From Faecalibacterium taiwanense (GTDB taxonomy: Bacteria; Bacillota; Clostridia; Oscillospirales; Ruminococcaceae), in NCBI RefSeq assembly GCF_036632915.2, contig NZ_CP155552.1:2356001-2420000 (forward strand): DNA of 64,000 nucleotides. Reading direction: 5' to 3'. Position 1 is the first letter of the stretch. Every line of letters starts with the position of its first letter. The position numbers were made by a program, and so were the translations under genes. Positions 1 to 64,000 of this stretch are shown piece after piece. The notes below the pieces were generated by a model. It saw only the letters and a program-made list of their open reading frames with translations. It ran no database searches and had not been told where the DNA came from.

Positions 1-493
1 CTCCGCGGCGCTCCCGCAGCAGCGCCGCAGCAGCGGCAAGGGTGTCCGGGTCCATTCCGGTAAAGGGTTCGTCTAACAGCAGCGTATCGCTGGCGGCCCA
101 CAAAGCCCGCAGCAGAGCCGTGCGGCGCTTCTGTCCGCCGGAAAGCCGTGCTGCAGGCAGGGCCAGTGCGGCAGCATCCATGCCAAGCTGTTGAAAATCT
201 TCTATAATTTGCTCCTTGTATTGTTCTGCACTGCCGGGCAATACCAGCGTCACGTTCTGCACAGCTGTCAGCTGCGGGCAGAGCCGGTCTTCCTGAAACA
301 CTGCTGCCACCCGGCCAACGTCCTGTACTATGCCAGAAGTGGGTTCTTCCAGCCCCATGAGGATGCGCAGCAATGTGGTCTTGCCCCAGCCGCTGGGTGC
401 CCACAGCACCGCCGGGCCTTTCACCGTGAGGCACAGGTCCCGGAACAGCGTTTTCTTCCCGAACTGTTTTGTCAGATGCTCGATGGTCAGCAT
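1..493 (-). CDS. ABC transporter ATP-binding protein, NitT/TauT (SsuB-like) class, partial
   Basis: This is the front 164 residues of an ABC ATPase whose 3' end lies outside the window. It would hydrolyse ATP on the cytoplasmic side to power the adjacent permease. Walker A (APSGWGKTT) is at residues 32-40, the Q-loop (FQEDR) at 66-70, the signature LSGGQ at 117-121 and Walker B (LLLDEPF) at about 138-144. The H-loop is off the edge. The ATG at 493 is preceded by GGAGGTG and overlaps the permease stop by 7 bases, so the two are translationally coupled. The family is the nitrate/sulfonate/taurine/pyrimidine-precursor importers. The substrate cannot be told from the sequence, and the binding protein is not in view. 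Confidence 0.85.
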   Translation of the reverse strand, partial: MLTIEHLTKQFGKKTLFRDLCLTVKGPAVLWAPSGWGKTTLLRILMGLEEPTSGIVQDVGRVAAVFQEDRLCPQLTAVQNVTLVLPGSAEQYKEQIIEDFQQLGMDAAALALPAARLSGGQKRRTALLRALWAASDTLLLDEPFTGMDPDTLAAAAALLRERRG

Positions 494-1254
494 TGCGGCA
501 CCTCCCCGGTCACGGCGCGGGTCACGCAGTCCAGAAGCAGCAGGAACAGCTTTTCAAACCCGGCGCTGAGCAGGATGATCACAAACGTCCATGCGAACAG
601 CTCCCCGGTGGAAAGGGTGATCTTGGCCCGGTAGAGTGCATCGCCGATGCTGCCATTGGGCAGGCCGATCACCTCAGCGGCAACGCCGCTCTTCCAGCAG
701 ATGCCAAGGGCCACGCTGCATCCCTGCCGGAAGGCTGGCAGCACCGCAGGCAGCCACACCGCCCGCAGCCGTCGGCCCAGCGGAAGGTGAAACACCTTCG
801 TCATCTCCAACAGCTGTGGGTCTGCGCTCTGGATGCCGGTGCGCACCGCACCGTACAGCACGGGCAGCACCATTAAAAAGCTGATGAGCACCGAAAGCGA
901 TGCCCCCCGCACCCACACCAGCGCCAGAATGATAAAGCTTGCCACCGGCGTGGCTTTGACCAGCTGCAGCACCGGAGCAAGCAGCACATCTGCCGTGTGC
1001 CACGCCTGTGCGGCCACAGCCAGCACGATGCTTACGGCCACGCCCAGCCCAAAACCCAGCAGAATGCGCCCGGAGCTGAAACCCACCCGCTGCCAGAACT
1101 CTGCCTGCGGCAAAAGCTGCAAAAGAGTGCGCACCGCCTGCACCGGCGAAACAAGGAACACCTCCTGTCCCACCGCCATGGCGGCGCACTGCCACACCGC
1201 CAGCCAGAAGGCCGCAGCGCCCAGCCGCTGAAAAAATTGTTTATGTCGCTTCAT
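487..1254 (-). CDS. ABC transporter permease, SsuC/TauC-like
   Basis: A 255-residue inner-membrane permease of the binding-protein-dependent type, with about six hydrophobic segments. The cytoplasmic coupling region lies around residues 155-185 (LLEMTKVFHLPLGRRLR, then a hydrophobic helix with AVLPAFRQG), where the EAA loop of this family sits. It pairs with the ATPase that overlaps its 3' end. Its closest relatives by layout are sulfonate, taurine or hydroxymethylpyrimidine-precursor permeases. The thiamine operon a few kilobases away makes a thiamine-precursor substrate tempting, but nothing in the sequence proves it. A structured leader and a promoter lie upstream. Confidence 0.85.
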   Translation of the reverse strand: MKRHKQFFQRLGAAAFWLAVWQCAAMAVGQEVFLVSPVQAVRTLLQLLPQAEFWQRVGFSSGRILLGFGLGVAVSIVLAVAAQAWHTADVLLAPVLQLVKATPVASFIILALVWVRGASLSVLISFLMVLPVLYGAVRTGIQSADPQLLEMTKVFHLPLGRRLRAVWLPAVLPAFRQGCSVALGICWKSGVAAEVIGLPNGSIGDALYRAKITLSTGELFAWTFVIILLSAGFEKLFLLLLDCVTRAVTGEVPQC

Positions 1255-1264
1255 AAACTTACCT

Positions 1265-1415
1265 GCTCCTGATTACAAATAAATGCAGGACGGCAGGGAA
1301 TTTCTTCAGCGAATGATCCGAGGATAGGACCCTGTTGCCATAAGGCAACAGGGCGGGAGCTGGAAGCCCCGAATTTCGCGGAGAAAGCGCCCTGATGGCC
1401 TGCCCAGTTCTACAT
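1265..1415 (-). ncRNA. Structured 5' leader RNA candidate upstream of the ABC permease
   Basis: The transcript from the promoter at 1424-1452 would carry about 150 untranslated bases. They contain a perfect 9-bp hairpin (CCTGTTGCC-TTAT-GGCAACAGG on the minus strand, near 1331-1352), a closing helix GGCAGG/CCTGCC that brings the two ends together, and GC-rich internal pairings. There is no clear U-tract terminator. It does not match the TPP, cobalamin, THF, glycine or SAM riboswitch consensus that I know. It could be an unassigned riboswitch or a 6S-like RNA. Confidence is in the structure, not the function. Confidence 0.35.
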
Positions 1416-1423
1416 TATACATT

Positions 1424-1452
1424 ATAATACCATATCTCTTTCCAAACGCCAA
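1424..1452 (-). promoter_or_regulatory. Predicted sigma-70-type promoter for the ABC operon
   Basis: On the minus strand TTGGCG is followed 17 bases later by TATTAT, with further TATAAT-like hexamers directly after it. It points toward the permease and its leader. Confidence 0.45.
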
Positions 1453-1520
1453 TGACCCGTGCATCATGATGCATAAGAGCTTATCATGCCTGTCATTACT
1501 TTTCTTCATGTTTTTCTTTC

Positions 1521-1549
1521 TTGACATGAAATCAATAAAACGATAAACT
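1521..1549 (+). promoter_or_regulatory. Predicted promoter for brnQ
   Basis: TTGACA at 1521-1526, a 17-base spacer and TAAACT at 1544-1549, about 55 bases upstream of the start codon. A GAGGTG ribosome binding site lies at 1592-1597. Confidence 0.6.
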
Positions 1550-1605
1550 GAACTGTATGAATCTCTGTCATCTTTGATGCAAGAAAGAAATGAGGTGTCT
1601 GTCCT

Positions 1606-2886
1606 ATGCAGAAGCTTTCCGGCAAAAATCTGCTTCTGGTCGGCTTTACACTGTTTTCCATGTTTTTTGGTGCAGGCAATCTGATCTTCCCGCCGCATCT
1701 GGGCGCACAGGCCGGTACCAGCCTCTGGCCTGCCTTTGCGGGCCTTGCCGTCAGCGCCGTCGGCCTGCCCATTGCGGGCGTGGTGGCTGTGGCACGGGCA
1801 GGCGGTCTGGACAGGCTTGCCGGCCGGGTGCATCCGGTGTTCGCCATGGTGTTCACAATTTTAGTGTATCTTTCCATCGGCCCGTGCCTTGCCATCCCCC
1901 GCACCGCCAGTACCTCCTTCCAGATGCTGGTGCCGCTGATAGGCGGCGGTACCGGGCTGCAGCTGGCCTACTCGGTGCTGTTTTTTGCAGCGGCCTTTCT
2001 GGTGGCGCTGCGGCCGGAAAAGCTTACCGACTGGCTGGGCCGCATCCTCTGCCCCTGCCTGATCGTGCTCATCGTGGTGCTGTTTGCCGGGTGTCTCATC
2101 CATCCGCTGGCGGCACACTACGGCACACCCAGTGCAGAGTACGCAGCCCTGCCCGCTGTGCAGGGCATCCTGTACGGCTACCAGACCATGGACACGCTGG
2201 CCGGGCTGAATTTTGGCGCGGTCATCGCCCTGAACATCCGCGCCCGGGGTGTCACAGAAAGCCGTGCCGTGGAAGGCGGCACCATCCGGGCCGGTTTTAT
2301 TGCAGGCGGGCTGATGCTGGTGGTCTACGCCATGCTGGGCCACGCCGGGGCCGAGACCGGCACGGTGTATCCGGGCCTTGCCACCGGTGCCGAGGTGCTC
2401 ACCGCTCTGGCACAGCAGCTGTTCGGCCGGGCGGGCCTTGTGCTCATTGCGGCCATTTTTGTGATCGCATGCTTCAACACCTGCGTGGGCCTGATCGCCT
2501 GCGTGGGGCAGTATTTTCATCAGCTTCTGCCCCGCATCCCCTACCCTGCCCTTGCCGCTTTTTTTGCTGTGGCCAGTATGCTGGTATCGAACCTCGGCCT
2601 TGCTGCCATCATCCGGCTGTCCACTCCAGTGCTGAACGCCATTTATCCCGCAGCCATCGTGCTGATCCTGCTTTCCTTTATGCCGGGCCTTGAAAAGCAC
2701 CGGGCGGTGTATCCGCTGTGCATGGGCCTGACCGCCCTGCAGAGCATCGCCGCTGCGCTGCCGCTGGGGGCAGTATCTGCCGCCGCCAACGCTCTGCCGC
2801 TGGGCAGCATGGGCTTTGGCTGGGTGCTGCCTGCGCTGGCCGGGCTTGCAGGCGGGCTGCTTTTAAACAAATCTGATCTGCAATAA
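1606..2886 (+). CDS. brnQ: Branched-chain amino acid carrier, LIVCS family
   Basis: A 426-residue, highly hydrophobic protein with about twelve membrane helices. It belongs to the LIVCS family of sodium- or proton-coupled importers of leucine, isoleucine and valine. The N-terminus carries the family pattern FGAGNLIFPP at about residues 22-31. The length matches the family (about 430). The start is supported by the upstream GAGGTG and by the family motif beginning within 25 residues. It stands alone, with its own promoter and a downstream hairpin terminator shared with the convergent symporter gene. Confidence 0.93.
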   Translation: MQKLSGKNLLLVGFTLFSMFFGAGNLIFPPHLGAQAGTSLWPAFAGLAVSAVGLPIAGVVAVARAGGLDRLAGRVHPVFAMVFTILVYLSIGPCLAIPRTASTSFQMLVPLIGGGTGLQLAYSVLFFAAAFLVALRPEKLTDWLGRILCPCLIVLIVVLFAGCLIHPLAAHYGTPSAEYAALPAVQGILYGYQTMDTLAGLNFGAVIALNIRARGVTESRAVEGGTIRAGFIAGGLMLVVYAMLGHAGAETGTVYPGLATGAEVLTALAQQLFGRAGLVLIAAIFVIACFNTCVGLIACVGQYFHQLLPRIPYPALAAFFAVASMLVSNLGLAAIIRLSTPVLNAIYPAAIVLILLSFMPGLEKHRAVYPLCMGLTALQSIAAALPLGAVSAAANALPLGSMGFGWVLPALAGLAGGLLLNKSDLQ

Positions 2887-2895
2887 AATAACCTG

Positions 2896-2933
2896 AAAGG
2901 CCCGGTTCCCATGTTACAGGGAGCCGGGCCTTT
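2896..2933. terminator. Bidirectional intrinsic terminator between brnQ and the alanine symporter
   Basis: The arms AAGGCCCGG..TCCC and GGGA.GCCGGGCCTT form a strong hairpin between two convergent stop codons, with T-rich sequence on both outer sides. Confidence 0.8.
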
Positions 2934-2938
2934 GCTAT

Positions 2939-4323
2939 TTACTGCAGTTTTTTGCGTTTTTCGTAGTCGTTCAGGGCGGCAAGTGCTTCCTTTGCCATGG
3001 GCACCAAGGCTATCATGTTGAAAATGGTCATCAGGCCAATGCCCACGTCGCCCAGATCCCACACCACCGTGTAGGCCTGCATACCGCCGATCACCAGCAT
3101 GGCCAGCGCGATCAGCTTATACACGGTCTGGCTCCACCAGTTGTCGCCGCACAGATAGGCCACATTGCCGCGGGCATAGTACAAAACGCCCAGAAAGGTG
3201 GAAAAGCTGAACAGCGCCAGCGTGGCCGCAATGAACACGACACCAAAGCCGCCCAGATGGTACTGCAGGGCAGTCTGCAAAAGGTCCATGCCCGCAAGTC
3301 CTTCCGTGATCTCCTGCGGCACCAGCAGCATCAAAAAGCCGTGCAGCTGCAGATCACCACCGTATCGATCAGCACGCCCAGTGCCTGCACAAAGCCCATC
3401 TTGACCGGGTCGTCGCACTCTGCGGCGGCAGCTGCACAGGGTGCCGAACCGCTGCCCGCTTCGTTGGAGAACAGGCCGCGCTTGACTCCGTTCATCAGCA
3501 CAGCACCAAAGCCGCCAGCCACGGCCTGCCGCAGACCGAACGCTTCCGCAAAGATGCGCCCGAACACCGCCGGGAGCTTGGGCAGGTTGAACAGCACGAT
3601 GCCCACGGTGATGACAAAATAGCACACCGCCATGATGGGCACCATCACGTCCAGACTTTTCACGGTGGCATTCTTGCGCAACACGATCACCGCCGCAATG
3701 GCCGTGAGCACCAGTGTGGTAGTAAGCGGCGGAATATGGAACGCATTTTCAAACGCAGAACTGACCGAGTTGGAGATCACCTGACTGATGCCGCACCAGC
3801 AGATGAGACCAGACACCGCAAACAGTGCCGCTACCACAGAGCGTTTGAGCTTTTTGCCGCGCCTGCGCTCCGCCAGCACATGCAGATAGTAAGCCGGTCC
3901 GCCGCGCCAGCCGCCGTACAGCGGGTCGGGCTGGCGGTATTTCTGGGCAAGGGTGGATTCGATAAAGGAGGTGGACGCACCCAGAATGGCAGTGACCCAC
4001 ATCCAGAACACCGCACCGGCACCGCCTGCAGAAACAGCGGCCACCACGCCCACCAGATTGCCCATGCCCACGCGGGTGGCGGTGGAAATGACCAGCGTCT
4101 GGAAGGAGGAAAGGCCGTCCCTGCCCTGCTTTTTCTCGCACACGGCGGCGATCATATCCCGGAACAGCCGCACCGGCAAAAGACGGGTGCGGCAGGTGAA
4201 CCAGATGCCCGCCGTGAACAGCAGCACCACCATGAAGGAAATGCCGATGCCGCCGCCCAGCGGGATGGTGAACAGGTCGCCCCACAGCAGACGATAGACG
4301 GATTCGATAAGATTTACCAGCAA
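2939..4323 (-). pseudogene. Alanine/glycine:sodium symporter (AGCS family), split by a single-base frameshift
   Basis: The family is AGCS, sodium-coupled alanine/glycine uptake. The first part, starting at a TTG at 4323 preceded by AGGAGGAATCTGCC, encodes about 330 residues up to VVICSCTAF and then a stop. The rest of the family sequence (LMLLVPQE to the C-terminus at 2939) continues in another frame. The break sits in a run of five A at 3333-3337 (T on the coding strand). Adding one T restores CTAFLMLLV and a protein of about 460 residues, the normal family length. The remainder shows no decay, so a sequencing error is likely. A good promoter (TTTACA-17-TATAAT) at 4368-4396 drives it. Confidence 0.85.
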
Positions 4324-4367
4324 GGCAGATTCCTCCTGTAGATCAATGGAATGAAGACGATAACTTC

Positions 4368-4396
4368 ATTATAGTACAGTACAGAAGAATTGTAAA
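4368..4396 (-). promoter_or_regulatory. Predicted promoter for the alanine symporter
   Basis: TTTACA, a 17-base spacer and a perfect TATAAT on the minus strand. It lies downstream of the candidate ncRNA's terminator, so the two are separate transcription units. Confidence 0.65.
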
Positions 4397-4427
4397 TTCT
4401 AAAAAATCGATAGAAATAATCGATAGT

Positions 4428-4588
4428 AAAAAAGAGATCCGTAAGGGACCTCTTAAAACAGGAACGGGGAACGGCATTTGAACCGTTCCCCATCGAGTAG
4501 CATTTGGCGGGTGTGCCCTTTCCCGCATTTCTTTTGGCCCAAGGGGCGTGTAGCAGCACATTCTCTACTTCAAACGCTACCTTATCCT
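4428..4588 (-). ncRNA. Candidate independent structured small RNA, about 160 nt
   Basis: A strong promoter (TTTACA-17-TATAAT, 4595-4623) points into a non-coding stretch that ends in an intrinsic terminator (4428-4454, AAGAGGTCC/GGATCTCTT arms followed by six T). Inside, an 11-bp helix pairs GGTAGCGTTTG (4571-4581) with CAAATGCTACT (4496-4506). It encloses further pairable blocks (GCGGG/CCCGC, TGTGC/GCACA). A second perfect hairpin (GGGGAACGG/CCGTTCCCC, 4466-4491) precedes the terminator. The following symporter gene has its own promoter, so this is more likely a stand-alone RNA than a riboswitch. The size would suit 6S RNA, but I cannot confirm any known family. Confidence 0.55.
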
Positions 4589-4594
4589 ACCCAT

Positions 4595-4623
4595 ATTATA
4601 GCAAATTTATTCCCGCGTGTAAA
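4595..4623 (-). promoter_or_regulatory. Strong predicted promoter of the candidate small RNA
   Basis: TTTACA at 4618-4623 and TATAAT at 4595-4600 (minus strand) with the ideal 17-base spacing. It overlaps the last codons of the short fragment gene ending at 4607. Confidence 0.65.
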
Positions 4624-4825
4624 GCAACTGGTTCTTCTCCAGAAGTTTTTTCAAGTTACGTTCGCGGAGCCTGTAAAATGTCATGACAGAATTCTTAAAT
4701 CCCGCTTCATCGGTTTCCAGCACAAGCCTTACAACAACATTCAGGTTCGTATCCGGCAGTTTTTTCACGGCAAAAACTGTTCCAATATGCTTGCCGTCCC
4801 GAATGATCAAATCAGGAGAAAGCAC
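4607..4825 (-). pseudogene. Fragment resembling the C-terminal part of a phage barnase/RelE-like nuclease (PBECR-type) domain
   Basis: The frame is open from about 4909 to 4607 but has no ATG; the first plausible start is a GTG at 4825, giving 72 residues. The stretch ...DLIIRDGKHIGTVFAVKK and then the C-terminal RLRERNLKKLLEKNQ.LYTRE looks like the end of the PBECR-type nuclease domains found on phage head proteins and mobile elements. There is no Shine-Dalgarno sequence and no N-terminal domain, so this is probably a remnant left by a mobile element. The family call rests on memory of the motif pattern and is uncertain. Confidence 0.35.
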
Positions 4826-5011
4826 AGCCTCCCGTCCATATTGCTCAAACAGAAGAAGATCCTCCGGATGGCGCTCTTTGATGTGTGCAATGCGCTCGTC
4901 CGTATTGATTTATTGTAACATATTTTTCGCCGTATTACAACAAAAGCCGCCCGGCGGTCATACCGGGCGGCGGAGGAAGATGCACGCTGCTGCGCGCAAA
5001 ACAGAAGATTT
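4826..5011. other. Intergenic region after thiC
   Basis: It holds the out-of-frame upstream remainder of the nuclease-like fragment and the thiC terminator. Nothing else is recognisable. Confidence 0.4.
4942..4971 (-). terminator. Terminator of the thiamine operon
   Basis: GCCGCCCGG/CCGGGCGGC hairpin followed on the minus strand by TTTTGTTG, 40 bases after the thiC stop. Confidence 0.75.
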
Positions 5012-6322
5012 TTACAGAATGTCGATGTACTCACCGGCCAGCGCCTTGTTCATGCTGCGCACAGCACAGAACTTGCCGCACATGCTGCAGGTGTCGCTGT
5101 GGTCGTCCTCCGGCAGGCGGGCATCGCGGATGGCCTTTGCGGTCTCCGGGTCCAGTGCGCAGGCGAACTGCGCATCCCAGTCCAGCACACGGCGGGCATC
5201 GCCCATCTTATCGTCGATGTCCCGGGCGTGGGGGATGCCCTTGGCGATATCGGCGGCGTGGGCAGCGATCTTGGAGGCCACGATGCCCTGCTTCACATCG
5301 TCCACATTGGGCAGAGCCAGATGCTCGGCGGGGGTCACATAGCACAGGAAAGCTGCACCGCTGGCTGCAGCCACAGCGCCGCCGATGGCAGCGGTGATGT
5401 GGTCGTAACCGGGGGCGATATCGGTGACGAGGGGTCCCAGCACATAGAAGGGTGCGCCCATGCAGATGCTCTTCTGCACCTCCATGTTGGCAGCCACCTG
5501 ATTCAGGGGCACATGGCCGGGGCCTTCCACCATCACCTGCACGTTGTGTGCCCATGCGCGCTTGGTCAACTCGCCCAGACGCACCAGCTCCTCGATCTGG
5601 CACACATCGGTGGCGTCAGCCAGACAGCCGGGACGGCAGGCATCGCCCAGCGAGATGGTCACATCGTGCTCGGCGCAGATCTCGCAGATCTCGTCAAAGT
5701 GCTCGTAGAAGGGGTTCTCGTTGCCGGTCATGCTCATCCATGCAAACACCAGAGAGCCACCGCGGCTGACAATGTTCATCTTGCGCTTGTGCTTGCGGAT
5801 CTGCTCGATGGTCTTGCGGGTGATGCCGCAGTGCAGGGTGACAAAGTCCACACCGTCCTCTGCATGCAGGCGCACCACATCGATGAAGTCCTGTGCGGTC
5901 AGCTCAGCCAGATCGCGCTGGTAGTGGATGACCGAATCGTACACCGGCACGGTGCCGATCATCACCGGGCACTCGTGGGTCAGCTTCTGGCGGAAGGGCT
6001 GGGTGTTGCCGTGGCTGGAAAGATCCATAATGGCTTCGGCACCCATGTTGACGGCGCTCATCACCTTCTGCATCTCCACGTTGTAGTCCTTGCAGTCGCG
6101 GGAGACACCAAGGTTCACGTTGATCTTGGTGCGCAGCATGGAGCCGACACCCTCGGGGTTCAAACACTCGTGGTGCTTGTTGGCGGGGATGGCAACCTTG
6201 CCCTCGGCCACCCACTGGCGGATCTCCTCGGTGGTGCGGTATTCCTTCTTTGCCACGATCTCCATCTGCGGCGTGATGATGCCCTTGCGGGCAGCATCCA
6301 TCTGGGTAGTATAAGTCTGCAT
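5012..6322 (-). CDS. thiC: Phosphomethylpyrimidine synthase ThiC
   Basis: This radical-SAM enzyme rearranges 5-aminoimidazole ribotide to hydroxymethylpyrimidine phosphate, the pyrimidine half of thiamine. It has 436 residues, the shorter clostridial form. The [4Fe-4S] motif is near the C-terminus (CSMCGKFC, about residues 411-418), in the unusual C-terminal position typical of ThiC. The start at 6322 is chosen because GGAGGAA precedes it and [14 protein letters not shown] fits the family N-terminus; a longer upstream reading has no ribosome site. It is the last gene of the TPP-riboswitch operon thiW-thiM-thiE-thiC. Confidence 0.96.
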
Positions 6323-6347
6323 ACGCTCTGTTCCTCCAAATGACAGT

Positions 6348-6458
6348 TTATCTCTGAACAGCAGGGTGCTGGTCATACAAGGGTAGGGAAAGGCAGCCGT
6401 CATTCAGAAAAAACAGAACGTTCTGGATGTCGGCACCTGCGCAAAATACGCTTTTCAT
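6348..6458 (-). CDS. Possible 36-residue small protein between thiE and thiC
   Basis: An ATG at 6458, eight to nine bases after GGAGAAAA, opens a 36-codon frame ([17 protein letters not shown]...) that stops 25 bases before the thiC start. It fills most of an otherwise unusual 200-base gap in a tightly packed operon. No homologue is recognised. It could be a real small protein, a leader peptide coupling translation into thiC, or chance. Confidence 0.3.
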
Positions 6459-6524
6459 GTTGGTTTTCTCCATGAATTTTATAACGCGGCCCAAGGTGGT
6501 GTCCCCGGTTTGCCGCGGGATCGG

Positions 6525-7160
6525 TCAGATGATCTGCTCCGACAGGGCTTTCAACTCTTTGCACTCGGTCTCGATGTCGTCTGCTGCAAAGATGGCGCTC
6601 ACAAGGGCCACGCCATCCACACCGGTGCCCTTGAGCTGCAGGATGTTCTCCTTGTGGATGCCGCCAATGGCCACCACCGGGATGTCCACGGCATCACAGA
6701 TGGCCTTCAGGGTCTCGTGGGGCAGAACATCCACATCGGTCTTGGTATGAGTGGCAAAGGCCGCGCCCACGCCAAGGCAGTCTGCGCCGTGCTTGACGGC
6801 TTCCCGTGCTTCCTCCACACTGTGGACGGAAACGCCGATCATCATTCCCTCGCCCACACGGGCGCGCACCTGCGCTGCGGCCATATCCTCCTGCCCCACG
6901 TGCACACCCTCGGCGTGGCAGCGGATGGCAATGTCCACATTGTCGTTCACAAAGAACGGCACGCCGTAGCGCTGGCACAGAGCATGGATCTCCACAGCCT
7001 CTTTCAGAAAAGCTTCGTCGTCCAGCTCTTTTTCACGCAGCTGCACACAGGTGACACCGCCCTTCAAGGCGCTCTCCACCTGTTCATAGAGGGTCTGCTT
7101 TCCCACCCATGCGCGGTCGGTGACGGCATACAGAAGCATGTTCTGCTTATCGCACTTCAT
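6525..7160 (-). CDS. thiE: Thiamine-phosphate synthase
   Basis: A 211-residue TIM barrel that couples hydroxymethylpyrimidine pyrophosphate to hydroxyethylthiazole phosphate, giving thiamine phosphate. Family motifs are visible: CVQLREKE near residue 40, the phosphate/diphosphate-binding FVNDN near 70, GVHVGQED near 86-93 and AIGGIH near 165. The start at 7160 follows AAGGAG and overlaps the end of thiM by 14 bases. The substrates come from ThiC (after phosphorylation by a ThiD not seen in this window) and ThiM. Confidence 0.95.
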   Translation of the reverse strand: MKCDKQNMLLYAVTDRAWVGKQTLYEQVESALKGGVTCVQLREKELDDEAFLKEAVEIHALCQRYGVPFFVNDNVDIAIRCHAEGVHVGQEDMAAAQVRARVGEGMMIGVSVHSVEEAREAVKHGADCLGVGAAFATHTKTDVDVLPHETLKAICDAVDIPVVAIGGIHKENILQLKGTGVDGVALVSAIFAADDIETECKELKALSEQII

Positions 7161-7968
7161 AGTTTGCTCCTTCTTCCAGCTGATCCGGGGTCATATTGTA
7201 AATGGCATCGATGATATAATTACGGTAGGTGGAGTTGCCGTCCAGCGGGGTCAGGCGCTTGTGGGCGGTCTCGCCCGCAAGGCCCATGGCGCACACTGCG
7301 GCTGCAGCGGCTTCCAGCGGATGTCCGGGGTTGGCGGTGACGAACGCCGCCGTCAGGGCCGAAAGCTGGCAGCCCGTACCGGTGATGCTGCTCATCATGG
7401 CATTGCCGTTGCGGATGCAGTAGGCTTTTTCGGCATCGGCCACAATGTCGATGGCACCGGTAATGGCAATAACGGCACCCGTCTGGGCTGCAAAGGCCTT
7501 GGCAAAGGCCACGGCAGAATCCAGATTTTCCTCAGTAACTTTATCGGCCACATCGGCATCCACGCCCTTGGTGGTTCCCGCGCCGGAGGCCAGCGTTTTG
7601 ATCTCCGAGATATTGCCGCGGATCACGGTGAACTTTACGTCCCTGAGCAGGCGGAAAGCCGTGTCGGTGCGCAGGCGGGATGCACCCGCACCCACCGGGT
7701 CCAGCACCACAGGATGGCCCAGCTGGTTTGCCTTTTTGCCCGCCAGCAGCATGCTGGTGATGGTGCGGCTGTTCAGGGTGCCGATGTTGATGTTCAGACC
7801 GCCGCAGATGGTGGTGATGTCCTCCACCTCGGCGGCATCGTCGGCCATGATGGGCGAAGCACCGCAGGCCAGCACCATGTTGGCGCAGTCGTTCACGGTG
7901 ACGTAGTTGGTAATGTTATGGATGAGCGGGCAGGTGCGGCGCAGGTTCTCGAATTCTGTTTTGAACAT
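7147..7968 (-). CDS. thiM: Hydroxyethylthiazole kinase
   Basis: A 273-residue ribokinase-fold enzyme that phosphorylates salvaged hydroxyethylthiazole. Recognisable blocks are PLIHNITNYV near residue 15, DPVGAGASRLR near 92-102, VIRGN.SEI near 117-123 and the catalytic-loop region SSITGTGCQLSAL near 193. GGAGGGG precedes the start. It lies between the putative thiazole transporter ThiW and ThiE, which fits a thiazole-salvage role. No de novo thiazole genes (thiG, thiH, thiS) are present here. Confidence 0.95.
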   Translation of the reverse strand: MFKTEFENLRRTCPLIHNITNYVTVNDCANMVLACGASPIMADDAAEVEDITTICGGLNINIGTLNSRTITSMLLAGKKANQLGHPVVLDPVGAGASRLRTDTAFRLLRDVKFTVIRGNISEIKTLASGAGTTKGVDADVADKVTEENLDSAVAFAKAFAAQTGAVIAITGAIDIVADAEKAYCIRNGNAMMSSITGTGCQLSALTAAFVTANPGHPLEAAAAAVCAMGLAGETAHKRLTPLDGNSTYRNYIIDAIYNMTPDQLEEGANYEVR

Positions 7969-7983
7969 TCGGGTGCCCCTCCG

Positions 7984-8499
7984 TCAGGAAAGACTGTTCT
8001 GCATGGAGCGCAGTGCGCCGGAGCGCTGCAGGCTGTACACCAGCACGCCCGCAATGATGGAACCCACTGCAGTGGAGATGAGGAACGGCACGATGTAGGC
8101 ATAGAACGCGATGTCGCCGGCGCTCTTGCCCATGAGGAAAATGGCCACCGGGTAAGCGCACAGGCCGCCCAGAATGCTGGTGCCGAACACCTCGCCCACC
8201 ATGGTGGCAAGGATGTTTTTGGTCTTATGGTACACAAGGCCGCACAGCAGTGCGCCGAACATGCTGCCGGGGAAGGCCATCAGGCTGCCCAGACCCAGCA
8301 GATTGCGCAGCAGCGAGGCCACAAAGGCCACGCCCACGCCCCACCACGGGCCAAGCAGCACCGCGCAGGTCACATTGACCATGTGCTGGATGGGTGCACA
8401 TTTGCTGCCGAACATGGGGAAGCTGAATACGCTGCCCACCACGCACAGAGCGCACAGCATACCGGCCAACGCCAGCTTTTTCACAGAGAGTTTTTTCAT
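7984..8499 (-). CDS. thiW: ThiW-type energy-coupling-factor S component, putative thiazole uptake
   Basis: A 171-residue membrane protein with about five to six helices. It resembles the ThiW family of ECF transporter substrate-binding subunits, which are linked in other Firmicutes to thiazole salvage. The first recognised family block is PMFGSKCAPIQHMVNV, near residues 28-43. The start at 8499 is preceded by AAAGGAG. A longer in-frame reading upstream is rejected (see rejected list). It is the first gene after the TPP riboswitch and 15 bases before thiM. The shared ECF module (EcfA, EcfA', EcfT) must be elsewhere. Confidence 0.88.
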   Translation of the reverse strand: MKKLSVKKLALAGMLCALCVVGSVFSFPMFGSKCAPIQHMVNVTCAVLLGPWWGVGVAFVASLLRNLLGLGSLMAFPGSMFGALLCGLVYHKTKNILATMVGEVFGTSILGGLCAYPVAIFLMGKSAGDIAFYAYIVPFLISTAVGSIIAGVLVYSLQRSGALRSMQNSLS

Positions 8500-8751
8500 A
8501 AGGCAAGGCTCCTTTCCAAACCTGCGGAAGCAGCAAAAACCATACAGCGCCTCCGCAAACAGCCCGCACCCGGTGCCAGACCCGGCGCAGGAACTATAAG
8601 AAGCGGTCGAGACTTTCTGGTCTCCTCTCACGCCGGAACACGGCTTCCCATCGCTGACGGTCACAAAGCTCAGGGCGCTCCCCCTCAGCCCGCTGCGGCA
8701 CTTCCGCAGAAAAGTACAAGGCATCCTCCTTAATGGTAATCGGTACACAAC
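8500..8751 (-). other. Untranslated leader between the TPP terminator and thiW
   Basis: About 250 bases between the riboswitch terminator and the thiW ribosome site. They contain small hairpins (for example GAGACCAGAAAGTCTC) and an AAGGAGG with an ATG too close to use. I see no gene or second riboswitch. Confidence 0.4.
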
Positions 8752-8786
8752 AAAAAAACAGGAGACACCTTCCGCGGTGCCTCCTG
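8752..8786 (-). terminator. TPP riboswitch expression-platform terminator
   Basis: CAGGAG.CACC/GGTG.CTCCTG hairpin followed by seven T on the minus strand, about 20 bases after the aptamer. This implies control by transcription termination. Confidence 0.88.
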
Positions 8787-8804
8787 CAAAAAATCATCCA
8801 TTCT

Positions 8805-8890
8805 GACTTCCTACGGCGGCATTATCCGCATCAGGTAAAAGGGTCGAAGTTTGGATACTTCCTCTCAGCCTGCTTCACAAGCTCCCCTGT
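8805..8890 (-). promoter_or_regulatory. TPP (THI-box) riboswitch
   Basis: The minus strand shows the conserved blocks in order: CTGAGAGG, then the P3 arm, ACCTGATGCGGATAATGCCG and CGTAGGAAG. This is a direct match to the thiamine pyrophosphate aptamer. It precedes a terminator and the thiW-thiM-thiE-thiC genes, so thiamine pyrophosphate should switch the operon off. Confidence 0.95.
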
Positions 8891-8906
8891 ATTTGATTGT
8901 GACTGT

Positions 8907-8935
8907 ATTCTACACCCTTTGCGCACAAATTGCAA
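8907..8935 (-). promoter_or_regulatory. Predicted promoter of the thiamine operon
   Basis: TTGCAA (8930-8935), a 17-base spacer and TAGAAT (8907-8912) on the minus strand, immediately upstream of the TPP aptamer. Confidence 0.65.
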
Positions 8936-9083
8936 GAGGGGGCAAAGGCGCGCACAGCGGTTCAAAACGTTTTTCACGCAGTTTTTGGGGCGTTTCACGC
9001 AGGTTTTATTGAAAAAGAAGGTGAAATATGGCCTTTTTAAGGCGGACGCATCCCCCCTTGTAAGCAAAAAGGAGGAATTCCAT

Positions 9084-9320
9084 ATGAAGCAGACGACCCT
9101 GACCCAAAGGCTGCTTTCGGCCCTCGTGGCGCTGTGCATGGTGCTGAGCGTGTGCGCACCCGCCTTTGCGGATGTGACCGACCCTGATATGGCCAAGGCC
9201 GCACAGTGGTGCACCGAGCAGGGCACCATGGGTGCCAAGGGCGACCGCTTTGAGCCCGAAGGCTGGACCCCGAAGTTCAAGGTGATCGAAGTGTGGAACA
9301 AGACGTTCCCCGCAGCCTGA
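9084..9320 (+). CDS. Small secreted protein with signal peptide, 78 residues
   Basis: An ATG preceded by AAAAGGAGGAATTC opens a 78-residue frame. Residues 1-29 are a classic signal peptide (basic MKQTTLTQR, hydrophobic core, APAFA cleavage site). The mature part of about 49 residues (TDPDMAKAAQWCTEQG...) resembles the beginning of an SLH-like helical repeat and has a single cysteine. The family is not recognised. It could be a truncated surface protein or a genuine short exported peptide. It has its own terminator and sits between the thi and cob loci. Confidence 0.6.
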   Translation: MKQTTLTQRLLSALVALCMVLSVCAPAFADVTDPDMAKAAQWCTEQGTMGAKGDRFEPEGWTPKFKVIEVWNKTFPAA

Positions 9321-9368
9321 TGCCGGCAGTGTGGATGCCGTGCTCGGTTCGGACCTTTTCCGTGAAAA

Positions 9369-9402
9369 TGGGGCTGTTGCAAAATAGCTCTCTGAAAAAA
9401 TC
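9369..9402 (+). repeat. Short interspersed repeat, copy 1
   Basis: GGGGCTGTTGCAAAATAGCT followed by C.CTGAAAAAAT. A nearly identical block occurs at 43103-43135. Both copies follow the last gene of a plus-strand unit. Confidence 0.5.
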
Positions 9403-9410
9403 ATGAACAA

Positions 9411-9462
9411 AACCCGGAACCTTTTCTCGGCCAAAACGGCTCAAAAAGGGTTCCGGGTTTTT
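9411..9462. terminator. Bidirectional terminator between the small secreted protein and cbiC
   Basis: AACCCGGAACC/GGTTCCGGGTT arms with T-rich flanks on both strands. It can end both the plus-strand small gene and the long minus-strand cobalamin cluster. Confidence 0.75.
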
Positions 9463-9482
9463 GATGTTATGCTGTTTCCGCC

Positions 9483-10157
9483 TTATCCGTTCCACCCTCT
9501 GGCAGAGGGGTCCAGCATTTCGGCGGCAGAGTAAATGAGGGCGTTGCAGATGGCTGCAGCCACATTGCTGCCGCCCTTGCGGCCCATGGCGGCGATGGCA
9601 GGCACGCCGTATCGCTCGCAGGCAGCAAACAGTACTTCCTTGCTTTCCACCACATTCACAAACCCCACCGGCACGCCAATGACCAGTGCAGGCCGCAGAC
9701 CGGCTTCCATTTCCTCCGCAATGGTCAAAAGGGCCGTGGGCGCATTGCCAATGGTCAGAATGGCCCCCGGGTGCTCCCGGGCAGCACGGTGCATGGCGGC
9801 AACGGCACGGGTGGTGCCCGCCTGCTTTGCGGCTTCGGCCACAGCGGGGTCTGCCATGTAGCAGATGGCTTCACCGTTCAGTTTTTTCAGGCCCGGCTTT
9901 GTGATGCCCGCCAGCGCCATATTGGTGTCGGTAACGATGAAAGCACCCGCGTGCAGGGCCTTGACTGCGGCTTCCACCGCGCCGGGTGTAAAGCGCAGAT
10001 TTTTGGCATAGTCGAAATCCGCGGTGGTGTGGATGACCCGCTTGACCACCGCAGCCGTCTCCGGCGGCGGGGTCAGGCCCAGCTCGTCCAGTTCCCTTGT
10101 GATAATGGAGATGCTCGTCCGTTCAATGTCGGCGGGCAGATGATGCTGCGGTGTCAT
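9483..10157 (-). CDS. cbiC: Cobalt-precorrin-8 methylmutase
   Basis: A 224-residue enzyme that moves the C11 methyl group to C12, producing cobyrinate. The catalytic histidine is in RVIHTTADFDY (about His 43). The family blocks GNAPTALL and PVGFVNVVESK are present near residues 138 and 163. It is the last gene of the cluster, overlapping cbiP by 4 bases and followed by a terminator. Confidence 0.95.
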   Translation of the reverse strand: MTPQHHLPADIERTSISIITRELDELGLTPPPETAAVVKRVIHTTADFDYAKNLRFTPGAVEAAVKALHAGAFIVTDTNMALAGITKPGLKKLNGEAICYMADPAVAEAAKQAGTTRAVAAMHRAAREHPGAILTIGNAPTALLTIAEEMEAGLRPALVIGVPVGFVNVVESKEVLFAACERYGVPAIAAMGRKGGSNVAAAICNALIYSAAEMLDPSARGWNG

Positions 10158-11650
10158 GTGTTGTCTCCTTTTTGCATTCCCATGGCGGCATAGATGGCGG
10201 GCATATCCAGTGCCGCGCGCACACCATCGGCAAGCAGATCAAACTGCTGCTGACGGTACTGCTCCATGGGGATAAGCTCGGCCCCGGCCGGATCGATGCC
10301 CTTCCGTTTGCACAAAAATGCGGTCAGTTTTTCGGTCAGTTCGCCGGTGTCGAACAGGCCGTGCAGGTAGGTACCGAATACACTGTCCTGCACACAGCCC
10401 TCCGGCGTGCCGTCTGCAAGGATGCAGAACGCACTGCCCCACACCTCGGTGCGGCCTGCGTGGATCTCGTAGCCCGTCAGCTTTGCGCCTGCAAAGGGTT
10501 CTGTGGTCACACAGGCTGCGGTCTGGGTCAGGTGCTTTTCGGTGCCGAACACCGTCGTGGTGGGCAGCAGGCCAAGGCCCCGCAGGGTGCAGGGGGTACC
10601 GCTCTCCTCCCCTGCCGGGTCGCAGAGCTGTTCGCCCAGCATCTGATAGCCGCCGCACACGCCCAGCACCGGCGTACCGGCTGCCGAAAGCCTGAGCACC
10701 GCCGCTTCCAGTCCGCTTTCCCGCAGCCAGCGCAGGTCGTCCATGGTGTTCTTGGTGCCAGGCAGGATGACGAGATCCGGTGCACCCAGCTGGCGGGTGC
10801 GCTGCACATACCGCACGCCCAGCAGCGGGTGCTGTTCCAGCGGGATAAAGTCGGTGAAGTTGGATACATGCGGCAGGCGCAGGATGGCGATATCCAGCGG
10901 CTTGACCGCAGCTTTTGTATCCAGCCGGTCGGAGAGAGAATCCTCGTCCTCGATCTCCACCCGCAGGTACGGCACTACGCCCAGCACGGGCAGGTGTGTT
11001 TTTTCTTCCAGCATGGCAAGGCCGGGCCGCAGGATCTCCACATCGCCCCGGAACTTGTTGATGATCAGGCCCCTGATGCGGGCACGCTCGTCGGCTTCCA
11101 GCAGCTCCACAGTGCCGTACAGCTGGGCGAATACGCCGCCCCGGTCGATATCGCCCGCCAGCAGCACCGGCGCATCCACCAGCTTTGCAAGGCCCATGTT
11201 GACGATATCGTCGGCTTTCAGGTTGATCTCCGCCGGGCTGCCCGCGCCTTCGATCACGATAATGTCGTTCTCGGCGGCAAGGCTGTTGTAGGCTTCCAGA
11301 ATGTCCGGGATAAGGCTGCGCTTCATCCTGAAATAATCGGCGGCAGACATCTGGCCCCGGGCCTTGCCGTTCACGATCACCTGACTGCCCACATCGCTGC
11401 TGGGCTTGAGCAGGATGGGGTTCATGCGCACATCCGGCTCCACGCCTGCAGCCTGTGCCTGCACCACCTGCGCACGGCCCATCTCTGCACCGTTGCGGGT
11501 GACGAAGCTGTTCAGGGCCATGTTCTGGCTTTTGAAAGGGGCCACGCGGTAGCCATCCTGCGCAAAGATGCGGCACAGCGCCGCGCACAGCAGGCTTTTG
11601 CCCGCACCGCTCATGGTGCCCTGCACCATAATGCATTTTGCCTTGCTCAT
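10154..11650 (-). CDS. cbiP: Cobyric acid synthase
   Basis: A 498-residue ATP- and glutamine-dependent amidase that adds four amide groups to adenosylcobyrinic diamide. It has an N-terminal ATP-binding domain (MVQGTMSGAGKSLL) and a C-terminal class I amidotransferase domain with its catalytic cysteine in VLGVCGGYQMLG (about residue 330) and a late histidine in TYLHGLFD. The length matches the family. It overlaps cobD and cbiC by 4 bases each. Confidence 0.95.
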   Translation of the reverse strand: MSKAKCIMVQGTMSGAGKSLLCAALCRIFAQDGYRVAPFKSQNMALNSFVTRNGAEMGRAQVVQAQAAGVEPDVRMNPILLKPSSDVGSQVIVNGKARGQMSAADYFRMKRSLIPDILEAYNSLAAENDIIVIEGAGSPAEINLKADDIVNMGLAKLVDAPVLLAGDIDRGGVFAQLYGTVELLEADERARIRGLIINKFRGDVEILRPGLAMLEEKTHLPVLGVVPYLRVEIEDEDSLSDRLDTKAAVKPLDIAILRLPHVSNFTDFIPLEQHPLLGVRYVQRTRQLGAPDLVILPGTKNTMDDLRWLRESGLEAAVLRLSAAGTPVLGVCGGYQMLGEQLCDPAGEESGTPCTLRGLGLLPTTTVFGTEKHLTQTAACVTTEPFAGAKLTGYEIHAGRTEVWGSAFCILADGTPEGCVQDSVFGTYLHGLFDTGELTEKLTAFLCKRKGIDPAGAELIPMEQYRQQQFDLLADGVRAALDMPAIYAAMGMQKGDNT

Positions 11651-12714
11651 TGTGCCACCTCCGGCAGGGTTTCGGCCAGCAGTACAAGCAGCTGCCGGTT
11701 CTCGTTTTCTGTGCGCACGGCGGTGCGGTACCAGCTGGCATCAAGGCCCGGATAATTGCCGCAGCTGCGCAGTACTGCACCCTTGCGGCGCAGCGCTTCG
11801 CCCAGCGCTTCCGGCGCGCGGAACAGCAGATAGTTAGCCCGGCCCTCGATCACCCGCAGGCCCAGCGCCCGCAGGCCGTCTGCCAGCACAGGCCGCTGTG
11901 CTTCGATCAATGCACGCACCTTCGCCACATATTCCGTCTCGTCCAGCGCAGCAATGCCCGCCGCCTGTGCCAGACTGGAAACCGCCCACGGCTGGCCCGC
12001 TGCCTGCATCCGGGCAAGCAGCTCTGTATCAGAGCACAGGCAATAGCCCAGACGCACGCCTGCCATGCCGTAAAGCTTGGTGAAGGCTTTTAAAATAATC
12101 AGTTTTTTGCTGTTTTTCAGCAGATGCTTTGCCGAAAGGCCTTCGCCCTCCGGCAGAAAATCCAGAAAGCATTCGTCCACGGCCAGCACCGCACCCACGG
12201 CTTCGCATCTGCGCAGCAGCGCTTCCACAAGGGCAGGCTCTGCCAGCTGGCCGGTGGGGTTGTTGGGCTGACAGAGGAATACCATATTTGTACCCGGGTG
12301 CACCGCGTTCAGGAGATCTTTCGTCACCGCAAAATCGTTTTCTTCCCGCAAAAAATGCCGTTCCACCGTGCAGCCTGCCGTTTCAAGGGCGGTGGCGTAC
12401 TCGGCGAAGGTGGGTGCCGTCACAAGGGCGGTACGGGGCTTTGCAGCCAGCGCCAGCCGGAAGATGAGGTCTGCCGCGCCGTTGCCGCACAGCAGCCATT
12501 CGGCGGGCACTCCCTCAGCCACCGCCAGTTTTTCAAGCAGGGCCCGGCACAGCGGGTCGGGGTAGCGGTCTGCCGTGGCAAGCGCTGCCGTAATGGCCTT
12601 TGCCACCCCTTCCGGCAGGCCCAGCGGGCTGACATTGGCCGAAAAATCCAGCGGGTCGCGGCCAAACTCGGCGCGGTAGCCCGCCCAGTCGCCGCCATGG
12701 GTCAATTGTTTCAT
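11647..12714 (-). CDS. cobD: Threonine-phosphate decarboxylase
   Basis: A 355-residue PLP-dependent fold-I enzyme that decarboxylates threonine phosphate to aminopropanol phosphate, the linker of the nucleotide loop. The pattern GGDWAGY..EFGRDPLDFSANVSPLG is typical of CobD, and the PLP lysine is in ILKAFTKLYGMAGVRLGY. The start at 12714 is chosen because it forms an ATGA overlap with the cbiB stop; a start ten codons earlier has no ribosome site. The product feeds CbiB. Confidence 0.92.
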   Translation of the reverse strand: MKQLTHGGDWAGYRAEFGRDPLDFSANVSPLGLPEGVAKAITAALATADRYPDPLCRALLEKLAVAEGVPAEWLLCGNGAADLIFRLALAAKPRTALVTAPTFAEYATALETAGCTVERHFLREENDFAVTKDLLNAVHPGTNMVFLCQPNNPTGQLAEPALVEALLRRCEAVGAVLAVDECFLDFLPEGEGLSAKHLLKNSKKLIILKAFTKLYGMAGVRLGYCLCSDTELLARMQAAGQPWAVSSLAQAAGIAALDETEYVAKVRALIEAQRPVLADGLRALGLRVIEGRANYLLFRAPEALGEALRRKGAVLRSCGNYPGLDASWYRTAVRTENENRQLLVLLAETLPEVAQ

Positions 12715-13664
12715 GCAAGGAACCCCCGTATTGCTGCACCCCATGCCAGCGCAAAGCCGCTTGCCACATACATCATGCGGTTGGCGCGCAGGATGTCCTG
12801 CGGTTCAATGGGGCGCAGGGCATCACCGATGGTAGGCTTGGGGTAATATTCGCCAAAATAGTAAGCCGGGCCGGCCAGCTGCACGCCCAGTGCACCGGCG
12901 CAGGCGCTTTCGGTCTGGGCGCTGTTGGGGCTGGCGTGGCAGTGCCGGTCCCGCCGCCAGATGCGCCATGCACCTTTGGCATCGTTTCCGGTAAAGGCCG
13001 CAGCCGCCACCCACAAAAGGGCGGCAAGGCGGCTGGGGATGTAGTTGGCCACATCGTCCAGCTTCGCGGCTGCACGGCCAAAATAAAGGTACTTCTCGTT
13101 CTTGTAGCCCAGCATGCTGTCCATGGTATTGATGGCCTTGTAGGTCAGCGCCAGCGGTGCCCCGCCGATGAGCATATACAGCAGCGGCGCAATGACGCCG
13201 TCGCTGGCATTTTCGGCCACCGTTTCCACCGCGGCCTTGGTCACGCCCTCGGCGGTCAGGTCCTGGGTGTCGCGGCCCACGATGCGGCTCACGGCTTTGC
13301 GAGCGGCGGGCAGGTCGTTTTTAATAAGCTGAGCGTACACATTCCTGCTCTCCTGCGCAAGGCCCCTTGCCGCCAGCGCCTGCCCGCACCAGAACATCTG
13401 CACCGCAAGGCCCAGCCACGGGCTGAGCTTTGCCGCCGCCAGACACACAAGGCTGGTGACCAGAAAGGTGCCCACCGGCAGGCAGAACGCCGTTACGGCA
13501 CCGCCCAGCAGCTCGCCCTGCGGGGTGCCGGGCAGGCGGGCGCGCAGGAATTTTTCCAACCGGGAGATGCATCTGCCCATAAGCACCACCGGGTGCGGCA
13601 GCCACGCCGGGTCGCCGAAGAGCGCGTCCAGCACAAAACCGCCGACAACTGCCTGAAGGATCAT
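12711..13664 (-). CDS. cbiB: Adenosylcobinamide-phosphate synthase
   Basis: A 317-residue membrane enzyme that attaches aminopropanol phosphate to adenosylcobyric acid. The N-terminal DALFGDPAWLPHPVVLMG block and the later GASPE/AHNP-like region characteristic of CbiB are recognisable, with several hydrophobic helices. The start at 13664 is supported by AAGGAG and an ATGA overlap with cobC. Confidence 0.93.
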   Translation of the reverse strand: MILQAVVGGFVLDALFGDPAWLPHPVVLMGRCISRLEKFLRARLPGTPQGELLGGAVTAFCLPVGTFLVTSLVCLAAAKLSPWLGLAVQMFWCGQALAARGLAQESRNVYAQLIKNDLPAARKAVSRIVGRDTQDLTAEGVTKAAVETVAENASDGVIAPLLYMLIGGAPLALTYKAINTMDSMLGYKNEKYLYFGRAAAKLDDVANYIPSRLAALLWVAAAAFTGNDAKGAWRIWRRDRHCHASPNSAQTESACAGALGVQLAGPAYYFGEYYPKPTIGDALRPIEPQDILRANRMMYVASGFALAWGAAIRGFLA

Positions 13665-14260
13665 GCCCTGCTCTCCTTTGTGTACTGGACGGTCTTTACG
13701 AGATACAGCAGATGCTTTTCCGTCCAGTCCTTTGCATCCAGCACAAAGCCGCCCGCGTTGGGCCCGCACCATGCGTAATAGTCCCTGTGGGGGACGGCAA
13801 ACCGCTCCATGGCGGCCATCTGGGTGCCGCCGTGGGCCAAAATGACCAGCCGCTCTTCGCCTGCGGCAAGAGCTTTATCGATCAGCTCTGCCACGGTGCG
13901 GCAGATGCGGTCTGAAAAATCCGTCTTGCGCTCTCCATCCGGGCAGGGGCTTTCGCAGTTGGCCTTCACCCATGCCTGATACTCGGGGTCCTTTTCCATC
14001 TCGATGAAATTGCGGCCCTCAAAGCTGCCAAAGCACATCTCTTTCAGGCCGTCCACCGGCACAAGCTTTGCCTCCGGGAACAGGATGCGCGCCGTCTGGC
14101 TGGTGCGTTGCAAGGTGGAAACATAGACCACATCGGGGTCAAAATCTGCCCGGCGCAGCTGAGCAGCGCCTTCGGGTGAGAGCGGGATGTCGCGCTGGCC
14201 CTGATAACGCTTCTGGGCGTTGTATTCCGTCTGGCCATGACGCAGAAGATAGATCAGCAT
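13661..14260 (-). CDS. cobC: Histidine phosphatase family protein, probable alpha-ribazole phosphatase
   Basis: A 199-residue phosphoglycerate-mutase-like phosphatase. The RHG active-site motif is at residues 7-9 (LLRHGQTEYN) and the second histidine lies in ILAHGGT. Its position inside the nucleotide-loop genes points to removal of the 5' phosphate from alpha-ribazole phosphate or cobalamin phosphate. The start at 14260 follows AAAGGAG and overlaps the short cobU-like gene by 7 bases. Confidence 0.88.
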   Translation of the reverse strand: MLIYLLRHGQTEYNAQKRYQGQRDIPLSPEGAAQLRRADFDPDVVYVSTLQRTSQTARILFPEAKLVPVDGLKEMCFGSFEGRNFIEMEKDPEYQAWVKANCESPCPDGERKTDFSDRICRTVAELIDKALAAGEERLVILAHGGTQMAAMERFAVPHRDYYAWCGPNAGGFVLDAKDWTEKHLLYLVKTVQYTKESRA

Positions 14261-14574
14261 TGAGACAATTCTCCTTTCAAAACCGTGGGGATGCCGCAGA
14301 ACATCTGCACCACGCACTCTGCCCGTGCGGCCAGCAGGCAGGCAAGCCTGCCCGCCGCCTCGCGGTCTGCGCGCTGTTTGACATCCATCGGCACAACACC
14401 GCCGCCTACCTCGGTGGCGATGAGGATATCGTATTCATGGGCAAGCTTGTCTGCCAAGGCAGGCAGGTCGGCGGCATCGGCAGCCAATACCTGCACGTCC
14501 GAAAGACGCTTGCCGGGAAGTGTTTGCGCAAAGGTGCGCTTGCCGCTGTAGAGCGGCCCGGTAATAAAGATCAT
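14254..14574 (-). CDS. Short CobU-like nucleotide-binding protein, 106 residues
   Basis: It begins with a P-loop (FITGPLYSGKRT, residues 3-14). It ends with blocks that match the C-terminal half of CobU: ATEVGGGVVPMD, REAAGRLACLLAARAE and a CGIP.VLKGE tail. The middle third of normal CobU (about 175 residues) is missing, including the region with the guanylylated histidine. A full-length CobU is encoded less than 1 kb upstream. It may be a compact cobinamide kinase paralogue or a degenerate duplicate, but the intact frame and ATGA coupling to cobS argue that it is used. Confidence 0.75.
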   Translation of the reverse strand: MIFITGPLYSGKRTFAQTLPGKRLSDVQVLAADAADLPALADKLAHEYDILIATEVGGGVVPMDVKQRADREAAGRLACLLAARAECVVQMFCGIPTVLKGELSQC

Positions 14575-15322
14575 AGCAGCCCTCCCCACTGGCAGGCACA
14601 CAGTGCCGCCAGCATCCAGAGCTCGGCCTTTTGCAAAAACCACCCGGCAAGGTCGCCGGTGATGCCGCCGAACTGCTTCCGGCTCACGGCATAGTAGCGC
14701 CAGAGCACCGCCAGCGCTGCCAGCACCAGCGCCCAGCCGCCCAGCGCCGCCATGCCCACGCACAGCACTGCGGCCAGCACCGCCAGCACCCGGCGCACCA
14801 CAGTTTTGTCTGCTGCAGTGGCAAAGGTGTGTGCAAGACCGGTGTTTTTTGCCATGGGGAACGATGCCACCGCAAGGCCCGAAAGCGCCCGTTCCAGCAC
14901 CAGTGCCAGAACCCACAGCACACCCACGCGGGGTGTAAAACTCACACAGGTGCACAGGGCAAAATAGGCCAGAAAATAGCTGCACAGTCGGATGACCGCA
15001 AAGGCACCGCAATGGGGGTCTTTTAATATTTCCAGCTTCTTTTCTCGGTCGCCGTAGCTGGAAAGGGCATCGCAGGTGTCGGCATAGCCGTCCAGATGGA
15101 TGCCGCCGGTGATCCATACCGGGATCAGCGCAAAGCCCGCCGCCTTGGCAAAGCCCGGCAGGGGCAGCGCGCCACACACACACCATGCCGCCCCAATCAC
15201 CACACCGATGAGCGGGAAGGCGCACATGGCATAACGCATATTTTTTCGTTCCAGTCGAACTGCGGCACCGGGATGGCCGAAAACATGGCAAAGGCCACCG
15301 CAATGGTCTGCAAAACGATCAT
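14571..15322 (-). pseudogene. cobS: Adenosylcobinamide-GDP ribazoletransferase (cobalamin synthase), frameshifted
   Basis: CobS joins adenosylcobinamide-GDP to alpha-ribazole in the membrane. The N-terminus (MIVLQTIAVAFAMFSAIPVP) starts at 15322, with an ATGA overlap to cobU. After QFDWNEK the rest of the protein (NMRYAMCAFPLIG.. to residue about 250) is in the next frame. The break is a run of six A (15241-15246 on the plus strand as T); seven would restore a normal 250-residue CobS with its GGIHLDGYADTCDAL motif. No other damage is seen, so a missing base in the read is the simplest explanation. Confidence 0.88.
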
Positions 15323-15840
15323 TTTTCCACTCCTTTATAGTACACGGGGATGCCGCATACCACCCGCACCACCGCATCTGCCCGGGCGGCAAAGGCATTG
15401 TTCACCTGCGCCAGTGCCAGCAGATAGCGGCCTGTGTCACCGGCATAGTCGGCCCCGCCGCTGAACACCTCGTTAGAAACAACGATGAGGTTTTCGCACT
15501 GGGCTGCAAGGCTTTCCAGCCCGTGCAGGATGGCTTTGGCCGCGTTTTCCCCTGCTCCCGCCGGGTCGTACAGCTCGTTGGCGGCAAGGTTGCCAAGGTC
15601 TTCCAGCAAGGCGGTGCCCCGCGCAGGCAGGCGCACATTGTCCAGATGCAAGGGGCACTCCACCGTTTCAAACTGCTTTGCGGCCCGCATTTTGCGGTGC
15701 TTTTCTACCCGGGCGGCACACTCGGCATCCCACACCTGCATGGTGGCAAGATAGTAGCGCGGGCCGGTGGTTTTCAGCACAAGGCTCTCGGCGTATTCAC
15801 TTTTGCCGCTGGCCGCGCCGCCCAGAACCAGCGTCAACAT
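15319..15840 (-). CDS. cobU: Adenosylcobinamide kinase/adenosylcobinamide-phosphate guanylyltransferase
   Basis: A 173-residue bifunctional enzyme that phosphorylates adenosylcobinamide and transfers GMP. The P-loop is LVLGGAASGKSEYAE (residues 4-18), and ARVEKHRKMR near 49 contains the expected guanylylation histidine. SNEVFSGG near 122 and the GIPVYYKG tail complete the family pattern. The start lies inside the end of cobT (7-base overlap). Confidence 0.94.
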   Translation of the reverse strand: MLTLVLGGAASGKSEYAESLVLKTTGPRYYLATMQVWDAECAARVEKHRKMRAAKQFETVECPLHLDNVRLPARGTALLEDLGNLAANELYDPAGAGENAAKAILHGLESLAAQCENLIVVSNEVFSGGADYAGDTGRYLLALAQVNNAFAARADAVVRVVCGIPVYYKGVEK

Positions 15841-16898
15841 TGGGGCGTATACGGCGCAATGCCGCCCTCCGCAAAGGAGTAGCACCCGCCGTATACGGCC
15901 AGCGCCATATCCCACAGCGGGATGCTGGCCACCGCGCCGGTGCCCTCGCCCAGATGCAGCCCCGCCGTAATGATGGGTGCCTTGCCCAGTGCTTCCAGCA
16001 CGATGCGCGCGGCAGGCTCTGCCGAGCAGTGGCTTGCAAACACAGCCTTTGCCGCCGCCGGGCACAGCCGCACGGCGCACAGCGCGGCCACTCCGCTGAT
16101 AAAGCCATCTGCCAGCACCGGCACACCGGCCAGTGCACCGCCCAGAAACACACCGCACAGGCCCGCGATATCAAAGCCGCCAAGCTTTGCAAGAACATCC
16201 AATGTGTCTTCCGGGTCCGGCTCATTGCAAAGGATGCCGCGGCAGATGGCATCCACCTTACGGGCAAGCCCTTCGTCCGAGAGGCCCGCACCGCGCCCGG
16301 TCATAAGCTCCACGGGCTGGCCCAGCAGCACTGCCGCCACCGCGCTGGAGGTGGTGGTATTGCCAATGCCCATTTCACCGGTGGCGATGAGCCTGTAGCC
16401 ATCCTCTGCCAGTTCCCGGGCAAGGGCAATGCCCTCCCCAACGGCCTGCACGGCCTCGGCCCGGCTCATGGCAGGGCCTTGGGTAAAATCCGCCGTGCCT
16501 GCGGCAATGCGGCAGCTGCGCACGCCGGGCACCGGTTCGCCTGCCATGCCCATATCCACGGGCAGAACATCGCAGTGGGCCGTGCGGGCCATCTGGCACA
16601 CACTGGTGCGCCGCATGGCAAGGTTTTCGGCCACGGCACGGGTCACTTCCTGCCCGGTCTGGCTCACGCCCTGCGCCACCACGCCGTTATCCGCGCAGAG
16701 CACCACCACCACCCGGCGGGAAAGATCAAGCTCCGCACTGCCGGTAAGGGCGGCGGCATCCTCCAGCATGGTCTCCAGCCGGCCCAACCCGCCCAGAGGC
16801 TTTGCAAGGCTGGCCCAGTGGGCGTGTGCCGCCGCGCGGGCAGCTTCGTTGGCAGGGGTGATACCCGCCAAAAGTGCATTCAGTTCCGTTTCGGTCAT
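15834..16898 (-). CDS. cobT: Nicotinate-nucleotide--dimethylbenzimidazole phosphoribosyltransferase
   Basis: A 354-residue enzyme that activates the lower ligand base to alpha-ribazole phosphate. The catalytic glutamate is in HLGEGTGA near residue 318, and CADNGVVAQGVSQTG and GIGNTTTSSAV match the family. It is followed 7 bases into its end by cobU. No gene for making dimethylbenzimidazole is seen here, so the base is likely salvaged or made elsewhere. Confidence 0.95.
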   Translation of the reverse strand: MTETELNALLAGITPANEAARAAAHAHWASLAKPLGGLGRLETMLEDAAALTGSAELDLSRRVVVVLCADNGVVAQGVSQTGQEVTRAVAENLAMRRTSVCQMARTAHCDVLPVDMGMAGEPVPGVRSCRIAAGTADFTQGPAMSRAEAVQAVGEGIALARELAEDGYRLIATGEMGIGNTTTSSAVAAVLLGQPVELMTGRGAGLSDEGLARKVDAICRGILCNEPDPEDTLDVLAKLGGFDIAGLCGVFLGGALAGVPVLADGFISGVAALCAVRLCPAAAKAVFASHCSAEPAARIVLEALGKAPIITAGLHLGEGTGAVASIPLWDMALAVYGGCYSFAEGGIAPYTPQC

Positions 16899-16903
16899 TT
16901 AGG

Positions 16904-18241
16904 TCATCCTTTTGTTTTGCTGTATCGTTCTGCCGCGCGCACAAAGCGGCCCGGCAGGGGCGTGCCCGCCCAGTATAAATGCGGGAACCCCGCATAGAAA
17001 TTCTCGTTTGCAAAGCCGCATTCCCACTGCATTTTTTCGCTTTTGCAGGCAGTAAATGCAGTGCCGTTTGCGGTGGAATCCCAGTGGTGGAATTCGTGGA
17101 TAGGCAGCGTTTCTCCGGCGCAGAAGAGCATACTGTCCGCCTTGGCGGTCATTTCGGCATAGCCAAAGCGCACCAGCCTTCCCACCCGGATGCCATCGCC
17201 CGGCAGAACATCTGCCATGGGCCACGCCTTACCGTCGGCATCCTCAAGGCTCCGGCCCAGATACAAAAAGCCGCCGCATTCGGCTGCTGTGGGCAGGCCC
17301 GCCTGCACGGCCTGCCGGATGGAAGCCAGCATGGTTTTGTTTTCACTCAGAGTTTTGGCGTACAGCTCCGGGTAGCCGCCGGGCAGATACAGCCCACCTA
17401 TATTTTCCGGCAAAACCGCATCCTGCACCGGGCTGAAAAGCACAAGCTCCGCCCCGGCATCCCGCAGTGCGTCCAGCGTTTCGGCATAGGTAAAGCAGAA
17501 CGCCTCGTCCTTTGCCACCGCAATGCGGACGGATGTGGGTGCAGCTGCTCCCGGCAAAGCTTCCGGCGCAGGCTTTTCGGTCAGCACGGCAAGGCGCTGC
17601 CAATCCAGCACCAGTGCATCGGCCAGCAGGGCGATCTTTTCCTGCAGGTCGGCAATTTCATCTGCAGTCTTCAGGCCGAGGTGTCGGCTTTCTACCGCTG
17701 CCTGCGGCAAATGGGGCAGATAACCCAGCACCGGCAGGCCGGTCTCCCTTTCCAGCAGGGCCTTGAGCATTTTATACAGCTTTTCGGAACAATCATTGAG
17801 CAGGATGCCCGAAACATGGCTGTTTTTGCGGAAGTTCACAAGGCCCTGAATTTGCGCGGCCAGCGTCACGCTGGCACCCTTGGGCTGTACCACCAGCAGC
17901 ACCGGCAGGCCCAGCGTATCCGCCAGTTCCCAAGCGCTGGCACGGGTGGTCAGGCCCTGACCATCATAAAAGCCCATAGCGCCCTCGCACACGGCGGCAC
18001 CATGCCCGGCGGCATAACGGGCAAAAATGGCCCGCACCATATCCCTGTTGGAAAGAAACAGATCCAGATTGTGGCTGTCCACCTGCAGAGCCGAGCGGTG
18101 GAACATGGGGTCGATGTAGTCCGGCCCGCTTTTGAACGCACAGGGGTCGGCCCCGCGCTTTTTCAGCGCCGCCAGCACTGCACAGGCAACAGTGGTCTTG
18201 CCGCTACCGGAAGAAGGCGCGGCGATGAGGAATTGCATCAT
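16904..18241 (-). CDS. cbiA: Cobyrinate a,c-diamide synthase
   Basis: A 445-residue amidase acting on the a and c carboxylates of cobyrinate. The P-loop APSSGSGKTT is at residues 8-17, and the DTHB synthetase-like N domain is followed by a glutamine amidotransferase domain with its catalytic cysteine in AAECGGFLYLG (about residue 320). A second ATG at 18238 is equally possible. It overlaps the CbiET stop. Confidence 0.95.
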   Translation of the reverse strand: MMQFLIAAPSSGSGKTTVACAVLAALKKRGADPCAFKSGPDYIDPMFHRSALQVDSHNLDLFLSNRDMVRAIFARYAAGHGAAVCEGAMGFYDGQGLTTRASAWELADTLGLPVLLVVQPKGASVTLAAQIQGLVNFRKNSHVSGILLNDCSEKLYKMLKALLERETGLPVLGYLPHLPQAAVESRHLGLKTADEIADLQEKIALLADALVLDWQRLAVLTEKPAPEALPGAAAPTSVRIAVAKDEAFCFTYAETLDALRDAGAELVLFSPVQDAVLPENIGGLYLPGGYPELYAKTLSENKTMLASIRQAVQAGLPTAAECGGFLYLGRSLEDADGKAWPMADVLPGDGIRVGRLVRFGYAEMTAKADSMLFCAGETLPIHEFHHWDSTANGTAFTACKSEKMQWECGFANENFYAGFPHLYWAGTPLPGRFVRAAERYSKTKG

Positions 18242-19434
18242 TTACGTGTACCCGTAATGAGGAAGATGGGGTTATTGGCCATGAGCAGGTGCAGTCGGCC
18301 CGCCGGTTTTGTGCGGCTGACGGCGATCTGCGTTACCTCTGCGGTCAGGCCCCGGGCCGTGAGGGCGGCAATGGCAGCGCCCAGCGTTTCCAGCGCAATG
18401 GCCGAAATGCAGATGCGTGCGTTCGGATTCTTGCCGAGCACTTCATCCAGCACGGCTTCCATGCCGCCTTTGGTGCCGCCGATGAACACGGCATCCGGCG
18501 CAGGCAGGTCTGCCAGCACATCCGGTGCGCGGCCCTCGATGAGGATGAGGTTGCAAGCATGGAACTTTGCCCGGTTTTTACGGATCAGTTCACAGGCATC
18601 CGGTTCACACTCCACGGCGTAAACGCGGCCTTTGGGTGCCGCCAGCGCAAGCTCCACGCTCACACTGCCGGTGCCTGCGCCCACATCCCACAGAGTGTCG
18701 GTGGGCATTACCGCCAGCTTTGCCAGCGCAGCAGCGCGCACCTCCTGCTTGGTCATGGGCACCTCGCTCCGAATGAAGCTTTCGTCCGGGAAGCCCGGCG
18801 CACGCAGCTGCGGCAGATCAAAGTTTTCCACCAGAAGCACGCTGAGTGGTGCAAAGCTCTGCCCCGCCAGCTCTGCAGCAGAACCGTAGCGGATGGCTTC
18901 CGCCTCGGTGCCAAGGTTTTCGCCCACCACGCCGTGGGCTTCGCCCATACCGGCATCGGTCAGCTTCTGGCACAGAGAGGCGGGCGTTTCCGTGCCGCCG
19001 GTGAGGAAGAACACCGAACGGTTCATCATGCACTCGGCCACCGGGTCGCAGGCGCAGCCATGGGCCGAGACCAGCTTCCAGTCCTGCCACGGTCGGCCCA
19101 ACGCCGCTGAAAGCAGCTGGATGCTGGAAACGCCCGGATACACCCGCGCGGGGATGCCCAGCGCCCGCAGCGGCGTGAGCAGACCGGACGCACCGGAGTA
19201 AAATCCGGTATCGCCGCTGTAAAGCACGGCAGCATCCTGCCCGGGGTTTTGTGCCAGTGTTTCCAGAATGTCAGCGGGCTGGTAGAGCGCGAACTGCCGG
19301 GCCGTGCAGTCTGCAGGCAGGCCCGCCAGCAGCCGCTTTGCACCGAACACAAGGCCCGCACTGCGCACAGCCTGCTGCGCCTGCGCCGAAAGGGCTTTCC
19401 ATTTTCCGCTGCCCATGCCGATCAGTGTGACCAT
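18238..19434 (-). CDS. cbiET: CbiE-CbiT fusion, cobalt-precorrin-7 C5/C15-methyltransferase and decarboxylase
   Basis: A 398-residue two-domain protein. The N-terminal 190 residues are a tetrapyrrole methylase (CbiE: TLIGMGSGKW, then the SGDTGFYSGASG loop). The C-terminal half is a class I SAM methyltransferase/decarboxylase (CbiT: WDVGAGTGSVSVELAL). This CobL-like fusion is common. The start at 19434 follows AAGGAG; an ATG six codons earlier would place the ribosome site inside the gene. Confidence 0.93.
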   Translation of the reverse strand: MVTLIGMGSGKWKALSAQAQQAVRSAGLVFGAKRLLAGLPADCTARQFALYQPADILETLAQNPGQDAAVLYSGDTGFYSGASGLLTPLRALGIPARVYPGVSSIQLLSAALGRPWQDWKLVSAHGCACDPVAECMMNRSVFFLTGGTETPASLCQKLTDAGMGEAHGVVGENLGTEAEAIRYGSAAELAGQSFAPLSVLLVENFDLPQLRAPGFPDESFIRSEVPMTKQEVRAAALAKLAVMPTDTLWDVGAGTGSVSVELALAAPKGRVYAVECEPDACELIRKNRAKFHACNLILIEGRAPDVLADLPAPDAVFIGGTKGGMEAVLDEVLGKNPNARICISAIALETLGAAIAALTARGLTAEVTQIAVSRTKPAGRLHLLMANNPIFLITGTRK

Positions 19435-20168
19435 TGCAAAATCTCCTTGCAATACGCTAAAATTTGTGTTTCCGTCTCGCCAGTTTCCGGCGGGCGGCGC
19501 AGCACCACCAGCTGTGCGCCGGTATCGGCAGCGGCCTGCACCTTCTCGGCAAAGCCGCCCGCTGCGCCGCCGTCCTTGGTGACGAGGTACCGGATCTGGA
19601 ACTGTGTGATCAACGCCTTATTCAGCGCCAGACTGAACGGCCCCTGCATGGCAATGATGTTCCGGTGCGGGACATTGGCCGCTTCACAGGCGGCAATGCC
19701 CTCCGGCGTGGGCAGGACGCGCGGGTAAAGCCGCGCCGGTTCCAGCCCGGCAAACACAGCCAGCTCCTTGGCACCGGTGGCAAGCAGGATATTGCCCTCT
19801 GTCCCGGCCAGATATTCTGCAGTCTGCGCTGCTGTTTCAAACACCGCACAGCCGGGCGGCAAGGGGCTTTGCGCACGCAGCAGGCGGCGGTATTCCACGC
19901 CCGCCTGCACCGCTGCAGCGCGGATGTTCCTGGTGGCATCCACTGCATAAGGGTGGGTGGCATCCACGCAGAGATCAGCTCCCGCCAGCAATGCCGCCAT
20001 GGCATCCGGCTGCAGCCGCCCGGCGTGCACCGTGATGCCCGCCATTTCGCCCTGCTCCTCGGCCCCCAGCGGCGTTGCCACGCACACCGTTACCGCAACG
20101 CCAAGCTCTGCCAGCTTTTGGGAAAAGCGACGGCCCTCGGTGGTGCCGCTGAACACGACCGCCTTCAC
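19422..20168 (-). CDS. cbiJ: Cobalt-precorrin-6A reductase
   Basis: A 248-residue NAD(P)H-dependent reductase of the CbiJ/CobK family. The N-terminal VVFSGTTEGR and the middle DATHPYAVDATRN blocks are diagnostic. It overlaps cbiET by 13 bases and cbiH by 4. Confidence 0.94.
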   Translation of the reverse strand: MKAVVFSGTTEGRRFSQKLAELGVAVTVCVATPLGAEEQGEMAGITVHAGRLQPDAMAALLAGADLCVDATHPYAVDATRNIRAAAVQAGVEYRRLLRAQSPLPPGCAVFETAAQTAEYLAGTEGNILLATGAKELAVFAGLEPARLYPRVLPTPEGIAACEAANVPHRNIIAMQGPFSLALNKALITQFQIRYLVTKDGGAAGGFAEKVQAAADTGAQLVVLRRPPETGETETQILAYCKEILQWSH

Positions 20169-20932
20169 TTACGGTACCCCCGCGGCGTGACCATCCGGCC
20201 CGAAAGGGCGCGGGTATTGCTGTTGCCGATATACACGGTGGTGAACATATCCACCGGCGTGTTTTCCAGCTCGGCCAGCGTCAGCACCCGGGCGCTCTGG
20301 CCCTCGCGGCCAATGTTGCGCACAAGGCCGCAGACCGTCTCCGGCCCCTTGCCGTTTGCGCGCAGGATGCGCACCGCCTTTTGCAGGTAGTCCGGCCTGC
20401 CCTTGGAAGAGGGATTGTACAGTGCCACGCAGAAATCGCCCTGCGCGGCGCAGGCCAGCCGCTTTTCGATGACCTCCCACGGGGTAAGCCGGTCGGAAAG
20501 GGAGATCACGCAGAAATCGTGGGCCAGCGGCGCGCCCAGCACAGCCCCGCCGCTGAGGGCGGCCGTAAGGCCGGGCACCACTTCTACGGCAACGTCCGGG
20601 TAATCCTGCGCCAGTTCCAGCACAGGGCTGGCCATGCCGTAAACGCCTGCGTCGCCGCTGCACACCATCACCACGCGCCTACCGGTATTCGCCTTTTCCA
20701 GCGCCCAGCGGCAGCGGTCGATCTCCTTGGTCATGCCGGTGGAATAATATTCCTCACATGGGAACTCCGGCTCGATCAGATCAAGATAAAGTTTATAGCC
20801 GCAGATGGCATCTGCGTGTTCCAGAACGTTCTGGGCTTCCTGCGTCAGGTAGTAAACATCTCCGGGGCCAATGCCCACCACGTAGACTACCTTTTCCGGT
20901 TCGTCGATTTCAAATTTCATCGGATCAAACAT
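20165..20932 (-). CDS. cbiH: Cobalt-precorrin-3B C17-methyltransferase
   Basis: A 255-residue SAM-dependent tetrapyrrole methylase that contracts the ring. VVGIGPGDVYYLT lies near residue 18, and a GDAGVYGMA loop and the DFCVISLSDRLTPW block are visible; the last is typical of the C17 enzyme. The start at 20932 is fixed by GGAGGTG directly upstream. It overlaps cbiG by 8 bases. Confidence 0.94.
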   Translation of the reverse strand: MFDPMKFEIDEPEKVVYVVGIGPGDVYYLTQEAQNVLEHADAICGYKLYLDLIEPEFPCEEYYSTGMTKEIDRCRWALEKANTGRRVVMVCSGDAGVYGMASPVLELAQDYPDVAVEVVPGLTAALSGGAVLGAPLAHDFCVISLSDRLTPWEVIEKRLACAAQGDFCVALYNPSSKGRPDYLQKAVRILRANGKGPETVCGLVRNIGREGQSARVLTLAELENTPVDMFTTVYIGNSNTRALSGRMVTPRGYRK

Positions 20933-21920
20933 TCTGCCACCTCCAGTCCGGGGCATAGGGCCGCACGGCCAGCGCAAAGGTCACGCCGGTATGGGCATAT
21001 TTGTGAAAAACGAGTGTCCCGTCTGCGGCCAGCACTGCCGACCGTTCACAGACATTGTCCACGCCGGTAACGCTCTGCACAAAGGCCGAAGGCGTAAAGC
21101 TGCCGGGGGCGGCACGCAGCTGTTCCGCTGTGAAAAACTGCACCGGCCAGCTGTGGCTCTTACAGAAGGTCAGCAGGCCCGCCTCGTTTTGTTTTAAGTC
21201 GATGCTTGCCGCCGCCGTGATGCATTGCGGCGCAAGGCGGTTCTGGGCACAGAAAGCTGCAAAGGCTTCGGCCAGCGTTTCGGTGCTGGTGCCGCGTTTG
21301 CAGCCCACGCCCAGCACGCCGATGCGCGGCACCAGATGCAGCGCATCCCCCGCCGGGCAGAGGGTGAGGGCAAAGTCCGGGTCATCTCCCGCCGTGATCC
21401 CATCAGGCGGTGCACCAGCAATGGGCCAGTCGGATGCAAACTGCACCGTTTTGCCCGCCAGCAGTGCACCGCTGACAAGCTTGATGCGCTCCGGCTCCAG
21501 CACGGTGCAGTTCTGGTGCTTTGCCCACTCGTCCACCGCAAACACACCGTTTGCGTCGGTGGCTGTGGTGATCACCGGCACCGCACCGCACACAGCGGCA
21601 AGCGCCCGGGCAAGGTCGTTGGCACCGCCCAGGTGGCCTGAGAGGATGGGCACGGCAAAGCGGCCGCACTCGTCCAGCACCACAACGGCAGGGTCCTGCG
21701 CCTTGCTTTGGCAGTGGGGCGCAATGGCCCGCACCGCAATGCCCACAGCACCTACAAAAACAAGGGCATCGCTCCCGGCAAACTGGCGGGCCGTCCAATC
21801 GGCAAGGTGCACCTGCCCGGCTTCATGGCCGCAGCGGGCCACGCTGCCGGGATATGCCGCCGCCAGTTTTTGGGCCAGTGCAAGGCCCTTTGCCGTAAAG
21901 GCCAGATAGGCGCGGGTCAC
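20925..21920 (-). CDS. cbiG: Cobalt-precorrin-5A hydrolase
   Basis: A 331-residue protein that opens the lactone and releases acetaldehyde during anaerobic ring contraction. The N domain contains SGHLGGANDLARAL near residue 95 and the C domain starts with GVLGVGCKRGTSTE near 208, the CbiG pattern. It is coupled to cbiF by a 4-base overlap. Confidence 0.93.
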   Translation of the reverse strand: MTRAYLAFTAKGLALAQKLAAAYPGSVARCGHEAGQVHLADWTARQFAGSDALVFVGAVGIAVRAIAPHCQSKAQDPAVVVLDECGRFAVPILSGHLGGANDLARALAAVCGAVPVITTATDANGVFAVDEWAKHQNCTVLEPERIKLVSGALLAGKTVQFASDWPIAGAPPDGITAGDDPDFALTLCPAGDALHLVPRIGVLGVGCKRGTSTETLAEAFAAFCAQNRLAPQCITAAASIDLKQNEAGLLTFCKSHSWPVQFFTAEQLRAAPGSFTPSAFVQSVTGVDNVCERSAVLAADGTLVFHKYAHTGVTFALAVRPYAPDWRWQNV

Positions 21921-22678
21921 TGGTCTGTCCCCTTGCGGAACTCGGTGGTAAAGGCCGGGTCGTAGAGCTTGCTGCGCTCATAATTCCGCCCCAGAAAGCC
22001 GCCTGCCACGATGAGCGCCGTTTTGGTGATGCCCGCTGCATGAACGCTTTCCGCCAGCGTACCTACGGTGCAGCGCACCGTTTTTTCCTCCGGCCATGTG
22101 GCCTTATACACCACCGCTGCCGGGGTATCCGGCGTATAGGCACCGCCTTCCAGAAGCGCCTGCTGTACTTTGTCCACAAGGCCGATGGATAGGAAAATGA
22201 CCATCGTTGCCCCGTGGGCGGCAAGGCTTGCCAGCTTTTCTTTTTCCGGCACCGGGGTGCGGCCCTCCATGCGGGTGATGATGACGGTCTGGCTGACGGT
22301 GGGCAGCGTGTACTCTGCATTCAGTGCCGCCGCTGCGCCGCAGAAGCTGGACACACCGGGGGTATCATCGTAGGGAATGCCCTCGGCGTCCAGCACATCC
22401 ATCTGCTCCCGGATGGCACCGTAAAGGCAGGGGTCGCCGGTGTGCAGGCGCACGGTGATCTTACCCGCAGCTTCCATCTGCCGCATCACATCCAGCACCT
22501 GCTCCAGCGTCATTTCAGCGCTGTTATAAATGGCGCAGTCTGCCTTTGCAAGGCCCAGCAGGGCCGGGTTTACCAGACTGCCCGCATAGATGATGCAGTC
22601 GGCTTTCTGCAGCAGGGCCGCGCCCCGCCGGGTGATGAGGTCCGGTGCGCCGGGGCCTGCACCAACAAAATGTACCAT
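21917..22678 (-). CDS. cbiF: Cobalt-precorrin-4 C11-methyltransferase
   Basis: A 253-residue tetrapyrrole methylase. It starts with VHFVGAGPGAPDLIT and contains RLHTGDPCLYGAIREQ near residue 78, both hallmarks of the C11 enzyme. Four bases separate its start from the cbiL stop. Confidence 0.95.
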   Translation of the reverse strand: MVHFVGAGPGAPDLITRRGAALLQKADCIIYAGSLVNPALLGLAKADCAIYNSAEMTLEQVLDVMRQMEAAGKITVRLHTGDPCLYGAIREQMDVLDAEGIPYDDTPGVSSFCGAAAALNAEYTLPTVSQTVIITRMEGRTPVPEKEKLASLAAHGATMVIFLSIGLVDKVQQALLEGGAYTPDTPAAVVYKATWPEEKTVRCTVGTLAESVHAAGITKTALIVAGGFLGRNYERSKLYDPAFTTEFRKGTDQ

Positions 22679-22682
22679 AACG

Positions 22683-23387
22683 TTACTCCTTTACCAAAAC
22701 GGTGGCAAAATAACCGGCCTGTTCCTGCGGCCGCTCAAGGGAAAGATCCGGGTAGACCCGCTCGTCCGGCAGACCGCAGTTGCACACAAGTGCGCTTTTT
22801 TTCAGCTTATCTGCCTGCTGCAGGGCATCCAATAAGACAGGCAATTGCCTTCCGGTTTTCATCAATACCTTGGTGCCGGGCATTTCCAGCACGCGGTCTG
22901 TCCAGCCGCCGGGCGCAATGGTAAGCGGCGTATCCATGCCGCCGGTCAGCGGCACATTCAGCCGCGCCGCCGCCGCACAAAAGCTGGGCACGCCTGCCGC
23001 CATGGCGGTGGCATAACCCCCGGCCTGCAAGATCTCCTGCAGGTAACCAAAGGTGGCATAGATGGAAACATCACCGATGTTCAGCATGGCAACGTCCTGC
23101 CCGGCATCCAGATACTGCTGCACCGCGGCGGCTGCTTTTTCGTGCGAAGCCGCCAGCGCAGCCGGGTCACGGCTCATGGCAAAGTACAGCGGGACGATGG
23201 TCTTGCCGTCCAGCGCTTCTCCCAGCGCACTGCGGGCGATGTCCAGCGCCAGCATCTGGCCGGAAGCAGTCTGCGGCGCGGCCAGCACCGGGCACTGCCG
23301 GATGAGCCGCACAGCCTGCAGCGTCATCAGCTCCGGGTCGCCGGGGCCGACGCTGACACCGTAAAATGTACCTTTCAGTTCTGCCAT
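22683..23387 (-). CDS. cbiL: Cobalt-factor II/cobalt-precorrin-2 C20-methyltransferase
   Basis: A 234-residue tetrapyrrole methylase. YGVSVGPGDPELMTLQA is at residues 9-25, the LNIGDVSIYATFGY loop is near 100, and MKTGRQLP lies near 174. The length matches CbiL. Its start overlaps the end of the ATPase-CbiD fusion by 13 bases. Confidence 0.94.
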   Translation of the reverse strand: MAELKGTFYGVSVGPGDPELMTLQAVRLIRQCPVLAAPQTASGQMLALDIARSALGEALDGKTIVPLYFAMSRDPAALAASHEKAAAAVQQYLDAGQDVAMLNIGDVSIYATFGYLQEILQAGGYATAMAAGVPSFCAAAARLNVPLTGGMDTPLTIAPGGWTDRVLEMPGTKVLMKTGRQLPVLLDALQQADKLKKSALVCNCGLPDERVYPDLSLERPQEQAGYFATVLVKE

Positions 23388-25327
23388 TCCTGCATCAGCT
23401 CCTTTGCCGTTTTTGTCTCGCCCAGCGGGCCGTGCTGGTTGGAGAACAGCACCGCGCCCACCCGGAACGCCCCGCCTGCCCGTCGGTCCAGATGCATCTG
23501 GATGGCGGCAAGGATGCTTTCCAGCACCGGTGCACGCAGCTGCGCGCCGTCCAGAATGTCAAGGCAGGCATCGGTGGTGGCGGCATCCATCAGGGCGGCG
23601 CACACCTCATGCGCGGCACCGCACAGCGCCGCATGGGCGCAAAACACTTCAGCGCGGCCATCCGCCGTGTGGGAGTGGGTGTTCATGACCCCTGCTGCCA
23701 GCTTGCAGAGCTTGCCCACGTGGCCTACCAGAAGCACTTCCTCAAATTTGGCCGTGGCAGCCATATCCAGCGTATCCCCGATAAAGTTGGAGGTCTTGAC
23801 CACCGGGAACCGCTCGAACTGCGGCAGAGCGCTGGCCAGATAATCCAGCCCGTAGTTGCCGGGGGCCAGCACCAGCCGCCGGGGGCCGGGGGCATTTTTT
23901 GCACGCAGTGCGGCCTGATTCATTTCCAGCTGGATGGTATCCAGAATGGCCTGCTGGCTCATGGGTTCCACGATGCCGCTGGTGCCCAGAATGGAAAGCC
24001 CGCCCTCCACCCCGATGTGCGGGTTGAAGGTGCGCTTTGCCGTCTCGGCACCGCCTTCCACAGAGATGGTCACCGCAAAGCCGCCGGTGTAGGCAGCATT
24101 TTCAGCTTCCCGTTCCAGCGCTTCGGCAATCATCTGGCGGGGCACATGGTTGATGGCGGCCTCGCCTACGGGTTGGTCAAGGCCGGGCTTCGTCACCCGG
24201 CCCACCCCCTCGCCGCCAAGGATGCGCACGCCGGGGGCATCCGGTTCCAGTACCACTGATGCGACCACCGGCAGGCCCGTAGTCACATCCACATCGTCGC
24301 CGCCGTCCTTGCGGATGGCACATGCGGCACCTGTGTCCGTGCTGCGGCACCAGAGGGGAGCCACCTCCACCACAATGCCCTTGGGCGTGCGCAGAGCCAC
24401 CGTTTCCGGTTCGCGGCCGGTCAGCAGCAGACGCGCCGCCCCTGCAGCCCCCAGCGCGGCACAGGTGCCGGTGGTATAGCCGCAGCGCAGCAACTTCTGC
24501 CCGCTGCGGACGTAATGCTCAAACTGAGGTTTTCCGGCGGGTGCCTTTTCGGCTTCCGGCTCCGGTGTGCCGAACAGAGCCGTGTACTGCTGTTCGGTCA
24601 GGCCGTACAGGGTGCGGATGTTCTCCGGCTGAAACGCCTGTTCCGGGGTCAGCACGCCGGAAACACCACCGGGCGAAACGCACACCACCGTGTCCGCTAT
24701 TTTTTCAGCCAATTCCAGCTCGTGCAGGCTCAGGATCACCGCCAGCTGACCGGTATGGGCCAGCTCCTTTAAAATGGTGAGCAGCTCGATCTTGCCCTTG
24801 ATATCCAGAAAAGAGGTCGGCTCGTCCAGCAGGATCACTTCCGGCTGTTGGCACAGTGCCCGGGCCAGCAGGATGCGCTGGCGCTGGCCGTCGCTGATGC
24901 GGTTAAAATCCCGGTCTGCAAGGTGTGCCGCACCCACCAGCTCCAAAGCTCTGTGCACCTGCTGCCTGTCCTCGGCAGACAAAATGCCCAGCCGTCCGGT
25001 GTAGGGATAGCGCCCAGCCGAAACAAAGTCAAAGCAGGTGGTCAGCTCCATCCGGCGGCTATGCGGGGCCATGAGGGCCAGCTTCTGCGCCCGCTGGGTA
25101 CCGGTGTAATCGGCAAGGTTTCTGCCTTCCAGCAGCACTGTGCCGCCCATGGGGGCCAGCTGGCCCGCCAGTGTGCGCAGTAAGGTGGATTTGCCTGCGC
25201 CGTTGGGGCCAATGAGAGTCAGGATCTGGCCCGGCTGCACCCCGAGGCAAATATCCGAGAGCAGCGGTGTCTTGCCGTAGCCGATGGCAAGCTCCCGCGC
25301 AGTGCAAAGTGCTTTTTCGTTCATCAT
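23375..25327 (-). CDS. cbiD: Fusion protein: corrinoid/siderophore-type ABC ATPase joined to CbiD methyltransferase
   Basis: One uninterrupted 650-residue frame. Residues 1-250 are an ABC ATPase of the FepC/BtuD class: Walker A GPNGAGKST at 40-48, signature ISDGQRQR at about 144-151, Walker B VILLDEP at about 164-170 and the H-loop histidine near 202. After a short Pro/Glu/Ala linker (about 252-272), residues 274-650 are a complete CbiD, cobalt-precorrin-5B C1-methyltransferase, beginning LLRCGYTTGTCAA. The start (ATG ATG at 25327/25324) follows GGGAGGG and overlaps the permease stop. The two halves serve corrinoid uptake and corrin synthesis. The fusion is unusual (see findings); no internal start is evident. 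Confidence 0.9.
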   Translation of the reverse strand: MMNEKALCTARELAIGYGKTPLLSDICLGVQPGQILTLIGPNGAGKSTLLRTLAGQLAPMGGTVLLEGRNLADYTGTQRAQKLALMAPHSRRMELTTCFDFVSAGRYPYTGRLGILSAEDRQQVHRALELVGAAHLADRDFNRISDGQRQRILLARALCQQPEVILLDEPTSFLDIKGKIELLTILKELAHTGQLAVILSLHELELAEKIADTVVCVSPGGVSGVLTPEQAFQPENIRTLYGLTEQQYTALFGTPEPEAEKAPAGKPQFEHYVRSGQKLLRCGYTTGTCAALGAAGAARLLLTGREPETVALRTPKGIVVEVAPLWCRSTDTGAACAIRKDGGDDVDVTTGLPVVASVVLEPDAPGVRILGGEGVGRVTKPGLDQPVGEAAINHVPRQMIAEALEREAENAAYTGGFAVTISVEGGAETAKRTFNPHIGVEGGLSILGTSGIVEPMSQQAILDTIQLEMNQAALRAKNAPGPRRLVLAPGNYGLDYLASALPQFERFPVVKTSNFIGDTLDMAATAKFEEVLLVGHVGKLCKLAAGVMNTHSHTADGRAEVFCAHAALCGAAHEVCAALMDAATTDACLDILDGAQLRAPVLESILAAIQMHLDRRAGGAFRVGAVLFSNQHGPLGETKTAKELMQEWQN

Positions 25328-26343
25328 GCGCCCTCCCGCTCTGAATTGCGCCGCACCAGCAGCCAGATGACCACCGGCGCGCCGAACACGGCCGTGACCG
25401 AGCTGATGGACAGCTCCGTGGGCGCGAACAGACTGCGGGCCAGCAGGTCGCAGAACAGGCAGAAAGCCGCACCGCCCAAGCAGCACCCCGGCAGCACATA
25501 CAGCGGCTTTGCGCTGCCCAGCAGCTGCTTGACAAGGTGCGGCACCGCGATGCCTACAAAGGAGATCGGCCCCGCAAAGGCAGTGACACAGGCCGCCAGC
25601 AGGCTGGATAGCAGCACCAGCGCTGCCGAGAAAGGCTTGACATTCACGCCCACGCTGCGGGCGTACTCCTCGCCCATCTGATAGGCGGCCATGGGCTTGG
25701 AAAGCAGAAAGGATGCCGCCAGCGCAGGCAGCACCACCAGTGCCGCAGCCTGTACATTGGCCCATGTCACGCCGGAAAAGCTGCCCTGCGACCAGTTGTG
25801 CAGATTGACGATGTTGGAGTCCTGTGCAAAGGCCACCACGATATCGGTGATGGCGGAGCAGATATAGCCGATCATCACACCGCAGATGACCAGAATGCTC
25901 ATGCGCTGCACCCGCCGGGCCACCGCCAGCACAAAGGCCATGGAAGCCATGGCACCCGCAAAGGCAGCCGCGATCATCGTGGCCGAGCTGGTCAGCATCC
26001 CGCGGTCCAGAAACACCACCATGGTCAGGGCCACCGCCAGCTTTGCGCCGCTGGAAACGCCCATAACAAATGGCCCGGCAATGGGGTTTGCAAAAAAGGT
26101 CTGCAGAAGGTAGCCTGCCGCGCTGAGGGCTGCCCCCAACAGCGCCGCCATGACCGCGCGGGGCAGGCGCAGCTGCAGGATGATGTTCCCCGCAAGCGCA
26201 TCGCCGCCCTTGCCCAGCAGCGCCGTCAGCACCGCACCCGGTGCAAGGGATACGCTGCCCCAGAACAGGTTCAGCGCAAAAAGCACAGCCACGGCTGCCG
26301 CAAGGGCAATATAGGCGGCTGCAAGGCGTCTGGTACGGGTCAT
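25324..26343 (-). CDS. btuC: ABC transporter permease, BtuC/FecCD family
   Basis: A 339-residue polytopic membrane protein of the iron-siderophore/vitamin B12 permease family, with about ten hydrophobic segments. The GSVSLAPGAVLTALLG region near residue 30 and a cytoplasmic GEEYARSVGVNV loop (the ATPase-contacting helix pair) near 222 are typical. It lies between the binding lipoprotein and the ATPase-CbiD fusion. The genomic setting suggests cobinamide or cobalamin rather than iron. Confidence 0.9.
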   Translation of the reverse strand: MTRTRRLAAAYIALAAAVAVLFALNLFWGSVSLAPGAVLTALLGKGGDALAGNIILQLRLPRAVMAALLGAALSAAGYLLQTFFANPIAGPFVMGVSSGAKLAVALTMVVFLDRGMLTSSATMIAAAFAGAMASMAFVLAVARRVQRMSILVICGVMIGYICSAITDIVVAFAQDSNIVNLHNWSQGSFSGVTWANVQAAALVVLPALAASFLLSKPMAAYQMGEEYARSVGVNVKPFSAALVLLSSLLAACVTAFAGPISFVGIAVPHLVKQLLGSAKPLYVLPGCCLGGAAFCLFCDLLARSLFAPTELSISSVTAVFGAPVVIWLLVRRNSEREGA

Positions 26344-26373
26344 AGGCTTTCCTTTCTGTAAAATTTTCCTTCT

Positions 26374-27513
26374 TTAATCCACATGGGTGAGGAATTTCAG
26401 GGTACTGGCGGCAGGTGTGCCCTTGGTAAACACCCGGTTCATGTCCACGATCAGGTCTGCTAGCTCCATGCTCTGCTGGAACAGGCTCTGGGTGGTGCAC
26501 CACACCTGACCGTTCTGCACCGCTTTGAATTCGTTCAGCAGCGGGAAACGCTCGGTCAGCTGGCTCACCGATGCGATCATGCCCTCGATGGCGCTGTTGT
26601 AGATGAGCACATCGGCATCCTTTGCACCTGCATAGAAGTCCTCAAGCGGCAGGTTCATGGTAGCAAGGCTGTTACCATTGTCCGTCAGGTCCGCAAAGAC
26701 ATAGCTGCCGCCTGCCATTTCGATCATGCGGGCCACATAGTCACTGCCCTTGCGCACAGTGGCAAGGTTGTTGGTGGTCAGCGAGAAGAAGGCACAGCTT
26801 TTTCCCGTGGGTTCCTGCGAGAGGATGGGCTGAACGGCTGTCTCCTGCGCGGAAAACACCTGCTCGGCCTGTTCTTCCCTGCCCAGCAGGATGCCGTAAA
26901 GCTTGATCCACTCCATGCGGGCCAGCGGGTCGCTCTCGTAGCTGGAACGCTCCACCAGCACCGGGATGCCAAAGTGTTCCAGCTGCTCCTTTACCTCCGG
27001 CGTGTGCAGGATCATGGTATTCTCAATGGCAAGGCGGCAGCCCGCTGCCAGGATCTGCTCGTAATCCGGGGCGCTGTACTTGCCTGCATACGCGATTTTT
27101 CCCTCTTCCATGGCCTGCTTCACCTCAGGCAGATACCAGCCCTCGGCCTTGGTGCCGGAAAAGGCCACGCTGTCCAGTGCGTCCAGATGTAAAAGCAGAT
27201 CCATCACCGAGGTGGAGACCAGATAAATATTCTCCACCGGCTGGCGCAGCACAGTCACATCAGCAGGCAGACCGTCCACCTCCGCAGCATCTTCCGGCAC
27301 AACAAGGAACCGTGCATCTGACTCCGCGATGGTCAGCATGGTATAGCCGCCCTCATAGCAGTCCGCTGTGAACTGCTGTGCATAGTCCAGCTTGTAATGA
27401 TGGGAAAAAACAAGACTTTCCGTATTGGCAGGTTGAGTCTTGCTGCCGCAGCCGGTCAGCGTCAGCGCCGCAGCAGGGATCAGTTTCAGAAATTGGTTGC
27501 GAGTGATTTTCAT
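26374..27513 (-). CDS. btuF: ABC transporter substrate-binding lipoprotein, BtuF/FepB-like
   Basis: A 379-residue periplasmic-binding-type protein anchored as a lipoprotein. The signal peptide ends in a lipobox (LTLTGC, cysteine about 22). TRNQFLKLI near the start resembles a twin-arginine motif with one arginine missing. The two-lobe helical-backbone fold is suggested by length and by EQILAAGCRLAI and GYTMLTI blocks. It is the first gene of the importer; the next gene starts about 30 bases later. The substrate is inferred from context to be a corrinoid. Confidence 0.87.
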   Translation of the reverse strand: MKITRNQFLKLIPAAALTLTGCGSKTQPANTESLVFSHHYKLDYAQQFTADCYEGGYTMLTIAESDARFLVVPEDAAEVDGLPADVTVLRQPVENIYLVSTSVMDLLLHLDALDSVAFSGTKAEGWYLPEVKQAMEEGKIAYAGKYSAPDYEQILAAGCRLAIENTMILHTPEVKEQLEHFGIPVLVERSSYESDPLARMEWIKLYGILLGREEQAEQVFSAQETAVQPILSQEPTGKSCAFFSLTTNNLATVRKGSDYVARMIEMAGGSYVFADLTDNGNSLATMNLPLEDFYAGAKDADVLIYNSAIEGMIASVSQLTERFPLLNEFKAVQNGQVWCTTQSLFQQSMELADLIVDMNRVFTKGTPAASTLKFLTHVD

Positions 27514-27706
27514 TCAAATATCCGGACGTTTGTCGTTCCGACCCCTCTTGTGAAAAGGCGTTTGGAGCGGCCCTGCGGTTGCGCAGCAATGAAAGCCCCA
27601 GTGGGTCTTTCAAGCAGGCGAGCGATCTGCGATAGCAGATGGAAGGGCTTTGCCCTGACAAGCGTCGGGGCCGCGACAAACGCGAAATAAAAAATTGATT
27701 TTCCGC
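27514..27706 (-). repeat. Palindrome-rich leader upstream of btuF
   Basis: A series of adjacent short inverted repeats on the minus strand: AGGGCAAAGCCCT, ATCTGCTATCGCAGAT and GAAAGACCCACTGGGGCTTTC. The last resembles the AAAAGCCCC/GGGGCTTTT palindrome near 51635. It looks like a mosaic of REP-type elements. No cobalamin riboswitch core (GCCACTG) is present here. Confidence 0.4.
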
Positions 27707-27707
27707 T

Positions 27708-27741
27708 GAGTATGCCCAGAGCGTGAGCGGAGGGCATTCTC
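27708..27741 (-). terminator. Possible terminator after the two-domain lipoprotein
   Basis: GAGAATGCCC/GGGCATACTC (one mismatch) hairpin overlapping the stop codon, followed on the minus strand by AT-rich sequence with TTTTTTATTT about 20 bases later. Confidence 0.4.
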
Positions 27742-28600
27742 AATCGTTAGCCTTCAGACTTGCAGAATCAAAGGTCAGCGTATACTCGATCTCGTGGGGG
27801 GTGCTCATGGCAACGGTATCGGCGGTGACATCCAGTGCGGTATCCAGCGCCGATACCGGAATTTCAAAGGTGGAATTGCCCTCGGTGTTAGTGGGCAAAT
27901 ACTTCTCGCCGTCCACGATCATATAATCATAGTTCGGGCTGCTCCACACGATGGTAGCAGTCATTTTGCCGTCTGCCACGGTCAGGGCGGCGGGGCTCTC
28001 CACGGTGGCACGGCCGGAGCCGCCCTCCAGCGTCACATCACAGGTGTAGGTGCCGTCTGCCGGGGTCTCGGCTTCCGCAGCCTTTTCCACGGCATCACGC
28101 ACGCTGACGACATGGTCGTACCACTTGCCCTTGGTGCCCAGAATGGCAAGGTCAAAGTCCGTATCCACCGCAGTGACCGGAATGTCAAAGCCGTACACCT
28201 CCTCCGAGGTGCCGTCGGAATAGGTGACGGTATCTGTGGTGGGCTGCAGCCAGTCGGCCTCGTGGTCGGCGGCATCGGAAGCCTTGCCCAGATACAGGTT
28301 GACGATATGGGTGGAAGCAAGGCTGACATGGAAGGTCATCTGGCCGTTCTCCACGGTCAGGGTGCCCTTGCCGTCGCAGGCTTCGTTGGCGTGGAACATG
28401 CTGCTGTCGGTGTCAAACTCGGCGGTATACACGCCATCCGGCAAAGCGGCGGTCTCAGCGGCAGAAGAAGCCACGGAAGAAGCAGCCTCCGAGCTGGCAG
28501 CACTGGAAGCTGCAGAAGATGCCGTGGAAGAAGCGCCGCAGCCCACCAGCAGACTCAATGCCAGAGAAGCAGCGACAACACAGGAAAAAACGCGTTTCAT
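27740..28600 (-). CDS. Surface lipoprotein with two immunoglobulin-like (NEAT-like) repeats
   Basis: A 286-residue lipoprotein. The lipobox LLVGC sits at residues 17-21, followed by a low-complexity Ser/Ala linker (about 22-50). Two beta-rich repeats follow, each opening with a Pro/Ala-DG.YT pattern (LPDGVYTAEF near 53, PADGTYTCDV near 180). The second contains WSSPNYDYMIVDGEKY. Such repeats recall haem-binding NEAT or iron-transport-associated domains, but I cannot assign a family. Placed between the chelatase lipoprotein and the corrinoid importer, it may bind a tetrapyrrole, corrinoid or cobalt outside the membrane. It has its own promoter. Confidence 0.75.
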   Translation of the reverse strand: MKRVFSCVVAASLALSLLVGCGASSTASSAASSAASSEAASSVASSAAETAALPDGVYTAEFDTDSSMFHANEACDGKGTLTVENGQMTFHVSLASTHIVNLYLGKASDAADHEADWLQPTTDTVTYSDGTSEEVYGFDIPVTAVDTDFDLAILGTKGKWYDHVVSVRDAVEKAAEAETPADGTYTCDVTLEGGSGRATVESPAALTVADGKMTATIVWSSPNYDYMIVDGEKYLPTNTEGNSTFEIPVSALDTALDVTADTVAMSTPHEIEYTLTFDSASLKAND

Positions 28601-28634
28601 AGGAAATACCTCTACATTATAAAAAATCAGCTTT

Positions 28635-28663
28635 TATTATACCATTGTTCAGATAAAAAATGA
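28635..28663 (-). promoter_or_regulatory. Predicted promoter of the lipoprotein/btuFCD unit
   Basis: A perfect TATAAT at 28635-28640 with a weak TTCATT 17 bases upstream, downstream of the cbiK terminator. It suggests the main cluster can be transcribed independently of the riboswitch-controlled cbiK. Confidence 0.4.
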
Positions 28664-28711
28664 ACCCTCTCCACCGGATGCCGCAAAGCGGCCGCGAGAC
28701 GGAGAGGGTTC
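28654..28711 (-). terminator. Terminator after cbiK
   Basis: GAACCCTCTCC/GGAGAGGGTTC arms (28661-28671, 28701-28711) followed by ATTTTTT on the minus strand. Confidence 0.8.
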
Positions 28712-28717
28712 GTTTGA

Positions 28718-29950
28718 TCAACCGTTCAGAGAATCGATCGCCGCCTTGGTGTGGGCGACATACAGCTTCTGGACATCCTCGATCCCACCCAGACCAGCGA
28801 TCTGGCAGTCGATGCTGTCGAAAGCACCGGAAGCCTTGAACTGGCTCAGCCAGGAATCGGCATCCTCACCGGCCATATCGTTGTTGGCGTGATCGCCGGC
28901 AACCACCATCAACGGGCGCAGAATGACCTTGGTGTAGCCCGCAGCCTTAACAGCCTCGATGACGTTCTCGCAGGCAGTCTCTTCCGGCTTGCCCTCAACG
29001 GTGCCAATGAACACATTGTCGTAGCCCAGAGTCTGCATAGTGGTCTGCATCTGGCTGTAGCTCACCTTTGCGGTGTGCGAGGTGCCGTGGCCCATAAAAA
29101 CAAAGGCGACCTTGTCCACAGCAGCGGCATCCAGACTGTCGTAGCCGGCTTCCTTCACGGCAGCAGCGGTGACAGCCTTGGCAACGTCTTCCTTATCCTG
29201 ATTGATGATGGTGGCATCGGAACCGACCTCGCCCAGCAGGGGCTCAGCCACAGCGACAGATTCAAACTTGTCGCGGTAGGTGTCGATCATTTCCATCATC
29301 TCGTCGTACTCAGCACCGTGCATCAGGTGGGTGGGCTGGACGACCAGATTCTTCACGCCGTTTTCCACAGCGCGGTCCATGGCCTGCTGCATGTTGTCGA
29401 TCTTTTCGCCGTCACGAGCCTGCACATGGTTGATGATGATCTGTGCGGTGAATGCGCGGCGCACAGACCAATCCGGGTATGCGGCCTGCAGAGCATCCTC
29501 GATGCCCTTGATGTCCTTCACGCGGCTGTCGTTGAAGGAGGTGCCGAAGGAGACCACCAGCAGCTCGTTGTCGCCAATGTCGTCCTGATTGCGGGCATCG
29601 TCCTTGGAAGCATCACCGGTGTCACGGCCAAAGTAGTCGGGGTCGGCGTTCTCACCTTCCACCAGTTCCTTCTGGGTGTCGGTCAGGGCATCCCATGCAG
29701 CCTTGGCGGCTTCGCACTGGGCATCGGTATCCTCATTGCGCTCCTGCACATAGATGGCATCGATCAGGTCTGCCACGTTCTTTGCTGCCATTTCGTCAGC
29801 CTCCTCGCTGCTCGCTTCGCTGGAAGCGGAAGACGCAGCGGTGCTGGATGCAGTGCCGGAAGCAGCCCCGCCGCAGCCGGTGAGCACGCCGGCGCACAGA
29901 GCCAGAGCCGTAACAGCTGCGGCCAGCTTTTTGGTTTCGATCTTTCTCAT
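28718..29950 (-). CDS. cbiK: CbiK-type sirohydrochlorin cobaltochelatase, predicted lipoprotein
   Basis: A 410-residue protein. Residues 1-26 form a lipoprotein signal (ALCAGVLTGC), then comes a Ser/Ala-rich linker and a region of about 80 residues with no recognised domain. From about residue 125 (LLVVSFGTSFNDSR) it is a class II chelatase. Candidate metal-binding histidines are in PTHLMHGAEYDEM, FMGHGTSHT and VAGDHANND, matching CbiK. The lipobox implies anchoring outside the membrane, whereas chelation in synthesis should occur in the cytoplasm; see findings. The start at 29950 follows GGAAAGGA. An adenosylcobalamin riboswitch and terminator precede it. Confidence 0.88.
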   Translation of the reverse strand: MRKIETKKLAAAVTALALCAGVLTGCGGAASGTASSTAASSASSEASSEEADEMAAKNVADLIDAIYVQERNEDTDAQCEAAKAAWDALTDTQKELVEGENADPDYFGRDTGDASKDDARNQDDIGDNELLVVSFGTSFNDSRVKDIKGIEDALQAAYPDWSVRRAFTAQIIINHVQARDGEKIDNMQQAMDRAVENGVKNLVVQPTHLMHGAEYDEMMEMIDTYRDKFESVAVAEPLLGEVGSDATIINQDKEDVAKAVTAAAVKEAGYDSLDAAAVDKVAFVFMGHGTSHTAKVSYSQMQTTMQTLGYDNVFIGTVEGKPEETACENVIEAVKAAGYTKVILRPLMVVAGDHANNDMAGEDADSWLSQFKASGAFDSIDCQIAGLGGIEDVQKLYVAHTKAAIDSLNG

Positions 29951-30018
29951 TGTTCTTGTCCTTTCCTGCTGGATAAATTGCGGTTTGAACCAAACAAAGG
30001 GTACAGGAAAGAGAGATG

Positions 30019-30067
30019 AAAAAAGAGGCCCTTCTGTCCTGCGGATGGCATGACAAAAAGACCTCTG
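30019..30067 (-). terminator. Terminator between the cobalamin riboswitch and cbiK
   Basis: AGAGGTC...GGCCTCT arms followed by six T on the minus strand, about 60 bases after the aptamer. It is the likely expression platform. Confidence 0.75.
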
Positions 30068-30124
30068 TTGTTTCAGGGCTTTTTGGTACAACCAATTCCT
30101 CGTGATCTGGGGTTTGCACCCCCG

Positions 30125-30325
30125 TACCAACAGCAGGCAGGTTTCCTGACTGAAAGATCGCCGCCCGTCATCTCCTTCCCAGAGCAAAAGCTCCAGTGGC
30201 TGGTGCAAAGCACCCTGATGCGGACTCCCTTATCACAGTGACGAGATCGTGCGGGATCTGCACCCGCTTCCCTTTTACCCTTTCCGCCGTGCAGTGCATC
30301 GGCAAAAGGCACCTGCTGTTTTTCT
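30125..30325 (-). promoter_or_regulatory. Adenosylcobalamin riboswitch
   Basis: The minus strand contains the ordered core blocks GGTGCC, AAAAGGGAAGCGGGTG, the ATCCCGC/CGAT arm, GTCACTGTGA, GCCACTGG, GGGAAGG, GACGGGCG and GTCAGGAAACCTGCC. These are diagnostic for the B12 aptamer. It should turn off cbiK, and possibly the downstream cluster by read-through, when adenosylcobalamin is plentiful. Confidence 0.96.
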
Positions 30326-30341
30326 GTTCAGTTCGTCCGGC

Positions 30342-30370
30342 ATTATATCATAAAACTGCGCAGAATGCAA
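30342..30370 (-). promoter_or_regulatory. Promoter of the riboswitch-cbiK transcript
   Basis: TTGCAT (30365-30370), a 17-base spacer and a perfect TATAAT (30342-30347) on the minus strand. Confidence 0.7.
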
Positions 30371-30371
30371 T

Positions 30372-30411
30372 AAAAAACGACATCCTGCCTTTTATAAGGA
30401 AGGATGCCGTT
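30372..30411 (-). terminator. Terminator of the HPt gene
   Basis: AACGGCATCCT/AGGATGTCGTT hairpin followed by TTTTTTATT on the minus strand, about 25 bases after the stop at 30436. Confidence 0.75.
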
Positions 30412-30435
30412 TGGAGATCGAGCCAAATGCGGAGC

Positions 30436-30783
30436 TTACTGGAGCGCACGGATCGCATTGATGGTGATTTTGTACTGGCAGGTCACGCTGTCAAACAGCT
30501 CCTTGGTACCTTCCAGTGTGCCTGTGCGCAGCACCTCGGTCAAATCGTAGGTGGGCTGATACAGGTTGGTAAAGCCCAGGTTCTGGCACACGCCCTTGAG
30601 CGTGTGTGCCGCACGGAATGCTTCCTTCACATTTCCTTCCTTCAATGCCTGCTCCAGTTTCGGATAGCTGTCGTCGTTCAAAAACATCAGCGTAAATTTG
30701 CAGATCATGCCTTCGTTGTAAAGCCGCTTGAGCACGTCCTCATAATTTGCGCCCATCTGTCTATAACATTCCTGAATCGTCAT
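30436..30783 (-). CDS. Histidine phosphotransfer (HPt) domain protein
   Basis: A 115-residue single-domain protein. The phosphoacceptor histidine is His60 in AAHTLKGVCQNLG, the classic HPt motif, within a predicted four-helix bundle. No hybrid kinase or response regulator is adjacent, so its phosphorelay partners are unknown. It forms a one-gene unit with its own terminator. Confidence 0.9.
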   Translation of the reverse strand: MTIQECYRQMGANYEDVLKRLYNEGMICKFTLMFLNDDSYPKLEQALKEGNVKEAFRAAHTLKGVCQNLGFTNLYQPTYDLTEVLRTGTLEGTKELFDSVTCQYKITINAIRALQ

Positions 30784-31087
30784 GGTTTGTCGCTATGCCT
30801 TTCTTTTTCTACTTATCCCGCCTGATTTGCCACAGAGTGACAAAAGCGCCATCCATTTTGTTGCACTTTGTTGCGTTTTTAATATATCACGCCTTACTGC
30901 GTTTTTCAATGCAGAGACAAAAAGTCTTGCACTTTTCACATATTGTCCCGAGTTTTTCTTGCAATTTGCCTATCAATTTCTTCCGGCTGGCTTTTTTCTC
31001 CGACTTTGCCGTGCCTGCATGGCTGCAGGGCTTATCCTGCCGTTTCTCTGCACGGAAAACGCATTTGAAGAAAAAGGTAAAAAAACA
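30784..31087. other. Intergenic region between the HPt gene and tRNA-Tyr
   Basis: A T-rich region carrying the HPt promoter area and ending at the tRNA promoter. I see no gene or strong structure. Confidence 0.4.
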
Positions 31088-31116
31088 GTTGACAAAAGCC
31101 TTTTTGCATGATAGAA
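31088..31116 (+). promoter_or_regulatory. Promoter of tRNA-Tyr
   Basis: Consensus TTGACA at 31088-31093, a 17-base spacer and TAGAAT at 31111-31116, about 40 bases upstream of the tRNA. Confidence 0.75.
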
Positions 31117-31155
31117 TAAACAAGTCGTCCGGCGAAGGACACAAAAAGTGAATAT

Positions 31156-31240
31156 GGGCGTGTTCCCGAGTGGCCAATGGGGACAGACTGTAAATCTGCT
31201 GCTTTCAGCTTCGGTGGTTCGAATCCACCCGCGCCCACCA
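31156..31240 (+). tRNA. tRNA-Tyr (GTA)
   Basis: 85 bases with an encoded CCA end. The acceptor arms GGGCGTG and CGCGCCC pair, the anticodon loop is CTGTAAA (anticodon GTA), there is a long class II variable arm, and the T-arm is GGTGGTTCGAATCCACC. The long variable arm and GTA anticodon identify tyrosine. Confidence 0.96.
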
Positions 31241-31244
31241 AAAG

Positions 31245-31272
31245 AACCAGCGTAGAAATTACGCTGGTTTTT
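31245..31272 (+). terminator. Terminator of tRNA-Tyr
   Basis: AACCAGCGTA/TACGCTGGTT hairpin followed by a T run, directly after the CCA end. Confidence 0.8.
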
Positions 31273-31304
31273 GTTTTGCCCGGCATCTTAAGTCTCACTC
31301 TCGA

Positions 31305-31494
31305 GGGTGGATTCGAACAGCTGCGGCGACATCGCTGAAGATGGCGCAAAAACAGCCCGGTGGGCTGTTTTCAGCAGCGCGGCTCGCGACATCCACCCGC
31401 GCCCACCAAAAACCTCAACGTATGCAAGTACGCTGAGGTTTTTGTTTTGCGATAAGGCTAAACTCATCGGGCGGGTGGATTCGAACAGCTGCGG
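31305..31494. repeat. Direct and inverted copies of the tRNA-Tyr 3' end with a second terminator
   Basis: An exact 18-base copy of the tRNA 3' end (ATCCACCCGCGCCCACCA, 31391-31408) is followed by its own hairpin and T run. Inverted copies of the T-arm (GGGTGGATTCGAAC) are at 31305 and 31473, both continuing AGCTGCGG. Between them lies a 23-base palindrome, AAAACAGCCC.GGGCTGTTTT. This looks like remnants of a duplicated tRNA locus or of an integrated element. Confidence 0.6.
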
Positions 31495-31648
31495 CACCGT
31501 TCAGCAGGACGATCTCCAGCAGTGCAAGGATCAGCAGAACAATAAGAACCGTAGTAACCATCGTGTCCCGTGCATCATAATATTTTGCAACGGTATTCAG
31601 GTTGGTACTCTGTGCATTGATTTTTTAAATTTTTCTTCAAAAAAATCA

Positions 31649-31677
31649 TTGACAACGCTTTCTGTGCATGATAAAAT
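31649..31677 (+). promoter_or_regulatory. Predicted promoter upstream of the polyamine operon
   Basis: TTGACA, a 17-base spacer and TAAAAT. The spacer ends TGCATGA, as in the tRNA-Tyr promoter, suggesting the two share ancestry. Confidence 0.55.
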
Positions 31678-32024
31678 CACATTTGATTTTGAGAGACAAA
31701 GCATAGCAGAGTCTTTTCAAAGCAATTTACCATGGACCGCCCAGCGGGGCTAAGGCCATACGGACAGCCGGGTCCACTGCCGACCGGCGGCACAGCCGCC
31801 ATTATTGATTGAGCGTAGCAGCTCGAATTTTATAAGTTGGTTCCTTTACAACCATGAAATTGCGCAGTCAGTGTGCAGACTTGTGAAACGGTCAATAAAG
31901 AGCAGTAAAAGCAGAATTGCTATATAGACTCTCATAATCCCGTCTTTTTTGAATCATGCGAAGCGGCCTTTGTACTCTGGTGTTTCTTCCGGGGGTCTTT
32001 GGCGGCGCATTCAAATGCTTTTCA

Positions 32025-32066
32025 AAGCGCAAGTCTGCACTTTTTGTGCGGTACTTGCGCTTTTTT
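32025..32066 (+). terminator. Intrinsic terminator in the speA leader (possible attenuator)
   Basis: AAGCGCAAGT (32025-32034) pairs perfectly with ACTTGCGCTT (32053-32062), with an inner GCAC/GTGC helix and six T. It ends only about 20 bases before the speA ribosome site, so read-through must be controlled or an upstream unit must end here. Confidence 0.75.
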
Positions 32067-32098
32067 GTTTGCATCGGGATCAGGGACGGAGGAAAAAC

Positions 32099-33565
32099 AT
32101 GAGTGAGAACCGAACACGGTTCCGGCTGAACCAGAACCGTGCGCCCATCTATGAAGCGCTGGAACAGTTCCGCAAAATGCGGGTGGTGCCCTTTGATGTG
32201 CCCGGCCACAAGCGAGGCCGCGGCAACCCGGAGCTGACCGCCTTTCTGGGCCAGCAGTGCGTGGGCGTGGATGTGAACAGCATGAAGCCGCTGGATAATC
32301 TCTGCCACCCGGTATCGGTCATCCGGGAAGCAGAGGAGCTGGCCGCAGATGCCTTTGGCGCTGCCCACGCGTTCCTCATGGTGGGCGGCACCACCAGCAG
32401 TGTGCAGAGCATGGTGCTTACCGCCTGCAAGCGCGGCGATGAGATCATTCTGCCCCGCAATGTGCACCGCAGTGTGCTGAACGCACTGGTACTGTGCGGC
32501 GCGGTGCCGGTGTATGTGAACCCCGAGGTGGACAAGCGCCTTGGCATCTCGCTGGGCATGAAGCGGGAACAGGTGGAAAAGGCCATTAAAGAGCATCCGA
32601 ATGCCGTGGCTGTTCTGGTGAATAACCCCACCTACTACGGCATCTGCTCTGACCTGCGCGCCATCGTAAAAATGGCCCACGATGCCGGGATGCTCTGCCT
32701 TGCGGATGAAGCCCACGGCACCCACTTCTACTTTGGCGGCGGCCTGCCGGTGTCTGCCATGGCGGCAGGGGCTGATATGGCATCCGTCTCCATGCACAAG
32801 AGCGGCGGCAGTTTAACGCAGTCCAGCCTGCTGCTCATCGGCCCCAATGTGCACCCGGGCTATGTGCGGCAGATCATCAACCTGACCCAGACCACCTCCG
32901 GCAGCTACCTGCTCATGTCCAGTCTGGATATCTCCCGCCGCAACCTTGCGCAGCGCGGGCGGCAGGTATTCCACCAAGTGGCCGACATGGCCGAGTATGC
33001 CCGCGAGGAGATCAACGCCGTGGGCGGCTACTACGCCTTTGGCAAGGAGCTGTGCAACGGCGACTCCGTTTTTGACTTTGATACCACCAAGCTCAGCGTC
33101 CACACGCTGGATATCGGCCTTGCAGGCATTGAGGTGTACGACATCCTGCGCGATGAGTACGACATCCAGATCGAGTTCGGCGACATTGGCAACATCCTTG
33201 CCTATCTTTCCATCGGCGACCGCCCGCAGGAGGTGGAGCGTCTGGTCAGCGCATTGGCCGAGATCAAGCGCCGCTACCAGACCGACGGCTCCGGCCTGCT
33301 GAGCCAGGAATACATCGACCCTGTTGTGGCTGCCAGCCCGCAGGAAGCGTTCTATGCGCCCAAAAAGAGCCTGCCGCTCCGGGAGACCGAGGGCATGGTG
33401 TGCAGCGAGTTCGTCATGTGCTACCCGCCGGGCATTCCCATTCTGGCCCCGGGCGAGCGCATCACCAAGGAAATTTTGAACTACATCGAGTACGCCAAGG
33501 CCAAGGGCTGCAGCATGACCGGCCCCGAGGACCCGGACATCGAGCGGCTGAACGTTCTGGCATAA
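32099..33565 (+). CDS. speA: Arginine decarboxylase (Orn/Lys/Arg decarboxylase class, PLP-dependent)
   Basis: A 488-residue fold-I PLP enzyme. The PLP lysine is in SVSMHKSGGSLTQSS near residue 240, with PFDVPGHKRGRGNPEL at about 30-45 and ADEAHGTHF near 202. The C-terminal region is the short Firmicute form. The product is most likely agmatine, because agmatinase is two genes downstream; lysine decarboxylation cannot be excluded from sequence alone. The start follows GGAGGAAAAAC. It opens the operon speA-speE-speB-CASDH-nspC. Confidence 0.9.
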   Translation: MSENRTRFRLNQNRAPIYEALEQFRKMRVVPFDVPGHKRGRGNPELTAFLGQQCVGVDVNSMKPLDNLCHPVSVIREAEELAADAFGAAHAFLMVGGTTSSVQSMVLTACKRGDEIILPRNVHRSVLNALVLCGAVPVYVNPEVDKRLGISLGMKREQVEKAIKEHPNAVAVLVNNPTYYGICSDLRAIVKMAHDAGMLCLADEAHGTHFYFGGGLPVSAMAAGADMASVSMHKSGGSLTQSSLLLIGPNVHPGYVRQIINLTQTTSGSYLLMSSLDISRRNLAQRGRQVFHQVADMAEYAREEINAVGGYYAFGKELCNGDSVFDFDTTKLSVHTLDIGLAGIEVYDILRDEYDIQIEFGDIGNILAYLSIGDRPQEVERLVSALAEIKRRYQTDGSGLLSQEYIDPVVAASPQEAFYAPKKSLPLRETEGMVCSEFVMCYPPGIPILAPGERITKEILNYIEYAKAKGCSMTGPEDPDIERLNVLA

Positions 33566-33578
33566 GGAGGGAATGCAG

Positions 33579-34436
33579 ATGGAATTTTGGTTTTCCGAGT
33601 TTCACACCCCGGACGTGAAGCACAGCATCCGGGTGAACAAACAGCTCTACTCCAAGCAGAGCGATTACCAGCGCATCGATATTTTTGAAACGCCGGAGTT
33701 TGGCCGGGTGCTCACATTGGACGGCAATGTGATGCTGACCGAGCGCGACGAATTCATCTATGACGAGATGATCGTGCATGTGCCCATGGCGGTGCACAAG
33801 CAGGCAAAAGACATCCTTGTCATCGGTGCCGGTGACGGCGGCGTGGTGCGGGAGCTGACCCGCTACGACCGGGTGGAGCGCATCGACCTTGTGGAGATGG
33901 ACCCGCAGGTGGTGGAAGCCTGCCGCGCCTTCCTGCCCAGCAACGCCTGCCGCATGGATGACCGCCGGGTGCACATCTATTTTGAGAACGCCCTCAAGTA
34001 TATCCGCCGCTGCGAGGAGGAGTACGACCTCATCATTGTGGACTCCTCCGATCCCTTCGGCCCATCCGAGGGTCTGTTCACCCGCGAGTTCTACGGCAGC
34101 TGCTTCAATGCCCTGAAAGCGGACGGCATCATGGTGAACCAGCAGGGCAGCCCCTTCTATGCCGAGGATGCCAGCGCCATGCAGCGCAGCCACAAGCGTA
34201 TTGCGTCCACCTTCCCCATCAGCCGAGTGTATCAGGCACACATTCCCACCTTTGCGGCTGGGTACTGGCTGTTCGGCTTTGCCAGCAAAAAGTATCATCC
34301 CATCGATGATCTGGATGCAGACGCATGGAAGGCGCTGAACATGCGCACCCGCTATTACACCGCCCGGCTGCATGTCGGCGCATTTTACCTGCCGGCATTC
34401 CTTGAGGAAATGCTGCGGGAAGTGGAGGAACACTGA
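33579..34436 (+). CDS. speE: Polyamine aminopropyltransferase (spermidine synthase)
   Basis: A 285-residue enzyme transferring the aminopropyl group from decarboxylated SAM to putrescine. The SAM-binding block is VIGAGDGGVVREL near residue 82, and VDSSDPFGPSEGLF near 155 carries the catalytic aspartate. The ATG at 33579 is preferred over the one at 33573 because AGGAGG lies 8 to 9 bases upstream. No SAM decarboxylase is visible nearby. Confidence 0.93.
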   Translation: MEFWFSEFHTPDVKHSIRVNKQLYSKQSDYQRIDIFETPEFGRVLTLDGNVMLTERDEFIYDEMIVHVPMAVHKQAKDILVIGAGDGGVVRELTRYDRVERIDLVEMDPQVVEACRAFLPSNACRMDDRRVHIYFENALKYIRRCEEEYDLIIVDSSDPFGPSEGLFTREFYGSCFNALKADGIMVNQQGSPFYAEDASAMQRSHKRIASTFPISRVYQAHIPTFAAGYWLFGFASKKYHPIDDLDADAWKALNMRTRYYTARLHVGAFYLPAFLEEMLREVEEH

Positions 34437-35311
34437 TGCAACCCAACATTGAAAACTTCATCGGCTGTGACAGCAGCTACCGCGCCGCCAGCATCGTGCT
34501 GTACGGTGCGCCCTACGATTCCACCACCAGCTACCGCCCGGGCGCACGGTTCGGCCCGGCGGCCATCCGACACGAAAGCTATGGTCTGGAGACCTACAGC
34601 CCCTATCAGAATGCCGACCTGACCGATTTTGACATCTTCGACAGCGGCGATCTGGAGCTGTGCTTCGGCTCCAGCGAGAGTGCCCTTGCGGACATCGAAG
34701 CCCGCGCAGAGGAGATCCTGCAGGACGGAAAGTTCCCATTGCTGCTGGGCGGTGAACATCTGGTGACGCTGGGTGCCGTGCGGGCTGCTGTGAAGAAATA
34801 TCCGGATCTGCACATCGTGCACTTTGATGCCCACGCCGACCTGCGGGACGACTACCTTGGTGCAAAGCTGAGCCACGCCTGCGTGCTGCGCCGCTGCCAT
34901 GAGCTGGTGGGCGACGGCCGCATCCATCAGTTCTGCATCCGCAGCGGCGACCGCGCCGAGTTCGAGTTTGCAGCCCAGCACACTGAGATGCACAAATTCG
35001 ATTTTACCGGCCTTGCCGAGCTGACGGAACAGCTGTGCGAGAGCAAGGTGCCCGTCTACCTGACCATCGACCTCGACTGTCTGGACCCCTCCTGCTTCCC
35101 CGGCACCGGCACGCCCGAAGCCGGCGGCGTGAGCTTTTTGCAGCTTCTGGATGCCATCCGCACCGTGACGAAAGCCAACATCGTAGCCGCAGACCTCAAC
35201 GAGCTGGCTCCCACGCTGGATACCACCGGCGTTTCCACCGCCACCGCCTGCAAGGTGCTGCGCGAAACACTGATCGCGCTGGACAAGGGCTGGCCCGGCT
35301 TTCAGGTCTGA
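34436..35311 (+). CDS. speB: Agmatinase
   Basis: A 291-residue ureohydrolase that converts agmatine to putrescine and urea. Mn-binding motifs are GGEHLVT near residue 103, HFDAHADLRDDY near 126-137 and TIDLDCLDPSCFPG near 210. The start forms a TGATG overlap with speE. It is placed directly after arginine decarboxylase and spermidine synthase. Confidence 0.95.
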   Translation: MQPNIENFIGCDSSYRAASIVLYGAPYDSTTSYRPGARFGPAAIRHESYGLETYSPYQNADLTDFDIFDSGDLELCFGSSESALADIEARAEEILQDGKFPLLLGGEHLVTLGAVRAAVKKYPDLHIVHFDAHADLRDDYLGAKLSHACVLRRCHELVGDGRIHQFCIRSGDRAEFEFAAQHTEMHKFDFTGLAELTEQLCESKVPVYLTIDLDCLDPSCFPGTGTPEAGGVSFLQLLDAIRTVTKANIVAADLNELAPTLDTTGVSTATACKVLRETLIALDKGWPGFQV

Positions 35312-35347
35312 CCGAATTTGCACACATTGACATAAAGGAGAAAAATC

Positions 35348-36606
<1,259 letters not shown>

Positions 36607-36607
<1 letters not shown>

Positions 36608-37823
36608 TGCGGCTGGCCGATACCCGCCCGCCCTTTGCGGGCCTTACAAACCTTTCTTGGGAAGCGCTTGCCTCTCTGCCCACCCCCTGCTACCTGCTGG
36701 ACGAAGGGCAGCTGCGCCGCAACGGCGAACTTCTGCTGGGGGTGCAGCAGCGCACCGGCTGCAAAATTCTGCTGGCGCAGAAGGCTTTTTCCAACTTTAA
36801 TGTTTACCCGGTGCTGGCCCCTTATCTGGCGGGCACCGAGGCCAGCGGCCTGTACGAGAGCCGCCTTGGCAAAGAAGAGCTGCCGGAAAAAGAGAACCAT
36901 GTGTTCTGCGCGGCCTACCGGGCAGACGAGTTCGCGGAGCTGCTGCAGTACGCCGACCACATCGTGTTCAATTCGCCCAGCCAGCTGGCAAAGTTCGGCC
37001 CGGCAGCAAAGGCGGCGGGCAAGAGCGTGGGCCTGCGGCTGAACCCGGAGTGCTCCACGCAGGAAGGCCATGCAATTTACGACCCCTGCGCCCCGGGCAG
37101 CCGCCTTGGCACCACCCGCACCCAGTGGGATGCCGCCGTGCAGGCAGACCCGGCCCTGCCCGAATTACTGGACGGACTGCACTTCCACACCCTGTGCGAG
37201 CAGGATGCCGATGCACTGGCCCTGACGCTGGCGGCGGTGGAAGCAAAGTTCGGGGGCTTCTGCCCCGGATGAAGTGGCTCAACTTTGGCGGCGGGCACCA
37301 TATCACCCGCCCCGGCTACCGCCTTGCCACGCTGGAACAGTGCATTACCGAAACACAGAAAAAGTACGGCGTGCAGGTGTATCTGGAGCCGGGCGAAGCA
37401 TGGGCGCTGAACGCCGGGTATCTTGTTACCACTGTGCTGGATACTTTGCAAAATGGCGAGACGAGCCTTGCCATTCTGGACATGTCTGCGGCCTGCCACA
37501 CCCCGGATGTGATCGAGATGCCCTACCGCCCGCCGCTGCTGGATGCCGGAGACCCCGGCGAAAAGCCGTACCTCATCCGCCTTGGCGGCCCCACCTGCCT
37601 TGCCGGGGATGTGGTGGGCGACTACAGCTTTGCCTCCCCGCTCACCGAGGGGCAAAGGCTCATTTTCGGCGATATGGCCATCTACACCACCTGCAAGAAC
37701 AACACCTTCAACGGGATGCCGCTGCCGCCCATCTGGGCAATGGACGAAAGCGGCACCTGCCGGGAGCTGGTGAAGTTCGGCTACAGCGATTTCAAGATGC
37801 GGCTGGGACGTGCAGCGGATTAA
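36607..37823 (+). pseudogene. nspC: Carboxynorspermidine decarboxylase, frameshifted
   Basis: A PLP-dependent fold-III decarboxylase that produces spermidine or norspermidine. The PLP lysine is in KILLAQKAFSNF near residue 60, and the second half begins MKWLNFGGGHHITRPGYRL. The frame breaks in a run of five G at 37252-37256; a sixth G restores KFGGLLPRMKWLNFGGG and the normal length of about 405. The start overlaps the preceding stop as TGATG. The intact remainder argues for a read error rather than loss. Confidence 0.88.
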
Positions 37824-37954
37824 AGTATGACCCTTACGGCAAATCTGTATTCATTCAAAAGACAGCCTGTATCAAAACCGCCCAAAATGCACGCTGTTCA
37901 AGTACAGTTTCTTTTTATCATCTGACGAAAATAAAAAAAAATTCATATTCAGCC

Positions 37955-37983
37955 TAGACAAGTTCCTTTTCATGTGCTAAAAC
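37955..37983 (+). promoter_or_regulatory. Predicted promoter of the liv operon
   Basis: TAGACA, a 17-base spacer and TAAAAC, followed by a hairpin with a T run before livJ. Confidence 0.4.
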
Positions 37984-37992
37984 AATGCTAAG

Positions 37993-38044
37993 AAACCCGC
38001 AACGATGCAGGATCTGAGGATCACTGCGCCGTTGCGGGTTTTTC
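37993..38044 (+). terminator. Terminator between nspC and livJ
   Basis: AAACCCGCAACG/CGTTGCGGGTTT arms and a T run. It lies after the predicted liv promoter, so it could be either the nspC terminator or a liv leader attenuator. Confidence 0.7.
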
Positions 38045-38092
38045 TTGTTTTATCTGGGAAAGTGTCAAGAAATAATAGAGGAGGCAATTCTT

Positions 38093-39310
38093 ATGAAAGC
38101 ATTCATTTCGCGTCGTGATTTCCTGAAAGCGGCAGGCATCACCGCCGCAGCAGCAGCTTTGGCAGGCTGCTCTTCTTCTGGCGGTTCCGCAAGCGGCTCT
38201 TCTGCAGGCGGCAAGACCATTAAGATCGGCGTGTTTGAACCGGCTTCCGGTGATAACGGCGCAGGCGGCAAGCAGGAAGTGCTGGGTGTCGAGTATGCCA
38301 ACAGCCTTGCTCCCACCGTGGAGATCGGCGGTGAGACCTATAACGTGGAGCTGGTGGAAGTGGATAACCAGTCCAGCACCGATAAGGCCGTGACCGCTGC
38401 ACAGGAGCTGGTCTCCAAGAAAGTCTCTATCGTGCTGGGCAGCTACGGCTCCGGTGTTTCCATTGCAGCCGCTCCCACCTTCCAGTCCGCTTCCATCCCG
38501 GCCATCGGCTGCTCCTGCACCAACCCCGCCGTGACCGAGGCCAACCCCTACTACTTCCGTGTCTGCTTCCTTGACCCGTTTCAGGGCTCGGTCATGGCAA
38601 ACTTTGCAAAGGATGAGTTCAGTGCTGCCAACGCCTACGTGCTGAGCATGCTGGGCGAGGACTACGGCTCCGGTCTGGCCACCTACTTCGTCAACGCTTT
38701 TGAGGATCTGGGCGGCACTGTTACCAGCGAGCAGTTCCCCGAGGGCACCTCGGACTTCTCCGCCTACATCCAGAACGCCATCAACGCCGGTGCAGATGTG
38801 ATCTTTGCTCCCTGCGCTACCACCTACGCAGCCCAGATCATCACACAGGCTGCTTCTACAGGCTTCGATAAGCCCATTACCGCAGGCGACACATGGGAGT
38901 CCAGCGTTATTCTGGATGCCCAGAAGGGCACCAGCGTGCAGGTGTATTGCTCCACCTTCTTTGATGAGAACGATGATTCCGGCGCAGCCAAGGAGTTCGT
39001 GACCGGCTTTAAGGAGTGGCTGAACGCCGACAGCCAGAAGCTGACCAACAACGGCGGCAATGACATCGTGGCAGCTGTTTCTGCACTGGGCTACGACGGC
39101 TACATGGTGGCTCTGGAAGCCATCAAGGCAGCAGGCAGCACCGACGGCACCGCCATCCGCGATGCCCTGTACGGCGTAAACTACGACGGCGTGACCGGCA
39201 ACATCACCTTTGACCAGACCACCGGTGATGCCAACAAGGATATGGCTTACATCAAGAAAGCTGCCGACGGCGCATTTGAGTTCGTCAAGACTCAGAGCGT
39301 GGAAGGCTGA
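38093..39310 (+). CDS. livJ: Branched-chain amino acid ABC transporter, substrate-binding lipoprotein
   Basis: A 405-residue type I periplasmic-binding protein. The N-terminus has a twin-arginine-like motif (SRRDFLKAAG, residues 6-15) followed by a lipobox (AALAGC, cysteine about 25), so export by Tat with lipid anchoring is possible. The Leu/Ile/Val-binding fold is indicated by IKIGVFEPASG, IVLGSYGSG and YDGYMVALEAIKAAG blocks. GAGGAGG precedes the ATG. It heads the livJHMGF operon. Confidence 0.93.
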   Translation: MKAFISRRDFLKAAGITAAAAALAGCSSSGGSASGSSAGGKTIKIGVFEPASGDNGAGGKQEVLGVEYANSLAPTVEIGGETYNVELVEVDNQSSTDKAVTAAQELVSKKVSIVLGSYGSGVSIAAAPTFQSASIPAIGCSCTNPAVTEANPYYFRVCFLDPFQGSVMANFAKDEFSAANAYVLSMLGEDYGSGLATYFVNAFEDLGGTVTSEQFPEGTSDFSAYIQNAINAGADVIFAPCATTYAAQIITQAASTGFDKPITAGDTWESSVILDAQKGTSVQVYCSTFFDENDDSGAAKEFVTGFKEWLNADSQKLTNNGGNDIVAAVSALGYDGYMVALEAIKAAGSTDGTAIRDALYGVNYDGVTGNITFDQTTGDANKDMAYIKKAADGAFEFVKTQSVEG

Positions 39311-39321
39311 TTTGAACCTGT

Positions 39322-39444
39322 AAACTCCTTCAGTCAACGCCTGACGGCGTTGCCAGCTCCCTCATTGATGGAGCCTTTTTATAGCTTTCCGGCAAGTTTG
39401 GCCCTCTGGGAGGGGGCTGTCACCGGAGGTGACTGAAGGAGTTT
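39322..39444. mobile_element. MITE-like repeat with 15-bp terminal inverted repeats
   Basis: A 123-base non-coding element between livJ and livH. The ends AAACTCCTTCAGTCA and TGACTGAAGGAGTTT are perfect inverted repeats. Inside are GC-rich sub-palindromes (CTCCCTCATTGATGGAG, CCCTCTGGGAGGG). This layout matches the miniature inverted-repeat elements that are abundant in gut Clostridia; the family link is from memory. Confidence 0.65.
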
Positions 39445-39482
39445 ATTTTATTAAAAGTTGTAAGAAATGGAGGGTCCCACTT

Positions 39483-40360
39483 ATGGCTGCAAAGTTTCTG
39501 CCCTATTTGCTGGCAGGTATCTCGGTGGGCGGCCAGTATGCATTGATCGCCATTGGCTACACGATGGTGTACGGCATCCTGCGCCTGATCAACTTTGCCC
39601 ACGGCGATATCTTTACCGTAGCCGGTTTTCTGATGGTGTACGCTACTGCTTCCTTCCGCTGACCATTTCCATCCCGCTGGTGGTGGTGGCAACGGTACTG
39701 CTGGGCATCGCAGTGGAAAAGATTGCCTACAAGCCCCTGCGCACTGCGCCGCGCATGTCGGTAATGATCTCCGCGATCGGTATGTCCTACCTTTTGCAGA
39801 ACTCGATGTGGTATGTCACCGGCGGTCTGGCCAAGCAGTACCCTGCCCTGCCGTGGATCAGCGACACCGTCACGGTGCTGGGCTGCCAGACCAAGCGGGT
39901 GACGGTGGTAACGCCGTTCCTCGTCATTGTGCTGGTGGCAGCACTTGTTACCCTGATCCAGAGGACCAAGATCGGCATGGCCATGCGCGCCGCTTCCCGC
40001 GATTTTGAGACCGCTCAGCTGATGGGCATCAAGATCAACAATGTCATCTCCTTTACCTTTGCGGTGGGCAGCTTTCTTGCGGCCATCGGCTCCATGATGT
40101 ATTTTTCCAACTACACGGCAGTCACCCCCACTGTGGGTGCGATGCCCGGCCTGAAAGCTTTTGTGGCTGCGGTGTTCGGCGGCATCGGCTCCATTCCCGG
40201 TGCGGTGATCGGCGGCTTCATCATCGGCATCTGCGAGAGCCTTATTAAAGGTGCAGGCGCTACCACCTTCAGTGATGCGTTCACCTTTGCACTGCTGATC
40301 GTGGTTCTGGCCGTCAAGCCTACCGGCCTGTTCAGTGAAAACCTGACCGAGAAAGTGTGA
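39483..40360 (+). pseudogene. livH: Branched-chain amino acid ABC transporter permease LivH, frameshifted
   Basis: An inner-membrane permease of the LivH family. The first 59 residues (from MAAKFLPYLLAGISVGG, with NFAHGDIFTVAG) end at a stop at 39660-39662. The rest (PLTISIPLVVVATVLLG onward) continues in the next frame to 40360. One extra T near 39654 would give ATASFPLTISIPLVV and a normal protein of about 292 residues. GGAGGG precedes the start. It sits in an otherwise intact liv operon. Confidence 0.88.
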
Positions 40361-41520
40361 TGACCATGAAACAAGAGAAAAAACGCATCTATCTCCGGGC
40401 CGCACTGGCGCTGGCCGCTCTGCTGGTGGTGCTGCTGGCACTGGATAACCTTAGCTTTGTGCCCTCCATGCTGCTCACCGTGCTGCGCAAGGGTGCCATC
40501 TATGCACTGGTGGCTGTCTCCATGAACCTGCTGAACGGCTTTACCGGCCTGTTCAGTCTGGGTCAGGCAGGCTTTATGCTGCTGGGTGCCTACACCTACG
40601 CCATCCTCACCATTCCCGCCGCTTCGCAGAAGTCCATCTATCAGCGCTATGCAAACGGCGGCATCGGCTTCTCCATCCCGGAGCTGCTCTCCAAACCTCT
40701 GGGCGGCTTCGGCCTGCTGCTGGGCGTTGTCTTCTGCCTGATCCTGGCCGGTTTTATCGCAGCGCTGTTCGCCTTTCTCATCGGCCTGCCGGTGCTGAAG
40801 CTGAAGAGTGACTACCTTGCCATTGCCACACTGGGCTTTGCAGAGATCATCCGTGCCGCCGTGGTTTACGAAGGCTTTGGCCCGCTGACCAACGGTTCCA
40901 ACCTTCTGTACGGTTTCACCAGCTTTGCCAGCTTCAACCTTTCGCTGGGCGGCACGACCCTGCATCTGGAAACGGTGATGCCCTTCCTCTTTTCCGGTGT
41001 GTGTATCGCCATCATCCTGCTGCTCATCAACTCCACCTATGGCCGTGCCTTCAAGGCCATCCGTGACGATGAGATCGCTGCCGAAGCCATGGGCATCAAC
41101 CTTGCCAGCCACAAGCGCATTAGCTTTATCATCAGCAGCTTCTTTGCCGGTATCTCCGGCGCAATGCTTGCCATGTATCAGGCCAGCGTGCAGGCCACCA
41201 CCTTCAAATCCAGCATGACCTACGAGATCCTGCTGATCGTGGTCATTGGCGGCATCGGCTCGGTGTCCGGCTCCATCATCGCGTCCTTCCTGTTCATCGC
41301 CAGCTCCGAATGGCTGCTGCGCTTCCTCGACAATGAGACCTGGATCGGCGGCTTCCGTGTGCCGCTGCTGCGTTCCGGCTTCCGCATGGTGGTGTTCAGC
41401 ATCATCATTATGGCGGTGGTGCTGTTCTTCCGCAAGGGTATCATGGGCGACCGTGAATTGTTCCAGAAAAAGCCCGCATCCACTGCAAAAGCTGCCAAAA
41501 AGGAGGCGCGTTCCAAATGA
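40360..41520 (+). CDS. livM: Branched-chain amino acid ABC transporter permease
   Basis: A 386-residue LivM-type permease with about nine to ten membrane helices. NLLNGFTGLFSLGQAGFMLLGAY near residue 46 is the family signature, and AIRDDEIAAEAMGIN near 230 is the ATPase-contact loop. The ATG at 40360 overlaps the livH stop (TGATG). The basic C-terminal tail (AKAAKKEARSK) is cytoplasmic. Confidence 0.94.
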   Translation: MTMKQEKKRIYLRAALALAALLVVLLALDNLSFVPSMLLTVLRKGAIYALVAVSMNLLNGFTGLFSLGQAGFMLLGAYTYAILTIPAASQKSIYQRYANGGIGFSIPELLSKPLGGFGLLLGVVFCLILAGFIAALFAFLIGLPVLKLKSDYLAIATLGFAEIIRAAVVYEGFGPLTNGSNLLYGFTSFASFNLSLGGTTLHLETVMPFLFSGVCIAIILLLINSTYGRAFKAIRDDEIAAEAMGINLASHKRISFIISSFFAGISGAMLAMYQASVQATTFKSSMTYEILLIVVIGGIGSVSGSIIASFLFIASSEWLLRFLDNETWIGGFRVPLLRSGFRMVVFSIIIMAVVLFFRKGIMGDRELFQKKPASTAKAAKKEARSK

Positions 41521-42359
41521 GTGAAAACGTATTGACCATTGAAAACGCCACGATGCAGTTTGGCGGCGTGGTGGCTGTGGACAATCTGAACCTGAAGGTG
41601 GATAAAGATCAGATCGTCTCCCTCATCGGCCCCAACGGTGCCGGCAAGACCACCGCGTTCAACGTTGTCACCGGCGTGTATGCGCCCACCAACGGCGCGG
41701 TGTGGTTCGAGGGACGCAAGATCATTGAGAACACGCCCCACGGCAAGATGAAAAAGCTCTATAAGGGCCAGAACGCGAGCAAGTATTCCCACATGATCGC
41801 CCCCACGCCCGATAAGATCACCCAGATGGGTATTGCCCGCACCTTCCAGAATATCCGTCTATGGAAGAGCCAGACCGTGTTTGAGAACGTGCTCATCGCC
41901 AAGCACTGCCGCCGCTCGGCCAACCTGCTGAGCGCTACCTTCCGGCTGAATGCAGACGAGGAAAAGCGCCAGCGCGAGGAGTGCGAAAACCTGCTGCATG
42001 TGCTGGGACTTGAGGATGTGCGCAATGAACTGGCTACTGGCCTGCCCTACGGCCTGCAGCGCCGGGTGGAGATCGCGCGCGCGCTTGCCACCGAGCCGAA
42101 GCTGCTGCTGCTGGATGAGCCTGCTGCCGGTATGAACCCGCAGGAGACCGAAGAACTGACCGCCTTTATTGACCGCATCCGCACCGATTTCAGACTGACT
42201 GTGTTCATGATCGAGCACCACATGGATCTGGTGATGGATATTTCCGACCGGGTCTATGTGCTGGACTTTGGCCGCTTGATCGCCGAGGGTACGCCCGCCG
42301 AGGTGCAGAACGACCCGCGGGTGATCGACGCTTATCTGGGGGTGGACGAAGATGCTTGA
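41517..42359 (+). CDS. livG: Branched-chain amino acid ABC transporter ATP-binding protein
   Basis: A 280-residue ABC ATPase. Walker A is GPNGAGKTT near residues 39-47, Walker B LLLLDEPAAGMNPQET near 198, and a C-terminal VYVLDFGRLIAEGTP block is typical of LivG. The signature is the variant LPYGLQRRVEIARAL near 178. The start overlaps livM by 4 bases. Confidence 0.95.
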   Translation: MSENVLTIENATMQFGGVVAVDNLNLKVDKDQIVSLIGPNGAGKTTAFNVVTGVYAPTNGAVWFEGRKIIENTPHGKMKKLYKGQNASKYSHMIAPTPDKITQMGIARTFQNIRLWKSQTVFENVLIAKHCRRSANLLSATFRLNADEEKRQREECENLLHVLGLEDVRNELATGLPYGLQRRVEIARALATEPKLLLLDEPAAGMNPQETEELTAFIDRIRTDFRLTVFMIEHHMDLVMDISDRVYVLDFGRLIAEGTPAEVQNDPRVIDAYLGVDEDA

Positions 42360-43074
42360 GATCAAGGATTTACATGTTTCCTATGGCGGCATTCAGGCCT
42401 TGCGCGGTGTGTCGCTGAACGTGCCGGACGGCAAGATCGTTACCCTGATCGGTGCCAACGGCGCAGGCAAGTCCACCCTGATGCGCACCATTTCCGGCCT
42501 TGTAAAGGCACAGAGCGGCTCCATTTTGTGGAACGGGCAGGAACTGCTGGGCAAGCCCATCGACCAGATCGTGGCCAGCGGCATTGCCATGTCGCCGGAG
42601 GGCCGCCGGGTGTTTGCCGACCTGACTGTGCTGGAAAATCTGAAGATCGGCGCATACCTGCGCAAGGATAAGGCCGAAACCGAAAAAGACCTTGAGTGGG
42701 TGTACAGTCTGTTCCCCCGCCTGAAGGAGCGCAGCTGGCAGAGCGCCGGCACCCTTTCCGGCGGCGAGCAGCAGATGCTGGCCGTGGGCCGCGCCCTGAT
42801 GAGCAAGCCGAAGCTGCTCATGCTGGACGAGCCAAGCCTTGGCCTTGCGCCCATCGTGGTGCGGGAGATTTTTGATATCATCCGCACCGTGAACCAGCAG
42901 GGCATCACCGTGCTGCTGAACGAGCAGAACGCCAACATGGCCCTGAAGGTGGCCGATTACGCCTATGTGCTGGAGACCGGCACCCTGACCCTTTCCGGCA
43001 CGGGTGCTGAACTGCTGACCAATGAACAGGTCAAGGCCGCATACCTCGGCAAAAAGCGCGTTGACCGCACCTGA
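42352..43074 (+). CDS. livF: Branched-chain amino acid ABC transporter ATP-binding protein
   Basis: A 240-residue ABC ATPase of the LivF type. Walker A GANGAGKST is at about 36-44, the signature LSGGEQQMLAVGRAL near 138 and Walker B LLMLDEPSLGLAP near 160. It overlaps livG by 8 bases and ends the operon. Confidence 0.95.
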   Translation: MLEIKDLHVSYGGIQALRGVSLNVPDGKIVTLIGANGAGKSTLMRTISGLVKAQSGSILWNGQELLGKPIDQIVASGIAMSPEGRRVFADLTVLENLKIGAYLRKDKAETEKDLEWVYSLFPRLKERSWQSAGTLSGGEQQMLAVGRALMSKPKLLMLDEPSLGLAPIVVREIFDIIRTVNQQGITVLLNEQNANMALKVADYAYVLETGTLTLSGTGAELLTNEQVKAAYLGKKRVDRT

Positions 43075-43102
43075 AACTTTATAAGAACCGCTAACGGCAG
43101 AG

Positions 43103-43135
43103 AGGGGCTGCTGCAAAACAGCTCCATGAAAAAAT
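43103..43135 (+). repeat. Short interspersed repeat, copy 2
   Basis: GGGGCTGCTGCAAAACAGCT followed by C.ATGAAAAAAT, matching the copy at 9369-9402 apart from a few positions. It lies 28 bases after the livF stop. Confidence 0.5.
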
Positions 43136-43197
43136 AACGCAAAAAAATGTCTCCGTATGGCAGGCGGAACAGGCTCATCACACTACCAACAAAGAAA

Positions 43198-43229
43198 AAC
43201 AGGGCGTTCCCGACGGGGAACGCCCTGTT
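43198..43229. repeat. Long perfect hairpin after livF
   Basis: AACAGGGCGTTCCC/GGGAACGCCCTGTT, 14-bp arms and a 4-base loop. No T run follows, so on its own it is not a typical terminator. It may protect the transcript end. Confidence 0.6.
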
Positions 43230-43258
43230 GTACATATCGCTTGTCTGTGGTCTTTTGC

Positions 43259-43291
43259 AGGGTGCGTCCGCAGGGCGCACCCTGTTTTTTT
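43259..43291 (+). terminator. Terminator of the liv operon
   Basis: AGGGTGCG/CGCACCCT hairpin followed by seven T on the plus strand, ending two bases before the convergent kdpE stop. Confidence 0.8.
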
Positions 43292-43292
43292 A

Positions 43293-44003
43293 CTATGCTT
43301 CATCGTTTTCCACACGAAGCATCCGGTATCCGACACCAACATGGGTTTGGATCAGATGCGGCGCATCCGGGTATCGTTCCAATTTTTTGCGCAGGGATGC
43401 CATATAAACACGCAAGGAAGCAATGTCATTTTCCTGCGTGCTTCCCCATATTTGCTGTGTGATGGATGTATGCGTCAGCACCTTGCCCACATTATGCGCC
43501 AGCACACACAGCAGTTTGTACTCGATGGGGGTCAGATGCAATTCATTCTCACCCAGCCAGACGCACCCGGCCGAGAAGTCGATCTTCAAAGGACCATTGA
43601 CAAAAACCGGACTGTTTATGCCGTCAGAAGCCAGCAGATTCAATCGGCGCTGCGTTACACGCAGTCTTGCCAGCAGCTCGTCCACGGAAAACGGCTTTGT
43701 CAGATAATCGTCAGCGCCGTTGTCCAGTGCCTCGATCTTATCAGAATCCTCGCTCCGGGCACTCAGGACAATGATGGGCAGGTTCGACCATGTGCGGACG
43801 CTGCGGATGACCTCGATGCCGTCTATATCGGGCAGCCCAAGATCCAGCAGCATGATGTCCGGATTGTGGCTGGTAGTCATCATGATCGCCGTTTCCCCAT
43901 TGGAAGCAGTCAGATATTTATAGCCGTGGGTCTTCAGGGTCGTTGTGATCAGACACCGTACAGGAACATCATCCTCTACGACCAGAATGGACGGCTTATT
44001 CAT
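43293..44003 (-). CDS. kdpE: KdpE-like response regulator
   Basis: A 236-residue OmpR/PhoB-type regulator. The receiver domain has the phosphoacceptor aspartate in DIMLLDLGLPDIDG (about 53) and the lysine in DYLTKPFS. The C-terminal winged helix is recognisable from ELHLTPIEYKLLCVLAHNVGK to HVGVGYRML. It overlaps kdpD by 8 bases. It probably controls potassium uptake genes next door. Confidence 0.92.
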   Translation of the reverse strand: MNKPSILVVEDDVPVRCLITTTLKTHGYKYLTASNGETAIMMTTSHNPDIMLLDLGLPDIDGIEVIRSVRTWSNLPIIVLSARSEDSDKIEALDNGADDYLTKPFSVDELLARLRVTQRRLNLLASDGINSPVFVNGPLKIDFSAGCVWLGENELHLTPIEYKLLCVLAHNVGKVLTHTSITQQIWGSTQENDIASLRVYMASLRKKLERYPDAPHLIQTHVGVGYRMLRVENDEA

Positions 44004-45969
44004 GAATGTTCACCTCGCTTTGCGGCAATGCAAAGGAAAAGACACTGCCATTGGGAATGTTGTCACGCAGGGTCAATGTTCCGCCGTGAGCCGTCAAGAT
44101 TGCACGGCAGAGGGGCAAGCCCAAGCCAAGGCTGCGGTGGCTGTCTGCGATGCGGCTCTGCCCGGTATAAAACATCTCGAACACCTGTGCTTTTGCGCGA
44201 TCCGGAATACCGGGGCCGTTATCTGCCACTTCCACTACGACCTGATGGTCTTTCCGGTAAGCCGAAATCTGAATGACCGAGCCCACGGGGGTGTATTTGA
44301 TGGCGTTATCCACCAGATTGACAACGACCTGCATGATCAGCCGTGCATCCACATTGACCAAGAGGATCTCGTCCCCATACTGTGTTGTGATGGTGTGTTC
44401 GCAGCTTTTCCGGTTGACATGATGCAGCGCTTCTTCGATCATTTCGTCCATCAGCTGCGGTGAGATCTGCAGATTCATCCGTCCATCTTCAATGCGGGTG
44501 ATGGAAAGCAGATTTTCCACCAGACCGATCAGCCATTGTGCATCGTCAAAAATATCGGTGCAGATCTTGTTCCGGGTCTCTGTATCCAGCGTTTCTCCGT
44601 TGGAAAGCAGATTGCTGGCATTGCCGGAAATGGAGGTCAGCGGGGTGCGCAGGTCATGCGAGATCGTGCGCAGCAGGTTTGCCCGCAGCTCTTCATTTTT
44701 TGCCTGCACGGTTGCCTGCTCTTTTTCCAGCGCATTTCTGCGGTTTTCGATGGCCAGCGCACCTTCGCCCAGAATGGAAAGCAGCACACTGTTTTCAAAG
44801 GCATCCAGCGGTTTTTCGGACAGATCGATCCCGATCACTCCAAACACGCCGCCTCCGGTCCGAAGTGCAAGATAAAGTCCCTTTGCATCCGGGTAGCTAT
44901 CCGTGCCTGCACCGGAACGCTTTTTGTTGGCAAACGTCCAGTTTGCTGCATCCCGTTCTTCCGGTGCAGAAAAGATGTTTTGCGCCGTTTCCCCGTCAAC
45001 TCCAAAAACCTGTTCTGCCCCAAGACCTCCGTTTTGTTCCAGGTAGACGATCAGACTCCGGTTCAGCAGCTTCATCAGCTGGGAAGCTGTCAGCGAAAAG
45101 ATTTCTTCTTCACTTTTGGCTTTCTGTAAAAGCTGATTCGTATCAAATAGTACTTTTGTCCGGAATGCTGCCTGCGCAGACATTTTTGCATGGTCTTTCA
45201 ACCGTGTCGTCAACGTACAGGTAATCATTGCAGAGGTCAGCATCAGGGCAAACGTAACCTGATAACCGGGGTCATACGCATGGAATGTCAGGTATGGCTC
45301 GGTCAGGAAGAAATTGTACAATGCTACACTGGCAACGGACCCCAGCACACCGCAGGTATAACCGCTGGTACACAATGCGGTGAACAGCATCCCCAGCATA
45401 TAGAGCATAATAATGTTATAACGCGCAAAGTCCAGCTGCAGGAAAAAGAAGCCGATGAGCGTGATGCAGCTCAGGATGCCTGCGGTGATCAGAAGATCAC
45501 GGACAGACGGCAGAAGCGGACGGGTGAACAGCTTTCGTCCTGAACCGTAGCCGTTCTCTGCAGAAGCATCCGGGATGATGTAAATATCCAGATTAGGCGC
45601 AGTCAGCGTCAATTTTTCAGTCAGTGACGGTCCACTCCAGAAATGGCGGCGATGTACGCTGGAGCTCCCCAGTACGATTTTTGTAATGCCGGAGATGCGG
45701 GCAAACTCTGCGATCTGCTGCGGAATGTCATCCCCATAGATCGTAGAAATGTCGGCACCTGCCTGCTCTGCCATACGAATGTGCTGCTGCAAGCGCCGAC
45801 GATCTTCTTGTCCCATCTGATCCGAATCCGGAGTCCGGACATACAGAGCTGTAAAGGTCCCTCCAAACGCCTTTGCCATTGTTGCTGCCGTCCGCACGAT
45901 CTTTGCATTGGAGGGAGAGGACGACAGACACGCCAGAATATGTTCAGTGGGTGGGTCGTTCTGATTCAT
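43996..45969 (-). CDS. kdpD: KdpD-like sensor histidine kinase lacking the N-terminal KdpD domain
   Basis: A 657-residue kinase. Residues about 8-135 are a universal-stress (USP-like) domain, about 150-250 contain four membrane helices (DUF4118 type), about 275-400 form a GAF-like domain, and the rest is a HisKA/HATPase core with the phospho-histidine in ISHDLRTPLTSISGN. Canonical KdpD (about 890 residues) begins with a 200-residue KdpD domain with Walker motifs; that part is missing here. The ATG at 45969 is favoured by GCAGGTG upstream. Confidence 0.9.
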   Translation of the reverse strand: MNQNDPPTEHILACLSSSPSNAKIVRTAATMAKAFGGTFTALYVRTPDSDQMGQEDRRRLQQHIRMAEQAGADISTIYGDDIPQQIAEFARISGITKIVLGSSSVHRRHFWSGPSLTEKLTLTAPNLDIYIIPDASAENGYGSGRKLFTRPLLPSVRDLLITAGILSCITLIGFFFLQLDFARYNIIMLYMLGMLFTALCTSGYTCGVLGSVASVALYNFFLTEPYLTFHAYDPGYQVTFALMLTSAMITCTLTTRLKDHAKMSAQAAFRTKVLFDTNQLLQKAKSEEEIFSLTASQLMKLLNRSLIVYLEQNGGLGAEQVFGVDGETAQNIFSAPEERDAANWTFANKKRSGAGTDSYPDAKGLYLALRTGGGVFGVIGIDLSEKPLDAFENSVLLSILGEGALAIENRRNALEKEQATVQAKNEELRANLLRTISHDLRTPLTSISGNASNLLSNGETLDTETRNKICTDIFDDAQWLIGLVENLLSITRIEDGRMNLQISPQLMDEMIEEALHHVNRKSCEHTITTQYGDEILLVNVDARLIMQVVVNLVDNAIKYTPVGSVIQISAYRKDHQVVVEVADNGPGIPDRAKAQVFEMFYTGQSRIADSHRSLGLGLPLCRAILTAHGGTLTLRDNIPNGSVFSFALPQSEVNIHE

Positions 45970-46011
45970 AAAAATCACCTGCCTTGCCCACAGTATAGCA
46001 CAATTTGATGG

Positions 46012-46140
46012 TCACGACCACCAGCCACGTCTTTTTCCTTCCTGTTGAAGGATCTCCTTCCGCATGTGATCCAGCGCATCTGCTGCCCAAAAACCACTCA
46101 ACATGACTCCAAGAACCATCAGTAACAAAACGACATCCAT
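46012..46140 (-). CDS. 42-residue membrane protein between ktrA and kdpD
   Basis: A 43-codon frame reading MDVVLLLMVLGVMLSGFWAA then a charged, basic tail (DALDHMRKEILQQEGKRRGWWS). Residues 3-20 form one membrane helix. It fills the gap between ktrA (stop 46159) and kdpD (start 45969) on the same strand. A GGACGGA ribosome site is weak. No homologue is known to me. Small single-helix proteins such as KdpF accompany potassium pumps, so a regulatory or stabilising role is possible. Confidence 0.55.
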   Translation of the reverse strand: MDVVLLLMVLGVMLSGFWAADALDHMRKEILQQEGKRRGWWS

Positions 46141-46158
46141 ATGATCCGTCCTATCTTT

Positions 46159-46806
46159 TCAGAGCCGGAAACACTTCTGGATCGATGCGTATTTTCCCAA
46201 AACCAGCATACTTTCATCCCGGCACAGCTGCGTATCCGGCGTGATGCTCATATCGAGCTTTCCGTCTTTTTTCAGCGCAAGAATGTTGATGTTATACTTT
46301 TTTCGGATATTGATCTCACCGATCGTGCGATCCATCCATTCCGGCGGAATGGTCACTTCCATGATAGCGTGGTCGTCCTGCAGCTCGATATAATCCAGAA
46401 TGTGTTCGGAGCTGTATCGGATCGCCGCCCACTTTGCCAGCTGCTTTTCCGGGTAGACCACTTCATCCGCACCGTTGCGCAGCAGAAACTTGGCTTGTAC
46501 ATCCCGCTCTGCACGCGAGACCACAAGCTTTGCCCCCAATTCTTTGAGCAGTGAAGTGGTTTCCAGCGAGTTTTGAAAATTACCGCCGATGGTTACGATG
46601 CACACATCAAAATTGCCGACACCAAGGGAGCGCAGAAAGTATTCGCTGGTGCTGTCACCGATCTGTGCATTCGTCACATAGGAAAGCACAGCGTTCACAC
46701 GGTCTTCGTTGCTGTCGATTGCCATGACCTGATGACCCAGCTCATTCAGTTCCTGCGCAATATGGCGGCCAAAACGGCCAAGCCCAATCAAAAGAATCGA
46801 TTTCAT
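46159..46806 (-). CDS. ktrA: Potassium uptake regulatory subunit TrkA/KtrA
   Basis: A 215-residue cytoplasmic RCK protein. The N-terminal nucleotide-binding fold starts LLIGLGRFGRHIAQEL, with the acidic residue at the end of strand two (AIDSNEDR). A RCK-C domain follows from about residue 135. It gates the channel subunit encoded 11 bases upstream. Confidence 0.93.
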   Translation of the reverse strand: MKSILLIGLGRFGRHIAQELNELGHQVMAIDSNEDRVNAVLSYVTNAQIGDSTSEYFLRSLGVGNFDVCIVTIGGNFQNSLETTSLLKELGAKLVVSRAERDVQAKFLLRNGADEVVYPEKQLAKWAAIRYSSEHILDYIELQDDHAIMEVTIPPEWMDRTIGEINIRKKYNINILALKKDGKLDMSITPDTQLCRDESMLVLGKYASIQKCFRL

Positions 46807-46817
46807 ACTTGTCTCCT

Positions 46818-48155
46818 TTATCCGATTGCGATCTTCTCCTGCGGCAGACGAGAGTGGGCAGGGCTGCTGCCAAATGCCGCATAGATCAACGTCAATCCAC
46901 CAACACGTCCCAAAAACATCAGTGCGATCAGCACCCCCTGCGAAAGGACCCCCAACTGCGGCGTGATGCCCAATGTCAGACCCACCGTTGCCACAGCCGA
47001 AGCAGTCTCATACAGACAGACTGACATCGGCAGCTGCTCGGCCGCAGCAATGACAAAGGCTCCGAGGAAGAACAGCGTCAAATACATCCCTGCGATCGTG
47101 GCAGCATTCTTGACCGCAGAACCATCTATGCGCCGCCCGAAAAATTCGGCATCTTCTCTGCGGCGGAAGGTCGCCCACATATTGGCCAGCAGAACGGCAA
47201 ATGTTGTGGTTTTCATGCCGCCTGCCGTAGAGCCGGGCGAACCGCCCAACAGCATCAGAACCACCATCAATGCCTGTGAAGTGCTGCCCATCGCAGCAAG
47301 ATCGGCGGTGTTAAAACCGGCAGTACGGGGGGTAACGGATTGAAACATCGACAATAAAATGCGCTGCCGGGCAGAGCCTGCCGTGAACTCGAAGCAATAA
47401 AAGTACAGCGTCGGCAATACCAGAAGAAATGCCGTTGTGACAAGGATCACCTTGCTCTGCATCCGGTAACGGTGAAAATCAAGGCGATATGTACAAATAT
47501 CCTCCCATGTCAGAAAGCCAAGTCCGCCAAAGACGATCAGGGCCGCGATCACTGTGGTAAGCAATGGGTTACCTGCATACCGTGTCAGCGAAACAAATTT
47601 TGCCCCCTCTGTTCCCAGCAGGTCAAAGCCGGCATTGCAGAACGCCGAAATGGAATGAAACAACGCGTACCAGATCCCGCGCAAACCATAATCGGCGCAG
47701 AACGTCGGCAGCAGCAGTGCAGCACCGACCAATTCAAACAGGGCGGTGATCCGCAGAATAAAGCCTGTCAGCCGCACGATGCCGCCCATCTGCGGGGCAG
47801 CAGTAGCTTCCTGCATCGTGCTGCGCTGCTTGAGGGAGATCTTTCGCCCGGAAAGCAGCGCAAAGGCAGCGCCCACCGTAATGACACCTAATCCTCCGAT
47901 CTGGATCAGAAGAAGGATCACGCTTTGCCCAAAAGCCGACCAGTAGCTGCCGGTATCCTGAACCACAAGTCCGGTCACGCAAAGGGCGGAGGTGGAGGTA
48001 AACAGTGCCTCATGGAACGGTGTGACGCACCGCTGCTGTGCAGCGATCGGGAGCATCAGAAGCAATGCGCCCACCAGATCGACTGCCGCAAAACCTGCAA
48101 TAATAACCTGAAAAGAAGAAAAACGGTGCCGCTTGTAACGAGGATATTGAATCAT
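46818..48155 (-). CDS. ktrB: Potassium channel/transporter subunit TrkH/KtrB
   Basis: A 445-residue membrane protein with four pore repeats. The selectivity-filter glycines lie in STSALCVTGLV, SISAFCNAGFD, SVTPRTAGFN and TASAVATVGLT. It pairs with KtrA. The KdpDE-like system follows in the same direction. The promoter is expected upstream of 48155; no c-di-AMP riboswitch is visible there. Confidence 0.94.
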   Translation of the reverse strand: MIQYPRYKRHRFSSFQVIIAGFAAVDLVGALLLMLPIAAQQRCVTPFHEALFTSTSALCVTGLVVQDTGSYWSAFGQSVILLLIQIGGLGVITVGAAFALLSGRKISLKQRSTMQEATAAPQMGGIVRLTGFILRITALFELVGAALLLPTFCADYGLRGIWYALFHSISAFCNAGFDLLGTEGAKFVSLTRYAGNPLLTTVIAALIVFGGLGFLTWEDICTYRLDFHRYRMQSKVILVTTAFLLVLPTLYFYCFEFTAGSARQRILLSMFQSVTPRTAGFNTADLAAMGSTSQALMVVLMLLGGSPGSTAGGMKTTTFAVLLANMWATFRRREDAEFFGRRIDGSAVKNAATIAGMYLTLFFLGAFVIAAAEQLPMSVCLYETASAVATVGLTLGITPQLGVLSQGVLIALMFLGRVGGLTLIYAAFGSSPAHSRLPQEKIAIG

Positions 48156-48348
48156 AAAAGCTCCTTTACCTATCCGTGTGCATAAAGATTAGCATGGAAT
48201 AGATAAAAGAGCCGTAAAGAAAATTGTAGAAATATAAAGATTCCATTAAAATTGATCGATCAACACCAAATAATAAATGTAGGAGATCGAGCCGACCACG
48301 ACAACATCCTTGAACTGAATATACGCACCAAAAAGTACCCATGCAGCT
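48156..48348 (-). other. Intergenic region between carD and ktrB
   Basis: AT-rich near ktrB. Near carD, an open minus-strand reading ending at about 48241 encodes AYIQFKDVVVVGSISYIYYL and ends LVLIDQF, which looks like the last helices of a membrane protein. It has no start codon and is probably a gene remnant. No riboswitch is recognised. Confidence 0.3.
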
Positions 48349-48852
48349 TCAGCGCAAAATCTCCAGCAGACGCCTGCCGGCTTCCTGCTGCGATTCCCCA
48401 AACGCCACCGCCAGCTCCTCCCGCAGGACGCGCTCTACCATCTGGTAGAAGTAGGTATCCATAGCGTTGATCTTCCGGCCACGGCTTTGCTGCTGGGTCT
48501 GCTTTTGTCCCAGCTCCTTGAACAGGGTCAGGTACTGGTAAAAATCATTGGTGTGGAGCAGTGCCTGATAGTGTTCTGCCAGCGCCGTCTGAATTCCCGT
48601 AGGGATGGGCAGCGTCTCCGCTTTGATCCGTGCAAGGTCGGCTGCTGCCTGCTGTGCCGGGGTCACCGGGCGCAGAACACCCTCTTTTGCCGTGGGGATA
48701 TAGCTGCGGTCGTGGGAATCCGAAAAATAGGGCCGGAGGGTGTAATACTCTCTGGCGGGCTCATCGCAAAAGTGCCGCAGCCCGACCCTTTCCACCTCGT
48801 GCACTCCCAGATTTCCGTAGACCACCAGCGCTCCCGCCTGAAACCGTGACAT
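48349..48852 (-). CDS. CarD/CdnL-family transcription regulator
   Basis: A 167-residue protein. The N-terminal RNA polymerase interaction domain has the family pattern (FQAGALVVYGNLGVHEVERV, then YYTLRPYFSDSHDRSYIPT). A helical C-terminal half carries a basic QQSRGRKINAMD segment. Members bind RNA polymerase beta and modulate promoter opening. The start at 48852 was chosen from the family N-terminus. It has a weak promoter (TTGAAG-18-TACAAT). Confidence 0.9.
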   Translation of the reverse strand: MSRFQAGALVVYGNLGVHEVERVGLRHFCDEPAREYYTLRPYFSDSHDRSYIPTAKEGVLRPVTPAQQAAADLARIKAETLPIPTGIQTALAEHYQALLHTNDFYQYLTLFKELGQKQTQQQSRGRKINAMDTYFYQMVERVLREELAVAFGESQQEAGRRLLEILR

Positions 48853-49156
48853 GGTATTGCCTCTTTCCCTTGTATGAAAAGGCTGCAAAAACAGACTTTC
48901 CAGCGTAATTTTACTCTTTACTTTATTGTACCACGGTAGGTTGGCGGGCTTCAAAGGGCATCTTTCACAAAGTTTTCCTCGTGCAATCTGCGCAGAATGC
49001 CCAGTACAATTCTTGTGCAAAACTGCCTTTGCAAATTCCAGACAGGCAGGCTATAATGATTTCGTACAACGAGTAGCACTCATGCGTAAAACCGGTTGCA
49101 TGAGGGCTGCCCGTTGTTTTTGTTTGCCCCAAAATGGAAAGGTAAAGGTGAATCCC
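48853..49156. other. Divergent intergenic region between carD and the MATE gene
   Basis: It contains the carD promoter region and, on the plus strand, TTGCAA-17-TATAAT (49029-49057) for the MATE gene. No gene is seen. Confidence 0.5.
49029..49057 (+). promoter_or_regulatory. Promoter of the MATE/kinase operon
   Basis: TTGCAA at 49029-49034, a 17-base spacer and a perfect TATAAT at 49052-49057. Confidence 0.65.
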
Positions 49157-50557
49157 ATGGAAAGCTCCAATCAATTTCTCGGCACGGAGCGCATCAGCAA
49201 GCTGATGCAGAAGTATGCGATCCCGTGCATTATTTCGCTTCTGGTCGGCGCACTGTATAACATCGTGGACCAGATCTTTATTGCAAACGCCAGCTATCTT
49301 GGCTCCTACGGCAACGCCGCCAATACGGTCGTTTTCCCGCTGACGGTGGTGGCACTGGCTATTGCCGTGATGATCGGTGACGGCTGCTGCGCCTTCGTCA
49401 GTATCAGCCTTGGGCAGAACGAGGTCCCCAAGGCAAAGCGGAGCGTCGGCAATGCGGTGGTGATGTGTCTGGTCAGCAGCATTGTGCTGGCGGCGCTCTA
49501 TCTGGTTTTTGCGGACAACATTCTCGCCATGTTCGGCGGAACGGTCAACGCCGAGACCTACCACCACTCCCAGGAGTATTTCTTTTATATCACGCTGGGC
49601 GTGCCCTTTTATATGTTTGGGCAGGCCATGAACCCCATCATCCGCGCGGATGGCAACCCCCGGTTTGCCATGATCTCCACCCTTGCGGGTGCGGTGCTGA
49701 ACATTATTCTGGACCCCGTTTTCATTTTCGGCTTGCGCTGGGGCATGATGGGCGCGGCGGTGGCTACTGTGATCGGTCAGCTGGTCACCGCAGCGCTGGC
49801 AGTGTGGTATCTGCTGCACATGAAGATCATCCGTCCTGAAAAGGGCGACTACCGGCTGAAGGGCTCCATCTGCGGCCGCACCCTGACCCTTGGCATGACC
49901 AGCTTTCTGTCCCAGATCAGCCTTGTGGCGGCTATGGCAGCCATCAACAACATGATCCGCAAATACGGCGCACTGGACACCGTGTTCGGGCAGGAGCAGT
50001 ATGCACAGATTCCCATGGCAGTTGTTGGCATCGTGATGAAGTTCTTCCAGATCGTCATCTCCATCGTGGTGGGCATGGCGGCTGGCTGCATCCCCGTGGT
50101 GGGTTTCAACATGGGCGCAAAAAAGCCTGCCCGTGTGAAGGAGCTGTTCACAAAACTGCTGCTGGCAGAAGCGGCCGTGGGCGTTGTTGCGCTGGTGCTG
50201 GTGGAGGGCTTCCCGCGGCAGCTGATCGCCCTGTTCGGTGCTGCCAACGAGAGCGTCTACTACACCGATTTTGCAGTGCGCTCCTTCCGCATCTACCTGT
50301 GCATGATCATTCTGGCCTGTGTCAACAAGGCCTGCTTCATCTTTTTGCAGGCCATGGGCAAGGCAGTGGAATCCACCGCCCTGTCCATGGTGCGTGAGGT
50401 GGTGTTCGGCGTGGGCTTTGCCCTGCTGCTGCCCCGGTTCTTCGGGCTGGACGGCGTGCTGTACTCCATGCCCATGTCGGATATCCTCACCTTCCTGATT
50501 GCAGGCTATCTGATCTGCAAAACCTACCGTGAACTGAACCAGAAAGGAGAAGTCTAA
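49157..50557 (+). CDS. MATE-family efflux transporter
   Basis: A 466-residue protein with about twelve membrane helices in two homologous halves. LVGALYNIVDQIFIAN near residue 27 is the MATE N-terminal signature. It exports cationic drugs or metabolites coupled to sodium or protons; the substrate is unknown. The ATG follows AAAGGTG. It overlaps the kinase-like gene by one base (TAATG). Confidence 0.92.
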   Translation: MESSNQFLGTERISKLMQKYAIPCIISLLVGALYNIVDQIFIANASYLGSYGNAANTVVFPLTVVALAIAVMIGDGCCAFVSISLGQNEVPKAKRSVGNAVVMCLVSSIVLAALYLVFADNILAMFGGTVNAETYHHSQEYFFYITLGVPFYMFGQAMNPIIRADGNPRFAMISTLAGAVLNIILDPVFIFGLRWGMMGAAVATVIGQLVTAALAVWYLLHMKIIRPEKGDYRLKGSICGRTLTLGMTSFLSQISLVAAMAAINNMIRKYGALDTVFGQEQYAQIPMAVVGIVMKFFQIVISIVVGMAAGCIPVVGFNMGAKKPARVKELFTKLLLAEAAVGVVALVLVEGFPRQLIALFGAANESVYYTDFAVRSFRIYLCMIILACVNKACFIFLQAMGKAVESTALSMVREVVFGVGFALLLPRFFGLDGVLYSMPMSDILTFLIAGYLICKTYRELNQKGEV

Positions 50558-51135
50558 TGGAAAAACATATCATTACCATCAGCCGCGAGTTTGGCAGCGG
50601 CGGCAGAACCATCGGCAAACTGGTGGCAGAGCATCTGGGTATCCCATGCTACGACGCCGAACTGCTTCAGAAGCTGGCTGCAGAAAGCGGCTTTGACGAA
50701 AACTACGTCAGGGAGGCCGGAGAGTACACCCCCGGCGGCTTCCTTGCTTCTGCCTTCACCGACCGCAGCTTCGGTCTCACTAACGAGGACCTGCTTTGGA
50801 AGCTGCAATACCGGATCATCCGGGAACTGGCAGAAAAAGAGTCCTGCGTCATCGTGGGGCGCTGCGCCGACTTCATCCTGCAAGACCGCACCGACTGCTT
50901 GAAGGTCTTTGTCCACGCCGACCTGAAGTTCCGGGCAGACCGCATCGTGCGAGTCTACGGCGAGCGGGAGAAATCTCCCGAATCCCGGCTGAAGGAGAAG
51001 GACAAGCGCCGCGCCGCCTACTACCGCTTCTACACCGATATGAACTGGGGCAATGCCGCCAACTATCATATTGCGCTGGATAGTGGGGTCATCGGCATTG
51101 AAAAGAGTGCGGAGATCATTGAAAGTCTTTCATAA
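50557..51135 (+). CDS. Cytidylate kinase-like family protein
   Basis: A 192-residue P-loop protein. ITISREFGSGGRTIGKLVAEHLG at residues 6-28 contains the nucleotide-binding loop, and VIVGRCADFIL near 98 and a lid with RVYGEREKSPESR are typical. This family (Cytidylate_kin2) is distinct from essential Cmk and is often linked to MATE or regulator genes; its substrate is not established. Confidence 0.9.
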   Translation: MEKHIITISREFGSGGRTIGKLVAEHLGIPCYDAELLQKLAAESGFDENYVREAGEYTPGGFLASAFTDRSFGLTNEDLLWKLQYRIIRELAEKESCVIVGRCADFILQDRTDCLKVFVHADLKFRADRIVRVYGEREKSPESRLKEKDKRRAAYYRFYTDMNWGNAANYHIALDSGVIGIEKSAEIIESLS

Positions 51136-51683
51136 GCTGTAATTTCCGGCAGTCTCAGAGCCGATAGTGCAAAACGCCGCCCGCCTGCGTTCCGTTACGC
51201 AGGTGAGCGGCAGTTTTTGTCAATGGAAATTTTTCTCCCATCCCGGAGCAGCAGTTCCACGCAGCCGATATCCATGTTATCCACTGTTACTACGAAAGGG
51301 GAATTATTGGGTGAAGCAAAAAAGACAGTAGACAGTCTGCCTCCCGGTAGACATTCCTACGGGTTGGGCACCGCAGCGGAATCTGGTGGTCAGGGCCTTA
51401 CGGGTTGCGTTTGCTGATTTTTCTGCAGCCCCTTGGCAGGGCTTTGAAAAATCAGAACGCGGCCCCAACAACTCCTCCCTGTTTCAGCCGCTGGCTGCGG
51501 TCGTCGTCGTTGCTGTTCAAGTCCTCTTATCCGCAGTTACTGCTAAAGGGAAACTGCCGTGTAAAACAAAAAAGACAGTAGACAGTCTGCCTCCCGGTAG
51601 ACATTCCTACAGGTTGGGAACCGCGCACTAACAAAAGCCCCACTGGGGCTTTTGTTGCCCCGCCTGCGGTGGGGCCGTGCTGT
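51136..51683. other. Repeat-rich region between the kinase gene and the recombinase
   Basis: Besides the direct repeats it contains palindromes: GATTTTTC...GAAAAATC (51414-51457) and AAAAGCCCCACTGGGGCTTTT next to CCCCGCC.GCGGTGGGG (51634-51673). Short open frames here repeat the peptide KKTVDSLPPGRHSY and show no ribosome sites, so they are not accepted as genes. Confidence 0.5.
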
Positions 51684-51750
51684 TCAAGTCCTCTTATCCG
51701 CGGTTACTGCTAAAGGGAAACTGCCGTGTAAAACAAAAAAGACAGCTATC
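51317..51750. repeat. Three partial direct repeats at the 3' end of the recombinase gene
   Basis: R1 (51317-51374) and R2 (51557-51625) share about 57 bases beginning CAAAAAAGACAGTAGACAGT and ending GG.ACCGC. R2 (from 51513) and R3 (51681-51744) share about 64 bases beginning GCTGTTCAAGTCCTCTTATC. R3 overlaps the last codons of the recombinase. They look like footprints of repeated insertion or duplication at the element end. Confidence 0.65.
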
Positions 51751-53243
51751 AAAAGCTGTCTTCCTTGTGGTGCAGTAAAGCAATCCAAATCCGAACCATT
51801 TCCCTTTGATGCGGCTTCTGCCGCTTCCCCAAAGGTGACGGTCTGTGTTCCTTCTTTATAGTTGAAGGTTATCAAAACCTTATCATCATACAGGTAAATC
51901 GCATTGATGAAGGTATCCACTAGTGCCTGCCGCTGGTCTTTCAGGCTCATGTCCAGCTTACGGAACCGCAGCAGCCAAAACCTGATAAATTCTTCGGTCA
52001 CTTTCGGCTTCGCCAGCTTTTCTTCCGCAATGCGTGCTTCAAGCTCACGCTTGGTTTCTTCCAGCTGCTCCAACCGCTCCTTGGTGGAGCTGGTCAGGAT
52101 ACCGGCCTGAATCGCATTGAGCATATTCTGGATACCGGATTCTGCATCCCGGAGCTGCTTTTTATAAAGGGGAATGTTGGTATTCTCCTTGTTTTGCAGT
52201 TCCATCACCTTGGCGATGATGGATTCCATAGCGGCATCGTCTTTCACAAGCTGCATGGTCTGGTTGACCACCAGATCTTCCAGCCACTGTTTGCGGACGG
52301 TCTTTTTCTTGCAGCCCTTGTGCTTTTTGGCAGTGGCACATTTATAGTAGCGGTGGACTTCACCCGTCCGGCTTGTGCCGCTTTCGCCAAACATCAACGC
52401 CCCACAGTAGCCGCAGAACAGCTTGGTGGTGAGCAGGTAGTCATCCTCTGCCTTTCTACGGGCAGGGGCTTTTTTGTTTTTGGCGATCTTTTCCTGCACA
52501 TCGTTGAAAAGCTCTGCGGACACAATGGAGGGAATCGCATCGGGAATCAAAACATCACGATATTTCAGCTCCCCGATGTAGCGGCGATTGTTCAGCATAT
52601 GCTGAATGGTGTTGAAGGTCATCAGCCCGCCACGCTGGTTCTTGACGCCCTTTTCGTTCAGCCAATCCCGAATTTCCCGCATGGTCTGGCCATCGTTGTA
52701 CCGCTGGAAGGTTTCTGCCACAAAGGGAGCAGTCAACGGGTCGATTTCAAAGCGGTGGTCTGCGTTGATGATGTAGCCAAAGGGAATGGCACCGCCAGTG
52801 AACTTTCCCTTCAGTGCGTTTTCGGTCATGCCACGAATGACCTTTTCAGACAGGTCAGCGGAATAATACTCGGCATAACCTTCCAGCACCGATTCCAGAA
52901 TGATGCCCTCCGGTCCCTCGGAGATGATCTCGGTGGCAGACATGAGCTTGACACCGTTCTTCTTCAGCTGGGTCTTGTACCGGGCACTGTCGTAGCGGTT
53001 CCGGGCAAAACGATCCAACTTCCAGACCAGCACGATGTCAAACAGCTTCTTGTCACTGTCCTTAATCATCTGCTGAAACTCCGGGCGGTTGTCCGTCTTG
53101 GCAGAGATAGCACGGTCAATGTAGTGCTTGACGATGGTGATGCCGTTCTTTTCCGCATAGGCAGTGCATTCACGAATCTGGCCTTCAATGGATTCTTCGC
53201 GCTGGTTATCCGATGAATAGCGGGCATAGATCACGGCGGTCAT
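51684..53243 (-). CDS. Large serine recombinase
   Basis: A 519-residue site-specific recombinase. The resolvase domain has the nucleophilic serine in YARYSSDNQREESIEGQ (about residue 9) and the LVWKLDRFARNRYDS block. A recombinase domain follows (residues about 155-260), then a zinc ribbon (CGYCGALMFG ... C-x7-GC) and a coiled coil (about 365-430). It is typical of integrases of Tn-type mobile elements, but no cargo genes are next to it. The ATG at 53243 follows GAGGTG. The last 25 residues are encoded inside a repeat shared with the flank. Confidence 0.93.
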   Translation of the reverse strand: MTAVIYARYSSDNQREESIEGQIRECTAYAEKNGITIVKHYIDRAISAKTDNRPEFQQMIKDSDKKLFDIVLVWKLDRFARNRYDSARYKTQLKKNGVKLMSATEIISEGPEGIILESVLEGYAEYYSADLSEKVIRGMTENALKGKFTGGAIPFGYIINADHRFEIDPLTAPFVAETFQRYNDGQTMREIRDWLNEKGVKNQRGGLMTFNTIQHMLNNRRYIGELKYRDVLIPDAIPSIVSAELFNDVQEKIAKNKKAPARRKAEDDYLLTTKLFCGYCGALMFGESGTSRTGEVHRYYKCATAKKHKGCKKKTVRKQWLEDLVVNQTMQLVKDDAAMESIIAKVMELQNKENTNIPLYKKQLRDAESGIQNMLNAIQAGILTSSTKERLEQLEETKRELEARIAEEKLAKPKVTEEFIRFWLLRFRKLDMSLKDQRQALVDTFINAIYLYDDKVLITFNYKEGTQTVTFGEAAEAASKGNGSDLDCFTAPQGRQLLIAVFFVLHGSFPLAVTADKRT

Positions 53244-53311
53244 GGCAGGCACCTCACTTTACACATCATTGAACGGTGGAGTGTTCTTTTAAAGCAATGT
53301 TTCGTATAATG

Positions 53312-53340
53312 GATATACCACATTTTACAGATGATTGCAA
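53312..53340 (-). promoter_or_regulatory. Predicted promoter of the recombinase
   Basis: TTGCAA (53335-53340), a 17-base spacer and TATATC on the minus strand. Confidence 0.45.
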
Positions 53341-53436
53341 GCTTTTTATACGCTTTTCACGAGATTCAGTAAAAAACATGAACTCCTATGAAAGCAAAAT
53401 ATTCACATTCCATGGTTCTATGAAGGTGCCCGGAGC

Positions 53437-53459
53437 AATTGTGTCATTTTGACACAATT
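53437..53459. promoter_or_regulatory. Perfect 23-bp palindrome, operator-like
   Basis: AATTGTGTCA-TTT-TGACACAATT. The 10-bp arms and the position between two genes, with no T run, fit a dimeric regulator site rather than a terminator. Confidence 0.5.
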
Positions 53460-53521
53460 CCTTATTTCTCCATAAACCATAAAAATTCAACTTTTTAATG
53501 CAGCAGCTACAACGTTGGATT

Positions 53522-53538
53522 GCATATCGCAAATATAC
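53522..53538. promoter_or_regulatory. Dyad motif, copy downstream of lacZ
   Basis: GCATATCGCAAATATAC, an imperfect palindrome sharing 16 bases (TGCATATCGCAAATAT) with the copy upstream of lacZ at 56770-56786, in opposite orientation. Confidence 0.4.
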
Positions 53539-53589
53539 TATTTGAATATTGCGCTGATTTTTGTCTTGTTACGGTTTCGCAATAAGACC

Positions 53590-53624
53590 AAAGTGGTGGG
53601 TATCACGATGATACCCACCACTTT
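53590..53624. terminator. Terminator-like hairpin after lacZ
   Basis: AAAGTGGTGGGTATCA/TGATACCCACCACTTT, a perfect 16-bp stem 15 bases beyond the lacZ stop. The T tract is weak on both sides. Confidence 0.6.
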
Positions 53625-53638
53625 AGCCAAGTAAATTT

Positions 53639-56758
<3,120 letters not shown>

Positions 56759-56769
56759 CTATCAAAACG

Positions 56770-56786
56770 GCATATTTGCGATATGC
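56770..56786. promoter_or_regulatory. Dyad motif upstream of lacZ
   Basis: GCATAT-TTGCG-ATATGC, a perfect 6-bp-arm palindrome. It abuts a second inverted repeat, CAGTTTGCG (56786-56794) and CGCAAACTG (56817-56825). This is probably the operator for a regulator of lacZ or the upstream operon. Confidence 0.45.
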
Positions 56787-56843
56787 AGTTTGCGGATGTT
56801 GCTTGTGCATTAAAAACGCAAACTGCTATAGAAAGAAGCGGCA

Positions 56844-58532
56844 TCAGTTTGCTTCGTCAAAGACCTCGGTGTCCAGCACCGTGTGTCCCTTGGGGATGTG
56901 GTACTTCACGGCGGGCAGATGGACATTGGTGAAGTACAGGCTGGTGTTAGGGTCGCAGCCGATGACCACTGCTTCTCCCCTGCCGCGCACGGCGCAGCAC
57001 AGGGTGTCGCAATGGGCTTCGGCGGTATCGTTTTCCGCGCTTTCGGCGTAGCCCGGTGTAAAATTGGGCACGGCAAAACCGCAGTCATAGGCTTCGCAGT
57101 CGAAACTGCTGTCAATTTCATGGTGGCGGCGGTGGCCGGTGGCCGTGGGAGTGATAGTGGTGGTCACCTCAATCCCGGGGAAGGGCGACCACTGCGCGGT
57201 CACAGCCCCGGCTTCAATTTCCCACGTTTTGCTCACCTTGCGCACAAACACGTTGTCGTCGATGACAAAGGCCAGCATACTGTCCGGCGCGGCCTGATTG
57301 AGCACCTCCCGGCTGCGGGAGGCGCAGAAGCCAAAGCGGGTATCGTAGGCAAATTTTGCATACTTTTCCGGGAACTGTCCGTGACCGTGGCCCTCGTTGA
57401 CACCGGCGGCATAGGCCGTTACCCGCCCCGCCCGGCGCTGCACCAGCATATTGGCGTATGGCATGGGCTTGAGCCGCTCCAATGCGGGCATGGGCGCGGC
57501 TTCGGCAGACCAGAAGGGGTGGTCATCCGGCAAAGCAAGCAGCAAAAAGCTCTTCATGCCCCAGTAGGGGCTGCCGGGGGCGTTGTACCGCTCGGCCATG
57601 TACATCTGCGGGTAGCAGTAGCCGATGGTCAGGATGCCGTCCCGGTCGAACATTTTCTGCCCCAGCCACCAGTTGAAGTTGCGGACGATAAGGCCCTTCA
57701 TTACCGGCAGGGGCAGCGGCTCCAGCCCTGCCCAGATGCAGGCCGCCCAGAAGCTGTTCTGGGCAAAGCGGTAGGTCAGGCTGCGGCCAAAGGGCAGGGC
57801 TGCGCCGTTGGCATCGAACCAATAGACGAACTGCTGCGCGAACAGCTGGGCGCGCTGGCGGTAGAGTGCAGCACGCCGGGGGTCGGTGTCGGCGGCAAAT
57901 TTAGAGTAGAGCAGTCCGTAATACTGGATGGCCCACGGGATGTAGTAATCCTTTTGCACGGAGGCGCCATCGGTGGACCAGCCGTCGCCGCTGTAATAGC
58001 TGTCAATTTTGCAAAGGCCATCCTCCAGCAGTTCCGGGCTGTAAGGCATCCCCACGCTTTTCAGGGCAAGGTTTACAAGGATGCGGAAAAACTGCCAGTT
58101 GCAGTCCGGGATGGTGTGGGCGTTGATCTGCCCCAGCCATGCGGCAAGGTTCTGTTTTTCGGTATCAGAAAGCGGGGTCCACAGCTTTTCCGGTGCGGTG
58201 AGGATGCCGCAGGCAATAGCCGCCATCTCCACATAGCACTGGTCGTACTCCCCGGTGGTGCCCCAGTATTCGGGGTTTTCCGGGTCGGTGCCGGCGGCAA
58301 GACCCTTGCGGTAGATTTTTTCAAATTCCGGGTCGGAACCGCCGCCCACCCAGAAGGGCACCAGCGCCCACAGCGGGCGGCTGAAGGCTTCCAGCTCAAT
58401 GGCATTTTGGTTGTAGGTCACGCCCGTCTCGCCCAGATGCAGCCGGGCACAGCCTGCGGAATAATAAGGCTTGAGCGGGTCGAGAAATTTGTGCATCAGT
58501 GCGGTAAAATCCGCTTTGGTCTGCAAGTTCAT
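56844..58532 (-). CDS. DUF2264 domain-containing protein
   Basis: A 562-residue protein of the DUF2264 family: an alpha-helical toroid (about 1-350, with DCNWQFFRILVN and YYSGDGWSTDG blocks) followed by a beta-rich C-terminal part. Members sit next to uronate and rhamnogalacturonan degradation genes and may act on uronic-acid glycosides, but no reaction is firmly known to me. The start at 58532 follows GGGAGATG and overlaps the GH88 stop (TAATG). Confidence 0.85.
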   Translation of the reverse strand: MNLQTKADFTALMHKFLDPLKPYYSAGCARLHLGETGVTYNQNAIELEAFSRPLWALVPFWVGGGSDPEFEKIYRKGLAAGTDPENPEYWGTTGEYDQCYVEMAAIACGILTAPEKLWTPLSDTEKQNLAAWLGQINAHTIPDCNWQFFRILVNLALKSVGMPYSPELLEDGLCKIDSYYSGDGWSTDGASVQKDYYIPWAIQYYGLLYSKFAADTDPRRAALYRQRAQLFAQQFVYWFDANGAALPFGRSLTYRFAQNSFWAACIWAGLEPLPLPVMKGLIVRNFNWWLGQKMFDRDGILTIGYCYPQMYMAERYNAPGSPYWGMKSFLLLALPDDHPFWSAEAAPMPALERLKPMPYANMLVQRRAGRVTAYAAGVNEGHGHGQFPEKYAKFAYDTRFGFCASRSREVLNQAAPDSMLAFVIDDNVFVRKVSKTWEIEAGAVTAQWSPFPGIEVTTTITPTATGHRRHHEIDSSFDCEAYDCGFAVPNFTPGYAESAENDTAEAHCDTLCCAVRGRGEAVVIGCDPNTSLYFTNVHLPAVKYHIPKGHTVLDTEVFDEAN

Positions 58533-59691
58533 TACCAGTACATCTCCCAGTCTTTGGTCAGGCGGGTCAGCGCCTCCATGTAAAAATAATCGCCCCAGCT
58601 CGTGCATTCATCCACGCCCTCCGGGGTGCAGGTGTTGTAGGGGCTTTTTTGCTGTAAGTGCCATGCAGCAGCTGGCCGGAGCCGAGGGTGCCGGGCTTTA
58701 CCGCATAGTTTGCGGTCAGACTAGCCAGCATCTGCCGGGCCAGCGTGCGCCACTGGGCAGCTTCAGCCTCGCCGACATATTTGGCGGCTTCCAGCAGGCC
58801 GCAGGCCACGATGGCCGCGGAGGAGGAATCCCGGGGTTCGCCGCTTTCCGGGGCAAAGAGCATATCCCAGCAGGGGATCATATCCTCCGGCAGGCGGGAA
58901 AGGAAAAATTCCAGCGCCTTGCGGAACACATCCAAAAACTTTTCGTCGTGGGTGTAGGTGTAGCCAATGGCGCTGCCGTACACGCCCCACGCCTGTCCCC
59001 GTGCCCAGAAGCTGTCGTCCTTATAGCCCTGACAGGTGCGGCCGCCCTTGGGGGTGCCGTCCGGGTTCATAAAGAAGGTGTGGTAGGTGCTGCCGTCCGG
59101 CCGGAAGGAGTTTGCCAGCGTGGTAGCGGTGTGGGCGGCGGCGATCTCACGGTAGTGGTCACTACCAGTCACCTGCGCTGCCCAGTACAGCAGCGGCACG
59201 TTGAGCATACAGTCAATGATATAGCGGTAGTTGCCGGGGTCATCCATAGTGCCCCATGCCTGCAAAAACTTTCCGCTGGGCTGGTAGCGGGTCAGCAGCT
59301 GGTCGGCGGCGGCAATGGCGGCGTTTTTGCCGGTTTCGCTGCCCACCAGCTTCCACGCTGCCACGCAGGTGGGGCTGTACAAAAAGCCCATATCGTGGTG
59401 GTCCACCTCCACCTTGCGGGCAATGCGATCCGCAAAGCTGTCCACTTGAATGAGGGCGGCGGTCTTGAATTTTTCCTCCCCGGTGGCCTCATAGGCCAGC
59501 CAGATCTCACCGGGCCAAAAGCCGCAGGTCCACTGGTTATTGGCGCAGCCGGGGTAGATATCGTTCACACTGGAATGGTTCTGGCACTGGTAGGTGTACA
59601 GGGGCAGATTGGTCTCCACCTGTTTGCAGGCATCGGCCAGTGCCTGCCGTGCCTCGGCGTCGGTCATGGCGTGATTCTGGTAGATTTTCAT
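58532..59691 (-). pseudogene. Unsaturated glucuronyl hydrolase (GH88), frameshifted near the C-terminus
   Basis: An alpha/alpha-barrel enzyme that removes unsaturated uronic acid from oligosaccharides produced by lyases. Typical blocks are HDMGFLYSPTCVAAWKL, WARGQAWGVYGSAIGYT and SSAAIVACGLLEA. Near the end the frame breaks in six T (58645-58650 on the plus strand; A on the coding strand). Adding one base restores TYSKKSPYNTCTPEGVDECT and a proper C-terminus ending WEMYW at 58532, where the stop overlaps the next start. That preserved coupling supports a sequencing error. Confidence 0.87.
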
Positions 59692-59696
59692 CGTGA

Positions 59697-61493
59697 TTAC
59701 TCCTTAAATCCAAAGTTTGGGATATCGTGCCAACGCTGGCGCAAAAAGTGCATACCCAGCTTGGGACGGCGGTCCCGGGTGAACAGGCCTTTTTTGTTGC
59801 CGTCCACCCGCATGGGGCCCTGCACGGTGTCGTAGTCTGCAAAGTTCCAGACAAATTCTCCCACAAACCACGGGCGCTTGTCAAACTCTGCATCCAGACG
59901 GTGGTAGAACTCCACCTGAAACTCCTCACTGAACATCTCGGCTCCGGCGGTGTGCAGACCTGCCACAGTGTCTGCGCCGTACTCGCTCATCATCACGGGC
60001 TTGTGCTGCTCTGCCCAGAAATCCAGTTCCTGATTCAAGCCGTAGCAGGCAGCGTCCATGTCGCCGGAAAGGTTGTACCAGCCGTAGTAGCGGTTGATGC
60101 AGACGATATCCATGGTGCGGGTGGTAATATCCTTCGTATAGTCGTTCTGGCAGCAGACGAGGGTGACCGGGCGGTTCTGCGGGTCCAGCTGATGCGCCAG
60201 TTCATACAGCGGGTGCCAGTAATCGTAGGCATCCTGCGGGAAGTGCTCCAGATCCGGCTCGTTGCCAAGGCTCCACAGCACCACGCAGGGGTGGTTTTTG
60301 TCCCGATGGATCATCTCGGCAAGCACCTGCCGGTGATGCTCCGCAAGGGGGTATTCCTTATAGGGGTTCACCGCTGCCCCGCCGCCGATGCCCACCGCCG
60401 GGGTCTCGTCCATGACCAGAATGCCCTCCCGGTCGCACAGGTCGTAGAACTCCTCGGCGTAGGGATAGTGGCTGGTGCGCACGGCATTGGCGTTTGCCCA
60501 GTGGATCAGGTTCACATCCTTCACGTTCAGCACCGGGTCAAAGCCTCGGCCATGGGCGGTAAAGTCCTCGTGCTTGCAAAAGCCCTTGAAATAGAGCGGC
60601 TTGCCGTTCAAAAGCACCTGTGTGCCCCGCACCTCAATGCTGCGCACACCAAAGGTCTGGTCGTAGACATCTGCCCCGCAGGTGGCATGCAGGGTGTACA
60701 GGTAGGGCGTGCCGGGTCTGGGCTCCCAGAGATGCACTTCCGGGATGGTGATCGTGCCTTCTGCACTCTCGGCGCTTGCAACGGCGTTGCCGTCAGCATC
60801 CAGCACCGTGACACGGACAGGTGCGCTGCCGGTGGTTTTTACCGCGTACTGCACCGTGCCGTCCACGGCGGGCACTATGGTCACATCCTCGATGTACTCT
60901 TTAGGGGTGGTGTAGAGCACCACCGGGCGATGGATGCCCGCATAGTTGAAAAAGTCAAAGTTGGGGCGGTTCTGGGGTGCGGCGGCACGCTTGGCAGCCT
61001 CCACACTGGGGATACCCGCGTTGTCCGAGCCAAAGAAGGCCAGCTGCCCGTCCTCGTTGCCCACAGGCAGGGTGCTGTGGTTCACCCGGTTGTCACAGGC
61101 TACGGTCAGCAGTGCGGTCTCGCCGGGTTGCAGCAGAGCGGTGACGTCCGCTTCAAAGGGGGTAAAGCCGCCCTTGTGCTGCGCAATGAGCTGGCCGTTC
61201 AGCCAGACCTTGGCCGTGTGGGTCACCGAGCCGAACCGCAGCACCACCCGCTGCCCGGCGCAGAAGGCGGGCAGGGTGACCTTGCGCTGATACCACACCC
61301 AGCCGTAGTGGCGGCGCAGGGCGGTGGTCTGGTCGTTCTGGTCGTTGTAGCTGGCAGGTACCGCGATGGGCTGGGCGTCCGGCAGGGGCTTTGCGGGGTC
61401 GAACTGGGTTTCCGCGCAGCTGCCCAGCGCAAACGCCCATGTGCCGTCAAGGCTCAGCTTCAAGCGCGCTTCATTCTGTTCAGGATATAACAT
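59697..61493 (-). CDS. gusA: Beta-glucuronidase, glycoside hydrolase family 2
   Basis: A 598-residue GUS. Domains are sugar-binding (about 10-190), Ig-like (about 190-285) and catalytic barrel. The acid/base glutamate is in VLWSLGNEPD and the nucleophile in VMMSEYGADTV. The uronate-recognising N-x-K motif is present as DGNKKGLFTRDRRPK near the C-terminus, which separates it from beta-galactosidases. It acts on glucuronides taken up by the adjacent ABC transporter. GAGGGAAAG precedes the ATG. Confidence 0.95.
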   Translation of the reverse strand: MLYPEQNEARLKLSLDGTWAFALGSCAETQFDPAKPLPDAQPIAVPASYNDQNDQTTALRRHYGWVWYQRKVTLPAFCAGQRVVLRFGSVTHTAKVWLNGQLIAQHKGGFTPFEADVTALLQPGETALLTVACDNRVNHSTLPVGNEDGQLAFFGSDNAGIPSVEAAKRAAAPQNRPNFDFFNYAGIHRPVVLYTTPKEYIEDVTIVPAVDGTVQYAVKTTGSAPVRVTVLDADGNAVASAESAEGTITIPEVHLWEPRPGTPYLYTLHATCGADVYDQTFGVRSIEVRGTQVLLNGKPLYFKGFCKHEDFTAHGRGFDPVLNVKDVNLIHWANANAVRTSHYPYAEEFYDLCDREGILVMDETPAVGIGGGAAVNPYKEYPLAEHHRQVLAEMIHRDKNHPCVVLWSLGNEPDLEHFPQDAYDYWHPLYELAHQLDPQNRPVTLVCCQNDYTKDITTRTMDIVCINRYYGWYNLSGDMDAACYGLNQELDFWAEQHKPVMMSEYGADTVAGLHTAGAEMFSEEFQVEFYHRLDAEFDKRPWFVGEFVWNFADYDTVQGPMRVDGNKKGLFTRDRRPKLGMHFLRQRWHDIPNFGFKE

Positions 61494-61524
61494 AACGCTT
61501 TCCCTCTATTTCTGCAAAAAATGC

Positions 61525-61556
61525 GGGGCGCGGGTACTGCCCACGCCCCGCTTACG
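61525..61556 (-). terminator. Terminator between the sugar permease and gusA
   Basis: GCGGGGCG...CGCCCCGC hairpin followed by ATTTTTTG on the minus strand. It probably reduces rather than stops transcription into gusA. Confidence 0.75.
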
Positions 61557-61566
61557 GGTGATTTGT

Positions 61567-62427
61567 TTAGCCCTTGATGCCGGTGGATGCCACGCCCTGC
61601 ACAAAGTACTTTTGCAGGGAGAGGAACACGATCAGCACCGGGATCAGTGCCACCACAGAGGCCGCCATGATCAGGCCGTACTCTGCAGAATACTGGGTGA
61701 TGAACATACGCAGACCAATCTGGATGGTCTTGAGTTCGGTCTTGGTCAAGTAGATCAGGGGGCCAAGGAAGTCGTTCCATGTGTTCACGAAGGTGAAGAT
61801 GGTCAGGGTGGACAGGGCGGGCAGGCTGAGGGGCAGCATGATGTGCCACCAGATGCCGTACTCGCTCAGGCCATCAATGCGGGCAGCCTCACACAGCTCG
61901 GTGGGCACGCCCTCGTAGAACTGCTTCATCAGGAACACGCCGAAGGCGCTGAAGGCCTGCAGGCACATAATGGCCAGATGGGTGTTGTTCAAATGCCACG
62001 AGCTCATCATCATGAACTGGGGCACCATGTAGGCCTGCCAAGGCACTGCAATGGTGGCAATGTAGCCGAGGAAGAGCACGTTTTTGCCCTTGAACTGCAT
62101 CTTTGCAAAGGCGTAGGCTGCAAAGGAGGAGGTAAACAGCTGCAACAGGGTGACCACCACGGTGATCTTGACCGTGTTTTTCACAAAGGTCAGCAGCGGG
62201 ATCTGGGTCCAGATGTCCACATAGTTCTGCCAGCGGGGATTTTTGGGGATCCACTGGATGGGGAAGCCGAACACGTCCTTATTCAGCTTAAAGGAGGAGG
62301 ACAGCATCCACAAAAAAGGCAGTAGCATACAAGCTGTGATGACGATGAGGAAGAAATAGATCAGGAACTTGGAGATGAAATTGCGGCGCTTCTGGGAAGC
62401 GTGGTCTTTAATAACAGCGGTTGCCAT
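61567..62427 (-). CDS. Carbohydrate ABC transporter permease, MalG type
   Basis: A 286-residue permease with about six helices. The EAA loop is ELCEAARIDGLSEYGIWWHIMLPLS near residues 175-200 and the C-terminus ends SLQKYFVQGVASTGIKG, both typical of CUT1 sugar permeases. GGAGGAAGAAACC precedes the start. It pairs with the MalF-type permease 17 bases upstream. Confidence 0.94.
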   Translation of the reverse strand: MATAVIKDHASQKRRNFISKFLIYFFLIVITACMLLPFLWMLSSSFKLNKDVFGFPIQWIPKNPRWQNYVDIWTQIPLLTFVKNTVKITVVVTLLQLFTSSFAAYAFAKMQFKGKNVLFLGYIATIAVPWQAYMVPQFMMMSSWHLNNTHLAIMCLQAFSAFGVFLMKQFYEGVPTELCEAARIDGLSEYGIWWHIMLPLSLPALSTLTIFTFVNTWNDFLGPLIYLTKTELKTIQIGLRMFITQYSAEYGLIMAASVVALIPVLIVFLSLQKYFVQGVASTGIKG

Positions 62428-62444
62428 GGTTTCTTCCTCCTTTC

Positions 62445-63371
62445 TCAGTTATCGCCCTTGGAGCCGCGGAACTGGATGATGGTAACGATCAGCACCAGTA
62501 CGAACAGCACCATGGCAATGGCACTTGCGTAGCCGTATTTCGGGGTATTGACGAAGGCCACATTATAGATGTAGTACACCAGCGTCATGGTAGCAGTGCC
62601 GGGGCCGCCCTGCGTGATCATGTACATCTGGTCGTAGACCTTGAAGCCGGAGATGGTGAGCATAATGACCACAAAGAAGGTGGTGGGGCGCAGCTGCGGC
62701 AGGGTGATGTGCCAGAACTGCTGCCAGCGGTTTGCACCGTCCAGCTCGGCGGCTTCGTTCAGGTCCGGGTTGCAGCCCTGCAGGCCTGCCAGATAGATGA
62801 CCATGTAGTAGCCCATGTTCTTCCACACGCTGAACAGGATGACCGTGATCATAGCGGTGTCCTTACCGGCAGCCCAGCGGGGCAGGTTTTCCACCGCCAC
62901 GCCAAAGAACTGGTTCAGGATCATGTTGATGGGGCCCATGGAGGGGTTGAAGATCATGTTCCACACCGCTGCCACCGCCACCAGCGAAGCAACGTAAGGG
63001 AAGAACGCCACGGTGCGGAAGAAGTTGCGCAGCTTCACGTTCTGGTTCAGCAGCACAGCCATGGCCAGCGAGCAGGCCAGCGTCAGCGGCACCGTGCCAA
63101 TGACGTAGACGATGGTATTTTTCAGCGCCGCCTGAAAAATTTTATCGGTGGTAAAGAGTTTTACAAAGTTCTTCAGACCGATAAACTCGATGGCGTGGCG
63201 GCCGTCCCATGCGCAGAAAGCCAGCGCAATGGCAAACACCATGGGCACCAGCGTAAACACGCAGAAGCCAATGAAGTTTGGCGCAATGAAGGAATACGCG
63301 ATCAGGGAATCGCGGGTCGATTTTTTTAGCACTTTACGGGGAGTTTTATTCTGGACAGCAGCACTCGCCAT
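62445..63371 (-). CDS. Carbohydrate ABC transporter permease, MalF type
   Basis: A 308-residue CUT1 permease. The N-terminal SLIAYSFIAPNFIGFCVFTLVPM and the EAA loop DLNEAAELDGANRWQQFWHITLPQLRP are diagnostic. The start at 63371 follows AAAGGAGG. The ATPase of the system is not in the window; such importers often share an MsmX-like ATPase. Confidence 0.94.
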   Translation of the reverse strand: MASAAVQNKTPRKVLKKSTRDSLIAYSFIAPNFIGFCVFTLVPMVFAIALAFCAWDGRHAIEFIGLKNFVKLFTTDKIFQAALKNTIVYVIGTVPLTLACSLAMAVLLNQNVKLRNFFRTVAFFPYVASLVAVAAVWNMIFNPSMGPINMILNQFFGVAVENLPRWAAGKDTAMITVILFSVWKNMGYYMVIYLAGLQGCNPDLNEAAELDGANRWQQFWHITLPQLRPTTFFVVIMLTISGFKVYDQMYMITQGGPGTATMTLVYYIYNVAFVNTPKYGYASAIAMVLFVLVLIVTIIQFRGSKGDN

Positions 63372-63409
63372 AAAAGAGCCTCCTTTCCCGGAAGTATAAC
63401 AGTTTTTCC

Positions 63410-63451
63410 AAAAAATGAGCGGGGCGGGCGCTGTGCATACCCGCCCCGCTC
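63410..63451 (-). terminator. Attenuating terminator between the sugar-binding protein and the permeases
   Basis: GAGCGGGGCGGG/CCCGCCCCGCTC perfect arms followed by ATTTTTT on the minus strand. This is the usual way such operons make more binding protein than permease. Confidence 0.85.
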
Positions 63452-63548
63452 GGACAGGGCTTTTTTCCGATGCTCGTCCATCGGAAAATGAATGGGGATT
63501 GAAAACAATGAAGAAGGAGAACCGCAAACCATTGCGGAAAACGCTTTA

Positions 63549-64000
63549 TCAGCCGAGAACTGCGGGAACCTGATCGTTCATGTTCTGGATGCCCTCGTCC
63601 ACGGTCTCGCTCATGGTCATAATGGCATCGTGCTCGGCGTTCAGAATGGTCTCGATATCAGATGCGTACTGGGTGTAGGGCATCTCCAGATAAACGTTGC
63701 TGGTGGTCAGTGCATCCACAGAGTTGCTGTCCTCGGGGAAGCCTTCGGTGGACTTGATGATCTCGGCGGTAGCAGCGGAGCCGCAGGCCGGGAAGGTGCC
63801 GGTCTTGGCAATGGCCTGTGCGCCCTCTTCAGAGACACACCAGTTGATGAAGTCGGCAGCGGCCTCTGCCTTGGGAGAATCGGCGTTGATGGCCAGGCTG
63901 GTCACAGTGCCCAGCGTAGAACCAGCCTCTGCACCAGCGGGGTGCGGATACTTGACGATGCCCCAGTTGAACTTGGTCTCAGCATCCTTCATGTAAGCTT
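63549..64000 (-). CDS. Extracellular sugar-binding protein of the ABC transporter, C-terminal part
   Basis: The last about 150 residues of a family 1 solute-binding protein; the N-terminus lies beyond the window. It shows the typical EAAADFINWCVSEEGAQAIAKTG block and an alpha-helical C-terminus. It is the first gene of the glucuronide operon and would deliver glucuronides or related oligosaccharides to the permeases. Confidence 0.9.
   Translation of the reverse strand, partial: AYMKDAETKFNWGIVKYPHPAGAEAGSTLGTVTSLAINADSPKAEAAADFINWCVSEEGAQAIAKTGTFPACGSAATAEIIKSTEGFPEDSNSVDALTTSNVYLEMPYTQYASDIETILNAEHDAIMTMSETVDEGIQNMNDQVPAVLG

Follow-up and report, generated by a model that had tools for sequence, protein, structure and literature searches.

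An importer ATPase fused to CbiD in Faecalibacterium and a possible entry route for a precursor of the B12 ring

We analysed a 64,000-nucleotide stretch of DNA (the window) from Faecalibacterium taiwanense, a member of a genus abundant in the human gut. As can be seen from Table 1, its minus strand carries an operon in which a cobalamin riboswitch is followed by CbiK, a NEAT-like lipoprotein, a binding protein, a permease, a fusion of an ABC ATPase to CbiD (ATPase::CbiD) and the remaining pathway. A PF00005 ATPase, a FecCD permease and a Peripla_BP_2 protein, the components of a type-II importer, thus stand in one operon. The nearest solved relatives of the permease in the PDB are HmuU, FhuB and BtuC (heme, hydroxamate and B12 permeases); a PDB sequence search gave no usable match for the binding protein or for the NEAT-like protein, and the operon as annotated contains no gene for a TonB-linked receptor. 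The genes sought for the corrin ring and the nucleotide loop are all found in this operon by best match, six of them, including CbiG, below cut-offs: CobT, CbiB and CbiP score above their NCBIfam cut-offs, and CobU, CobS, CobC, CobD and CbiC are named by a best match below it.

Table 1. Features of the operon, with positions counted from the first letter of the window
Feature	Position	Strand	Evidence
Cobalamin riboswitch, operon head	30119..30331	(-)	RF00174, 98.2 bits (gathering score 31.5)
CbiK-type cobaltochelatase	28718..29950	(-)	PF06180, 237.4 bits (cut-off 26.2)
NEAT-like lipoprotein, LVGC lipobox by eye	27740..28600	(-)	PF05031, 36.2 bits (cut-off 32.8)
Substrate-binding lipoprotein, Peripla_BP_2, LTGC lipobox by eye	26374..27513	(-)	PF01497, 90.9 bits
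FecCD-type permease	25324..26343	(-)	PF01032, 264 bits
ABC ATPase half of fusion, residues 1-252	24572..25327	(-)	PF00005, residues 23-172; Foldseek best matches HmuV/BhuV
Linker, residues ~253-268, Pro/Ala/Lys/Glu-rich	24524..24571	(-)	Alignment of 14 fused proteins; pLDDT <50 at 255-268
CbiD half of fusion, residues 269-650 + stop	23375..24523	(-)	TIGR00312; Foldseek match 1sr8
CbiL, C20-methyltransferase	22683..23387	(-)	TIGR01467, 175 bits (cut-off 163)
CbiF	21917..22678	(-)	TIGR01465, 336.6 bits (cut-off 259.65)
CbiG	20925..21920	(-)	Best NCBIfam NF004466, 240.8 bits, below cut-off 326
CbiH	20165..20977	(-)	TIGR01466, 301 bits (cut-off 246)
CbiJ	19422..20168	(-)	TIGR00715, 157.4 bits (cut-off 129.85)
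CbiET	18238..19452	(-)	TIGR02467 + TIGR02469, both above cut-off
CbiA/CobB	16904..18241	(-)	NF002204, 429.8 bits (cut-off 254)
CobT, CobU, CobS, CobC, CbiB, CobD, CbiP, CbiC	9483..16898	(-)	NCBIfam scans

The fused gene reads without internal stops from an ATG at position 25327, with a Shine-Dalgarno-like GGAGGG upstream, to a stop at 23375-23377, and encodes 650 residues. An earlier note on this DNA had described a single frame holding an ABC ATPase, a short linker and a complete CbiD, flanked by the permease gene before and cbiL after, and all of this was confirmed. Pfam finds ABC_tran at residues 23-172 (109.8 bits, cut-off 25) and CbiD at residues 280-546 (293.9 bits, cut-off 25), and the CbiD half passes the NCBIfam equivalog TIGR00312 full-length (residues 280-635; 391.3 bits, cut-off 200). 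According to Foldseek, it has the same fold as 1sr8, CbiD of Archaeoglobus fulgidus. HmuV and BhuV, the closest folds to the other half, are the ATPases of heme importers. The statement that the ATPase has all motifs was slightly too strong, as its signature is ISDGQ and a comparison by eye with the consensus gave no clear Q-loop glutamine. The predicted structure of the fused protein (pTM 0.47) leaves the domain arrangement undefined and the linker disordered. There is no second, separate CbiD in this genome: of 59 matches only the first covers the CbiD half. As the same note proposed, the fusion fixes how much CbiD is made relative to the ATPase, and CbiD would thereby sit at the membrane.

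Less secure is the label 'corrinoid-type' that had been given to the ATPase. The corrinoid-ATPase model NF007082 scores 187.1 bits on the fusion, below its equivalog cut-off of 537, models of the F420, Fe and heme types score alike, and a PDB search by sequence ranks FhuC, the ATPase of an iron-hydroxamate importer, first. Two unfused relatives also remain below the NF007082 cut-off (244.1 and 199.2 bits). The fusion lacks the C-terminal extension of this model; 20 of 22 unfused relatives have it, a different domain at the site that CbiD occupies in the fusion. Pfam searches with six pieces of the lost domain gave nothing for five and one sub-cut-off match for the sixth, a PDB sequence search with one piece gave weak matches only (E 0.36 and worse), and the 50 Foldseek matches listed for a weak model (5 sequences, mean pLDDT 68.5) were ABC ATPases. 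The glycine-rich start of the domain had prompted the idea of a SirC-like precorrin-2 dehydrogenase, which was rejected (hhalign probability 3.3%).

The earlier note had suggested searching other genomes for the same architecture, and it is indeed present in them. The one-frame fusion occurs in 14 of 31 Faecalibacterium genomes (75-100% identity, window included; 8 of the 14 are single-contig) and in a Gemmiger isolate. Among the best 120 of 7994 protein database matches under the E-value threshold, 119 span 99-100% of the fusion and the remaining one 84%; the fusion falls in a database cluster with 13,035 member sequences. Conservation across genomes excludes chance or an assembly error: an importer ATPase is fused with CbiD in Faecalibacterium. 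Both halves are under purifying selection, with a median dN/dS of 0.21 for the ATPase half and 0.17 for the CbiD half (91 pairs each). The fused genes form one clade (SH-aLRT 100) in both the CbiD tree and the ATPase tree, with no unfused genomes inside. In both trees this lineage is a long branch, which is compatible with relaxed constraint as well as with a new one.

We looked for signs that CbiD could still be made separately. The linker has a non-conserved core of 8-21 amino acids across the 14 fused genomes, and the M/V-x-FEHY (or similar) motif that starts unfused CbiD is P-x-FEHY in all 14 fused proteins. In eight of the 14 genes the 40 residues leading up to GYTTGT contain one in-frame GTG or TTG, in five different positions overall; on reading these eight sequences we saw no well-spaced ribosome site at any of these codons. 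A conserved internal start was rejected, since the candidate codons are scattered and none is conserved over the 14 genes, though a single species might still use one.

At six loci (L210, L213-L215, L217 and L218) the ATPase and cbiD genes are separate and overlap or abut. These loci do not group with the fusion in the ATPase tree, so that a role as its direct ancestor was not borne out; at one of them, L210, the ATPase has no recognisable C-terminal extension. The fusion probably arose by a deletion that took out the C-terminal domain of the ATPase and joined it in frame to the cbiD gene behind it.

We analysed which earlier steps of the pathway the genome retains, searching for HemB, HemC and uroporphyrinogen-III methyltransferase. 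HemB and HemC were each found in none of the 31 genus genomes, with control queries positive in 11 of 14 genomes, and uroporphyrinogen-III methyltransferase was not found in the genome of the window. The absence of these three genes is the early-gene loss that characterizes tetrapyrrole precursor salvagers. Five tetrapyrrole methylases are present in this genome, namely CbiF, CbiL, CbiH, CbiE and a 16S rRNA methyltransferase. Each of the other 13 genomes with the fusion has those of the operon plus one elsewhere, the identity of the 16S rRNA enzyme being established for the window's genome only. Uroporphyrinogen-III methyltransferase is not absent from the whole genus, because a siroheme synthase occurs in one metagenome-assembled genome that lacks CbiD (G171), and we therefore restrict this claim to the genome of the window.

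Half of the 14 fused genomes, seven that form one subclade, lack CbiL; four of these seven are single-contig. In this subclade 17 other cassette and pathway genes have dN/dS of 0.06-0.21 (CbiP and CbiC left out; least query cover 0.79 for NEAT and 0.82 for CobS). Stops were flagged at two loci for CbiJ and at two for CbiB; they fall in the terminal 4 residues of CbiJ or at position 14 in an over-long CbiB query, and we count them as alignment ends. In the family sample HemC is missing in 12 of 16 cassette genomes versus 16 of 36 other CbiD genomes, a trend only (Fisher p = 0.07, uncorrected for kinship). Four of the 16 cassette genomes keep HemC; in G005, G019 and G118 HemC is present, yet the exported CbiK is the only CbiK found.

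CbiK of the window has a lipoprotein signal (MRKIETKK...LTGC, by eye), about 100 extra N-terminal residues, and retains His208 and His292, which align with histidines of 1qgo and which we take to be the CbiK metal site. It scores 189.9 bits against the NCBIfam equivalog NF047852, below the cut-off of 400, and is the one CbiK match in its genome (a single family search, to which a distant CbiX could be invisible). The lipoprotein signal, defined by a sequence pattern of our own, recurs in every one of the 13 remaining genomes with the fusion. Among 17 unfused loci, chosen because CbiK and this ATPase lie near each other on a single contig, 15 keep the order CbiK-NEAT-binding protein-permease-ATPase and 16 have a cobalamin riboswitch, as do all six fused loci scanned and the window. 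At the six loci with adjacent genes this cassette stands immediately upstream of cbiD. G164, in which HemC is missing, has a FecCD permease and an ATPase immediately upstream of cbiD and of a CbiK without export signal. Of the 16 unfused cassettes that could be read, 8 have Ala where CbiK of the window has His292, as do all 6 adjacent loci, and CbiK there may thus bind metal rather than insert it. The ATPase subfamily also occurs without a neighbouring CbiK at five loci (L151, L152 and L169-L171), so its cargo may be broader.

Because the early B12-ring genes were not found, the importer likely takes up a ready-made ring precursor; together with the loss of CbiL in half of the fused genomes, this makes a tetrapyrrole at the level of sirohydrochlorin or factor III the likely cargo. 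The cargo would lie between uroporphyrinogen-III methyltransferase, the last enzyme missing, and CbiH, the first one retained in every fused genome examined. The cargo, the chelation of cobalt and the gain from the fusion we infer from sequence. With slightly better than even confidence, we suggest that the conserved ATPase::CbiD belongs to an importer of a precursor of the sirohydrochlorin (factor II) or factor III stage, that CbiK inserts cobalt before entry, and that the fusion tethers the methylation step. The precursor would receive cobalt outside the cell from the predicted surface-anchored CbiK. Each transporter dimer would carry two copies of CbiD on flexible linkers. The benefit may be a fixed 1:1 production and the closeness of CbiD to the newly imported ring. 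Direct channelling to CbiD is not expected, as CbiL/CbiH, CbiF and CbiG work earlier; CbiD acts several steps beyond the presumed cargo, so that a place beside the importer offers it no evident kinetic advantage. In a bolder view, B12 synthesis begins outside the cell: surface CbiK charges scavenged sirohydrochlorin or factor III with cobalt, the NEAT-like lipoprotein and the binding protein hand the ring to a dedicated importer, and a single membrane-bound assembly, with CbiD carried on the ATPase, combines entry with corrin synthesis. We regard this view as less likely than not. To our knowledge, such an importer would be the first to handle a precursor of the B12 ring from before the corrin is formed.

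The operon thus likely represents an entry point of the pathway rather than a route for cobalamin or cobinamide. The earlier note had favoured these as cargo, for which we found no support, as the early genes were not found and an exported CbiK opens the riboswitch-led operon. Its suggestion that incoming corrinoid senses or gates synthesis is likewise unsupported, because the predicted disorder of the linker and the undefined domain arrangement speak for a tether more than for allosteric gating. It is nevertheless conceivable, if unlikely, that the operon encodes an ordinary importer of the BtuFCD type for cobamides or cobinamide within a riboswitch regulon, where fusion to CbiD only matches expression and corrinoid capture is assisted by the lipoprotein CbiK and the NEAT-like protein. 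The riboswitch at the operon head and the occurrence of the ATPase subfamily at loci without CbiK agree with this. So does NF007082, the best NCBIfam match of the two unfused relatives, which cover most of the model, including its C-terminal part (8-345 in L134 versus 4-349 of 402); however, all these scores are far below the cut-off. A corrinoid importer would also leave unexplained why the sole CbiK match is exported and the cassette order kept, and where the constrained cbiH-F-G-D-J-ET genes obtain substrate without HemB, HemC and uroporphyrinogen-III methyltransferase. A heme importer, whose CbiK-like lipoprotein swaps the heme metal outside the cell as proposed for IhtB/FetB of Porphyromonas gingivalis, is quite improbable. 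NEAT domains are typically heme-binding, the permease and ATPase are closest to HmuU/HmuV, and the second-best solved relative of CbiK is 'Heme-binding protein FetB' (9b86; we take IhtB, FetB and 9b86 to be one protein), but the near-constant cobalamin riboswitch, the sharing of operon and gene with corrin synthesis, and the six further cassettes just before cbiD argue against heme.

The fusion may also have no function of its own, having arisen from a deletion in the operon and persisting as harmless while its halves still work apart; this is compatible with precursor import, and we give it a real chance, if less than an even one. A single origin, the variable and predicted disordered linker, the undefined domain arrangement and the separate, overlapping or abutting genes at the six adjacent loci all fit it. 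It is harder to reconcile with a fused clade that contains no unfused genome, with the lack of a conserved internal start, and with the sacrifice of the usual C-terminal domain of the ATPase; purifying selection on both halves also counts against it, although two independent functions would fit that equally. An artefact of assembly or a frameshift at the junction has a negligible probability, given the same frame in the 14 Faecalibacterium genomes, eight of them single-contig, in Gemmiger and in the large database cluster.

The precursor reading bears on how B12 producers are counted. The rule used in one survey begins at CbiK/X or CysG (as given in the part of PMC4403557 cited here). It would score a genome such as this one as a producer, where gene content suggests dependence on an external ring. 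If the importer takes (cobalt-)sirohydrochlorin or factor III, this compound would be a new exchanged gut metabolite, the operon would provide a named transporter to test for tetrapyrrole precursor salvage, and the fusion would be a natural example of a biosynthetic enzyme that shares one polypeptide with a subunit of an importer.

Compared with stand-alone CbiD (TIGR00312, 1sr8), the fusion has gained an N-terminal ABC ATPase and lost its own start; compared with NF007082/PRK09536, CbiD replaces the C-terminal extension of the model. Like CbiK of the window, the Desulfovibrio vulgaris enzyme (2xvx/2xvy, which we take to be its periplasmic cobaltochelatase) is an exported member of the CbiK family; we know of no operon in which it stands with an importer or corrin genes. 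Tetrapyrrole precursor salvagers, which have the corrin pathway without early genes, were described as 180 species, mostly Firmicutes, of five types (in the cited part of PMC6461909), and the precorrin-2 salvager type as 0.6% of genomes (in that of PMC8123684). The main text of Shelton et al. mentions neither sirohydrochlorin nor Faecalibacterium; the authors tested ALA, and the part cited here names no importer (PMC6461909). A close likeness is to IhtA-E/FetB of Porphyromonas gingivalis, where a CbiK-like surface lipoprotein lies beside a binding protein, permease and ATPase (PMC10913741, in the part cited). A review states that FetB inserts manganese into protoporphyrin, so chelatase activity is possible for an exported relative of CbiK (PMC13402209, in the part cited). 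The cited parts of both sources place that system in a heme, iron and manganese context with a TonB-linked outer-membrane receptor and mention no link to corrin genes (PMC10913741, PMC13402209). In contrast, the cobalamin riboswitch, the NEAT-like lipoprotein and the fusion to CbiD set the Faecalibacterium cassette apart.

The earlier note had claimed an in-frame fusion of an importer ABC ATPase to CbiD, and we could confirm it. The gene is a single open frame of 650 residues and a stop, both halves match Pfam, and the second reaches 391.3 bits with TIGR00312, the equivalog model of CbiD (cut-off 200). An AlphaFold model built from 26 aligned sequences had a mean pLDDT of 84.1 and a pTM of 0.47, with residues 255-268 below 50. 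In Foldseek, its first half matched HmuV/BhuV ATPases and its second half matched 1sr8 (CbiD), at rank 36. The low linker pLDDT, the pTM and the separate matches of the halves thus predict two folded domains that a flexible linker connects without fixing how they face each other. By eye, the ABC signature of fused ATPases reads ISDGQ or VSDGQ, and a Q-loop glutamine is not clear (ALMAPHSRR or ALMLPHTRR); the same region in unfused relatives reads, for example, TTE or MTD.

Features of the window and of two loci of other genomes
Feature	Location	Coordinates	Strand	Remark
Fused ORF	window	25327 to 23375	-	
ABC ATPase domain	fused protein	residues 23-172		Pfam
CbiD domain	fused protein	residues 280-546		Pfam
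Q-loop region	window	about 25049-25081		residues 83-93
CbiK	window	28718-29950		
Cobalamin riboswitch	window	30119-30331		heads operon
TPP riboswitch	window	8791-8898	-	
Skipping-rope RNA	window	4499-4578	-	
SpF59 sRNA family match	window	31734-31783	+	
Importer and cbi genes	L151 (genome G153)	1-7930		
Siroheme synthase CysG	L188 (genome G171)	1426-2733		above cut-off

The same architecture was found elsewhere. A full-length fused frame (75-100% identity) is present in 14 of the 31 genus genomes, own genome included; the rest have an unfused CbiD (10), an ATPase relative only (2) or neither (5), at E 1e-40. Named carriers (L201-L209) are Faecalibacterium prausnitzii, F. longum, F. hattorii, two Faecalibacterium sp. 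and one Gemmiger formicilis, the last being their sole addition to the 14; the closest of these named records is from Faecalibacterium sp. I4-3-84 (98% identity). In a family sample of 148 genomes, which includes just one other Faecalibacterium member, only our own genome carried the fusion. ABC and CbiD motifs are common to the 14 fused proteins, whose linker core varies (8-21 residues). CbiD begins with M/V-x-FEHY or similar in unfused relatives and with P-x-FEHY in all 14 fused proteins, and no internal start is shared across the 14 genes. The ATPase part has a median dN/dS of 0.21 and the CbiD part one of 0.17, each over 91 pairs; in the linker, where 53 of 91 pairs could be used, it is 0.27. 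All fused sequences group as a single clade in the tree of CbiD and, Gemmiger included, in that of the ATPase (SH-aLRT 100 in both).

How the fusion arose may be read from the unfused ATPases. Twenty of 22 relatives read carry about 110 extra C-terminal residues, most starting like VFVIGGGGSG, and CbiD in the fusion starts where this extension would begin. The extension belongs to the NCBIfam corrinoid-ATPase model, of whose 402 positions the ATPase of L134 matches 4-349, and has no Pfam family; a relationship to precorrin-2 dehydrogenase was tested and rejected. In L134, L140, L213-L218 and other ATPases it is predicted to be alternating alpha/beta with four strands, and CbiD takes its place in the fusion. 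At six loci of other Bacillota (L210, L213-L215, L217, L218) cbiD lies directly behind the same cassette as a gene of its own, which overlaps or abuts it in a different frame. The ATPases of these loci do not group with the fused ones, so they document the arrangement rather than the ancestor. Judged from sequence, the simplest path would be a deletion that removed the extension and brought cbiD into frame. Unfused CbiD in the genus occurs in two arrangements: with CbiK directly before cbiD (8 of 10 genomes by position, four of them inspected: L153, L160-L162), or with the unfused cassette and cbiD on different contigs (G168, G170).

After the cobalamin riboswitch, the operon runs CbiK (with a lipoprotein signal), NEAT-like lipoprotein, binding protein, FecCD permease and ATPase::CbiD, followed by CbiL, F, G, H, J, ET, A, CobT, U, S, C, CbiB, CobD, CbiP and CbiC. 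Seventeen unfused loci were picked because CbiK and this ATPase are near neighbours on the same contig; 15 of them keep the order from CbiK to ATPase, and 16 have the riboswitch. Scored by our own pattern rather than a trained predictor, a lipobox-type signal is present on CbiK in 16 of the 17 (the seventeenth is a fragment) and in all 13 other fused genomes; where CbiK directly precedes cbiD, six of seven lack it and the seventh is ambiguous. Ala occupies the second metal-site position of CbiK (His292 in the window) in 8 of the 16 unfused cassettes that could be read, in all six adjacent-cbiD loci and in one unexported CbiK (L162). In the unfused cassettes with this change the exported protein may be turning from a chelatase into a binding protein. 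One of seven other ATPase loci inspected in our own genome adjoins a FecCD permease, and no Rfam riboswitch was found in 14 kb around it.

The pathway that this cassette precedes lacks its beginning. HemB and HemC were not found in any of the 31 genus genomes; for each, 11 of 14 named control genomes were positive. Our own genome (one contig, 98% completeness) has five tetrapyrrole methylases, CbiF, CbiL, CbiH, CbiE and a 16S rRNA methyltransferase (TIGR00096 above cut-off). None is thus a uroporphyrinogen-III methyltransferase and, by these searches, precorrin-2 would not be makeable by the known route. The single CbiK match is the exported one, in a search that reached some distant relatives (four control genomes matched below the family cut-off) and possibly missed a far CbiX. 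Seven of the 14 fused genomes (L280-L286; one subclade, SH-aLRT 97; four single-contig) have four methylases: CbiL is gone, and the gene between cbiD and cbiF is missing in all seven. CbiL is also absent from the Gemmiger operon (L209). Either the imported precursor is already C20-methylated there, or another enzyme does the step. Seventeen other cassette and pathway genes of the seven have dN/dS of 0.06-0.21; four stops flagged in this test, two of them in CbiB of these genomes, lie at alignment ends. CysG is present in one MAG of the genus, G171, where searches gave no CbiD, HemB or HemC; this is either genuinely unusual or due to a stray contig.

When a pathway is retained under constraint yet nothing supplies its initial substrate, this substrate has to come from outside. 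The imported feed would enter between uroporphyrinogen-III methylation, which was not found, and CbiH, which is present in the window and in the 13 other fused genomes. Genomes that retain CbiL would import sirohydrochlorin (factor II), and those without it possibly factor III. Cobalt is likely inserted before entry, since the sole chelatase found is predicted to sit next to the importer on the outer side. Each transporter would hold two copies of the fused CbiD at the inner face of the membrane, and the likely effects of fusion are tethering and equal dosage; as the cargo meets another enzyme before CbiD, we claim no channelling. The proposal that the fusion couples a cobalamin/cobinamide importer to corrin-ring synthesis, gated perhaps by incoming corrinoid, is partly supported: the tether and equal dosage are likely, but the cargo is more likely a precursor of the B12 ring. 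A neutral fusion is a serious rival to any such role, and in evolutionary terms the fusion itself is ordinary, though unusually placed.

Several observations, the Ala at the second metal-site position of CbiK outside the fused lineage among them, bear against precursor import. In the family sample, HemC is present in 4 of 16 cassette genomes versus 20 of 36 CbiD genomes without the cassette (p = 0.07). Three genomes (G005, G019, G118) have HemC with the exported CbiK as their only CbiK match, which a strict model leaves unexplained. The permease and ATPase cannot be assigned by sequence to heme, hydroxamate or B12. ATPase relatives also occur without an adjoining CbiK, and the cargo of this importer family may thus include more than one tetrapyrrole. 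For example, L151 has a cobalamin riboswitch, binding protein, permease and same-subfamily ATPase, then CbiA, CbiC, CbiJ and CbiB (CbiC and CbiB named by eye). Its genome, G153 (99% complete), has one tetrapyrrole methylase and no match to CbiD or CbiK, and its B12 pathway appears cut back further still.

The larger point is an importer and exported-chelatase cassette that would feed a B12 pathway without a beginning. Among the open literature matches listed on CbiD fusion, ABC transporter and cobalamin, no listed entry showed an ABC-CbiD fusion. Among the open-access matches listed on exported CbiK, sirohydrochlorin import and precursor salvage, no title or abstract opening concerned this system; of these, parts of the text of PMC4403557, PMC6461909 and PMC8123684 were taken into account. 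Shelton et al. describe a class of tetrapyrrole precursor salvagers comprising 180 species, and tested three for dependence on ALA (PMC6461909); a later review puts precorrin-2 salvage at 0.6% of genomes (PMC8123684). FetB inserts manganese into protoporphyrin, according to a passage of a 2026 review (PMC13402209). Among the systems considered, IhtA-E of P. gingivalis, whose IhtB is CbiK-like, comes closest in design (PMC10913741).
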